Source: a virus. Taken from it: a stretch of 38,954 nucleotides of DNA. A program made the position numbers and the translations under genes. Position 1 is the first letter of the stretch, and each line of letters opens with the position of its first letter. The stretch is from IMG/VR virus record IMGVR_UViG_3300048587_000297, positions 1 through 38,954 of that record; one strand, written 5' to 3'. The notes below the pieces were generated by a model that saw only the letters and a program-made list of their open reading frames with translations, searched no databases and had not been told where the DNA came from. Below are positions 1-38,954 of the stretch, in pieces.

Positions 1-67
1 ACGGTGACGCGAGGCTGGCCGCCTGCCCCCTGCCCCCTGCCCCCTTTTCGGGTTGTTGCGGGCTGTT
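1..67. other. Left flank, host-like low-complexity sequence
   Basis: No supported gene is seen here. The stretch includes three tandem copies of a C-rich heptamer. It lies outside the candidate left prophage terminus and does not read as part of the repeat protein seen on the right flank. Confidence 0.4.
23..43. repeat. Three tandem copies of CTGCCCC
   Basis: The heptamer CTGCCCC is repeated three times without change and is followed by CTTTT. Such simple C-rich tracts are common in intergenic DNA of high-GC bacteria, which favours host origin for this flank. Confidence 0.8.
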
Positions 68-110
68 TGTAGCGGCGCGCGAAATTCGCGGAGCGCGCGC
101 TTGATAAATC
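68..110 (+). repeat. Candidate left prophage terminus
   Basis: The stretch starts TGTAGCGG and contains a 13-bp palindrome (CGCGAA-A-TTCGCG, 78-90) and the decamer GCTTGATAAA (99-108). The same decamer occurs inverted at the right end (38828-38837) at nearly the same distance from a TG dinucleotide. Mu-family ends typically begin TG and carry transposase-binding sites just inside. Confidence 0.4.
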
Positions 111-120
111 ATAGTGGCAG

Positions 121-141
121 ATGTTGCTACTGTCGCAACAT
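121..141. promoter_or_regulatory. Palindromic site near left end (copy 1 of 3)
   Basis: Perfect inverted repeat ATGTTGC-N7-GCAACAT. Related sites occur at 971-993, overlapping the methylase start, and at 38755-38777, near the right end. The 7-base cores share the pattern nnCnGTC, so all three have the same orientation. This could be a binding site for the transposase or a phage regulator; the function is inferred. Confidence 0.6.
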
Positions 142-195
142 AGTTGCCGCATCCGTAATGGTCGACTTCCCACGACGCGGCTCGCTATGCGTCCA

Positions 196-987
196 TCACC
201 ACGACATCACCACCAATTCCATGCGCTTTGCACCCTTGCCCGCGGTGCCGTTGCCCATCGTGTAGGTGATCGGGATCTGCTCGGTCCGGAAGCCACGGAA
301 CACCCGGCGCATCTCGGGGTGATCGTTGATCGACAGCATGACCTTCCCCTTCGCCGTCCGCATCACCTCAGCGATCGCCTCGTACTGCTCAAGCCCAAAC
401 GTCACGCCATACCCTTCAGTGTCCCAATAAGGCGGGTCGCAGTAGTGCAGCGTGTGCGGGCGGTCGTAACGCTGGATGCACTCGCGCCAGGGCAGGTGCT
501 CGATGAACACCTGAGCCAGGCGCAGGTGGGCGGCTGACAGTTCTTCCTCGATGCGCAGCAGGTTGATGCGCGGCGTCGCGGTTGTGGCGGTGCCATAGCT
601 GCGGCTGCTGACCTTGCCGGCGAATGACGATCGCTGCAGGAACAGGAACCGCGCTGCGCGCTGGACGTCGGTCAGGGTCTCGGGGCGTTGCATCTGCGCC
701 CAATCGAACATCTTGCGGCTCGCAAGCGCCCACTTGAACTGGCGGACAAGCTCTTCCAGGTGATGCTGGACCACGCGGTACATGCACACCAACTCGCCGT
801 TGATGTCGTTGATGACCTCCACCTTGGCTGGCTCACGCGCAAACAGCAGTGCGGCGCCTCCAGCGAATGGCTCGACGTAGCACGTGTGCTCCGGCATCAG
901 GCCGATCAGTCGTGCTGCCAGGCGGCGCTTACCACCAGGCCAAGGAATTACGGGTTTCGCTGCGGGAAACAATGTTGCATCTGTCAC
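196..987 (-). CDS. D12-class N6-adenine DNA methyltransferase
   Basis: The 263-residue product transfers a methyl group from S-adenosylmethionine to adenine in DNA. PWPGGK at residues 15-20 is the family's N-terminal AdoMet motif, VEPFAGGAALLF at 38-49 is motif I, and DPPYW at 184-188 is the catalytic motif IV. Length fits the Dam/D12 family. The start is GTG at 987, which lies inside a palindromic site, so expression may be repressible there. It is the last gene before the left prophage end and is separated from the tail operon by 132 bases with several inverted repeats. Position and activity recall the terminal DNA-modification gene mom of Mu, although the chemistry differs. By analogy it probably protects phage DNA from host restriction; the recognition sequence cannot be told. 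Confidence 0.92.
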   Translation of the reverse strand: MTDATLFPAAKPVIPWPGGKRRLAARLIGLMPEHTCYVEPFAGGAALLFAREPAKVEVINDINGELVCMYRVVQHHLEELVRQFKWALASRKMFDWAQMQRPETLTDVQRAARFLFLQRSSFAGKVSSRSYGTATTATPRINLLRIEEELSAAHLRLAQVFIEHLPWRECIQRYDRPHTLHYCDPPYWDTEGYGVTFGLEQYEAIAEVMRTAKGKVMLSINDHPEMRRVFRGFRTEQIPITYTMGNGTAGKGAKRMELVVMSW

Positions 988-993
988 AACAGC
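971..993. promoter_or_regulatory. Palindromic site over methylase start (copy 2 of 3)
   Basis: AATGTTGC-N7-ACAACAGC on the + strand is an imperfect version of the sites at 121-141 and 38755-38777, with core ATCTGTC. The GTG start codon of the methylase (985-987) falls inside it. A protein bound here would block the start region, so an operator is plausible. This is inference from position. Confidence 0.5.
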
Positions 994-1018
994 ACCTCGG
1001 TGTGTAGCCTCGGCCCAG

Positions 1019-1030
1019 CCCGTCGACGGG
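1019..1030. repeat. 12-bp perfect palindrome CCCGTCGACGGG
   Basis: It lies in the 132-base gap between the methylase and the tail operon, with a second small inverted repeat (GAGCC-TT-GGCTC) just to its right. Possibly part of the methylase control region; no clear -35/-10 pair was recognised. Confidence 0.4.
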
Positions 1031-1071
1031 TGGTGGAGCCTTGGCTCGACATGCTGCTCACTCAGCGTTGA

Positions 1072-1111
1072 GAGTGTCCGCCGGGCTGTTGACGCAGCTC
1101 GGCGGACGCTC
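1072..1111 (+). terminator. Strong hairpin with T-rich tail on + strand
   Basis: Two 17-base arms (1072-1088 and 1095-1111) pair almost perfectly, with G-U pairs only at the exceptions, around a 6-base loop. The following bases are CACTTTTGTTAC. Read rightward this is a classic intrinsic terminator. Read leftward, the direction of the tail operon that ends at 1120, it is a strong hairpin without a U-tract. It may end late mRNA, isolate the methylase, or stop antisense transcription. Confidence 0.55.
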
Positions 1112-1119
1112 CACTTTTG

Positions 1120-2004
1120 TTACATCAATTCGGCCAACTCAACCCCGGTCCACTGATACTCATCGCCGCCCATCTCCTCGATGCGGCCAGTGTCGCTGAA
1201 GTGCCCGTACACGCCCAGGCGGTGCATGACGTGTGCAGACAAGGCGCCGGCACGGTTCAACGTGCGCGGGAACAGCGCGATCGGTTCGGTGGTGCCAACG
1301 CGGTACAGTAGTTGCTGAACGTCCAGAACGGTTGGGTCGGTCTCATCGCCGTATGCATACTCGAACGGGATATGCACCGCGCGCCCTCCGAAGACTCGCC
1401 GACGCTTACGCCGCCGCGGATATCCCTGATTGCCTTCGCTAAGACCCATGCGTCCCAAGTCATTTTGCTTCTGCCACCAGCTGGCCTCCAGACCGCGCGG
1501 AAGCGTCCACCAAGGGCTAAGCCACAGCGCGCCGGGGGTAAATGACAGCGTGCCGCCGCCGGAACCAAACGATGCGCTGACAGTCAGGATGACGTCGTAG
1601 GCGTCATCGATTTCCGTGTCCAGCAGCTTCCACAAGTGCGACGGAAAATCATCGCTGGGACGCTCGTACACGGTAAGTGGCTCATCGGACAGCGCGCCGC
1701 CGCTGGCCTTCGCGATGGTGATCGACCAGTTGATCGCCGTAGCGCCCGGCGCGCTGACGGTGTAGTTCAGCAGGCCGATCAGTCGTATCGCCACGGCACT
1801 GCCGGAGTCGACAAACCAGTGTAGGCCCACCGTCGCCGCGCCCTCGCCAGCAGTCGTATCCGTCAGCGTCACGCGTTTTGATAGCCGCATGTCCTGTAGC
1901 GCAGTCAGCGCGCCCGCAGTGACCGTACCAGGCCCGAACGTCTCCAGCGTGGCACTGGGCGTCGTAAAAACATGATTCCGCCACCCCATCCCAAAATTGC
2001 TCAT
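1120..2004 (-). CDS. Tail-tip/virion structural protein, last gene of tail operon
   Basis: 294 residues, not matched to a named family. The first half (to about residue 175) is rich in T, A, G and hydrophobic beta-type segments, typical of virion surface proteins. Residues 170-200 are W-rich, and a very basic stretch near 200 reads RRRKRRRVFGG. The start ATG at 2004 has GAGGA five bases upstream. It follows the 696-residue tail protein after 10 bases, in the position where siphovirus-type Mu-like phages carry tail-tip proteins. A role in the distal tail is inferred from gene order alone. Confidence 0.6.
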   Translation of the reverse strand: MSNFGMGWRNHVFTTPSATLETFGPGTVTAGALTALQDMRLSKRVTLTDTTAGEGAATVGLHWFVDSGSAVAIRLIGLLNYTVSAPGATAINWSITIAKASGGALSDEPLTVYERPSDDFPSHLWKLLDTEIDDAYDVILTVSASFGSGGGTLSFTPGALWLSPWWTLPRGLEASWWQKQNDLGRMGLSEGNQGYPRRRKRRRVFGGRAVHIPFEYAYGDETDPTVLDVQQLLYRVGTTEPIALFPRTLNRAGALSAHVMHRLGVYGHFSDTGRIEEMGGDEYQWTGVELAELM

Positions 2005-2014
2005 ATCGTCCTCA

Positions 2015-4105
2015 TCAGTCCACCGCGCTGCCCCAGCAGCGCAGGTTCACCAGGTCATCGCCCGCGATGCCCTCGACCGCGACGACGCGAAGCGGCCTGC
2101 CGGCGTCGCAGCCGAAGCGGTCGTAGGTCAGCGTGATCAGGTCGCCCGGGTTGAGTGTCGCGGCCTCGGTGCGGCTCAGGAACACCGGCACCTTGTAGAA
2201 CCTGCGCGGCAGTCCGGCCGGGTACAGGTCGGCGAGGTAGTCGGCCGCGGCTTGAATGTCGGTCGCGTCGTCGAGCAGCGTCGCAATGCTGGTGTCGGAC
2301 TCGCTCGACACGGCAGCGCCGGCGCGGTCGCGCAGCTCGATTCCGACCGGGTCGGTTGCCGTGCGGCGGATGCGATAGTCAGCGGTCAACAGTGCGCGGT
2401 CGGCGTCGCTGATTGCGTCGGCGAGTTCGCCTTCGCCGTACCGATACCAGTTCCGCGCCCCGGCGACCGTCGTCGACAGTCCCGGCGCGAGGTCCGGCTC
2501 GATCTCGATCTCGCCGGCAAGCTCGGTGGTCGTGATCTCGAGCTCGGGTGTCCCGACTTCCGGGGGCTGTAAGTAGCCGACCGAGATGCGTCCGAGTCGG
2601 TCGATGAACATCCAGCCGTACACGCTGTCCAGCACGCGCTGGAGCACGTCGCCGACACGCTCGGCGCTGTCGGCCCAGTAACTGACCGCCCACGGCCGCG
2701 CGGCGCGCAGGGCGGCGATTGAGTCGGCGTCGATCTGGCTGGCGCCGATGCCCGCGCGAGCCAGCAGCAGTTCGACGACGTCGGCAACGTCGCCGCCGGC
2801 CCCGACGCGGTCAAGCCGGACGTTGTCCACGACCGCCGTCGCTGATTCGTCAGCGATAGCCGCGACGCGGATAAACAGTTTGCCGGCAGATGGGGCCACA
2901 AACGTGCCAGATAGCGCATGAGTCCCGGTCACGTAGGCAACCAACAACTGCACGTATTCGGCCGGCGTCAGCGAGTCCGGCCGGAACTGCACCTGCACCA
3001 GCGCGTTCGGGCTGGTGCTGATGGTAACGTCGACGTCGAGCGCGTAGCTGTAGGACTGCCCAGCCTTCAGTGCGGTCGGGAAAGAAAAGTCGATGTACGG
3101 GAACGGCGTCGATGCACCCGTGCCGTCGACCTCCAGCAGCGCCGTTCCGGCGTCCCATGTTGCCGACGCGGTGCCGCCGCCTGACGTCTCAGTCGCGACG
3201 GTCCAGTCGAGGATGTCGGTCGCGAAGTCGCCCTCGGCCGCGCCGATGATCGACTCCGAAGCGAACGTGGTCGCGCTGACGTCGGCGACGACGCGCCCGA
3301 TTGGAGTTTGCAGTAGCTCGATTCCGGTGCGCGGCGGATCGGCGATGCGGTAGCCGTCGCCGGGCAGCGTCCCAAGGTCCAGCGGGAACCCCATGTCGCG
3401 CACGGTGACGATGTCGAAAGCGTCGCTGTCGTGGCAGTCGTATTCGTAGTCCACTTCATTGACCAGCACGACCGGGCATGACAGCGGGTTGCCGATGGCG
3501 ATGGGCTTCGGCCGGCCGACAATGGTCGCCGCGCCGTCGCCGGTTGCGTACAGGTCAGACTGCAACGGGATTTCCAGTCGCGCCATGATGTCGCCGGCAA
3601 CCACCCGCGCGGTCTGCTCGCCTCGCGCCTCGATGCCGGTCACCACCGCGCTGGCGATCTGCGTCGCCGCCGACATCGACTGGTCCTGATCGACAACGTA
3701 AACCGCGATGCTCGCGTCTGCCTGCGAGTCGACCAACATCGGATCAAGCGCGCCGTCGGTGTTGATCAGCTCGACGTTGCCGAGTCCGCTCGCGCCGCGC
3801 CGCTCGCCCCACAGCACGCACGACACCGACCGGCTGTAGGCAACGTCACCCACGATGCGCGCGTCGTGCCAGCGCGTGTAGTTGTCCCCGTACTCGATGT
3901 CCGAATAGTGCTCGGTCGCTCCGTCAATCGTGAGCTGCGCGACGATGACCGGCAGCGCAAGCGAGGTTCGCGGCAGCGGCAGCGGACCGGGCGGAACCGT
4001 AGGTGGTGGATCAACATCGCCGCCAGCATAAGTAAACGCGGGCGGCATGTAGCCGGTCGAGATCGACCCACCCGCGTCAGTGTAGGCCGGCGGCGTGTAA
4101 CTCAT
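2015..4105 (-). CDS. Large tail-tip/central fibre-type protein with inserted beta-sandwich module
   Basis: 696 residues. The N-terminus has two tandem short repeats of the form Y-x-PPA-[FY]-T-x-AGG. The middle (about residues 290-415) reads like an inserted carbohydrate-binding-type beta sandwich: a W/T/G-rich segment ending VVDNVRLDR. The rest is mixed alpha/beta, ending near a motif LNPGDLITLTYDRFG seen in phage tail hub and tip proteins. The ATG at 4105 overlaps the preceding stop (ATGA), so translation is coupled. It is probably the main distal-tail protein and a candidate for host recognition; no lambda J-like protein is otherwise recognisable. The role is inferred from context. Confidence 0.65.
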   Translation of the reverse strand: MSYTPPAYTDAGGSISTGYMPPAFTYAGGDVDPPPTVPPGPLPLPRTSLALPVIVAQLTIDGATEHYSDIEYGDNYTRWHDARIVGDVAYSRSVSCVLWGERRGASGLGNVELINTDGALDPMLVDSQADASIAVYVVDQDQSMSAATQIASAVVTGIEARGEQTARVVAGDIMARLEIPLQSDLYATGDGAATIVGRPKPIAIGNPLSCPVVLVNEVDYEYDCHDSDAFDIVTVRDMGFPLDLGTLPGDGYRIADPPRTGIELLQTPIGRVVADVSATTFASESIIGAAEGDFATDILDWTVATETSGGGTASATWDAGTALLEVDGTGASTPFPYIDFSFPTALKAGQSYSYALDVDVTISTSPNALVQVQFRPDSLTPAEYVQLLVAYVTGTHALSGTFVAPSAGKLFIRVAAIADESATAVVDNVRLDRVGAGGDVADVVELLLARAGIGASQIDADSIAALRAARPWAVSYWADSAERVGDVLQRVLDSVYGWMFIDRLGRISVGYLQPPEVGTPELEITTTELAGEIEIEPDLAPGLSTTVAGARNWYRYGEGELADAISDADRALLTADYRIRRTATDPVGIELRDRAGAAVSSESDTSIATLLDDATDIQAAADYLADLYPAGLPRRFYKVPVFLSRTEAATLNPGDLITLTYDRFGCDAGRPLRVVAVEGIAGDDLVNLRCWGSAVD

Positions 4106-4452
4106 CCCGGCTGCACTCGCGGCACGATCACGTCGCGCTCGCCGGTGTTGCCCATGATCTGCACGTCGTAGCCTTCGGTGCGCGCCGATAGCCCGGCGAA
4201 CGCATAGGTGCCGTCGCCCGCCGAGGTCGTCTCAGCGACCAGCACGCCGGTTTCGCGGTCGTACACGCGGACGGTGCGCGCAGCTGGAGCGGACCCGGCG
4301 AGCACGAGGCCATAGGGAGCGTCGCCACCGATGCGCAGGGAGCCGTGAGGGAGCGTTATACGTGACGATGCCAGAATCACGTTCACAAGCGTTGCAACGG
4401 GCATTGCCGCATAAGACGCGACTGACACACTTGGACTGGGAAGAATGGCCAT
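4102..4452 (-). CDS. Small tail protein with carboxypeptidase-regulatory-like beta sandwich
   Basis: 116 residues. The C-terminal two thirds follow the pattern of CarboxypepD_reg/CnaB-type Ig folds: RTVRVYDRETGVLVAET, then GDGTYAFAGL, then a final strand pair. Such domains decorate phage tails and bind surfaces weakly. The N-terminus is short, hydrophobic and S/A/V-rich. It overlaps the next gene by 4 bases and starts 5 bases after the AT-rich tail gene. The function is inferred from fold pattern and position only. Confidence 0.6.
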   Translation of the reverse strand: MAILPSPSVSVASYAAMPVATLVNVILASSRITLPHGSLRIGGDAPYGLVLAGSAPAARTVRVYDRETGVLVAETTSAGDGTYAFAGLSARTEGYDVQIMGNTGERDVIVPRVQPG

Positions 4453-4457
4453 GTTAC

Positions 4458-5315
4458 TTAGTCGTACTGCATGGCTAGGCGATGCGTCGCAATGTTGTTA
4501 AGCGAGCAATGCGTCGGCGTCGCACTGGTTCCGCCAAGTGTCAAAAACGCTCTTTCAGCAACCCCAGCAGTAACAGCGGTGAACGCACTCTCAGCCCCGA
4601 TTTCTGCATCAAAGTAAGACAAGAAAAACGGAACGCACCTTATGGTCGGCTGAAATGCGAAATGCCTCGCAGCCTGCTTATTGGCTCCAACAGCAGTTGA
4701 AGTTGCACTGCCGGGGAACATTGCGTATGAGCGCGAGTCTGAAATCTGCGACCCACAATTTACTATTCTGTTCAACTCTGTGTATTGTGTGTAGTAAAAC
4801 ATCACCCCTTCGCCATTTATCTCACCAGAATCGTCGCATGTTCTGCAAACGGAGAAAAACCACTGCCTATCAACTGCCAAGTGCGCAGCTTTTACCGCAA
4901 TGTATCCCGGCTTGCAGCAAAAATACCACGGGAACAAAGACCCGCTCGCCCCGCCTCCCGGAACGACGAGGGTTTGTGATATTTTTACACCCGTGATTGT
5001 TCCAGCCCCGTTTGTTCCGGTGCCGACCGTTACCCACAGAACAAGAGTGCTGGCGGCTGAATAGTTGCTGCGCCCGTACTCCAGCTTCACGTAGATCGGA
5101 TAAGTGGCGTGCAGAGAATCGTTAAAATAGCGAATCTCATAACCTGCTGCTGAGTATTCCGCTGGCCTTGTGACCGTCGCCCAGTCAATCTGCCCGGTGT
5201 CCGCTGACTTCGGAAATCCAACAGTTGTAAACGAATTGCTGACCTTGAGCCCGAGCGCTCTGAATGTCGCGTTATCTGTGTGGGTGGATGAATCCGACCA
5301 TAAATCCGTTGTCAT
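4458..5315 (-). CDS. AT-rich tail gene, possible receptor-binding or tip protein
   Basis: 285 residues, no family recognised. Composition is rich in T, S, Y, F and G. A cysteine-bearing centre contains CCKPGYIAV and CRTCDDSGEINGEG, unusual for a tail protein. Start ATG 5315 has AGAGGG nine bases upstream. Codon use and base composition are clearly less GC-rich than on either side: 4740-4980 is full of A/T runs while the neighbours are strongly GC. That suggests recent replacement by recombination, as often happens to host-range genes. It sits directly after the tape measure. Confidence 0.6.
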   Translation of the reverse strand: MTTDLWSDSSTHTDNATFRALGLKVSNSFTTVGFPKSADTGQIDWATVTRPAEYSAAGYEIRYFNDSLHATYPIYVKLEYGRSNYSAASTLVLWVTVGTGTNGAGTITGVKISQTLVVPGGGASGSLFPWYFCCKPGYIAVKAAHLAVDRQWFFSVCRTCDDSGEINGEGVMFYYTQYTELNRIVNCGSQISDSRSYAMFPGSATSTAVGANKQAARHFAFQPTIRCVPFFLSYFDAEIGAESAFTAVTAGVAERAFLTLGGTSATPTHCSLNNIATHRLAMQYD

Positions 5316-5355
5316 TGTCTTGTCCCTCTGTTACTTGGTTCGATGTTGTAGCGAT

Positions 5356-8300
5356 CTACCGTCGCCCTGCCTTGATCGCGTCGGTCTGCCGCTCAACCGC
5401 GCGCGTTTGCGCATCGGCAGCGGTTCGGGTTGTCGTTTCCAGCTGCGCCAGCCGCTGTTCCAGTCGGCGCGTGTATTCGTCGGCCTCGCGGCGCTCGCGG
5501 CGCAGTTCGCGAAGTTCGGACACCAGCAAGTTGTCGGACGTGCCGCCGGACACGCCGGCAGACCGCAGCGCCGCATTGACGCGGGCCGGGATGACGGCCT
5601 CGCCGCGGTGCAGGTAGGCGAGGCCATCGGCGGGAACGAACGGCGTTCCGACGGCGTAACCCGGAGGAGTCGGGCCGATGCCGCCGCCGCCAAGTCCGGG
5701 GCCCGGTTGCAGGCCGCTCAGCGCGCCGATGCCGGCGAGGATGTCGCCGAGGATCGTGGTCTGTGTCTGCAGCTCGGTCAGGCTGGTGCCGAGCGTCGAT
5801 TCGACGGACGTGAGAACGGCCAGTTGCGTTGCCGGGTCGGCTGGCGTGATCGCCAGAAAGTACGGGGCCAGCATGTCGCGCAGGTCCGGCGACAGATCTG
5901 CGATGGCATCTTCCATCGCGCCGATGCCAGCCTCGACGCCCGCGGTATCGCCCAGCGCCGCGGCCTCTTCAACGTCGCGCAAGAGCGGCTCCAACAGGTC
6001 GCGCTGGCCTTGCGGTAGCGCCGCGATCTCCGCCTCCAGCGCGTCGTTGAGCAACGACTGGCGATCGGCCAGCGAGCCGAGGTCGACGCCAACCGACGCG
6101 GCCAGCGCAGTCAGTTCGGTGCCGGTCGCTTGCGCGATGTCGGCGAGCTGCGAGGCGGTCGCCACGGTCAGCGTGTCGAGATTGACGCCAAGGTCCGCAA
6201 CGAGGTCGGACATCTGCACGCCCAGCGTTGCCGCGATGTCGTCGAGCGGGCGGCCTGTTGCCACGATTAGCTCGCGGATCACGCCGGCAAGCTCGGTCGC
6301 CAGTGCTCGGCGCTCGGCGGTGGCCTGCTCTGCGGCAATGGCATCGCGCTCGGCGATCAGTGCGGCAAGGTCAGGATTGACGCCGCCGAATCCGCCGCCC
6401 GTGTCGCCGCCAAAACCACCGGCGCCACCACCACTGCCGCTGCCGACAGGCTCGGCAACCGCCAGCCCTGCGACTTGCGTCAGTGCGTCGCGGATGGTGT
6501 CGCGGAGGTCAAAGTACGGATCGCCGCTGGCGTACACCCGCTGCCCCAGCCGCAGCAGCTGGTCGGCCAGTCCCGGCAGCGCGGCCATTGCCTCAGCGTC
6601 GCCGCCAAGAGCTGACGCCAGCGTGCGGTCGAACAGCGCCTGCGCCTCGACCAAGGCGTCGCGCGGACGCAGGCCGCCGAGGTCGCCGATCATCAGGTTG
6701 TCGAGCCAGTCGCGGATGCGCTGCTGCGCGCCGATCTGCGCCTGCACGGCGCTGTCGGTCGCCTGCGTCACCTCATTCATGCCGCCGACGATGCCGCTGG
6801 CAAAGCCGCCGGACGCGGCCTCGATCTGGCGGATCTGCTCGTCGAGCTGTTCCAGCTCGGTGCCATAGAGCTGCTCGACGATGCTGCGGCCGCGCTCCTG
6901 CAGGCGTGCAATCGCCTCGGCGGCGCGGATGGATGCCAGCTCGTGCGCCGCGGCCAGATCGGATTCGGCCGCGCCCTGCATGCCGGCAGCGCGGGCGGCT
7001 TCATTCATCGCCGTGACCGTCTCGGCCAGCCAGCGATTGATCTCTCGCATCTCTCGGCCAAACTCGGACAGCCCCTGCGCGTCGGCCAGCTCGTCGCGGA
7101 CGCCCTGCACCAGCGACTGGTAGTCGGCCATCGCCGCGGCTTGCTCGTTCAGCACCTCAGTCAGGCGCAGCGTGCCGAGTTCGCGGATGCTGGCCAGCTG
7201 CTGCTCGGTCGCGCCGAGTGCGGTGGCGCGCTCGATCAGCGCGTCGGTCTCGCTGACGATGCCGGCCATGCGATCAGCGAAGGACTGCGGGCCGGCGAAG
7301 CCTGCAAGCTGCTCGTCGACGCCGGACATCAGGTCGGACAGCGACTCGCCGAAGCCCTCGATGGCCTCGCCCGCCTGGCCGGACAGGTTGATGACGATGC
7401 CCAGCGCGTCGGCGGCTTCGAGCCACTCGACAATGGCCTCGGCGCTCAGCGTCGGCAGCACCGCCTCGAACATCTCGCGGAACGCCTGCGCGGCACCGTC
7501 GCCGCTGAACTGGTCGAGGTTGAGGCCGATGTCGCCGAGCTCGGTCGACGCGCTCGAGCGCGCCTGCTGCAACGCATAGGCCGCGCGTTCGTCGGCGGTG
7601 TAGAAGGTTTCGAAATAGGCCGCCCACAAGGACTGCGCGCGCTCAAGGCCGCCAGCTGCTTCGGTGATGTCGGCGGCGAAGCGGATCAGCTCCTGGCGCG
7701 TGCCGTCGAAGGCGATGCCGGCCATGTCGAGTGCGGCTTCGAACAGCTGGGCGCCGACCATCAGACGGCTGTAAGTAGCCCCGATGTCCTCCGTGCCGAC
7801 GCGGTACTGTTCGAGGATTCCGGCGACTTCGGCGAACGTTCCACCGATGGTGTCGAGGTCGACGATGCGCTCGATAGCCAGCGCCTCGGCAAGCCGCTTG
7901 ACGCGGTCTTCAAGGTCGCCTGCGGTGCCGACGAACGCCTGCACGTCAGTCGACAGTTCCCCGAGGATCGCGCCGAATCGCGCATCCAGTGCTTCTCCGA
8001 TGGTCGCCGAGCCGTCGCGGAACGTATCGTTGACTGCGGTCAGGCGCTCGCGTACGGCCGCCAGCTGGTCATCATCAAGCAGCCCGGCGATGGCGTCATC
8101 GAAGTCAGCGATGCCCGCTGCAATCTGCGCGGCCGCGCCCTGTCCAAGTGTTTCGCCGCGTACAAAAATCTCGCCGAGATCAGACGACGCCACGCCTCGC
8201 GCCTGGCGGTCTCCGTTGAACTGCGTCGACCTGACGCGGAGGATGGTTTCGTTCTGGCTGGCGAATGCCGCGGTGATTGCGCCGACGATGGCACCGACCG

Positions 8301-11025
8301 CAGCGCCGATGACGGTACCAACACCAGGGATGATTGACCCGATTTCGGCGCCGGCCAGCGCGAAACTGCCGACCGTCGACAGCGGGTTGCCGCCAGCCTG
8401 AGCGTTCTGGTAACCGCCATACGCATACCCAAGGCCGCGCACACCGGCCGCGATGTTGCCCTGAGTCGTGCCATCGCTGCCCTGCGGCAGCTTGATCTGC
8501 CCGGTACGGGCAAACTCCTTGATGATGTCGCCGACGATGCGCTGGCTGATCTGCAGCATCTGATCGCCGAAGTCTTCCATCGACTCGATGCCGCCCGAGA
8601 ACAGCTGGGCGAACGAGTCAAGCACGGCGTCGTTGGCGCCTTCCCAGTAATTCTCCCAGGCTTCTGAGACCCGCTGTGCTTCGCGCTCGGTTTCGGTCAA
8701 TTCCTCGCGGATTTTGCCCTGCGTGTCTGCATACACCTGGGCTGAAAGTCGCCGCGATTCGTCAATCTTGGCCTGAATCTCTGGCGTCAACCGACCTAGA
8801 TTCATCAGGACAGCTTCCGCCTCCGCGATCAGCACCAGCGCGTCTCGATATCGCAGAGCAGCATCCACAGACGGGCCGCCGAGCTGCGCGTTCAGATCGT
8901 CGAGCATCCCGTCGAGATCGCCTTCTGCCGCAGATGCGGCCTCGCTCATGCGTCGCAGCGCCTCCGCGCGATCGTCGTCGGCCTTCGCCGCGTCACGAGT
9001 GGCCTTCTCGTTGACCTTGGTGGCCTCTGTTGCGCCGCTCAGCGAAGCGATTGTCTTGGCGTGCTGCTCGTTCAATTCGGCGCGGATCGCCACCGCACGC
9101 TGGGCCGCTTCGCCGCCCTTCGCTTCCTCGACCGCGAGGGCGCGCAGCGCCGCCGCGTGGGCCTCGTTGGCCTCTGCCAGTTTCGCGGAGGTGAGCCCGG
9201 CATCAGCCGCGATCTTGTCCAATGCCTTCAGGGCAGCGCCTTGTTGCGTGCTTGCTTCGCGCGCCGAGATCGCCTCGGTCGTGGACTTATCCAGCAGCGC
9301 GGTCCATTCCTTAACCGTGCCGCCCGAGTTTCGATACTGCAGTTCCAGTCGCTCCAACGATGCGCGGTGCCGCTCCAGCACTTGCTCGCGCCCGCGATCG
9401 CGCTGCATCAGATCGGCCAGGCGTTCGACGTCTGTTTCAATGCTCTCCAGCGGCCGCCGACTTGAGCTGAACGCACTGCTCACTGATCCCTGCGCCATCG
9501 CAATCGAGGTCTGGCCGCGCCGCTCAGCAGCGATGATGGCGTCCCAGTTCTTCTTGACCTCGATGGCCAGCCAGGCCAGCGCCGTGGCTGCTATTGCCAC
9601 ACCGCCGCTCTTGCCGGCAAAACCGATCAAACGTGATCCAAGCGCATCGCCGGCAAGTCCGACGTTCTTGAGCGCCGACGTGGCACCAGTGGCGCCAACA
9701 CCCAGCGCCTGCCATGCAGCGCCGGCCGCGGCGACGGCATAGAGCGACTTCAGGCTGGTGATCACCGCACCGATGGCCGTGGCTCCGGCCAGTACGGCGA
9801 GGGCCTGCGCCAAAGCAACGGCAGAGTTGGCCAGCGTGTCCCAGTTATCCGCCAGCGACTTCGCCGCCGGTACCAACACCGTCAGCATCGATTCGCCGAT
9901 GGAGAGCAGCGAATCGCCCACCTCGGCCTTCAGTCGGTTGAACTGAAATTCCGCGGTGTCGGTCATCTTCTCGTAGGCGACCGCAGTGCTGCCAGCCGCC
10001 GTGCCCATCTGATCCAGCGTGCCCGCAAACGCTGCCGCCTGGTTGCCAGTCAGCGACATCACCGGCGAGAGCGCCTCGACACCACCGAACAGCACCGCCA
10101 TCTGCTCGGCACTGCCGCCGGTGGCCGTCTTCACGTTGTCCAGGAACTGCGCCAGCCCCTGGCTCTTCAGCGCGGCCGCGTCGAACTGGATGCCCAGCGA
10201 CTCGGCCAGCTCGGTCGCCTCGCTGCTCGGCTTGATGATGGCGGCGATCGCGGCGCGGATGCCGTTCATGGCCGTTGCAGTGCTCACGCCGCCCAGGGTC
10301 AGCGCAGCCGTCGCGGCCAGCACCTCATCGAGCGACACGCCGGTCTGCGCAGCGATGGGCGCCACCGCACCGATGCTGGCGCTGAGTTCGCCGATGGTCG
10401 TCTTGCCTGCCCGCATCGCGACGAACATGCGATCGGACACGTCGGTCGCCGATCCGACGGCCGGGCCGTAGGCGTTCATCGCCGTGGTCAGGCCATCAGC
10501 AGCAGTCTTGACGTCGGTAATGCCACCGATGGCCAGCCGATTAGCGGCCTCCAGCGTCTCCGTCGCAGCCGCCGCACTGGTCGCGCCAGCTGAAATGATC
10601 TGGTACAGCGCCTTGGCTTGTTCGGTCGGCGCCTGACCGTATTCCTTCGCCAGTTGCCGCACGGCCGCGCTCTGCGCCGTCAGGCCGGAGGTGTCCGACA
10701 TCAGCGTCGAGACCTCAGCCATCGCGGCACCGAAGTCCCGCGCCGCACCGACTGACGCCGACATCGTGGCCGCCAGCCCACCGACACCAACCGCAGCAAC
10801 CGCCCCCAGTGCGAGCTGCTTCAGCATCCCAGTGGCCGAGGACACCGCCGCCCCGTATTGCCGGGCCGCAGCCGTGCCGCGGCTCATGCCGCGCTCGGTG
10901 CGATCGCCGGCCTGTTCGGCCGCCGGGCCAAGACCGGACAGCGCGTCCTTGCTGGACTTGAGGGTGGTGAGCAGCTGACCGTTTTCAGCGGTCAGCCGCA
11001 GGTTTACGGCCTGGTCACCGGCCAC
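5356..11025 (-). CDS. Tail tape measure protein, TP901 type
   Basis: 1889 residues. Residues about 60-400 carry the TP901-type tape-measure core: RDFGAAMAEVSTLM, then repeated A/T-rich helices including TTIGELSASIGAVAPIAAQ and ALTLGGVSTATAMNGIRAA. Hydrophobic segments follow near 395-480, then very long helical, coiled-coil-prone repeats. The C-terminus has AVGTPFVPADGLAYLHRGEAV, a motif common at tape-measure ends. The start is GTG at 11025, 3 bases after the chaperone extension stops. At the usual rough value of 0.15 nm per residue, a tail near 280 nm would follow, long for a Mu-like phage. It fixes tail length and helps DNA delivery. The long non-contractile design agrees with the absence of sheath and baseplate genes. 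Confidence 0.93.
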   Translation of the reverse strand: MAGDQAVNLRLTAENGQLLTTLKSSKDALSGLGPAAEQAGDRTERGMSRGTAAARQYGAAVSSATGMLKQLALGAVAAVGVGGLAATMSASVGAARDFGAAMAEVSTLMSDTSGLTAQSAAVRQLAKEYGQAPTEQAKALYQIISAGATSAAAATETLEAANRLAIGGITDVKTAADGLTTAMNAYGPAVGSATDVSDRMFVAMRAGKTTIGELSASIGAVAPIAAQTGVSLDEVLAATAALTLGGVSTATAMNGIRAAIAAIIKPSSEATELAESLGIQFDAAALKSQGLAQFLDNVKTATGGSAEQMAVLFGGVEALSPVMSLTGNQAAAFAGTLDQMGTAAGSTAVAYEKMTDTAEFQFNRLKAEVGDSLLSIGESMLTVLVPAAKSLADNWDTLANSAVALAQALAVLAGATAIGAVITSLKSLYAVAAAGAAWQALGVGATGATSALKNVGLAGDALGSRLIGFAGKSGGVAIAATALAWLAIEVKKNWDAIIAAERRGQTSIAMAQGSVSSAFSSSRRPLESIETDVERLADLMQRDRGREQVLERHRASLERLELQYRNSGGTVKEWTALLDKSTTEAISAREASTQQGAALKALDKIAADAGLTSAKLAEANEAHAAALRALAVEEAKGGEAAQRAVAIRAELNEQHAKTIASLSGATEATKVNEKATRDAAKADDDRAEALRRMSEAASAAEGDLDGMLDDLNAQLGGPSVDAALRYRDALVLIAEAEAVLMNLGRLTPEIQAKIDESRRLSAQVYADTQGKIREELTETEREAQRVSEAWENYWEGANDAVLDSFAQLFSGGIESMEDFGDQMLQISQRIVGDIIKEFARTGQIKLPQGSDGTTQGNIAAGVRGLGYAYGGYQNAQAGGNPLSTVGSFALAGAEIGSIIPGVGTVIGAAVGAIVGAITAAFASQNETILRVRSTQFNGDRQARGVASSDLGEIFVRGETLGQGAAAQIAAGIADFDDAIAGLLDDDQLAAVRERLTAVNDTFRDGSATIGEALDARFGAILGELSTDVQAFVGTAGDLEDRVKRLAEALAIERIVDLDTIGGTFAEVAGILEQYRVGTEDIGATYSRLMVGAQLFEAALDMAGIAFDGTRQELIRFAADITEAAGGLERAQSLWAAYFETFYTADERAAYALQQARSSASTELGDIGLNLDQFSGDGAAQAFREMFEAVLPTLSAEAIVEWLEAADALGIVINLSGQAGEAIEGFGESLSDLMSGVDEQLAGFAGPQSFADRMAGIVSETDALIERATALGATEQQLASIRELGTLRLTEVLNEQAAAMADYQSLVQGVRDELADAQGLSEFGREMREINRWLAETVTAMNEAARAAGMQGAAESDLAAAHELASIRAAEAIARLQERGRSIVEQLYGTELEQLDEQIRQIEAASGGFASGIVGGMNEVTQATDSAVQAQIGAQQRIRDWLDNLMIGDLGGLRPRDALVEAQALFDRTLASALGGDAEAMAALPGLADQLLRLGQRVYASGDPYFDLRDTIRDALTQVAGLAVAEPVGSGSGGGAGGFGGDTGGGFGGVNPDLAALIAERDAIAAEQATAERRALATELAGVIRELIVATGRPLDDIAATLGVQMSDLVADLGVNLDTLTVATASQLADIAQATGTELTALAASVGVDLGSLADRQSLLNDALEAEIAALPQGQRDLLEPLLRDVEEAAALGDTAGVEAGIGAMEDAIADLSPDLRDMLAPYFLAITPADPATQLAVLTSVESTLGTSLTELQTQTTILGDILAGIGALSGLQPGPGLGGGGIGPTPPGYAVGTPFVPADGLAYLHRGEAVIPARVNAALRSAGVSGGTSDNLLVSELRELRRERREADEYTRRLEQRLAQLETTTRTAADAQTRAVERQTDAIKAGRR

Positions 11026-11028
11026 AGA

Positions 11029-11771
11029 TCACCCCGACTCGGCCGCGTCCTTCTTTGCCTGCTCGGCCAGATAGTTCGCAGCGGCAATACCCATCACGGT
11101 CAGATCGGCGGTCATGTCGCGCCAGTGCTTGCGCGGCACGCCGTGCAGTTCCAGCGCGGTGCGGATCTCCACCGCCGACAGCCCGATGCAAGCCCCCGAC
11201 ATCCCGACGTGCGAGAGCTGGCATGTGCGGTAGACCCGGACCACTCGCGCATTGCATCGCCAAACCTCAATCACGTACTTGTCGGGGTTGCTGCTGTTGC
11301 TGGTGCCCTGGAAGAACTCCTTCCGGCTCAGGGGCGCCGGGGCGCCCGTGGCCTTCTTCTTGACTACGCGGCGCGCGGCCGAGGTGTCACCGGCTAGCGC
11401 CCGCGCAACCGCTTGGAGTTTCCCTGGCGGGCTTCGCCGTACTGCGTGTAGTACGCCTGGATGACGGCGGGCGTCAGGTAGGCGCTGTTGGGGCCGGTGA
11501 GGATTTCGACAAACGCCGCCTCGCCCTCGCAGTAGCCGGCATCGTTGGCCAGGCCATCGAAACCTTCGTACAGCTCGTGCACCAGCTGGTCGTCCTCGAC
11601 GTCTCCCGCGTCGATGCGGTCGAACAGTTCCTTGTTCTCCACCTTGCTGCGCAAGATGGCGTGCCCGACCAGGTAACCCTTGATCTTCGGGTTCTCCGGC
11701 GGAATGGCGATCGTGATCTTCAACGGCGCCGTGTCGATCTTCTTGGTTGTGAAAGTTGCGGCCTTGCTCAT
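11029..11771 (-). CDS. Tail assembly chaperone, -1 frameshift product (GT type)
   Basis: This is the longer of two products from one start. Ribosomes read 118 codons of the short chaperone, slip back one base at GGGAAAC (11418-11424), and continue for about 129 codons to 11029, giving about 247 residues. Evidence: the downstream frame is open and protein-like (KEFFQGTSNSS, then WRCNARVVRVYRTCQ), has no ATG, GTG or TTG in its first part, and the gap before the tape measure would otherwise be empty. Lambda G/GT is the model: the long form bridges tail-tube subunits and tape measure during assembly and is absent from the virion. The coordinates span the joined product; the frame changes at 11418. 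Confidence 0.8.
11394..11771 (-). CDS. Tail assembly chaperone, short form (G type)
   Basis: 125 residues from ATG 11771, with GGAG ten bases upstream, to TAG at 11394. The protein is acidic and alpha-helical (FDRIDAGDVEDDQLVHELYEGFDGL) and resembles small phage tail chaperones placed between tail tube and tape measure. An in-frame upstream ATG would add 10 residues but lacks a comparable ribosome site. The last 7 codons follow the slippery heptamer. Confidence 0.8.
   Translation of the reverse strand: MSKAATFTTKKIDTAPLKITIAIPPENPKIKGYLVGHAILRSKVENKELFDRIDAGDVEDDQLVHELYEGFDGLANDAGYCEGEAAFVEILTGPNSAYLTPAVIQAYYTQYGEARQGNSKRLRGR
11418..11424 (-). promoter_or_regulatory. Programmed -1 ribosomal frameshift site GGGAAAC
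   Basis: On the minus strand the bases read CAG GGA AAC TCC in frame 0, so G GGA AAC fits X-XXY-YYZ exactly and is one base different from the lambda G-T heptamer GGGAAAG. Slippage places GGG AAA in the -1 frame, which is the frame open to 11029. Confidence 0.85.
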
Positions 11772-11846
11772 TGCGGTGACTCTCCAAAAAGCGGGCGCCA
11801 TCCGTGCGCCCGTGGAAGGGCTGGCGCGGTTGCCCGCGCCAGCGGT

Positions 11847-13097
11847 TTAGGCGGCGATATCGAAAGTCACCGCCTTCGTGGCAACCAGGGCGGTGCCGCT
11901 GGTCGAGTCGGTAGCGCGGATGGTCACGGCGATCGTGCCGGCTGTGGCGGCTGCTGGCGTACCGCTGATGACACCCGTGGCGCTGGAGATCGTCAGCCCC
12001 GTCGGCAGCGCACCGACGCTGATATCCCATGTGAGCGGCGCGACGTATTCGCCGCTGGCCGTCAGGCCGTTGGCGACGTACACCACCTCCTCGGTGCCGT
12101 TGCTGATCGTGCCGTTCAGCGCGAAGGTGTTGTCGCCGTACTCGATCCAGATCTCGTCGTTGCCGGTATCGGACGGGACGCACGGCCCGGTGATCTCGAA
12201 GCCGGCCTTGCCCTCGATGTCGGTTACCTTCACGTTGTCGACCTGGCCGCGGATGCCCAGCAGCGAGTAGCGGCCGTCGTCTTCGCGCAGCATCCATTCG
12301 GCCGTGAAGAACTCGCGGCTGCGCTTGAACGCGTCCGGGTTCCAGTCGCCGAGGTCGGTCAGCGCGATCAGGATCGTGAACTTGCCGTCGCGCTTGCTGA
12401 CCTGGCCCTTCTTGTAATCGGTGTATTCGTGCACCGCCTTGGCGTTGCCGAAGCTCGCGGTGAGCTTCTTGGCGCGCAGGTGCAGATCGCTGATCGCGGC
12501 ATCGCCCAGCGAGTTCAGGATCAGCGTGGAGTTGTCGTATTCGGCAACCGTCGGCTCGGGGAAGTCGCTGTAGTCAAAGTCCTCGGGCAGATCGTCCTCA
12601 GACAATTCCGCGTAGGTGCCCTCGTAGGCCACCTTGCCCTTGAACGCCTGGCCGATCTCCATCGTCAGTTCGGAGAGGTCGCCCGCGATGTCGGACACTT
12701 CAAGGTACAGGCCGGCATGCCACCAGATGGCATCGGACAGCGTGTCCGCGCCGCTGTGCGGCGTGAGGCGCGTGAGGCGGCTCAGCGCGGTGAGCGTCTC
12801 GGTGATCTTGCAGCACAGCAAGGCGCGCTTGGTCGACGAGACGCCGGTGGTGGGCTGCCCCGGTGCGGCCGGCGGCGTCAGCTCGATAGTGCCGTTGATC
12901 ATCGCTCGATGGTTCTTCATCGAGCTGGGCTTGGCGCCGAGGTGCGGCGTGTCGATGTTGCGCTCGACGCGGTCCGCGGTGGTCTCACTGCTGCCATCGA
13001 GCAGGCGCAGCGCATCGTTGGCCGGGGTCAGCGATGCGCCAGCGGCACCAATCACGAGGCCGCGTTGGTCGAATTGACGAAGTTCAGGCTGTGGCAT
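11847..13097 (-). CDS. Major tail tube protein with C-terminal Ig-like domain
   Basis: 416 residues. The N-terminal part (about 1-320) has the beta-rich pattern of siphovirus tail-tube subunits, including a segment with FKGKVAYEGTYAELSEDDLP. The last roughly 90 residues form a putative Ig (He_PIG type) domain: PLTWDISVGALPTGLTISSATG followed by GVISGTP and a V/T-rich strand. Such Ig domains project from the tail surface and are usually dispensable for assembly. It lies between connector genes and the chaperone pair, the expected place. No contractile sheath gene is present, so the tail is non-contractile. Confidence 0.82.
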   Translation of the reverse strand: MPQPELRQFDQRGLVIGAAGASLTPANDALRLLDGSSETTADRVERNIDTPHLGAKPSSMKNHRAMINGTIELTPPAAPGQPTTGVSSTKRALLCCKITETLTALSRLTRLTPHSGADTLSDAIWWHAGLYLEVSDIAGDLSELTMEIGQAFKGKVAYEGTYAELSEDDLPEDFDYSDFPEPTVAEYDNSTLILNSLGDAAISDLHLRAKKLTASFGNAKAVHEYTDYKKGQVSKRDGKFTILIALTDLGDWNPDAFKRSREFFTAEWMLREDDGRYSLLGIRGQVDNVKVTDIEGKAGFEITGPCVPSDTGNDEIWIEYGDNTFALNGTISNGTEEVVYVANGLTASGEYVAPLTWDISVGALPTGLTISSATGVISGTPAAATAGTIAVTIRATDSTSGTALVATKAVTFDIAA

Positions 13098-13115
13098 GAC
13101 GTGTGGTGCTCCTGG

Positions 13116-13397
13116 TTAGCGCTTGGCGCGCTTGCGGCGCTTGGGGACAGAGGGAATTTCGGGAAGCGCGGCGCCGGGTTCGGCGGTGCGCTCGGTGGTC
13201 TCGAGTTCGTTGTCGTCGGCGTCGATCTGCTCAACCGGAGCGGACTCAAGCGCGGCTGGTCCATCGACGATCAGCACGCGTTCGGGGCCGACCGTAACTT
13301 CCTCCGGCGGCGTCTTGCTGGCGTCGATCAGGCGGCCCGTGCTCGGGTCGTAACGCCAGTCGCCTGGCCCTTTCGGGAATGGAATCTTGGCTCTCAT
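13116..13397 (-). CDS. Small basic-tailed connector-region protein
   Basis: 93 residues, function unknown. The N-terminus RAKIPFPKGPGDWRYDPSTG is followed by an acidic middle and a basic end PKRRKRAKR. ATG 13397 overlaps the stop of the previous gene (ATGA). In Mu a similarly small gene (gp38) sits just before the tail tube or sheath; a positional counterpart is possible but not shown by sequence. Confidence 0.7.
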   Translation of the reverse strand: MRAKIPFPKGPGDWRYDPSTGRLIDASKTPPEEVTVGPERVLIVDGPAALESAPVEQIDADDNELETTERTAEPGAALPEIPSVPKRRKRAKR

Positions 13398-13846
13398 GCG
13401 GTGCGGCCTCGATAGGTGCAGGTGAACGGATCGAGCCACCACCATTCGGTGTCGGCCAGCTTGATCAACTGCCCACGGCCGTTGCTCTGGATCGACTCGA
13501 TCTTGGTGCTGTCCGGCGCGGTGGGCTTCCAGCCGTTCAGGGCAATGCGCCCCTTGTTGACCAACGGCGTACCGGCCTCGGCGTGCGACTTGCCGCGCTG
13601 GCCGCCCTGGTAGTGGCGCACGCCGTAGATCACGTGGATCTGGGCGCGTGCGGAAGTGAGCAGCAGCCCGGTCATGTTCTCGGACTTGAGATCCTCGGCC
13701 GCCAGCACGACGAACGCACAAGGCATGAGCGGCGATCCGCTCACCGCCTCGGCCTGGTCGGCCGCGCCGCCCACCAGCTTCAACTCGGGCACCTGCAACC
13801 GCAGACGCTCGATGATCGAGGTGGTATCGAGCGGCCCGATGCTCAC
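13394..13846 (-). CDS. Mu gp37-like tail terminator/connector protein
   Basis: 150 residues. It follows the pattern of Mu gp37-type proteins: an N-terminal helix TSIIERLRLQVPELK, then a strand series with PCAFVVLAAEDLKSE and HVIYGVRHYQGGQRG. Proteins in this slot cap the tail tube or join it to the head. The gene overlaps both neighbours by 4 bases, showing tight translational coupling through the connector cluster. Confidence 0.75.
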   Translation of the reverse strand: MSIGPLDTTSIIERLRLQVPELKLVGGAADQAEAVSGSPLMPCAFVVLAAEDLKSENMTGLLLTSARAQIHVIYGVRHYQGGQRGKSHAEAGTPLVNKGRIALNGWKPTAPDSTKIESIQSNGRGQLIKLADTEWWWLDPFTCTYRGRTA

Positions 13847-14352
13847 AGCCGCCCCAGACTGTCGCGGCTGAACATGCGCGGGTTGCTGGTGATCTGGATC
13901 TCGCCGGTGGCTTGCTGGCCGGCGGCCAGCGGATCGTTGGCGCCAAGGCTCAGCTTGCCGTCTGCCACCAGCTGCAGCGCGCGGATGGTGTCGCGGTAGT
14001 CGCGTTCGACGCGGCCGGTTTCTTCGTTGGTGCGATCACGCATGCGCGACAGGTGGTAGCGCGTGATCGCCGCTGCCCACACCACGAGGATCGGGAACGA
14101 CTCAGCGGACATCGGCACGGCGTAACCGCGGTGCGACAGGCGCGCGTTGATCTCGCTGTCTGCCCGCGCGATGTAGCTCTGCAGCGTGACCAGCGCGGCA
14201 TCGGCCGCGGCGATCTCGTCGCTTGTCCAGGCTGCCCGGCTGGTGCCTGCGATGGTCGCGAGCAACAAGTCCTCGTCAACGGACAGCAGCTGCGCCAGCT
14301 CCTGGAGTGCTTCCGGGCCGGTCGCCAGCTGGGCGGGCGTGATGTAGCTCAC
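13843..14352 (-). CDS. DUF1320 head-tail connector (Mu gp36 type)
   Basis: 169 residues. MSYITPAQLATGPEALQELA at the start, SEINARLSHRGYAVPM in the middle, and the helical ITRYHLSRMRDRTNEET stretch are typical of the DUF1320/gp36 family of phage connector proteins. It overlaps the FluMu_N-type gene upstream by 4 bases and gp37 downstream by 4 bases. It is probably part of the ring joining the portal to the tail. Confidence 0.88.
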   Translation of the reverse strand: MSYITPAQLATGPEALQELAQLLSVDEDLLLATIAGTSRAAWTSDEIAAADAALVTLQSYIARADSEINARLSHRGYAVPMSAESFPILVVWAAAITRYHLSRMRDRTNEETGRVERDYRDTIRALQLVADGKLSLGANDPLAAGQQATGEIQITSNPRMFSRDSLGRL

Positions 14353-14618
14353 GGCGTGGTCTTGGCCTTGGCGGGCTTGGCCGCCGGCTTGGCAGCAGGT
14401 ACGCCAGCCGGTGGCGGGACAACCACGGGCGCTTCAGGATTCTTGGCCGCCTTCTTCGGCAGCTCCAGCAACGTCACCTGCAGGTTCGGCTCGGCGTAGA
14501 TCGCCGCCACCTGGTCCTTGGTGAGTGCGTTGAGGTCGATCTCGCGGCCGGCGCGGCTGAACTCGATTCCAGCGCGGCGGAAGCTGGTGGTGATCGACTT
14601 GATGATTGCCTTGGACAT
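14349..14618 (-). CDS. FluMu N-terminal-domain protein (HI1506/gp35 type)
   Basis: 89 residues. The N-terminal 55 residues match the FluMu_N pattern: ITTSFRRAGIEFSRAGREID, then LTKDQVAAIYAEPNL. The C-terminus is a P/A/K-rich tail. ATG 14618 is preceded by CGGAGG with proper spacing, so the 15-residue upstream extension is unlikely. It sits between the major head gene and DUF1320 as in Haemophilus FluMu-type prophages. Its exact role is unknown. Confidence 0.85.
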   Translation of the reverse strand: MSKAIIKSITTSFRRAGIEFSRAGREIDLNALTKDQVAAIYAEPNLQVTLLELPKKAAKNPEAPVVVPPPAGVPAAKPAAKPAKAKTTP

Positions 14619-14687
14619 CTTGCCTCCGAAGATCCGGGCCACGAATGGCCCGGACCGGATCAATGCAGCGGACTACGCTTCAGGCGA

Positions 14688-15587
14688 TCAAGCCAGCCAG
14701 GGCACCGAGACGACCTCGACCACGCCCTTCATGACGTTGTCGGCGCCGTTGGCCAGCGTGGTGGCGTTGATCAGCTTTCGAGCCGCCCATTCCAGGCTCG
14801 GCGGAACCAGCAGCACCGTCGGGCGGATGCCCAGCGGCCGGTCGTAGTCGCCCTTGCGCTCGGTCATCGCCACAAAGGCGGCGATCAGGTTGGTCTCGTC
14901 GAGCGTCTTGCGGCTGCCGTAAGCCAGTTGCCAGAACCCGAAGCCGACATTGCAGCGCGAGTCGACGCCATACACGTACTCGTTGGCGTGGAACACGTTG
15001 TCGTCGGTCTCGGCCGTCTTGGCGACGAACTTCGGCGCCTTGCGGTTCTGGAAGATCACCGGCTTCAGGCTGCGGCTGCAGTCGAGCAAGTACCAGGCGG
15101 TGCCGCTGCCGGAGTTGTTGTCCCAGTTGCTCTGCGACTGCGGCGCGCCGGTGGCATCGAGCACCGGGTGATCGGTGTCGAAGAAGTACTGACCGTCGTA
15201 GCAGAGCGTGCTGGCGCCCGCGCTGATGAGGCTGAACACCAACTGGTCCGGGTGCGCAGCCGAGGCGCTGCCCATCTCGGTCATCATCGGCGTGTAGATG
15301 CCGTACTGGTCGTCCTCGATCGCCGGTCGCGGCACCGCCACGGTCAGCTCATAGGCTTTGTTGCGGATGGTGTAGCCGTGGCTCTTGGCGCCGTGGACCA
15401 CTCGCTCACCGAGCCACTCGCGCATGTTCGGGAACGAGCCAAGCCAGCCGTATTCCTCGCTGCCGGTGGAGCTTGGCACGGTGGTGGCCACCATGCCGAA
15501 CTGGGGCTTGGCCTGGCCAAGGCCCGCCGCGAACGCCGCCTTGAAGGCGACGAACAGGGTGGTCAAATTGCCTGCATTGATAAGCAT
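14688..15587 (-). CDS. Major head (capsid) protein, Mu gpT type
   Basis: 299 residues. Family signs include the N-terminal MLINAGNLTTLFVAFKAAFA, the FGMVATTVPSSTGSEEYGWLG segment, LGERVVHGAKSHGYTIRNK, and FFDTDHPV near residue 135. Length equals the usual gpT size. It builds the HK97-fold shell around the scaffold made from the protease gene upstream. Gene order protease, decoration-like protein, major head is standard for this phage group. Confidence 0.96.
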   Translation of the reverse strand: MLINAGNLTTLFVAFKAAFAAGLGQAKPQFGMVATTVPSSTGSEEYGWLGSFPNMREWLGERVVHGAKSHGYTIRNKAYELTVAVPRPAIEDDQYGIYTPMMTEMGSASAAHPDQLVFSLISAGASTLCYDGQYFFDTDHPVLDATGAPQSQSNWDNNSGSGTAWYLLDCSRSLKPVIFQNRKAPKFVAKTAETDDNVFHANEYVYGVDSRCNVGFGFWQLAYGSRKTLDETNLIAAFVAMTERKGDYDRPLGIRPTVLLVPPSLEWAARKLINATTLANGADNVMKGVVEVVSVPWLA

Positions 15588-15611
15588 GGATTACTCCGAA
15601 AGGGGCGGGGA

Positions 15612-16427
15612 TCAGGCCAACAGCGGGACGCGCTTGTAGCGCAGCTGGATCTTCAGCGGACTGTTGCCGGTGGCGATGTTTCCGGTCGCCATGTGCAGCA
15701 CCAAGGCCGCGTTGGCGGTCGGCGTGAACAGGCCTGAGTTGATCGCGATACGGTGCGCATCCGCGGCCGCGTCGAGGAAGCCGGTTGCCTCGATGGTCTG
15801 GGCGATGTTGCCGCTGGCGTCGGTGTAGCGCAGCACCAGATCCTCGCCGACAGCGATGCCGTCGTAGGCGGTGGTGTTGAAGTCCAGCATCAGGCGCGCG
15901 CTGATCGGCACGATGGCAATGCCGGCACCGGGCGCGGCCACCAGCGTCTGTGGCGTACCGAACAGCGCGAGCAACTGCGCGCTGGTAATCGTGAACACCT
16001 CGGTCTCGACTTCGTCGGGCTGGCTGGGCGCGAACGCCACCCACACGCCAACCGAGTCGACATCGACAACGATGCCAGCGACCGGCCGGCCACCGGTGTC
16101 GAAGCGCGCCACCGTGCAGTCGTCGACGACGTAGCAACGTCGACCGACATCGGCCAGCGTGATGGCATCGACGCCCGCGGAGTTATCGAAGCGGAACTCG
16201 CCGGTGCGCACATCGGCATTGATGGCGCTGGCGGCGCCCAGGCTGTTGTCGGCCCGCGCGTCAAACACGCCGACCACCTGCTCACCAGCCGCGCCGGTGG
16301 CCGGCTTGACCAGCCCGGCGAGAAGCACCGCGATGCCGCCCGCATAGCAGAGCGCAGCCGCGGCGACGGGGAACGAGCGCTGCTGTCCATTGCGGCGCGG
16401 GGTGTTGCGATCTGCAGAGAGCGACAT
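15612..16427 (-). CDS. Head decoration-like protein (DUF2190-like) with C-terminal extension
   Basis: 271 residues. Residues about 20-140 follow the pattern of DUF2190-type capsid cement proteins: LCYAGGIAVLLAGLVKPATG, GVFDARADNS, and DAITLADVGRRCYVVDDCTVA with GIVVDVDSVGVWV. The C-terminal half is a separate beta-rich segment ending LQLRYKRVPLLA-like. Such proteins bind the outer capsid and stabilise it. It lies between protease and major head, and its start is ATG 16427. The family assignment covers the N-terminal half best. Confidence 0.72.
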   Translation of the reverse strand: MSLSADRNTPRRNGQQRSFPVAAAALCYAGGIAVLLAGLVKPATGAAGEQVVGVFDARADNSLGAASAINADVRTGEFRFDNSAGVDAITLADVGRRCYVVDDCTVARFDTGGRPVAGIVVDVDSVGVWVAFAPSQPDEVETEVFTITSAQLLALFGTPQTLVAAPGAGIAIVPISARLMLDFNTTAYDGIAVGEDLVLRYTDASGNIAQTIEATGFLDAAADAHRIAINSGLFTPTANAALVLHMATGNIATGNSPLKIQLRYKRVPLLA

Positions 16428-16456
16428 GGTCGGTTCCTATCAGGGGGTCGGTTCGA

Positions 16457-16975
16457 TCAGGCCGCTTTGCGCGCGGCCAGGAAGTCGGCCTCGCTCACGC
16501 CCGTTGCGGCCAGCACGGCCCGCTCCTCGGCGTTGAGCGCGGTGTCGGTGCCGGTCGGCTTCTTGCTGCCGAGGTCGGTGTCGGCGCCGATCACCGGCGC
16601 GGCGGAGACGAACGCGCGGAAGCGCTCCAGACCAGCCTGATCGGCGCAGCTGGCGCGGTGGTAGCCCTCGGTGGCCGGCGTGATCTTGCCGGCGGTGAGC
16701 GCGGCGGTGATCTCGGCATCGACCGCCTTGGTGTGGGCGGCGGTGTCGTTGTCCTTGAGCTTCTGCTCGGCGTTGGTGGCGCGCAGCGCGACGGCGTCGT
16801 AGTCGGCGCGCGGCACGTAGCGATCGAGCGAGGGCTGCTGGGCGTTGGTCGCCTTCAGCGTGTCGCGGTCGGATCGCAGAGCGTTGATCGCCGTGGCGAC
16901 CTGGTCATCGGTGGCGTCGCTGTCCAGCATCAGAGCAAAAGCGATTGCAGCAACCAAAGCGGTGGAACGAGACAT
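16457..16975 (-). CDS. Scaffold protein, nested internal start (Mu Z type)
   Basis: This is an in-frame product of about 172 residues from ATG 16975 inside the protease gene. The start is preceded by GAGAGG with an 8-base spacer, stronger than needed by chance, and begins MSRSTALVAAIAFALML. The rest is helical and charged (NAEQKLKDNDTAAHTKAVDAE), as expected of a scaffold. Mu and many tailed phages make scaffold this way from the protease gene's 3' part. Confidence 0.7.
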   Translation of the reverse strand: MSRSTALVAAIAFALMLDSDATDDQVATAINALRSDRDTLKATNAQQPSLDRYVPRADYDAVALRATNAEQKLKDNDTAAHTKAVDAEITAALTAGKITPATEGYHRASCADQAGLERFRAFVSAAPVIGADTDLGSKKPTGTDTALNAEERAVLAATGVSEADFLAARKAA

Positions 16976-17425
16976 GGGAGATTCCTCTCGGTTAAGAGCC
17001 TGCAATTTCAGGTTTGGGTTGTTGACCAGGCCGGCGGAGATCAGGCGCGTGATGCGCTTGCTTTCGCCGTGGTACTCGAAGACAGGAGACAGGAAGCGGT
17101 ATTCGCGGTTGGTCACCGCCTCACGACCGCGCGGCGTCCAATCGACCACGCCCCACAGCGCGCCATCGACCACTTCGAGGCGCTCGATCCACGCAGCAGC
17201 CGGCGACTCGCCGCCGTTCGGCGCCGCGGTCTCGGACGAATGATTGATGTCGATCGGCAGCGGCAGTCCGCGCTGGGCGAACGCACTGAGGATCTGATCT
17301 TGCGCGTCGGCATCGAACACCCACTGGCGACCATCGCGGCCGACCACATCCGGGCCAGCCGGGATCAGCTCAACGCGCTGGGGGGCGTTGGCGGGCAGTT
17401 CGAAGTTGAGAGCAGTGCGAGGCAT
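16457..17425 (-). CDS. Head maturation protease (Mu gpI type)
   Basis: 322 residues. The N-terminal about 150 residues carry the Mu protease pattern: RVELIPAGPDVVGRDGR, LPLPIDINHSSETAAPNGG with the likely catalytic H and S region near residues 63-66, then WTPRGREAVTNREYRFLSPVF and ISAGLVNNPNL. The C-terminal half is helical scaffold, also made separately from an internal start at 16975. It cleaves scaffold and capsid precursors during head maturation. It is the first gene of the leftward late operon; a candidate activator-dependent promoter lies 28-50 bases upstream. Confidence 0.93.
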   Translation of the reverse strand: MPRTALNFELPANAPQRVELIPAGPDVVGRDGRQWVFDADAQDQILSAFAQRGLPLPIDINHSSETAAPNGGESPAAAWIERLEVVDGALWGVVDWTPRGREAVTNREYRFLSPVFEYHGESKRITRLISAGLVNNPNLKLQALNREESPMSRSTALVAAIAFALMLDSDATDDQVATAINALRSDRDTLKATNAQQPSLDRYVPRADYDAVALRATNAEQKLKDNDTAAHTKAVDAEITAALTAGKITPATEGYHRASCADQAGLERFRAFVSAAPVIGADTDLGSKKPTGTDTALNAEERAVLAATGVSEADFLAARKAA

Positions 17426-17452
17426 GGCGCCATGCTCGGCGCGTGCCTGCGG

Positions 17453-17475
17453 AAAGTATTGGGAACCAGTTCCAA
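17453..17475 (-). promoter_or_regulatory. Candidate late promoter and activator site, leftward operon
   Basis: On the minus strand the 17-mer TTGGAACTGGTTCCCAA (17475-17459) is followed at once by TACTTT (17458-17453), a possible -10. The core GGAAC-TG-GTTCC is a perfect dyad. No consensus -35 precedes it. The same 17-mer with one change, followed by TAC, precedes the rightward lysis/head operon at 29949. Both sites are 5' of late operons, so a Mor-type activator site is inferred. Confidence 0.7.
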
Positions 17476-17485
17476 GCAGTGCGGC

Positions 17486-17731
17486 TTAGCGGTGGTACAT
17501 GTTCCGGCACCAAGCGACTATGTTCCTGGTGCTGTAGGTACAGTCAACACCGCTCTTGAGTCGCACCGTAATCTGGTCACCAACGACGCGCTGGTAGATT
17601 CCAGTCATCGTGCGCGTGCCAATTTCGGTTGGCACTCTCAGAGCAATCAAGTCTACGGGGCTGAGGCTATCGGCCGATGTGAAAGGCCGCCAGTGTGGCC
17701 CCAGCGTCGCGATGTCGAAAGCCTCGCTCAT
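17486..17731 (-). CDS. Small protein of unknown function
   Basis: 81 residues from ATG 17731, overlapping the preceding stop (ATGA). The sequence has a beta-rich C-terminal half, TMTGIYQRVVGDQITVRLKSG, ending CTYSTRNIVAWCRNMYHR. No family was recognised. It is the last gene before the late promoter, so it belongs to the early/middle transcript. Confidence 0.7.
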   Translation of the reverse strand: MSEAFDIATLGPHWRPFTSADSLSPVDLIALRVPTEIGTRTMTGIYQRVVGDQITVRLKSGVDCTYSTRNIVAWCRNMYHR

Positions 17732-18414
17732 CGTGGCCCACCGATTGCCTTCTGCGACGTGCCGACGCTGCGATCCAGGCGCGCCTTGCTTCCGAGCGCG
17801 TGCCCCATGGCGTGGTCGTTGCACATCACGCCTTTCGACGCCCGCGACTCGCGCGCACCGAAGGTCTGGACGGTTGCGGCCGGGTACGTCCGGGCGATCA
17901 GCGCGGCGGTTCTTGCACGGTCATCGTCTGTGAGATCCCAAGCGCTGAGAACCTTGGAGACACCGTGCGCCCAGCCCACACTGAACACATCACCGCGAGC
18001 CGCGCGGTTCTTTGCGAGGCGCACTCGATTCAGATGCTTGCGCCGATCGCGTTCGAGCTGGCGCAGCAGCACGGTGAATGCGTACTCCGCCAGCTGGGTG
18101 CGCCATGCCGGCCCGAAGAAATGGAAGCGCCAAGCGTGACCTCTACCGCCGACGATGGCCTCCACACCGAATGCCGAGCAGATGCAGTTGACCAGGCCGA
18201 CTGCATACACCGGAGGATTGGCACCTCGACGCGCCGCGGTGGTGACTTCAACGGTGTCGTCGGGCTGCGTTTCGTGTACCTCCTGCTCGTCGATCGCGTG
18301 CTGGCGCATCAGCGCCTGAGCCTGGCGCATCGCCGCCGCGGCCTCGTGCATGTTGCTGCTCTTGCCCAGGCGCAACAGCTTCTTGACCTTGTCGCGGGCC
18401 TGATCTCGCGTCAT
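17728..18414 (-). CDS. DUF2786-domain protein
   Basis: 228 residues. The N-terminal about 40 residues match DUF2786: KVKKLLRLGKSSNMHEAAAAMRQAQALMRQHAI. A second domain (about 65-210) is the type often joined to it, with FHFFGPAWRTQLAEYAFTVLL, helices rich in R/K, and SVGWAHGVSKVL. Members are frequent in Mu-like phages directly after the Mor activator, but no activity is known. It is separated from mor by 133 bases that may hold a middle promoter. Confidence 0.82.
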   Translation of the reverse strand: MTRDQARDKVKKLLRLGKSSNMHEAAAAMRQAQALMRQHAIDEQEVHETQPDDTVEVTTAARRGANPPVYAVGLVNCICSAFGVEAIVGGRGHAWRFHFFGPAWRTQLAEYAFTVLLRQLERDRRKHLNRVRLAKNRAARGDVFSVGWAHGVSKVLSAWDLTDDDRARTAALIARTYPAATVQTFGARESRASKGVMCNDHAMGHALGSKARLDRSVGTSQKAIGGPR

Positions 18415-18547
18415 GACCTGCGCTCCAGCCCCGCGGGCGCCGCAAATCCCGCCGTAACGCCGCGTTTAACGCGCGATCCCGCCTCCAGCCGTGGGCCAGT
18501 GGCGGGTCCGGGGGTGAAATCGCTTACAGCGCGTTCTGTGCGGTCGG
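18415..18547 (-). promoter_or_regulatory. Gap after mor, possible middle promoter region
   Basis: This is the longest gap in the leftward early cluster. It contains the 13-bp palindrome CGCGTT-T-AACGCG at 18461-18473, 47 bases upstream of the DUF2786 start. In Mu the Mor protein acts on a promoter just downstream of its own gene; a similar arrangement is possible here, but this palindrome differs from the late-operon motif. No confident -10 was seen. Confidence 0.4.
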
Positions 18548-18910
18548 TCACTTGGGCGGCTCCGAAGGGGTGAAAAGGTCGATCTGCGCATCCTCGATGT
18601 GCCGGCGCTGGGCGCGCTTGAGCAGGATGTTGATGCCGCGGGTGGTCATTGAGTACTTCATGGCCAGCTCGGCCGGGCTGGCGCCTGCGGCACGGGCGGC
18701 GAGGATCTCGCGCTCGCGCTGGCTGAGCTTGAAAGCGAAGTCGACCGGGATCGAGATCACCTGGCCGCGCCATTGGTCGACCAGCATGTCGGCGATGGCG
18801 TGGCCGCAATGGTTGGCGCGGCTGGCGTCGATGCCCAGCTCGCGCAGGGTTGCCTCGACGTGAGCCATCACGTCGTTGAGCAACTCCGCGCGGACCTGGG
18901 CCATGCTCAC
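18548..18910 (-). CDS. mor: Mor-family transcription activator
   Basis: 120 residues. The Mor/C fold is visible: an N-terminal dimerisation helix pair (about 5-45), a strand segment WRGQVISIPV (47-56), then a helix-turn-helix (about 64-100) with KLSQREREILAARAAGASPAELAMKYSMTTRGINILLK split over its two helices. It starts at GTG 18910, overlapping the previous stop as GTGA, with GAGG upstream. Mor proteins bind dyad sites and recruit RNA polymerase to promoters lacking a -35. It is the only Mor/C-type activator I recognise in the window, so it probably drives both divergent late operons. Confidence 0.9.
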   Translation of the reverse strand: MSMAQVRAELLNDVMAHVEATLRELGIDASRANHCGHAIADMLVDQWRGQVISIPVDFAFKLSQREREILAARAAGASPAELAMKYSMTTRGINILLKRAQRRHIEDAQIDLFTPSEPPK

Positions 18911-19479
18911 GCTTGGGCACCTCGAAGCTCAGCCACCTTTTTCTCGTACGTGGCCTGGTCGATCTGCTTGTACTGCAGCTGCGACGCCAGCCATTCCAGC
19001 TGCGCGCCGACCTGGTCGACGGGCTGCTCGGGGCTGATGCCCGTCTTGCGCACGGCCGGGCCCGTCACCGGCGCCACCGGTCCGCGCGCCTGGTGCTCGC
19101 CGGCAACGCCATAGGCGACCGCACGCAGGTAGTGGTGGTTGCTGAGCGGAGTGTCGAGCGGCGGCTTCGAGAGCGTCTGCTCCAGCGCCTCGACCCACAC
19201 AGCCACCGGCGCGGGCCGACGCTGGCCGCTGCGCTCGTCCTTGCACACGGTGCCGGCGCTGATCATCTCCACCAGCTCATTGACCAACGTCGCCGCGCGG
19301 GTCACGCGCAGCTCCGTCTTTGCCGGCTTGAACAGGCGCAGGTAGCGCAGCACGGCACGGCCGAGCGCCGGCTCCAGCTCTGCGAAGCCCGCTGCCATGC
19401 GCTTGGCCTCCTCCTCGACCAGGAACGCCTCGACATCGCCGCGGCAGCCGCAGGCCGGACAGGTCACGCGCACGGTCAT
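18907..19479 (-). CDS. Zinc-finger-like early protein
   Basis: 190 residues from ATG 19479 (ATGA overlap with gemA). The N-terminus VTCPACGCRGDVEAF has a CxxCxC pattern and looks like half of a zinc ribbon. The middle is helical (VTRAATLVNELVEMI), and the end EWLASQLQYKQIDQATYEKK is a short coiled segment. No family name is recognised, though similar short-CxxC proteins sit between GemA and Mor in related phages. A role in early gene control is a guess. Confidence 0.72.
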   Translation of the reverse strand: MTVRVTCPACGCRGDVEAFLVEEEAKRMAAGFAELEPALGRAVLRYLRLFKPAKTELRVTRAATLVNELVEMISAGTVCKDERSGQRRPAPVAVWVEALEQTLSKPPLDTPLSNHHYLRAVAYGVAGEHQARGPVAPVTGPAVRKTGISPEQPVDQVGAQLEWLASQLQYKQIDQATYEKKVAELRGAQA

Positions 19480-20105
19480 AGGCCAAGCTCCGCGGCGAGC
19501 GCATCGAACAAAAGTACTTCCCGCACCGACTTCAGCGTGGCGCGGCGACGCTGCCAACCGGGCGACAGCTTGAAGCGCTCGGCGATGGCATCGAGCGTGG
19601 TGCCGATCTTCTGGCAGTGCTCGCTGATGCTGCCCAGCAGGTAGCGCTTTTCCTGCTCGACATGCAGCGCGGTGAGGATGGCCACCAGCTGCGCGGGCTT
19701 GGTGCACCAGGCCACGCGCTCGATGCCGTGCATGCGCTTGGCGATGGCGTCGGCATACGACCAGGTCAACTGCAGATCCGCCAGCATGGCCTCGATCTTG
19801 GTGATCTGTTCCGGCAGCTCGTCGAAGTTGGCCGGCTTGCCGGGATACGAGCCCGGCTTGACCTTGCCCTTTGGCGTGCGCACGGCCGGGCGCTTGGCAC
19901 CCAGCCGGCGCAACTCGTCGAGCACGGCGAAGGCTTGATCGGCCGTCAGATCCTTGGCGGAGCTGCACGCCTTGCCGTGCGCAGCCGACACCCGCGCGAG
20001 CAGCTCGCGATAGGTGTCGTCGGCCATCGCAAGCTGGTGCTTGGCCACATGAATCGCCGCCAGTTTCTGGCGGCGGAGGGTTGGGGATTTCCAGGCGGCG
20101 GGCAT
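19476..20105 (-). CDS. gemA: GemA-type regulatory protein (Mu gp16)
   Basis: 209 residues. The family signature is clear: RRQKLAAIHVAKHQLAMADD, TYRELLARVSAAHGKACSSA, then DLTADQAFAVLDELRRLGAK and a C-terminal helical half with WSYADAIAKRMHGIERVAWC. Mu GemA alters host gene expression and supercoiling. ATG 20105 is preferred over an upstream in-frame start because it follows the previous stop by 2 bases. It lies just before the activator region, as in Mu. Confidence 0.92.
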   Translation of the reverse strand: MPAAWKSPTLRRQKLAAIHVAKHQLAMADDTYRELLARVSAAHGKACSSAKDLTADQAFAVLDELRRLGAKRPAVRTPKGKVKPGSYPGKPANFDELPEQITKIEAMLADLQLTWSYADAIAKRMHGIERVAWCTKPAQLVAILTALHVEQEKRYLLGSISEHCQKIGTTLDAIAERFKLSPGWQRRRATLKSVREVLLFDALAAELGL

Positions 20106-20107
20106 GG

Positions 20108-20290
20108 TCAGTCCTTGAGCCACTCGCGCTTGCCGTCGGGCAGCAGCAGGCAGAAGCGAGCGCCGCCGAGCTCGCGCGAGAGCATGTGCAGTGCCAGCAC
20201 AACTCGCGCACGACGCTCAGCATCGAACTCGATGACGTTGCGCCAGCTGCCGCTGGTGTTCACCTGGAGCGTGATCTTGTCGGCGCTCAT
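20108..20290 (-). CDS. Small early protein, unknown function
   Basis: 60 residues. Compact alpha/beta pattern: KITLQVNTSGSWRNVIEFD, then a helix RRARVVLALHMLSREL, then FCLLLPDGKREWLK. Overlaps the gene before it by 4 bases, so it is expressed with the early operon. Similar short proteins occur between Gam and GemA in Mu-like phages, without known activity. Confidence 0.75.
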   Translation of the reverse strand: MSADKITLQVNTSGSWRNVIEFDAERRARVVLALHMLSRELGGARFCLLLPDGKREWLKD

Positions 20291-20490
20291 GCTTGCCTCC
20301 GCACCGATGCGCGCGCCGGATACTGTTCATCCATTTCGAGCACGACTTCGTTGAGGCGATGTTCTGCGTCATCAAGTTCGCTGCTCAGGAATTGGTCCAG
20401 ATCGTTCCAGTCGAATGACAGCGCCTGGAGCTTGCGTTTGATCGTCGCGATCTGGCGCTTCGTGCGGTTGATCAGTGCTCGGTCGCTCAT
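20287..20490 (-). CDS. Small charged helical early protein
   Basis: 67 residues from ATG 20490. It is helical and highly charged: RTKRQIATIKRKLQALSFDW, then LDDAEHRLNEVVLEMDEQ. A coiled coil is likely. No family recognised. It starts one base after the membrane protein gene stops. Confidence 0.7.
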   Translation of the reverse strand: MSDRALINRTKRQIATIKRKLQALSFDWNDLDQFLSSELDDAEHRLNEVVLEMDEQYPARASVRRQA

Positions 20491-20491
20491 A

Positions 20492-20728
20492 TCAGCGGCG
20501 CCCCCGCAGTGCATCGGTCTGTCGCTCGATCGCGCGAACCTGGGCTTTCGTCATGGCCTTTGCGATACGCTCGATTACATCCAAGCGCATGTGGATGCCG
20601 CCGGCCAAGGCGCACAAGGCGCCCGTCATGCCGAACCGTACGTTGGGCAGCCCGATGATCAGCATCACCAGATCGGACACGAGCATCAGGACCGACAAAC
20701 CAATCCAAAGTCGGACGTGCAAGCTCAT
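20492..20728 (-). CDS. Small inner-membrane early protein
   Basis: 78 residues from ATG 20728 (ATGA overlap with gam). Two predicted membrane helices: WIGLSVLMLVSDLVMLIIGL (about 7-27) and GMTGALCALAGGIHMRL (about 32-48), then a basic helical tail. Function unknown; possibly a host-takeover or exclusion factor, though nothing in the sequence proves this. Confidence 0.72.
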   Translation of the reverse strand: MSLHVRLWIGLSVLMLVSDLVMLIIGLPNVRFGMTGALCALAGGIHMRLDVIERIAKAMTKAQVRAIERQTDALRGRR

Positions 20729-21252
20729 GCCACCTGCTCCAATTCCGTATCCCACGGCTTCACCACGAAGTCCTCGCCCTGGCTGATAGTCACGCCGCGC
20801 ACTTGCTGGGCCACTTCCGGCTCGGCCAGGATGGCTTCCTTATTGACCTCTTCCTTGATGCGCACGAAGCGCGCCAGGCCGAGGGTCTTCAAGGCTTCGA
20901 TCACCAGCTCGGCGCCGCGCACGGTGACCGAAGGCGGACGCGTGCGCCAGCTCACTTCGCCGGATGCCAGCTTGGCCGTCTTGACCTTGCCGTTCTGCGT
21001 GAGGTTCGAGCGATTTGCTTCGCAGTACAGCTGCACACCTGATGTGAGTTCCTTGATCTGGTCGGCGTAGGGCCTGGCCTGCGCTTCCCACATCTCGCGC
21101 TGCGCCGCCAGCGCGTCGTTCATGTCCGCGCGGATGCGATCACGCTCACGCTGGGCGATGCCGATCGCGGCGATATCGCGATTCACTTCGGCCAGTGTCT
21201 GCGGCACTCCGATTGCGGCGGCGGCCTTGATGCGTACTTTCGTCTTGCTCAT
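20725..21252 (-). CDS. gam: Host-nuclease inhibitor Gam (Mu type)
   Basis: 175 residues, nearly the same length as Mu Gam. Segments RIKAAAAIGVPQTLAEVNRD, GVQLYCEANRSNLTQNGKVK, SGEVSWRTRPPSVTVRG and VNKEAILAEPEV are the family hallmarks. Gam binds double-stranded DNA ends and shields them from RecBCD. The chosen ATG 21252 has AAGGA ten bases upstream and fits the family start. An in-frame GTG at 21351 would add 33 acidic residues and close the gap to the previous gene; that longer form cannot be excluded. Confidence 0.93.
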   Translation of the reverse strand: MSKTKVRIKAAAAIGVPQTLAEVNRDIAAIGIAQRERDRIRADMNDALAAQREMWEAQARPYADQIKELTSGVQLYCEANRSNLTQNGKVKTAKLASGEVSWRTRPPSVTVRGAELVIEALKTLGLARFVRIKEEVNKEAILAEPEVAQQVRGVTISQGEDFVVKPWDTELEQVA

Positions 21253-21352
21253 GTCGATCAGTTCCTTGTCGGGCTGGCCGGTGATCGCGAACAGCAGGTC
21301 GCGGTACTTCTCGCCGATCACCGGCGGCATTTCATCGTCGTCGTCAATCACT

Positions 21353-21646
21353 TCAGCTGGTCACCAGCGTCATCAACTGCGGTGCAGTCCACTCGACGTT
21401 GCAGCCGGCGACCGTTGCCATCCACACCGCCTCGCGCTTGCCCTGTTTGTTGCGGTGCATGTGCACGGCGCCGACCAGGTCGCCCGGCGGCGGCGCGATC
21501 AGGACCACCGGCCGAGCGTCCTTGATCACCAGGGCATGCACCTCGCAACCGAGGCGATCCAGCTCCACCAGCGCCTCCACGCTGCGATGCAGGGCTGCCG
21601 CCATCTGCGTGTTGTGCCGGGTGCGCAGCGAGATCGGGCGGCTCAT
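21353..21646 (-). CDS. Small early protein, unknown function
   Basis: 97 residues from ATG 21646 (ATGA overlap). Helical N-terminus TQMAAALHRSVEALVELDRLG, a strand-rich centre HALVIKDARPVVLIAPPPGD, then VHMHRNKQGKREAVWMATVAGC. Not recognised as a named family. The position just before gam suggests a role in early replication or host control. Confidence 0.72.
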   Translation of the reverse strand: MSRPISLRTRHNTQMAAALHRSVEALVELDRLGCEVHALVIKDARPVVLIAPPPGDLVGAVHMHRNKQGKREAVWMATVAGCNVEWTAPQLMTLVTS

Positions 21647-22089
21647 TGGGCACCCCCAATGCGGGCTACGCAGGGATTGCCGCCGGCCAGCGCGGCAGCC
21701 GGGAACAGGCGCACGTCGTTGACGGCGAACGGGGCATAGGCGGTGCCGATGATCTCGGGCAGGTCGTTGTTGCACACCGCATACCAGCGCATCGTGCCCC
21801 AGGCGTAACTGCCGGCCGGCGCCGCACCGAAGTCAGCGTAGGTCTGCAGCAGGGTGATCGGCTCGCCGAAGCCGGGGATGGGCGACACGTCGGCGTAGAC
21901 CGCATCCGGGCCGAGCTGGCACAGCAGGGTCATACGCGAGGGACGGACGACGCCCTGCACCTGGACCGCGCACCGGTGCTGGCCGGTGGTCTCAGCCCAC
22001 AAACCAGACCACCCCGCGGACCAGGGGCGATCCTTGGCGATTGCCGGCAGCGCCAGCGCGATCAGCAAAACAAACGTCAAAGCGCGCAT
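21643..22089 (-). CDS. Secreted/periplasmic early protein with signal peptide
   Basis: 148 residues. A clear signal peptide occupies residues 1-18 (RALTFVLLIALALPAIAKD) with likely cleavage after AIA. Four cysteines remain (near 40, 57, 106, 140), suitable for two disulfide bonds, and WSAGWSGLWAETTGQHRC follows the cleavage site. A secreted protein in the early cluster is unusual and suggests an envelope target, for instance superinfection exclusion. It overlaps its neighbours by 1 and 4 bases. No family was recognised. Confidence 0.75.
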   Translation of the reverse strand: MRALTFVLLIALALPAIAKDRPWSAGWSGLWAETTGQHRCAVQVQGVVRPSRMTLLCQLGPDAVYADVSPIPGFGEPITLLQTYADFGAAPAGSYAWGTMRWYAVCNNDLPEIIGTAYAPFAVNDVRLFPAAALAGGNPCVARIGGAQ

Positions 22090-22403
22090 CAGTGAGTACT
22101 CCTGCGGTCGGCGTGGGCTGTGGCGTGCGCGGCTTCGAGCGCGCCCTTGTCTTTGGGGTTGCGGGGATGGGTGCAGGTATTCGCGCGGGCCTGGGCAGTG
22201 TTGGCGCGCATATCCACACAGGCGGCGCACTCGCACTTGTTCCTGGCGACGACGTCCGCCTGAAGACGTGCCGCGACCAGGATGCGATCGACCAGCCGCC
22301 GGCCGGCCTCCGATCCGGACAGCTCGATCAACGAACCGAGCGTGCCGAACTTGTCCAGGTGGAAGTTCATCAGCTTCGCGAGGGCTTCGACGGAGGTGTT
22401 CAT
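22089..22403 (-). CDS. Small early protein with Cys cluster
   Basis: 104 residues from ATG 22403, overlapping the muB-type stop (ATGA). Residues about 55-65 hold CECAACVDM, and one more Cys lies at about 78, a possible metal site. The C-terminus is rich in A, H, R and T. Function unknown; this slot after MuB varies among Mu-like phages. Confidence 0.7.
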   Translation of the reverse strand: MNTSVEALAKLMNFHLDKFGTLGSLIELSGSEAGRRLVDRILVAARLQADVVARNKCECAACVDMRANTAQARANTCTHPRNPKDKGALEAAHATAHADRRSTH

Positions 22404-23581
22404 CGGCCACCTTCCTTAACCATCTCGGCCGTCACCTTCGGCGCGCCCAAGCTCGCAGCCAGGTTGAATGCCCGCGCCAGCACGTTGTGCACGGCCAGCG
22501 GGTACAGGTTGCTGGACTTGCCGCGGCTGGTTCCCGATTGCGTGGTCATGCGCGACACCAGCGCATCGAGCGCGAGCGGATCGACCAGGTCGGTGAGCTT
22601 CAGGCCGAGGCGCTCGAACCGATGCGTGAGGTAGCCCGGCAGGTTCTGATCGAGCGGCGGCAGGTGCACCAGCTCGACGCGCTGGACGACCTCGCGCACC
22701 TCGGGGTTCTGCTCGCTGAGCTTCGCGGCGAGCTCCGGCTGGCCCAGCAGGATGATGCTGATCAGCGGGCGCAGGCCGTCCTTCAGTTCGATGAAGCGCT
22801 TCAGGTGCTTCAGCGTCGGGATCGCCAGGGCATGCGCTTCCTCGATCAGCAGCAGGTGCCGGTGGCCGGCGCGACTGCTGTCGCGCAGCGTGTTGTGCAG
22901 CTGGCGCCAGCGCGCATCGGGGCTGCCCATCACGCGGGTGAGTGGCGCCACCGTGGCCATGATCGCGTCGGCGATGTGCGTGGCCTTGAGGATCTTGCCC
23001 TTGCTCTCGCTGTCTTCCATCGCCAGGACATAGGGCAGCGCGACCAGCACCGGCTGCGCATCGCGGTGCAGACGGTCGATCAGTTCCTCGCGCAGCGTGG
23101 ACTTGCCGGCGCCGCTCTCGCCGATGACGGCCAGAAAGCCGCCGTGGCGCACCTTGTCCATCATCGCTTCGCGAACGTAGCGGATGTCCGGGCTGCCGGT
23201 GTAGACGTCGGCCAGCTCGCGGGGATCAGCGAAGGGATCGCGCGCCAACTGGAAGTGGCGGCGGGTGGATTCGCTCAATGTCTCTTTGCGTAGTAGCATT
23301 TCAGTCTCCTGCTTCGGTGGGGTCATTGCTTTGCTGGTACCCGGCCTCGACGTGTTGACGCACGTCGGGGCCTTTTCTTTGCGCGACCAGTCGGCGGTGA
23401 TGCCGCGGGCGCGCAGGAACTCGGTGATGCGGGTGCGCACCAGGGCGCGGTCACGCGCCGGCCACACACCGCGGTTGGCGATCTGGCTGATCGCCGAGCG
23501 GGACACGTCCGCCGCGCGGGCGATGTCCAGCAAGTGAATCCGGTGCTCGGCGCAGATGGCGCGCAGGCGCAACGGGGTCAT
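22400..23581 (-). CDS. MuB-type AAA+ target-selection ATPase
   Basis: 393 residues. Residues 1-60 form a lambda-repressor-like HTH (IARAADVSRSAISQIANRG), as in Mu B. After a linker, the AAA+ core has Walker A GESGAGKST (154-162), Walker B HLLLIEEAH (242-250) and a sensor-like LGQPEL (279-284). The ATPase binds DNA, picks the target and activates the transposase strand-transfer step; it also gives target immunity. Length is greater than Mu B (about 310) because of a longer linker and core. It overlaps the transposase gene by 4 bases. Confidence 0.92.
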   Translation of the reverse strand: MTPLRLRAICAEHRIHLLDIARAADVSRSAISQIANRGVWPARDRALVRTRITEFLRARGITADWSRKEKAPTCVNTSRPGTSKAMTPPKQETEMLLRKETLSESTRRHFQLARDPFADPRELADVYTGSPDIRYVREAMMDKVRHGGFLAVIGESGAGKSTLREELIDRLHRDAQPVLVALPYVLAMEDSESKGKILKATHIADAIMATVAPLTRVMGSPDARWRQLHNTLRDSSRAGHRHLLLIEEAHALAIPTLKHLKRFIELKDGLRPLISIILLGQPELAAKLSEQNPEVREVVQRVELVHLPPLDQNLPGYLTHRFERLGLKLTDLVDPLALDALVSRMTTQSGTSRGKSSNLYPLAVHNVLARAFNLAASLGAPKVTAEMVKEGGR

Positions 23582-25389
23582 GCGGCACCGCCGGAGATCG
23601 TGCGCAGGGCCGGCGTCAGCAGATGCAGCACCGCCGTGTCGAAGTCGTCCTCCGTCAAGCCGTCCGGCCAGCGCGCCAGGGCACGCGCGTAGTGCGCGTC
23701 CTTGTCCCAGGCCATGCCGCGGTCTTCGATGCGGCGCTTGAGTTCGCGCACCGTTTCCAGGAAGGACCAGCGGCGTGGCTCGTAGGTCGGCCGGATGCTG
23801 GGAATGCGCTCGGTGCCTTCCCGGTCGGCCGGTGCGTCAACCACTCGTGGCGTGCCCGCACGCGGCAACATCGGCAGCGCCGGCTTATCGGTGATGTGCT
23901 TCATCGGATCGATCGACCCACCGAACGCACGGCGCTTGGCCTTGCGCGCGGCAACTGCCTCGGCGTCGGTGGCCACGTCCATCGTGAGCCGTTCGATCTC
24001 TTTGCGGACGGCATCGACTGGCGAGTCAGGTACCGCCTTGAACTCGGTCCCGATCTGCGCCGCGTTGCGCTCGAACCCGAAGTCGCCGATCTCGATCTGC
24101 GGTGCCAGGTAGTACGCCGGCCGGCCGTCTTCGCCGGTGGTGACAATCCGCAGGGTGCCGGGGTCCAGCGCGTTGGTGATTACCAGCACTTCGCCGTCGT
24201 TGATCACGCCCGGCAGGCCGGACACATCCCACACCTTGCCCTTGTACTTCACCCGGTAGTCGCGCACGCGGCGGGCTTCGGGGTCGGTGGTGCACAGCGC
24301 GCGCAGGGTCTCCACTGGCGGCGCCAGAATCAGTTGCTCCTGGGTGATCCGGGACCAGCCGGCGCGGCGCGTCATGCCGGTGCGGCTGTGCACCTGCGTG
24401 GCGTTGTAGTCGCGGCCCCAGGTGGCGGCAAGGGTGTTGATTTGTTCCAGGCTGGTGATCGGTGCCGCCAGCTTCAGCGGCGCCTCGAACTTGGTCTCGA
24501 CGATGTACTGCGCGTTCTCGCACTGCCCCTTGGCGCGCGCATTGCCGACCGCGTTGGGAATCACTTCGATGCCCAGCGCGGCGAGCAGATTGCGCACCAC
24601 GTTGGTCAGGATGAAGCTGCCCTGGTCGGCCATCAGGTACTTGCAGATGCCGTGCATCACATCGCCAGGGCGCGGCGTCATCGCGTAGATCAGCGCGGCG
24701 ATGAAGTTGGCCGCGCTCTCGGCACCCTGCACATAGAACACCACGATGTAGCCGCTGGCGTGGTCGGTGATCACGTAGCGCCACAAGCGGCGATCATTGA
24801 TCTTGACGAAGTTCTGCGGCTTGCCGCGGTAGAACTCGCGCTGCGGCATCACCCGCGTGCCATCGTCGGCCAGGTAGAACTGACGGCTCACCGAGGCGTC
24901 GATCTGCCAGCAATGGTTCGGGCACGGGCTGCTCAGTCGGCTGGCCGGCGTGGGCGCGGCCAGTTGACCAGGGTGCATGTGGTAGTGGCGCAGGGCGCGG
25001 CGGATCGCCGAGTTGCTCAGTGGTGTCCACTCGCCCGTGGTCGGATCTACGCGGCCGGCGCTGATCTTGCCATTGCTGCGCAGCACATCGAGCGCGGTAT
25101 CGATCGACACCTCGCCGGTGCCGGTCAGCCGCCGCGTTTCTTCTACCGTCGCGGAGATGATCAGCGCCTCTTCGCGGCTCAGCGAATGGCTGCCCTTGTC
25201 GGTGCGCCGCTTGCGCGGCTTGCTCACCGTCACCTGATTGAGCTTGCTGATCAGCGTCTGATAGGTCATGCCGAGGCGCTTGGCCTCGGCCTGATAAAAG
25301 GCCGTGCGCCCGCCATGCTTGATCGACGCGAGGCGCGTGGCCACATCGGCCAATTCCGACATCAATGCTGGCGTGGGGGCGCGCGCCAT
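23578..25389 (-). CDS. DDE transposase, MuA type
   Basis: 603 residues. The catalytic triad is D164 (WQIDAS), D255 (MADQGS) and E291 (QCENAQ); D255 and E291 are 35 residues apart, the D35E spacing. The N-terminal 150 residues are helical and basic and should bind phage ends; the region after about 370 matches the small beta-barrel and C-terminal part of Mu transposases. It nicks the ends, joins them to target DNA, and drives both integration and replicative transposition with the MuB-type protein. The DUF3102-like gene ends 3 bases upstream. Confidence 0.96.
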   Translation of the reverse strand: MARAPTPALMSELADVATRLASIKHGGRTAFYQAEAKRLGMTYQTLISKLNQVTVSKPRKRRTDKGSHSLSREEALIISATVEETRRLTGTGEVSIDTALDVLRSNGKISAGRVDPTTGEWTPLSNSAIRRALRHYHMHPGQLAAPTPASRLSSPCPNHCWQIDASVSRQFYLADDGTRVMPQREFYRGKPQNFVKINDRRLWRYVITDHASGYIVVFYVQGAESAANFIAALIYAMTPRPGDVMHGICKYLMADQGSFILTNVVRNLLAALGIEVIPNAVGNARAKGQCENAQYIVETKFEAPLKLAAPITSLEQINTLAATWGRDYNATQVHSRTGMTRRAGWSRITQEQLILAPPVETLRALCTTDPEARRVRDYRVKYKGKVWDVSGLPGVINDGEVLVITNALDPGTLRIVTTGEDGRPAYYLAPQIEIGDFGFERNAAQIGTEFKAVPDSPVDAVRKEIERLTMDVATDAEAVAARKAKRRAFGGSIDPMKHITDKPALPMLPRAGTPRVVDAPADREGTERIPSIRPTYEPRRWSFLETVRELKRRIEDRGMAWDKDAHYARALARWPDGLTEDDFDTAVLHLLTPALRTISGGAA

Positions 25390-25392
25390 GAC

Positions 25393-26271
25393 TTACAGAC
25401 CCGCGTCCCGGCGCAACTGCTCCAGGTACGCGCCATCGTTCAGCACCGGCAGGCCGAAGTCATCGCGCAGGCCGCGCAGGTCCATCAGCAGCTCGGAGAT
25501 GATGCCGCCCATGTAGGCGTCGTGATTGATGTCGTGCTGGATGGCGTGCTCGCGCAGCGCGCTGAAGCGCTCGCGCAGGCTGTCCACATCGTCGCCAGTG
25601 GCGAAGATGTCGGCGCGCAGTTGCAACACGGTCAGGCCAGTCTTCTCGCGCAGCTTGGCGCCAGCTTCGTCGGGTGTGGCTTTGCTGGCATCCAGGCGGG
25701 CTTTGCGCAGTTCTTTGTTGAGGCGCTCTATCTCGCGTTCGCGGGCACCAGCGCGCTCGTCTTTGGCCGACATATCGTCGCGTGCTTCGCGGATAGCGGC
25801 GCGGAGCTCGTCGCGCGTCATGGCCTCAATGCCATCAATCCGGAGTGAGCCCGTCTGACCGGTCTCCGCCAGCTCCGTAAACTCGCTTTCGGGCAACGAA
25901 AGCAGCTCGATCAGCTTGCTTTGCGTTCCAGCAGCTTCGATCAAATGCGTCGCCCGCGACGCATTTGGCAGCTTCGCGACGCGTCGCGCGGCTTCCATCA
26001 TCCGCTGCGCATGGCGCGGCTCAAGGCCAAGTCGACTGATCATCCCGGCCCACTCACCATGCGAGGCGCACTCGCGGGCAACCAGCAACAGCCCGCCGGC
26101 TTTCAGGAACTCCTCGGCGCCGCGGCGCAGCGAACTGCGGATTTCGGCCTCGTAGTGATCGGGATGCCACGGCAGACCATTGCCGTGCTCTGCAATCACC
26201 AACTGGGTACGCTCACTGTGCGCGCGCTCGCGGGCAGTTTCGATATCGACATCGTCGTTGTTCAATGACAT
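25393..26271 (-). CDS. DUF3102-like coiled-coil early protein
   Basis: 292 residues. Residues about 45-100 match the DUF3102 pattern: RRGAEEFLKAGGLLLVAREC, SHGEWAGMISRLGLEPRHAQRMMEAA in part. Residues about 165-205 form a strong charged coiled coil (EREIERLNKELRKARLDASK). The role is unknown; such proteins commonly precede transposase genes in Mu-like phages and some are annotated as DNA-binding. The start is ATG 26271. Confidence 0.75.
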   Translation of the reverse strand: MSLNNDDVDIETARERAHSERTQLVIAEHGNGLPWHPDHYEAEIRSSLRRGAEEFLKAGGLLLVARECASHGEWAGMISRLGLEPRHAQRMMEAARRVAKLPNASRATHLIEAAGTQSKLIELLSLPESEFTELAETGQTGSLRIDGIEAMTRDELRAAIREARDDMSAKDERAGAREREIERLNKELRKARLDASKATPDEAGAKLREKTGLTVLQLRADIFATGDDVDSLRERFSALREHAIQHDINHDAYMGGIISELLMDLRGLRDDFGLPVLNDGAYLEQLRRDAGL

Positions 26272-26295
26272 GGGTGACTCCGTTGGGTGGGCGCG

Positions 26296-26598
26296 TCAAG
26301 CGCGGGTGTAGTTGTGGTCTGTGTCGTCAATGCGCTGGCGCAGGCGCGCCATCTCCGCCTGATGGGCGTGAGCCAAGCGCACCAGGCGCGGAGCGAGCCG
26401 CCACCGGTCATCGCGACCGGGGATGCGCTGGGTGTAGCCGAGTGATTCGAGCGCCTGGAGATCCTTGAGCGTGGTCGGTCCGGACTGGCCGACGGCGTCC
26501 ATGACGTCCTTGAGACGGAGCCCGTCGTAGCTATGGCCCCCGAGCGACTCGATCACGGCGAGGGTGCGGGCGACGGCGGCGGGCACTGATGCGCTCAT
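26296..26598 (-). CDS. Winged-helix regulator, IclR N-terminal type
   Basis: 100 residues. The pattern RTLAVIESLGGHSYDGLRLK, VGQSGPTTLKDLQALESLGY, then DRWRLAPRLVRLA is that of the IclR-type winged helix with no ligand domain. It ends in a short charged helix. It overlaps the CI-like gene by 4 bases. Probably binds phage DNA to tune early expression; the target is unknown. Confidence 0.82.
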   Translation of the reverse strand: MSASVPAAVARTLAVIESLGGHSYDGLRLKDVMDAVGQSGPTTLKDLQALESLGYTQRIPGRDDRWRLAPRLVRLAHAHQAEMARLRQRIDDTDHNYTRA

Positions 26599-27002
26599 GA
26601 GCGAGCCCCGCCATCTTCACTTCGTCGCGAGCGGTGCGGTTGACTTTGGCCGGCCCGCAACACGTCGGTCTGCCGGTTAATCGCGCGCGCGACACTGAGC
26701 AACGAGATACCGATCCCAACCAGGTGAGACTCAATCCGCTTCATGCGCTCGTCGAGGCTCGGCGAATGCAAGTCTTTGCCGCCAGCAGGCAGATTCGTGC
26801 CAAGGATGTGGTCAACATCCAGATTTAGATCCGGACGCCGCTGAGCGAGGGCGCGCAGATCGCGTTCCGGAAAACTTCCCTTTGTCTTTCGAGCACTGAA
26901 CGCTTTCTGTGAAAGGCCAAGCATTGCGCCGACTTCGTAGTCGGCTGCGAGCCCTAACGCGACCTTCAGCCGAAGCAGCTTCGTATTGAAGTCGGTGCTC
27001 AT
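26595..27002 (-). CDS. CI-repressor-like HTH protein
   Basis: 135 residues. The N-terminal 75 residues match the phage CI repressor HTH pattern: KVALGLAADYEVGAMLGLSQ, AFSARKTKGSFPERDL, then DLNLDVDHILGTNLP. The C-terminal half has a helix (SLDERMKRIESHLVGIGISL) that could dimerise, but no S24 peptidase. It lies in the lytic direction, so it may be a second regulator or an early-phase brake rather than the lysogenic repressor. Confidence 0.82.
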   Translation of the reverse strand: MSTDFNTKLLRLKVALGLAADYEVGAMLGLSQKAFSARKTKGSFPERDLRALAQRRPDLNLDVDHILGTNLPAGGKDLHSPSLDERMKRIESHLVGIGISLLSVARAINRQTDVLRAGQSQPHRSRRSEDGGARS

Positions 27003-27223
27003 GCCGCAGCACTCAAACCGGGCGTAGACTCTTGCACCTTGAGTCGCAGCTTCACGGCGATGTCATGGGCGCGACCGTAGTGCGCTTTCGAAACGCCGTT
27101 AAGAACTCGATACACCTCGTAGCGCTGATAGCCGTGTTCGCGCGCCCAGGTGGTGAACGTAATGCCAGCAGCTCGAAACTGCTGTTTGACCTGTTCGGGG
27201 GTCAGCGTTGTGAGACTGCTCAT
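26999..27223 (-). CDS. Ner/Cro-like early regulator
   Basis: 74 residues from ATG 27223. Pattern: TPEQVKQQFRAAGITFTTWA, then REHGYQRYEVYRVLNGVSKA and YGRAHDIAVKLRLK, typical of small phage DNA-binding proteins in BcepMu-type phages. As first gene of the lytic transcript it probably represses the repressor promoter, as Ner does in Mu. Longer in-frame starts upstream would run through the operator and repressor start and are rejected. Confidence 0.85.
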   Translation of the reverse strand: MSSLTTLTPEQVKQQFRAAGITFTTWAREHGYQRYEVYRVLNGVSKAHYGRAHDIAVKLRLKVQESTPGLSAAA

Positions 27224-27259
27224 GTCGTTTGCCCTTTTTGATACGTCGATGGCAGATAC

Positions 27260-27288
27260 ATGATGAGAACCAAAGTTCTCATTGTCAA
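27260..27288 (-). promoter_or_regulatory. Leftward early promoter with embedded operator
   Basis: On the minus strand a perfect -35 TTGACA (27288-27283) is followed by 17 bases and CATCAT (27265-27260), a moderate -10. The spacer is filled by the operator dyad. The ATG of the Ner-like gene is about 37 bases downstream of the -10. Confidence 0.75.
27263..27282. promoter_or_regulatory. Phage operator ATGAGAAC-CAAA-GTTCTCAT
   Basis: Perfect 8-base inverted repeat with 4-base spacer in the divergent control region. It covers the early promoter spacer and half of its -10, so a bound repressor would block early transcription. It also lies just upstream of the repressor gene, allowing autoregulation. 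Confidence 0.85.
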
Positions 27289-27297
27289 GGGGGAAAG

Positions 27298-27870
27298 GTG
27301 AATCTTGGATCTCGCATTGTGGCTGCGCGCAAAGCGCTCCGCCGCACTCAAGCAGAGCTGGCCGCTCAGTGCGGTGTGTCCCGCGAGATGTGGGGGAAGT
27401 ACGAGAGGGGCGCCGCAATCCCAGGCGGCGAGATCCTCACTCGAATGGCCGAGATTGGAATCGACGTAGGGCCAGCGCTCACTGGCGAACTCAAGCGCGA
27501 GGGCGACTTCATCAGGACCGAAGAGGCACTGCGTGCCGCGCGCGGGGACGCGCCATCACCTGATGCAGAGGCGGCGCTCAATTCGCTGGCACGGGAAGAG
27601 CGCGTCCGCGCCGCTCAGCTCGTCGCCATTCGCGCGCTGCTAATGAACATGTCGCGGCCATCGTTCGAGGGTTGCGTAAACCTTGTCGTCAGCTACAGCC
27701 GAATCAGCTTGGACGACCAGGCTGCACTGGTCCGTCACGCCTCAGCGTTGGATTCCGTCAAAGACTCAGGAGGTGCTTACCGCCCTAAGCCGGCTGGGCC
27801 TGACCAGCCCAGCATCCACGAGACACCTCGCAGCTACGCCGGCCGCAAGAAACCATCGGAGGCCGCGTGA
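27298..27870 (+). CDS. Lysogeny repressor, XRE-type HTH
   Basis: 190 residues from GTG 27298, preceded by AAGGGGGAAAG; the longer in-frame version would begin upstream of the operator and is rejected. Residues about 5-60 form an XRE helix-turn-helix (RTQAELAAQCGVSREMWGKY). The C-terminal part is helical with no S24 or other peptidase motif, so induction by RecA-driven self-cleavage is not evident. It is divergent from the lytic early genes with the operator between them. Its transcript probably continues through four further lysogeny genes, ending with the rex-like pair. Confidence 0.88.
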   Translation: MNLGSRIVAARKALRRTQAELAAQCGVSREMWGKYERGAAIPGGEILTRMAEIGIDVGPALTGELKREGDFIRTEEALRAARGDAPSPDAEAALNSLAREERVRAAQLVAIRALLMNMSRPSFEGCVNLVVSYSRISLDDQAALVRHASALDSVKDSGGAYRPKPAGPDQPSIHETPRSYAGRKKPSEAA

Positions 27871-28265
27871 CCCTGAAAGCTGAGATCAGCGGCAGGCCCT
27901 TGAGCGAAGACGAACTACACGTTCGCGAACTCAACAAGCGGGCAACCGAAATCAAAGCGACCGATATCCACGGCGCGGTGCAGTGCATCAAGGAGGCGCA
28001 TGACATCGCGAAGCGCACGGGTGCTTTCGGACATCCGATGGAGTTCTGGTTGCGCTTGCCACTGTTCCTCCAGGAAGCTGGTGAGATGGAAGCCGCAGAG
28101 GTGGTGTTCCACCAGATCGAGCGAGAGATCAAGGCCGGCGTCTACGGCGATGCAAGATCAGCCTTTCTGCGCATCCTCAACCGCAAGCGCGACTTGGCGC
28201 GCGACCGTGAATCGCGCGCAATCGCAAAGCGCGAGGCGCGAACCAAGAAAGCGAAAACCACATGA
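27867..28265 (+). CDS. Unknown protein in lysogeny operon
   Basis: 132 residues, starting with GTG that overlaps the repressor stop (GTGA). Helical, TPR-like look: HVRELNKRATEIKATDIHGA, then AVQCIKEAHDIAKRTGAFGH and WLRLPLFLQEAGEMEAAEVV, ending in a very basic tail. Possible protein-protein interaction module. Co-expression with the repressor suggests it is made in the lysogen, perhaps for immunity or host fitness. Confidence 0.75.
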   Translation: MTLKAEISGRPLSEDELHVRELNKRATEIKATDIHGAVQCIKEAHDIAKRTGAFGHPMEFWLRLPLFLQEAGEMEAAEVVFHQIEREIKAGVYGDARSAFLRILNRKRDLARDRESRAIAKREARTKKAKTT

Positions 28266-28597
28266 CCGAGAAACTCCCCGGCGACTTCGGCGCTAACTGG
28301 TCGCCCAAGATCGTGGCTGTAGTGGCAGTCGGCCTTGCAGTGATCGGTGGCGCCGCGTACTACCTGCCTCTGTGGAACGCCCAGCGCACAGTCGCCGCGC
28401 GACTGATTGATCCGGAGTCGGTGCTGTTCCGCGAGGTTCGTCGTGGCCAGGACGCGATCTGCGGCGAGTTCAATGGGAAGAACAGGTTCGGCGGCTATAC
28501 CGGATTCGGCCGCTTCATCGTAACAGGCAGTGGCCTGGTGTTCATGGATGCGCCAGAGGACCAGGCTGCCAGCAAGCGCTGGGCGAGCTACTGCTGA
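28262..28597 (+). CDS. Membrane-anchored small protein in lysogeny operon
   Basis: 111 residues. One membrane helix at about 16-37 (IVAVVAVGLAVIGGAAYYL), then a soluble domain with DPESVLFREVRRG, ICGEFNGKNRFGGYTGFGRF and a C-terminal Cys. The D-P-x-S-x-x-F-R plus CGE-x-N-x-K-N-x-x-GGY-x-GF pattern is a widespread uncharacterised family in proteobacterial genomes and prophages. It overlaps the previous gene by 4 bases and lies just before the RexA-like gene, so an exclusion role is possible but unproved. Confidence 0.78.
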   Translation: MTEKLPGDFGANWSPKIVAVVAVGLAVIGGAAYYLPLWNAQRTVAARLIDPESVLFREVRRGQDAICGEFNGKNRFGGYTGFGRFIVTGSGLVFMDAPEDQAASKRWASYC

Positions 28598-28642
28598 AGC
28601 TTGCCAACTTCTCTGGAAGCCGAAAGTGAAAGGAATCTCTTG

Positions 28643-29593
28643 ATGAACATCTCGTATTTCACCTATGACTTGGCGCGGACCTCCGCACCGGGGAATTTCA
28701 CCCGCATGGATCTTCGCGCGCTCGTATCGAAGTGGGCGGCGATGCAGAAAAAGAAATTGGTGAGCGTGGACCATGGTGAAGACAAGCTGTTCCTGCTCCC
28801 CGAGGCGGCCGGCGTGTATCTCCTCGTCCAGACTCGCGACGAGGAACTGGCCCGCGTACTCAGCCGTTCCAACAAGCAAGCGAAGGACGTAAGGAGTGCG
28901 CTCGCGACCGGCGACTCATTGGGGTTTGCGAGTTACCTGTATGTGGCGGACCATTGGCTTGCGCTCGGGTGCAGGGTGCTTTCCCCGCGAGCGAGAGCGT
29001 GTGAACATTTTCTAAACACAATGCTCCGCGCGGTCGGCCTACCATTGCTGCTACGCATGACGGCGGTCCAGACGAACTTGACCACCAAGGATGCGCGGCA
29101 ACTCTCATTTGTGAGTTCGGTTCGAGTGGCCGTCACGGATACATCGAAGCTCACTCAAGATATCGTAGCGGCGTTGGGTTTAGCGAACTCGAAGTACAGT
29201 GCCGGCGAGATCGAGATAAAGTTCAAGCCCAAGAATCCCGGTAGCAATGCGCCTTTGTTGAAGTCCTTGTTGTCGAACGTCCCGAATGCTGACATCGCCA
29301 GGCTTCAGATCCGAGCGAAGACAGCACTCCAAGATCAGCTGGCTGACTACTTCGTCGTTGGGTCTGGAAACGTCCGGGACAACATCGACGATGATCCTGC
29401 GACGGTAAGCCAGCATGTTCGAAGCGCCGCAGCGTCTAACGTTGCGTTGCAGATGGAGCTTCAGGAGCACACGACAAATGTCGACGCGGAGAAAAATCTT
29501 CCTGGCTTGCTTGATGACCTGCTTAATCGAGCTGCCTCTGTGCATCTATCTAACTCCCTGGTTCCGGTCGATGGCGTCGAGGTGGTCCCTTGA
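28643..29593 (+). CDS. RexA-like exclusion protein
   Basis: 316 residues from ATG 28643, with AAAGGA upstream. Compared from memory with lambda RexA (279 residues): co-linear matches include D-x-x-L-x(5)-RS-x(5)-D then SLGF-x-S-[FY]-L-[FY]-V (here residues 66-101), a TTKDA segment (147-151), a I-K-F-K-P-K strand end (192-197) and an RAK-x(4)-D helix near 224-231. By my hand count the 36-residue core has 14 identities. In lambda, RexA senses an infecting phage and triggers the RexB channel, stopping growth of the infected cell. Here it lies downstream of the repressor and is directly followed by a four-helix membrane protein, the same order as cI-rexA-rexB. About 35 residues longer at the C-terminus than lambda RexA. 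Confidence 0.78.
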   Translation: MNISYFTYDLARTSAPGNFTRMDLRALVSKWAAMQKKKLVSVDHGEDKLFLLPEAAGVYLLVQTRDEELARVLSRSNKQAKDVRSALATGDSLGFASYLYVADHWLALGCRVLSPRARACEHFLNTMLRAVGLPLLLRMTAVQTNLTTKDARQLSFVSSVRVAVTDTSKLTQDIVAALGLANSKYSAGEIEIKFKPKNPGSNAPLLKSLLSNVPNADIARLQIRAKTALQDQLADYFVVGSGNVRDNIDDDPATVSQHVRSAAASNVALQMELQEHTTNVDAEKNLPGLLDDLLNRAASVHLSNSLVPVDGVEVVP

Positions 29594-29942
29594 ACCAGCT
29601 GGGCAATTTGATTTCGGCGGAGTGATTGCTGGATCTGCCTTCGCAGCAATTGCTTTGCTCGTCGGCGTTGTAAGCCTTGCCAGCATCAGCGCAGGCACGA
29701 AACGGTTCGCTCAATGGCGGACCAAGGGGTACATGTGGTTCTGGGCTGGGGCCATCGTCCTATCGATCGTGCACTTCGCGGTTGCCTTCGCGAGCGGCCT
29801 GTCCGTCTTTTTCATTAAGGCCCCTTCTGCCTTCATTGTTCAGTTCGGAGTGGTTCAGCTTGCCTCTGGGGCCCTTGCATTGATCATCGTTTCGACCCCG
29901 ATGCTGGCACTCGCACTTAGGTCGGACGCTGATCTCTACTAG
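29478..29942 (+). CDS. RexB-like four-helix membrane protein
   Basis: 154 residues from ATG 29478, with AGGAG ten bases upstream, overlapping the RexA-like gene by 116 bases in another frame. Four membrane helices at about 7-27, 47-70, 86-110 and 117-147. Length and topology equal lambda RexB (144 residues, four helices), and the loop after helix 2 (GTKRFAQWRTKGYM, 73-86) matches RexB's R-R-L-A-K-I-R-E-Y-G-Y-M loop as I recall it. RexB forms an inner-membrane channel that depolarises the cell when RexA is activated. Assignment rests on order, topology and this loop. Confidence 0.75.
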   Translation: MSTRRKIFLACLMTCLIELPLCIYLTPWFRSMASRWSLEPAGQFDFGGVIAGSAFAAIALLVGVVSLASISAGTKRFAQWRTKGYMWFWAGAIVLSIVHFAVAFASGLSVFFIKAPSAFIVQFGVVQLASGALALIIVSTPMLALALRSDADLY

Positions 29943-29948
29943 GTCGCT

Positions 29949-29971
29949 TTGGAACTCGTTCCCAATACATC
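29949..29971 (+). promoter_or_regulatory. Candidate late promoter and activator site, rightward operon
   Basis: TTGGAACTCGTTCCCAA (29949-29965) is followed by TACATC (29966-29971). It differs from the leftward late site at 17459-17475 at one base of 17, and both continue TAC-x-T-x-CC. It starts 6 bases after the rexB-like stop and 78 bases before the holin start. No consensus -35 is present, as expected for an activator-dependent promoter. Confidence 0.7.
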
Positions 29972-29992
29972 CCCGTCCTGATCCACGAACCT

Positions 29993-30020
29993 AACCCCCG
30001 CACAGCGCTTGCCGGGGGTT
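29993..30020 (+). other. Hairpin in leader of lysis operon
   Basis: AACCCCCG-N12-CGGGGGTT, perfect 8-base arms. It lies between the candidate late promoter and the holin ribosome site (GGGAG at 30038-30042). There is no T-tract, so a simple intrinsic terminator is unlikely. It may limit read-through from the lysogeny operon or affect holin translation. Confidence 0.5.
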
Positions 30021-30048
30021 GCCCGGCTTACCTGGTCGGGAGTGTGTC

Positions 30049-30345
30049 GTGGACGAGAAGCCGAATTTGTTCCGCCGCACCTTTGCGCGCATGCAGGCGC
30101 ATCCGGTGTTGTGGTTGTTCCTGATCACCTTCGCGGTGACCGCGTTCCTCAACCCGGTCAAGGTCGGGTTGTTCGCCTGGGCGGTCAGCAAGCTCGCCGG
30201 GTTTGCGTTCCTCGGCCACTGGATCGATTCGCGGTTCTTTGCCGATGCGCAGCCGAACAAGTTGCAGGGCATAGAGCAGGGCACGGCCTGGAAGCGCAAG
30301 GCGCTGATCATCGCGGCGGCGATTGTGGCCGGGGCGCTGGCGTGA
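30049..30345 (+). CDS. Putative holin
   Basis: 98 residues from GTG 30049, with GGGAG about 7 bases upstream. Hydrophobic segments at about 20-38 (PVLWLFLITFAVTAFL) and 40-60 (VGLFAWAVSKLAGFAFLG), then a polar stretch and a final hydrophobic helix ALIIAAAIVAGALA. Two or three membrane spans in a small protein directly before the endolysin fit a holin. It would time lysis by opening the inner membrane. Its stop overlaps the endolysin start. Confidence 0.75.
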   Translation: MDEKPNLFRRTFARMQAHPVLWLFLITFAVTAFLNPVKVGLFAWAVSKLAGFAFLGHWIDSRFFADAQPNKLQGIEQGTAWKRKALIIAAAIVAGALA

Positions 30346-31094
30346 AGGGGCTGGCGTTCCTGGCGCTGGTGGCCTGGGTCAGTTTCTTCGTGCTGTACCT
30401 GCGCGATGCGCTCTGGCAGCGCGAGCCGCCTTACTGGCTGGAGCGCCTGGTGGTTTCGTCGGTGTGTTTGTTGTCGCTGCTTCTGATCGGCGCGGTGCTC
30501 GGCTCTAGCGCCTGCGCGGCCACTCCTGCGCAGCCTGTCAGCATCAAGGTTCCAGAGGCTTCGGTGCTCTATCGACTTCGCGTCGAGCGCGCGGCCAACG
30601 ACTACTTTGGCATATCCGCATCGCCGGCACGCCTGGCTGCGCAACTGCACCAGGAGTCCGCCTGGCGCCCGGATGCGCGCAGCAAGTACGCGTCGGGGCT
30701 GGCGCAGTTCACGCCGGCAACGGCCAAGTGGCTGCCTGCGGCGTGCCCTGAAATCGGCACGTTCGATCCGTGGGACCCGAGCCAGTCGATTCGCGCCGCG
30801 GCTTGTTACGACCGCTGGCTGTATGACCGTGTGACCGGAGCCAGCGAGTGTGATCGCTGGGCATTTGCCCTGTCTGCCTACAACGGTGGTCTCGGGTGGG
30901 TGAATCGTGACCGCCGCAGGGCGTCGGCTACCGGAGCCGATGGTGCTCGCTGGTTCGGTCACGTTGAACTTCACACGTCCCGCGCCAGCTGGGCGCGGGA
31001 CGAGAACCGATCGTATGTGCGCCGCATCCTGCTGCGCATCGAACCTGCCTACATCGCCGCCGGCTGGTCCGGCGCCGCGGTGTGCGCGCAATAG
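30342..31094 (+). CDS. Membrane-anchored lytic transglycosylase endolysin
   Basis: 250 residues from GTG 30342. Two N-terminal membrane helices (about 3-20 and 36-58) precede an SLT-type lysozyme fold: catalytic E105 in QLHQESAWRP, GLAQF at 119-123, and AYNGG at 179-183. It cleaves peptidoglycan glycan strands. Two helices before the enzyme are unusual: they could hold the enzyme at the inner membrane, or the first could belong to a SAR-type export signal. A Cys at 58 is not in a proper lipobox. Coupled to the holin by a 4-base overlap. Confidence 0.85.
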   Translation: MKGLAFLALVAWVSFFVLYLRDALWQREPPYWLERLVVSSVCLLSLLLIGAVLGSSACAATPAQPVSIKVPEASVLYRLRVERAANDYFGISASPARLAAQLHQESAWRPDARSKYASGLAQFTPATAKWLPAACPEIGTFDPWDPSQSIRAAACYDRWLYDRVTGASECDRWAFALSAYNGGLGWVNRDRRRASATGADGARWFGHVELHTSRASWARDENRSYVRRILLRIEPAYIAAGWSGAAVCAQ

Positions 31095-31102
31095 GAGGCG
31101 AG

Positions 31103-31657
31103 ATGTACGGGCACATCCCCGACTATCTGAATGCAGAGGCGTTGCGTCTGCGGGCGGAGCGCGCCGAGCACCAGGCCGGCCGCTGGCGCGTCACAGCCTA
31201 CGTGCTGCTGGTGCTGCTGATTGCGCAGACTTGGCTGGTGGTCGACACCGCGATGGAGCTGCAGCACGTTCGCCAGGGCGCCGCCAAGCAGGCTGACCAG
31301 GTCGCAGTCTGGACAGAGCAAACGGCCGACTTGAATCAAGGCTTGCGTGCTGAGAGGCGGCGAGCGGAAGGCGAGCTTCAGGCATGCGTCGAGCAGTGGG
31401 AGGCGATCGACATGCCGACGGTGCTCTGCTCGCAGCAGGCCGCCGACGTCGACGATGCGCGCCTCGCTGCAGAGCGAAATTTCAAGGTCTGCCTGGCCGC
31501 CAATGCTGGTCTGGTTGAGGTACTTCAGGAGTTCGACCGCACGGTCAAGGATCAGAAACTGCTGATCAACGATGCCGTCGAGATGGCGAAGCGCTGCGAG
31601 GCGAAACCCACCACCTGGGTGGCGCGAGTTCCTGCAGCCAGCGAGGTGATCCGGTGA
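31103..31657 (+). CDS. Membrane plus coiled-coil protein of lysis cassette
   Basis: 184 residues; ATG 31103 follows AGGAGG closely. One membrane helix (about 33-52, VTAYVLLVLLIAQTWLVVD) is followed by a long charged helix with several Cys. The layout is that of an inner-membrane spanin, yet a second spanin-like gene follows directly. It may be a second i-spanin, or an antiholin-like or accessory lysis protein. Not assigned to a named family. Confidence 0.7.
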   Translation: MYGHIPDYLNAEALRLRAERAEHQAGRWRVTAYVLLVLLIAQTWLVVDTAMELQHVRQGAAKQADQVAVWTEQTADLNQGLRAERRRAEGELQACVEQWEAIDMPTVLCSQQAADVDDARLAAERNFKVCLAANAGLVEVLQEFDRTVKDQKLLINDAVEMAKRCEAKPTTWVARVPAASEVIR

Positions 31658-32139
31658 TCAAGCAACGCCTCCTTGCTGCCGGTGGCCTGCCGATCGCGGC
31701 CAAGCTGATTGCCGCGCTGGCGGTGGCGTGCCTGGTGCTGGCTGCGCTGCTGGGGCTATCGGCCTGGGGCAACTTGCACCTGTTCCATTCCGGCGCCAAG
31801 GTGGCGGCGAACCTTGGCGCCAAGCTGGCTGCATCCGAGGCCAAGGGCGCGGCCGAGCTGAGTGCGTGCGCGGGAATCAACGCCAACGTGGTGGCCACTG
31901 TCCATGCGCTGGGTGACGAATTGCACGCCTGCCGTGGGTCTGAGCAGAAGCTGGAGGAAGCCCGCCGCCTGGCGCTGCGGCAGCGCGAGCGCGCGCGGCA
32001 AGCCGCCGAAGGCGAGGCATTGATGCGACGCGAGGCCATCGAGGCCATTGTGAGGCGTGATGAAAGTTGTAGCCGCCCTGTTTGCAGGGCTCTGTCTGAC
32101 GAGCTGCTCGGGCATCCGGCCAACGGTGACGCTCAGTGA
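31654..32139 (+). CDS. i-spanin (Rz-like)
   Basis: 161 residues from GTG 31654, overlapping the previous stop. A membrane helix near 15-38 (AAKLIAALAVACLVLAALLG) is followed by a long helical periplasmic part (EEARRLALRQRERARQAAEG), and the end DESCSRPVCRALSDELLG is the typical Rz-like terminus. The Rz1-type gene starts inside its 3' end in another frame. Together they fuse inner and outer membranes in the last step of lysis. Confidence 0.82.
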   Translation: MIKQRLLAAGGLPIAAKLIAALAVACLVLAALLGLSAWGNLHLFHSGAKVAANLGAKLAASEAKGAAELSACAGINANVVATVHALGDELHACRGSEQKLEEARRLALRQRERARQAAEGEALMRREAIEAIVRRDESCSRPVCRALSDELLGHPANGDAQ

Positions 32140-32371
32140 TCCGCAACTTGTGCGCGTGCCGGGGGCGACACGTTACGTCTCAATTGACGAGACGCTGACT
32201 GCCAAGACTCCGGCCCCTGCAGCACCGGTGCCGATGTGCGTGGACGCCAACGGCGTGCCGGTGCTTTGCGACAGTCAGATCAGTCAATGGGTGCGCAGCC
32301 TTGAGGCTGCGTTGTCGTCTTGCAATGCGGACAAGAGCGCCATTGCCACACTGCCACTGGAGCCCAAGTGA
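32060..32371 (+). CDS. o-spanin lipoprotein (Rz1-like)
   Basis: 103 residues from ATG 32060. The signal peptide ends in a lipobox LTSC (Cys about residue 16), marking an outer-membrane lipoprotein. The mature part is P/A-rich with two further cysteines (about 60 and 69). The first 80 bases overlap the Rz-like gene out of frame, the usual nested Rz/Rz1 arrangement. A GTG one codon earlier is also possible. Confidence 0.85.
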   Translation: MKVVAALFAGLCLTSCSGIRPTVTLSDPQLVRVPGATRYVSIDETLTAKTPAPAAPVPMCVDANGVPVLCDSQISQWVRSLEAALSSCNADKSAIATLPLEPK

Positions 32372-32601
32372 CCGACGTCATCGACCAGGCGCAAATCCGC
32401 GAGGAGATGGACCGCGATATCGCGCTGGAAGCGCAGCGTCGGCGGACGGCCGAGGCCTTCGCGCCGCGAGATCCTGACGCTGCGAACTGGTGCATTGAAT
32501 GCGACGGGCCGATCGAACCCGAACGCCTGCGCGTGCTGGTGAGCACCGCACGCTGCGCCAGTTGCGCGCACGACTTTGCACGCCAGCACGGGAGGGCCTA
32601 A
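32368..32601 (+). CDS. TraR/DksA-type C4 zinc-finger protein
   Basis: 77 residues from GTG 32368, overlapping the o-spanin stop. It has a charged helical N-terminus (IREEMDRDIALEAQRRRTAE) and a C-terminal C4 finger with CIEC and CASC about 17 residues apart. Small TraR proteins bind RNA polymerase and mimic DksA with ppGpp. In Mu-like phages such a gene is common beside lysis genes. It could shift host transcription late in infection. Confidence 0.88.
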   Translation: MTDVIDQAQIREEMDRDIALEAQRRRTAEAFAPRDPDAANWCIECDGPIEPERLRVLVSTARCASCAHDFARQHGRA

Positions 32602-32945
32602 TGGATCTGCAGATGATCAGCGTAGTAGTCACGGTCGGCGCCGCTGTGCTCGGCCTGCTTGTGGCCTTCGGACGCATGGCGCTGGGGCAGTTCGAGCGGC
32701 GCATCAGCTCCGGTTTCGAGCAACTGCAGGAAAGCATTGCGGGCGAACGCGCCCAGGTTGCTGCGATCAAGCGGCAAGTCGAGGCGCTGTCGCAGTCGCT
32801 GCCGGTCGAGTACGTACGGCGCGAGGACTGGATCAGGTTCTCCAGCGTCATTGACACGAAACTCGATCGTTTGAGCGAGCGGCTTTCAGATCTGACGCGA
32901 GCTGAACTGGCGCGCGTTTCTGCAATTCAGAGGGGTCAGTCGTGA
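32601..32945 (+). CDS. DUF2730 phage protein (membrane helix plus coiled coil)
   Basis: 114 residues; ATG 32601 follows GGAGGG. One membrane helix at about 6-25 (ISVVVTVGAAVLGLLVAFG), then a coiled coil (ERAQVAAIKRQVEALSQSL) and LPVEYVRREDWIRF, which is the DUF2730 signature. The function is unknown; the family lies before the terminase genes in Mu-like phages. Confidence 0.85.
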   Translation: MDLQMISVVVTVGAAVLGLLVAFGRMALGQFERRISSGFEQLQESIAGERAQVAAIKRQVEALSQSLPVEYVRREDWIRFSSVIDTKLDRLSERLSDLTRAELARVSAIQRGQS

Positions 32946-33244
32946 TGGACATCGAAAAGGAACAACGCGAAGAAATGCGCTGGCGCGCGTTGGTGGTGCT
33001 CAATGCCGGCCGGCCCAAGCCGGTGCCGGAGAGCCTCATCCTGCGCGTGCTTACGGACGTGTCGCTTCCCGCCACGCCGCACAGCCTGCGCCGTGAACTG
33101 GATTACCTGGAGCACCGCAGTCTGATCGCGATCACGCACCGCGAACGCCCGGTGTGGATGTGCGAACTGACGCACCTGGGCGTCGACCTTGTCGAGTACA
33201 CGGTGCCGTGTCATCCGGGGATTGCGCGACCGGAGCAGCAGTAA
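32945..33244 (+). CDS. Mu gp26-like winged-helix protein
   Basis: 99 residues from ATG 32945 (a GTG one codon earlier is possible). Pattern: RWRALVVLNAGRPKPVPESL, then PHSLRRELDYLEHRSLIAIT and LTHLGVDLVEYTVPCHPGIA. It closely follows the gp26 family of Mu and related prophages, which looks like a winged helix with no proven DNA target. It lies between DUF2730 and the small terminase, the standard place. Confidence 0.87.
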   Translation: MDIEKEQREEMRWRALVVLNAGRPKPVPESLILRVLTDVSLPATPHSLRRELDYLEHRSLIAITHRERPVWMCELTHLGVDLVEYTVPCHPGIARPEQQ

Positions 33245-33247
33245 CCG

Positions 33248-33769
33248 ATGGCCGCCCGCTCCAAGATCACCCAGCTCCCCGAGGCCGTCCGCAAGGAACT
33301 CGAACAGCGCTTGATCGCGCACAACTTCGCCAACTATGACGGCCTGGCCGAGTGGCTCGGCGAGCAGGGTTTCGAGATCCACCGATCGAGCGTCTATCGC
33401 TTCGGCGCGCAGTTCGAAGAACGGGTACGCGCGCTCAAGGCGAGCACCGACCAGGCGCGCGCGATCGTCGAGGCATCGCCCGATGACGATGGCGCCATGA
33501 ATGAGGCGCTGATGCGCCTGACCCAGCAGATGGCCTTCGATCTGCTGATGCAGTTGCAGGTCGATCCGGAGTCGATCGAGTTCCCGAAACTGGTCCGCGC
33601 GATCGCGGATATGAACCGGTCCTCGGTGACGCTCAAGAAGTACCAGAGCGAGGTGCGCGAGCGCGTGGCAGCCGCGGCCAAGAACCTGGGCGACGTGGCC
33701 AAGCGCCGCGGAATGAGCAAGGAAGCGGTCGACGAGATTCGCCGCGAGATCCTCGGGATTGCCGCGTGA
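33248..33769 (+). CDS. Small terminase-type protein (DUF3486, Mu gp27)
   Basis: 173 residues. Family signs: RSKITQLPEAVRKELEQRLI, NYDGLAEWLGEQGFEIHRSS, and VYRFGAQFEERVRALK, then a helical dimerisation part and a basic C-terminus. DUF3486 proteins act as the small packaging subunit that recognises the phage end (pac) and loads the large terminase. Its stop overlaps the large-terminase start as GTGA. Confidence 0.92.
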   Translation: MAARSKITQLPEAVRKELEQRLIAHNFANYDGLAEWLGEQGFEIHRSSVYRFGAQFEERVRALKASTDQARAIVEASPDDDGAMNEALMRLTQQMAFDLLMQLQVDPESIEFPKLVRAIADMNRSSVTLKKYQSEVRERVAAAAKNLGDVAKRRGMSKEAVDEIRREILGIAA

Positions 33770-35331
33770 CCACCAACCCGCTGACCGAGGCGATTGCCAA
33801 CACGGCGGGCGCTCAGGCGCCCGCGGCGTTGATGCCGTATCAGCAGCGCTGGATCGCCGACACCTCGCCGCTGAAGATTGCCGAGAAGGGCCGTCGAATC
33901 GGCCTGACCTGGGCGGAGGCCGCGGACAACGTGTTGACCTCGGCGGCCGAGCGCAAGGGCGGCGGGCAGAACTGCTACTACATCGGCTACAACATGGACA
34001 TGGCGATCGAGTACATCGAAGCCTGCGCCATGTGGGCGCGCGTGTTCGACAAGGCCGGCAGCGCGATCGAGGAAGGTGAAGAAATCTTCCGCGACGAGAA
34101 GGACGCCGAGCAGCGGATCAAGACCTATACGATCAAGTTCCCGAGCGGATTCCGCATTGTGGCGCTAAGCAGCCGCCCGGCGAATCTGCGCGGCAAACAG
34201 GGCGTGGTGATTATCGACGAGGCCGCATTTCACGGCGCCCTCGATCAATTACTGAAGGCGGCGCTGGCGTTATTGATTTGGGGCGGGCGCGTTCGGGTTA
34301 TCTCCACACACGATGGCGACCAGAATCCATTCAATGAATTGCTGAATGAGATTCGTGCCGGCAAACGCAAGGGCAGCATTCACCGGATTACTTTCGGCGA
34401 TGCGATTGCTGATGGCCTGTTCCGTCGCGTGTGCATGCGCCGCGGCATGGATTGGTCGGAGGAAGCGCAGGCCGCGTGGATCGCGGACGTTTATGCGTTC
34501 TACGGCGATGCGTCTGAGGAAGAGCTGGACGTCATTCCGTCGCAGGGCTCCGGCGCCTGGTTGACCTCGGCGCTGATCGAGGCGCGCATGACCGATACAC
34601 CGGTGCTGCGCCATACCTGCCCGAAGGACTTCGAGCAGCTGCCCGACAAAGAGCGCCACGAGGTTGTTCAGGACTGGCTCGAATTCGAAGTGGCGCCGCG
34701 TCTGGCCGCGCTCGATCCGGATGCGCAGAGTGTGTTCGGCCTCGACTTTGGCCGCAGTGGCGACCTGTCGGTGGGCGTGCCGGCACAGATCGACAGCGGG
34801 TTGAAGCGGCGCGTGCCGTTCATCCTGGAACTGCGCAACATGCCGCACAAGCAGCAGATTCAGGTGTGCTCGTTCGTGCTGTCCAGGCTTCCGCGGTTGC
34901 GCAAGGCGGCGGTGGATGCACGCGGCAACGGACATGCACTGGCGGAGTTCCTGGCGCAGGAGTTCGGCTGGGCAATCGTCGAACTGGTGATGCTCAGCGA
35001 GGGCTGGTATCGCGAGCACATGCCGCCCCTGAAGGCTGCGTTTGAAGACGACACGATCAGCATCCCGCGCGATCGCGACACGCTGGCCGATCTGCGCGCG
35101 ATCAAGATGGTGAAGGGCGTGGCGCGGGTGCCGGACACGCGCACCACCGGAAAGGATGGCGGCAAGCGCCACGGCGACACCGGCATCGCGGTGGCGTTGA
35201 TGCACTACGCCAGTCGGCAGGAATGGGAGTTGATCGAGATCCACCGCGTGCAGCCCGGCGCGGCCGCAAATGACACGGACCGCGACATCCGGCGCGGTGC
35301 CGGCTGGCGCTCTCAGAAAGGCATCTGGTGA
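33766..35331 (+). CDS. Large terminase (Mu gp28 type)
   Basis: 521 residues from GTG 33766. The ATPase half has a Walker A-like EKGRRIGLTW (40-49), Walker B VVIIDE (147-152) and motif III ISTHDG (179-184). The nuclease half begins near GLDFGRSGD (325-333) with the first metal-binding Asp, and continues with VDARGNGHALAEFL and a final HGDTGIAVALMHYA. It pumps DNA into the prohead and cuts headful lengths including host DNA next to the prophage ends, as Mu does. Confidence 0.95.
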   Translation: MTTNPLTEAIANTAGAQAPAALMPYQQRWIADTSPLKIAEKGRRIGLTWAEAADNVLTSAAERKGGGQNCYYIGYNMDMAIEYIEACAMWARVFDKAGSAIEEGEEIFRDEKDAEQRIKTYTIKFPSGFRIVALSSRPANLRGKQGVVIIDEAAFHGALDQLLKAALALLIWGGRVRVISTHDGDQNPFNELLNEIRAGKRKGSIHRITFGDAIADGLFRRVCMRRGMDWSEEAQAAWIADVYAFYGDASEEELDVIPSQGSGAWLTSALIEARMTDTPVLRHTCPKDFEQLPDKERHEVVQDWLEFEVAPRLAALDPDAQSVFGLDFGRSGDLSVGVPAQIDSGLKRRVPFILELRNMPHKQQIQVCSFVLSRLPRLRKAAVDARGNGHALAEFLAQEFGWAIVELVMLSEGWYREHMPPLKAAFEDDTISIPRDRDTLADLRAIKMVKGVARVPDTRTTGKDGGKRHGDTGIAVALMHYASRQEWELIEIHRVQPGAAANDTDRDIRRGAGWRSQKGIW

Positions 35332-36920
35332 TGGCAAAGACCTCGCGCATTGTTGGCCCTGATGGTCAGCCGATTGAAATGGACCTGCTCGATCAGGAGA
35401 TCTCCGCACCGTCGATCGCCGGCATCCGGCAGCCGTGGCATGCGTCGGTGGCGTCGAACCTGACACCCACGCGCCTGGCGCAGATCCTGGCATCCGCGGC
35501 GGAGGGCGACGCGCACGACTACCTGACGCTCGCCGAGGAAATGGAAGAGCGCGACATGCACTACGCGTCTGTGTTGGGGACGCGGAAGCTGGCGCTGGTG
35601 GGGTTGGAAGTGCGGGTGGAATCGGCCACTGACGATGCCGCGGACGTGGCGCGCGCCGACGCCGTACGCGAACTGGTCGATAGCGCTGACTTTGGCGAAC
35701 TGATCGCCCACCTGGTGGATGCGCTCGGCAAGGGGTACGCGGTTTCCGAGATCCTGTGGGACCGCAGCCAGAAGCTGTGGGTGCCGCGGTTTGCGCCGCG
35801 CGATCCGCGGTTCTTCACCTACGATCGCGACACTGGCACGGTGCTGCGCCTGCTCGATGCGCAGGACTCGGCGCAGGGCATCCAGATGCCGCCGTACAAG
35901 TTCGTGGTGCACCAGCCGCGTATCCGCTCGGGCCTGCCCATCCGCGGCGGCCTGGCGCGCCTGGCTGCGCCTGCGTACATGTGCAAGGCGTGGACCTGGC
36001 GCGACTGGATGGCCTTCGCCGACATCTACGGCATGCCGATGCGCATCGGCACCTATGGACCCAACGCCAAGCCGGCCGATATCGCGCGCCTGATGGCGGC
36101 CGTCACCAACCTCGGCAGCGACGCCGCGGCCGTGATGTCCGAATCGACCAAGATCACGTTCGAGGCCGCGGCCAACGTGGCCGGCGCGGGCGACTTCTTC
36201 GACAAGCTGGCCACGTTCTGGGACAAGCAGATCAGCAAGGGCGTGCTCGGTCAGACGATGACCGCAGACGACGGCTCTTCGAACTCCCAGGCGCAGGTGC
36301 ACCAGCTGGTGCGCCTCGACATCCTCACCGCCGATGCCCGCGCGCTGAGCACCACGCTGGCCAAGCAGGTGGTGCGCGCGTTCGTCGATCTCAACTTTGG
36401 CCCGGCCGAGCGCTGCCCGAAGCTCACGGTGGTGGTGCCGGAACCCGAGGACACCAAGGCGCTGGTAGAGGCGTTGGCCAAGCTGGTGCCGCTGGGGTTG
36501 CGGGTGGAACAGTCGGTCATTCGCGACAAGCTCGGCATTCCAGATCCGGCGGACGATGCGGAGATTCTGTTGGCGCCGGCCGCTGCATCGCCGTCAGTGC
36601 CGCCGGCAAAGCCGGCAGCCAATCGCGCTGCCAATGCAGCAAAGCGCTCGTCGAACAATGAAGAGCCGACCGCTGCCGACTTGATCGCCGAGCGCATGGC
36701 CATCGAAGCAGCCGGCGCGCACAGCGACTGGTTGCGCCGGATTCAGGAGATCGTCGACAGCGCCGACAGCATGGAAGCGTTGCGCGACCAGCTGCTCGAG
36801 GCCTTCGCGGAACTGCCGACCGCTGACTTGGCGCTCGTGATGGAAGCCGGGTTCGCGGTGGCCGAGTTGGCCGGTCGAATGGACGCCAGGCAGGAGTCCG
36901 GCCGTGGCGGCAAGCGCTGA
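35331..36920 (+). CDS. Portal protein (DUF935, Mu gp29 type)
   Basis: 529 residues from ATG 35331 (GTG at 35328 also in frame). Hallmarks: IRQPWHASVASNLTPTRLAQ, EEMEERDMHYASVLGTRKLA, GYAVSEILWDRS, then MCKAWTWRDWMAFADIYGMP and GVLGQTMTADDGSSNSQAQ. It forms the dodecameric ring at the head vertex through which DNA passes. The C-terminal 120 residues are more variable. It overlaps the MuF gene by 17 bases. Confidence 0.95.
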   Translation: MAKTSRIVGPDGQPIEMDLLDQEISAPSIAGIRQPWHASVASNLTPTRLAQILASAAEGDAHDYLTLAEEMEERDMHYASVLGTRKLALVGLEVRVESATDDAADVARADAVRELVDSADFGELIAHLVDALGKGYAVSEILWDRSQKLWVPRFAPRDPRFFTYDRDTGTVLRLLDAQDSAQGIQMPPYKFVVHQPRIRSGLPIRGGLARLAAPAYMCKAWTWRDWMAFADIYGMPMRIGTYGPNAKPADIARLMAAVTNLGSDAAAVMSESTKITFEAAANVAGAGDFFDKLATFWDKQISKGVLGQTMTADDGSSNSQAQVHQLVRLDILTADARALSTTLAKQVVRAFVDLNFGPAERCPKLTVVVPEPEDTKALVEALAKLVPLGLRVEQSVIRDKLGIPDPADDAEILLAPAAASPSVPPAKPAANRAANAAKRSSNNEEPTAADLIAERMAIEAAGAHSDWLRRIQEIVDSADSMEALRDQLLEAFAELPTADLALVMEAGFAVAELAGRMDARQESGRGGKR

Positions 36921-38145
36921 AGTCCGCGGCATCCTGAAGCGTCCGTTCGCCGAGCAGGTCGCGTTCTTTCGCGGCAAGCTCGGCAATCTGGTACCGACGG
37001 CGGCGTGGGACGATCTGTGGAAGGAGCAGCACGACCGCGCGTTCATGGTCGCAGGCGCGGCCAAGGCGGACTTGCTGGCGGACCTTGCCGCGGCAGTGGA
37101 TCGTTCGATCAGCGACGGCGGCAGCATCGGTCAGTTCCGCAAGGACTTCGACGCCATCGCCGCGCGCCACGGCTGGGCCTACAACGGCGAGCGCAACTGG
37201 CGCACGCGCACCATCTACCGCACCAACGCCGCCACCAGCTACGCGGCCGGGCGCCTGGCGCAGTTGCGCGAGGGCGGCTTCCCGTTCTGGATGTACAAGC
37301 ACGGCGGTTCCGCAGACCCGCGCCCGCAGCACCTGGCGTGGGATGGCATGGTGCTGCCGGCCGATCACCCATTCTGGAACACCCACAGCCCGCCGAATGG
37401 CTGGGGCTGCTCCTGCCGCATCGTCGGCGTGCGCGACAAAGACATGGCGCGCAGGCTGGGCGGCAAGCCGGACAAGGCGTTGCCCGAGGGCTGGGACGAG
37501 GTCAATGCGAAGACCGGTGAGCTTGCCGGCATCGACAAAGGTTGGGGGTATCAGCCGGGGGCGACGGCTGACGCGCTATCCGTCGCTGGTATGAAGCTGG
37601 AAACGCTTCCATCGCCCCTTGCTTCTTCGCTTGGCGATGCGCTTGCGCCGGTCATCGATCGCCAATTTCCAGCTTGGGTAGATGACGTCCTCGACGGAAA
37701 GACTCACCGCCCAGGCCTCGTTGGCGCGATCGCACGTGCAGACATCGATCTTCTCGATGCGCGCGGAATAGCGCCGTCAGGCGTTGAGATCTACGTAAAG
37801 CCCGGACTACTTCATGGGCCGAAGGCGTTACGTCATCAGAAGAAGGGCGACGAGCTCAGTCCGGACGAATGGCGCGCCCTGCCATCGAGGCTGCGCAATC
37901 CAATGGCAGTCCTGCTGGATGTTGACACCAGGAATCTGATCTACGTATTGGCGGGGCCGGACAGGGTTCCACAGTTCGCGGTCGCGCTCGACTACTGGAT
38001 CAAGGCGGATGGCAGGAAGCAACAGGTCAACGCGATTGTGTCGGCATACCGTCCGCGCATCGCCGATCTGCGCGCGCGCGTTCTCGCGCCAGACGCACCC
38101 GATCGGGCTGGGGGATTTCGACTGTTGAGAGGTAAGATCGGATGA
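36904..38145 (+). CDS. MuF head morphogenesis protein with C-terminal nuclease-like domain
   Basis: 413 residues from GTG 36904. Residues 1-175 are the MuF domain, with the conserved H..G..P...P..G..C.C pattern at 143-171 (LAWDGMVLPADHPFWNTHSP, then GWGCSC). After a linker, residues about 290-395 look like a PBECR-type (barnase/EndoU/colicin E5-D/RelE-like) domain: GVEIYVKPGLLHGPKALR, LPSRLRNPMAVLLDVDTRN, then a V/Q-rich strand pair. MuF enters the virion and the cell with DNA; fused nuclease domains are proposed to act as toxins against rivals or the host. Fold assignment of the C-terminal domain is from pattern and needs confirmation. Confidence 0.88.
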   Translation: MAASAEVRGILKRPFAEQVAFFRGKLGNLVPTAAWDDLWKEQHDRAFMVAGAAKADLLADLAAAVDRSISDGGSIGQFRKDFDAIAARHGWAYNGERNWRTRTIYRTNAATSYAAGRLAQLREGGFPFWMYKHGGSADPRPQHLAWDGMVLPADHPFWNTHSPPNGWGCSCRIVGVRDKDMARRLGGKPDKALPEGWDEVNAKTGELAGIDKGWGYQPGATADALSVAGMKLETLPSPLASSLGDALAPVIDRQFPAWVDDVLDGKTHRPGLVGAIARADIDLLDARGIAPSGVEIYVKPGLLHGPKALRHQKKGDELSPDEWRALPSRLRNPMAVLLDVDTRNLIYVLAGPDRVPQFAVALDYWIKADGRKQQVNAIVSAYRPRIADLRARVLAPDAPDRAGGFRLLRGKIG

Positions 38146-38229
38146 TGGAGGGACGGAAGTCCCCTCATGCACGGCACGGGTCGCGCCCGTGGTGGCGTGG
38201 AATCCGGCTTGCCTCGCCTCACCATCCGA
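38138..38229 (+). ncRNA. Candidate structured RNA element between MuF and gpG genes
   Basis: A 7-bp outer stem (38138-38144 with 38223-38229) encloses three hairpins: 148-154 with 159-166 (GGAA tetraloop, one bulge), 175-180 with 186-191, and 192-197 with 215-222 (2-base bulge); numbers are the last three digits. Together this looks like a four-way junction. The MuF stop lies inside the outer stem. It could be a cis-acting translational element or processing site. A 33-codon reading frame also crosses it. Confidence 0.4.
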
Positions 38230-38249
38230 CAACCCAAGGTTAGCACGGC

Positions 38250-38756
38250 ATGGAAATCAAGGTGACATTGGCGGCTGAACAGGCTGACGCCCTGTTCAAA
38301 GAGCTGATCGCCCGCGGCACCAACCTGACACCCCTGATGCAGGATCTCGGCGAGTACCTCACCGAGACCACCAAACAGCGCTTCCAGACCAGCACCGCGC
38401 CGGACGGCCAGAAGTGGAAGCCCAACGCCCAGGCCACCTATCTGGCATACCTCGGCGCCTTCAAAGGCAGCTTCGGCAAGACCGGCAAGATCACCAAGGG
38501 CGGCGCCGGCCGCGCGATGGGCAAGAAGCCATTGATCGGCGAGACCCGGCGACTGTCCAGCGAGATCTACTATCAGGCCGATCGGCAGAGCGTCGAGATC
38601 GGCTCCGGCCTGGTCTACTCGGCGATCCACCAGTTCGGCGGCCAGGCCGGCCGCGGCCTTTCGGTGAAGATTCCGGCCCGTCCATTCCTCGGAATCAGCT
38701 CCAGCGACGAGGCCGCAATCACCGACATGGCCGGCGCTTACCTTGCTGGCTTGTAA
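38250..38756 (+). CDS. Virion morphogenesis protein (Mu gpG type)
   Basis: 168 residues. Family pattern: N-terminal LTPLMQDLGEYLTETTKQRF, then DGQKWKPNAQATYLA, GETRRLSSEIYYQADRQSVE, and SAIHQFGGQAGRGLSVKIPA followed by RPFLGIS. Members act in tail completion or head-tail joining (phage_tail_S). It is the last gene of the rightward operon; the stop codon abuts the palindrome at 38755-38777. Confidence 0.93.
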   Translation: MEIKVTLAAEQADALFKELIARGTNLTPLMQDLGEYLTETTKQRFQTSTAPDGQKWKPNAQATYLAYLGAFKGSFGKTGKITKGGAGRAMGKKPLIGETRRLSSEIYYQADRQSVEIGSGLVYSAIHQFGGQAGRGLSVKIPARPFLGISSSDEAAITDMAGAYLAGL

Positions 38757-38777
38757 TGTTGCGTCAGTCGCAACATT
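38755..38777. promoter_or_regulatory. Palindromic site near right end (copy 3 of 3)
   Basis: Perfect inverted repeat AATGTTGC-N7-GCAACATT with core GTCAGTC. It overlaps the gpG stop codon and matches the sites at 121-141 and 971-993. On RNA it could also form a hairpin at the end of the late transcript, but no T-tract follows directly (only TTCTTTCC). Confidence 0.65.
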
Positions 38778-38790
38778 CTTTCCGATCCGT

Positions 38791-38830
38791 TTCGCCAGCA
38801 TTCGCTTTGTTTCGCCTAGTTTCGGCCTTT
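38791..38830 (+). repeat. Phased decamer repeats near right end
   Basis: Four consecutive 10-base units each begin TTCG (38791, 38801, 38811, 38821); three begin TTCGC. TTTCG recurs again at 38838. A 10-base period keeps the motif on one face of the helix, as expected for a row of protein-binding sites, such as transposase sites at a phage end. Confidence 0.6.
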
Positions 38831-38869
38831 ATCAAGCTTTCGACCCCTGATCTTTCAAGCACCTGCTCA
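38828..38869 (-). repeat. Candidate right prophage terminus
   Basis: Read inward on the minus strand it starts TGAGCAGG, includes TGAAAG, and reaches the decamer GCTTGATAAA at 38837-38828, mirroring the left end. Alternative CA ends at 38857 and 38861 are possible. Host-like coding sequence starts directly after 38869. Confidence 0.4.
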
Positions 38870-38870
38870 T

Positions 38871-38954
38871 GTGGCCAGTTTCGGCAATCTCACCATCGAT
38901 AACGCCGGCAATGGCTACACACTGACTGCGGCGAGCGCCGGACTGACCGGTGCA
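38871..38954 (+). CDS. Host gene fragment, Ig-like repeat surface protein
   Basis: 28 codons open to the window end: VASFGNLTIDNAGNGYTL followed by TAASAGLTGA. The pattern F-x-N-L-T-I-x-x-A-G-x-G-Y-T-L-T-A is the repeat of large bacterial adhesin or Ig-like repeat proteins. It lies outside the prophage. If this is a true integration site, the prophage interrupts that gene, but the left flank does not read as its other half. Confidence 0.55.
   Translation, partial: MASFGNLTIDNAGNGYTLTAASAGLTGA

Follow-up and report, generated by a model that had tools for sequence, protein, structure and literature searches.

The window analysed here is the entire IMG/VR virus record IMGVR_UViG_3300048587_000297, 38,954 bases in length. 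Its repressor gene heads a putative lysogeny operon that ends in a rexA-like and a rexB-like gene, referred to below as rexAB. The features needed for what follows are listed here.

22400..23581, minus strand: MuB-type transposition protein (phrog_296, 5.2e-65)
23578..25389, minus strand: MuA-type transposase (phrog_310, 4.5e-84)
26999..27224, minus strand: HTH regulator of Ner type, oriented divergently to the repressor (phrog_925, 4.1e-27; start read from sequence)
27225-27297: intergenic control region between ner and the repressor, 73 b
27298..27870, plus strand: HTH repressor, 190 aa, heading the putative lysogeny operon (Pfam HTH_31/HTH_3, PHROG regulator; GTG start read from sequence)
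27867..28265, plus strand: second gene of the operon, 132 aa, function unknown, beginning on the stop codon of the repressor gene (overlap GTGA)
28262..28597, plus strand: third gene of the operon, 111 aa with a single hydrophobic segment, beginning on the preceding stop codon (overlap ATGA); PHROG families of unknown function
28643..29593, plus strand: rexA-like gene, 316 aa, soluble product (PF15969, PADLOC, PHROG, fold)
29463..29467, plus strand: AGGAG, likely rexB ribosome-binding site within rexA, 10 nt 5' of the ATG (read from sequence)
29478..29593, plus strand: 116 b coding in two frames, for the end of rexA and the beginning of rexB; same relative frame in the branch described below and in Sbash
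29478..29942, plus strand: rexB-like gene in the +1 frame of rexA; 154-aa product with four predicted transmembrane helices (PADLOC, shuffles, model)
30051..31094, plus strand: lysis module, with a small membrane protein in the position of a holin and a lytic transglycosylase (phrog_669, 1.8e-46 for 30342-31094)

The phage and its repressor operon

MuA-type and MuB-type proteins, a divergent repressor and Ner, and Mu-type head genes recognized by PHROG (portal phrog_113, head protein F phrog_220, protease I phrog_328, major head phrog_371), with a neck gene too, place the window among the transposable, Mu-like phages, as the first-pass annotation had proposed from the letters alone. Ner is 61% identical to its homologue in the Mu-like contig L024, and the N-terminus of the repressor shares 58-63% identity with its counterparts in L034 and L039, two sister phages that are also Mu-like. 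The late genes lie in two arms, at 1-18414 on the minus strand and at 33248-38902 on the plus strand. Terminase, portal, F and neck follow the lysis module on the plus arm, and protease I, major head and tail tape measure follow the early genes on the minus arm. In L034 and L035 the late arms are swapped relative to repressor and transposase, while L024 is collinear as in Mu; the exchange could be either a natural rearrangement or an effect of assembly.

From repressor to rexB all genes run on one strand, with stop/start overlaps up to 28597, followed by a gap of 45 b before rexA; the lysis module begins 108 b 3' of rexB, and its small membrane protein and lytic transglycosylase adjoin each other in L034 and L035 too. 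On the plus strand, we found neither an intrinsic terminator between the repressor and the lysis module nor any sigma-70 promoter of consensus type; co-transcription of rexAB with the repressor is thus plausible. The pair closes the repressor operon, in agreement with the lysogeny-operon position first suggested for it. The lambda order of repressor, rexA and rexB that was claimed at the same time is indeed present, but not the adjacency, as two open reading frames (27867-28265 and 28262-28597) intervene. With a GC content of 56.5%, where the whole contig has 65.1%, rexAB falls within the lowest 1.3% of 1300-b windows. This low GC had been taken to indicate a mobile cassette; neighbouring genes are low too (ner 53.8%, the reading frames at 26595 and 27867 59.1%), so that GC supports the cassette weakly, and it is rather the different genes found in this position in sister phages, described below, that back it.

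RexA

On sequence and model evidence, the product of 28643..29593 is a member of the RexA family. Its start is the ATG that lines up with the starts of its homologues. PF15969 is the sole Pfam family returned by hmmscan (3.4e-39, 135.3 bits against a cut-off of 25), with residues 1-232 covering positions 1-234 of the 235 in the profile, and the protein also matches PADLOC RexA (8.7e-32) and the PHROG 'RexA-like exclusion protein' (6.8e-16). Lambda RexA, 8twq, is the only solved relative found (phmmer 9e-11). An AlphaFold model, for which the input was the window protein and 14 relatives, has a pLDDT of 76, with residues 299-316 below 50. Its top Foldseek match is 8twq (E 2.4e-15), to which VIA-align assigns a Z of 17.2 across 265 residues; the runners-up are CENP-N chains (Z 7.3), RdgC (5.7) and Iml3 (5.5), and the crystal structure of lambda RexA has likewise been reported to have RdgC and the Iml3/Chl4 kinetochore subunits as remote relatives (PMC11077077). 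Because four lambda-type sequences were in the alignment used for the model, the model and its fold match depend in part on the sequence evidence. The homology to RexA proposed at first pass is thus confirmed by profile and by fold, and so is the SLGF core on which it was based, DSLGFASYLYV here and ESLGFPSFLFV in lambda RexA.

The global rmsd between the model and 8twq is 16 Å, read here as the two predicted domains standing at a different mutual angle; in lambda RexA, such a domain opening has been proposed for DNA binding (PMC11077077). Replacement of lambda R219 and K221 by alanine abolishes DNA binding (PMC11077077), and in the residue map these DNA-contact residues have R224 and K226 as their counterparts in the window. 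The lambda D215-R261 contact, on the other hand, is lost (R220/A264 here), as it is in the rest of the branch.

RexB and its chain of evidence

The 154-aa protein is more divergent, sharing only 11-22% identity with its relatives. PADLOC RexB detects it (1.8e-5, residues 7-140) and PHROG RexB gives 0.08, but the Pfam RexB family PF15968 scores 15.6 bits against a cut-off of 27, and most RexB proteins of the same overlapping branch are likewise under that cut-off. We used 1000 block shuffles that preserve the hydropathy profile as a control. On a branch profile built without the window, the protein scores 26.0 bits and the best shuffle 17.9, and on a combined RexB profile without the window none of the 1000 shuffles reaches its score. 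Against the lambda-type RexB profile alone it is at noise level (15.0 versus 15.3 for a shuffle; 1 of 1000 as high). The branch itself, however, connects to lambda-type RexB in a profile-profile comparison with the window in neither profile, at a probability of 98% over 135 columns. The AlphaFold model has four helices (pLDDT 87), and the four hydrophobic helices are placed as in lambda RexB; all RexB compared have four at similar positions, with the exception of L012, in which a simple scan sees three. In BFVD, the model has no fold match at E <= 0.001, and the Sbash gp31-like protein A0A0A7RXT6 ranks fourth at E 0.87.

These comparisons support a RexB-like protein, homologous to RexB by a chain of sequence evidence and not a formal member of PF15968; since the evidence is chained and the Pfam cut-off is missed, we use the name 'RexB-like'. 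The claim of RexB homology made at first pass therefore holds through PADLOC, intermediates and shuffles and fails at the Pfam threshold. The RexB-like helix number stands as claimed, and the basic-loop motif KGYM/YGYM stands in part: KGYM does align with lambda YGYM, but other branch members have GYL, GFL or GHL, so that the full motif is not conserved.

An overlapping branch of Rex pairs

Two reading frames of 316 and 154 residues overlapping by 116 bases, both on the plus strand, were described at the outset, and this arrangement turns out to be shared. All 16 branch pairs in which rexB is intact overlap, by 71-116 b and in a single relative frame (length = 2 mod 3), whereas none of seven lambda-type pairs does, their genes being separated by 11-24 b. 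The window's pair, initially called lambda-type, thus belongs to the overlapping-gene branch and not to the lambda branch proper. Pairs with proven function overlap too, Sbash 30/31 by 41 b and CarolAnn 44/43 by 26 b, with the same frame relation, and we have accordingly dropped the overlap as a novelty of this branch.

Single-sequence scans of viral_contigs with the window RexA or transposase gave no match, and alignments were therefore required for that collection; genomes and plasmids were scanned as well. In the phage collection, no protein or DNA match to the window was found except three weak RexA matches. Two records there appear misnamed or contaminated: H12 (MW057783), named Campylobacter phage CJLB-4, holds a RexA identical to that of lambda, and H3 (MZ614453), 'Salmonella phage MS2 LVA', is a Lederbergvirus. 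Among 369 gammaproteobacterial genomes and 398 genomes sampled across the phylum, just one besides the centre was found to have the family.

The branch to which the window belongs has the longer RexA, of 304-318 aa, and the nearest relative of the window's protein, in L022, is 34% identical. Three more Mu-like contigs, L022, L024 and L027, have a confirmed transposase and rexAB closing the repressor operon. In prophages, the branch is found in L023 (integrase-linked), L029 and the Acinetobacter loci L025 and L026, and in L028, L031 and L032 a lambda-type CI is followed by rexA and then rexB. Furthermore, it is present on small Acinetobacter plasmids (L014-L017), in an A. tianfuensis contig, flanked there by ordinary host genes (L007), on a gammaproteobacterial chromosome (L012) and, partly masked, in Methylovulum (L011).

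Several loci bear on the state of the genes. In the A. pittii plasmid p2_100004 (L014:3501-6147), ISAba26 of the IS256 family splits rexB and leaves rexA open; the other Acinetobacter plasmids have both genes intact and annotated as hypothetical. In Xenorhabdus budapestensis (L006:1980-3303, L010), rexA lies in two broken frames with an intact rexB downstream. A divergent short RexA/RexB pair without overlap lies beside a replication gene (L018:458-1716, L019:2378-3636) on 5-kb mobilizable plasmids of Yersinia ruckeri, Serratia and Citrobacter; this pair too is annotated as hypothetical, and the position of lambda R219 is S.

A cargo position and its history

In all four Mu-like phages (the window, L022, L024 and L027), rexAB lies 3' of the repressor and 5' of the late module. 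Sister phages hold other genes in the same slot, of 102 and 174 aa in L035, 322 aa in L034, 177 aa in L039 and 156 aa in L097, which leads us to treat rexAB as exchangeable cargo. At least one of the best 80 transposase relatives carries rexA, namely the L022 record itself (= L038), many of these loci being incomplete. The slot contents are located at L035:3524-4360, L034:4517-5485, L039:5992-6525, L097:6460-6930 and L022:8590-9672; they include two short proteins that look membrane-like by eye and an HSDR_N-domain protein, which are candidate exclusion systems.

In the RexA tree, the window pairs with L022 (96/97) and L024 pairs with the integrase prophage L023 (96/88). The RexB tree has the identical two pairings, and this agreement indicates that the pair is inherited as a unit. 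A single entry of rexAB into Mu-like phages, with the four phages as one clade, is rejected at p-AU 0.011, a value to be read with the long branch of the window (2.0) and the deviating composition of the window and L022 in mind. Since the four-phage clade is rejected, it is likely that rexAB entered Mu-like phages at least twice, though the same two features call for caution. Taken more broadly, we lean, by a modest margin, towards rexAB as recurrent, exchangeable repressor-operon cargo of transposable phages that was gained at least twice, the overlapping branch moving among transposable phages, integrase-type prophages, small plasmids and chromosomes. If so, the non-overlapping pair of lambda would be the atypical one, and Rex would be a general mobile defence module and no lambdoid peculiarity.

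Proposed function and its alternatives

The homology, fold, DNA-contact residues, membrane topology, gene order and recurrence in Mu-like phages described above suggest that rexAB is probably a two-gene prophage exclusion (abortive infection) cassette, with RexA as sensor and RexB as membrane effector. In a lysogen, rexAB would be transcribed together with the repressor. RexA, as a dimeric, non-specific DNA binder with an RdgC-like fold, would sense an infecting phage by its DNA, its DNA-protein structures or its proteins and would then activate RexB, a predicted four-helix inner-membrane protein. RexB may oligomerise to form a pore or channel; membrane potential or integrity would be lost, and growth would halt before the invader matures. 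For co-transcription, sensing, activation of RexB by RexA, pore formation and exclusion, this scheme draws by analogy on lambda, Sbash, CarolAnn and P. putida. Several points count against it: the RexB score below the Pfam cut-off and the low identity of RexB to its relatives, the lack of sequence similarity to Sbash gp30 and gp31 in profile comparison, and the failure to find a consensus sigma-70 promoter on the plus strand. Roles also vary among Rex-like systems: in mycobacteriophage Butters, according to PMC12894663, the membrane protein restrains a soluble effector.

It is conceivable that rexAB mainly tunes the phage's own lysis-lysogeny switch and that exclusion is a by-product, given that RexA of lambda needs no RexB to stabilise the lytic state (PMC11077077) and that the pair belongs to the repressor operon in each of the four Mu-like phages and comes after a repressor of CI type in L028, L031 and L032. 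We nevertheless consider this unlikely, as the branch also resides on small Acinetobacter plasmids and in a chromosome at a distance from phage genes, settings that offer no switch of this kind to tune, and as deletion of rexAB in P. putida left repressor promoter activity unchanged (PMC12894663). Somewhat less probable still is a reversal of roles, in which the soluble RexA would be the toxic effector and the membrane protein would keep it inactive until infection. The Rex-like pair gp30/31 of Butters is described as working in this way (PMC12894663 and references there), but the window RexA is far closer to lambda RexA, whose effector is RexB, and in P. putida overexpressed RexA is toxic only with RexB (PMC12894663). 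The A. pittii plasmid in which ISAba26 splits rexB also speaks against the reversal, since an open rexA there should harm the cell if RexA were a restrained toxin.

The least probable of these readings, to which we give very little credence, accepts RexA as genuine and takes the membrane protein for an unrelated four-helix replacement of RexB. The missed Pfam cut-off, the lack of a significant BFVD fold match and the noise-level score on lambda-type RexB profiles, which one shuffle in 1000 equals, would fit it. Against it stand the PADLOC match, the absence of any shuffle among 1000 that reaches the protein's score on the long-clade and combined profiles without the window, and the homology of long-clade to lambda-type RexB that is found with the window left out. 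Moreover, the overlap and its frame match the rest of the clade. An exclusion cassette of RexA sensor and RexB effector thus remains our preferred reading, and it carries a question of its own: Mu-like phages replicate by transposition, which raises the issue of how this phage would escape excluding itself.

Relation to known Rex systems

The window pair and lambda RexA/RexB (NC_001416; 8twq) have in common the RexA family and fold, the DNA-contact R and K, a four-helix RexB, and a repressor followed by rexA and rexB in a single orientation. They differ in that RexA identity is 18%, the window RexA has an extra C-terminal tail of about 35 residues, lambda has a 15-b gap between rexA and rexB where the window has its overlap, two extra genes separate repressor and rexA, and the window phage is transposable. 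Sbash gp30/gp31 and CarolAnn gp44/gp43, both experimentally proven defence pairs (PMC6426596, PMC6426606), also consist of a soluble protein followed by a four-helix membrane partner, and the CarolAnn pair is co-transcribed with its repressor, as proposed for the window. They come, on the other hand, from integrase-type phages of Actinobacteria, and profile comparison of Sbash gp30 and gp31 with the window proteins reveals no sequence similarity.

By description, P. putida RexABpp (PP_5643-5644) is similar in being prophage-borne, with two genes between repressor and pair, a DNA-binding RexA and a four-helix RexB; RexA overexpression there leads RexB to damage membranes (PMC12894663). RexBpp is, however, longer, with mutations reported up to residue 181, and host and prophage type are different. 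The uncharacterised pairs of L022, L024, L027, L023, L025, L028, L029, L031 and L014-L017 are like the window in belonging to the overlapping branch with the same frame, and unlike it in their elements and cargo contexts.

Only five RexAB-like systems have been described according to a 2026 paper (PMC12894663), and in the open-access literature we came across none that reports rexAB from a transposable phage. The exclusion genes near the repressor of the B3-like phage Fc02 are different genes (PMC9936078), and PMC4378225, in which rex and Mu-like phages are mentioned together, draws on lambda rex only as an analogy, its relevant passages reporting no rex gene in these phages. The initial suggestion that the window extends Rex to another phage class therefore needs qualification: Rex was already known beyond lambda, from actinophages and a P. 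putida prophage (PMC6426596, PMC6426606, PMC12894663), and what appears to be new is the transposable-phage class, in which cargo genes are likewise accommodated where the repressor operon ends. The trigger of lambda RexA has been an unsolved problem for 70 years, and this branch, whose RexA is clear from its sequence and which occurs in transposable phages, plasmids and chromosomes, adds systems for comparing trigger and effector. One record considered for these comparisons, KX557273, was rejected as CarolAnn; it is BatStarr.
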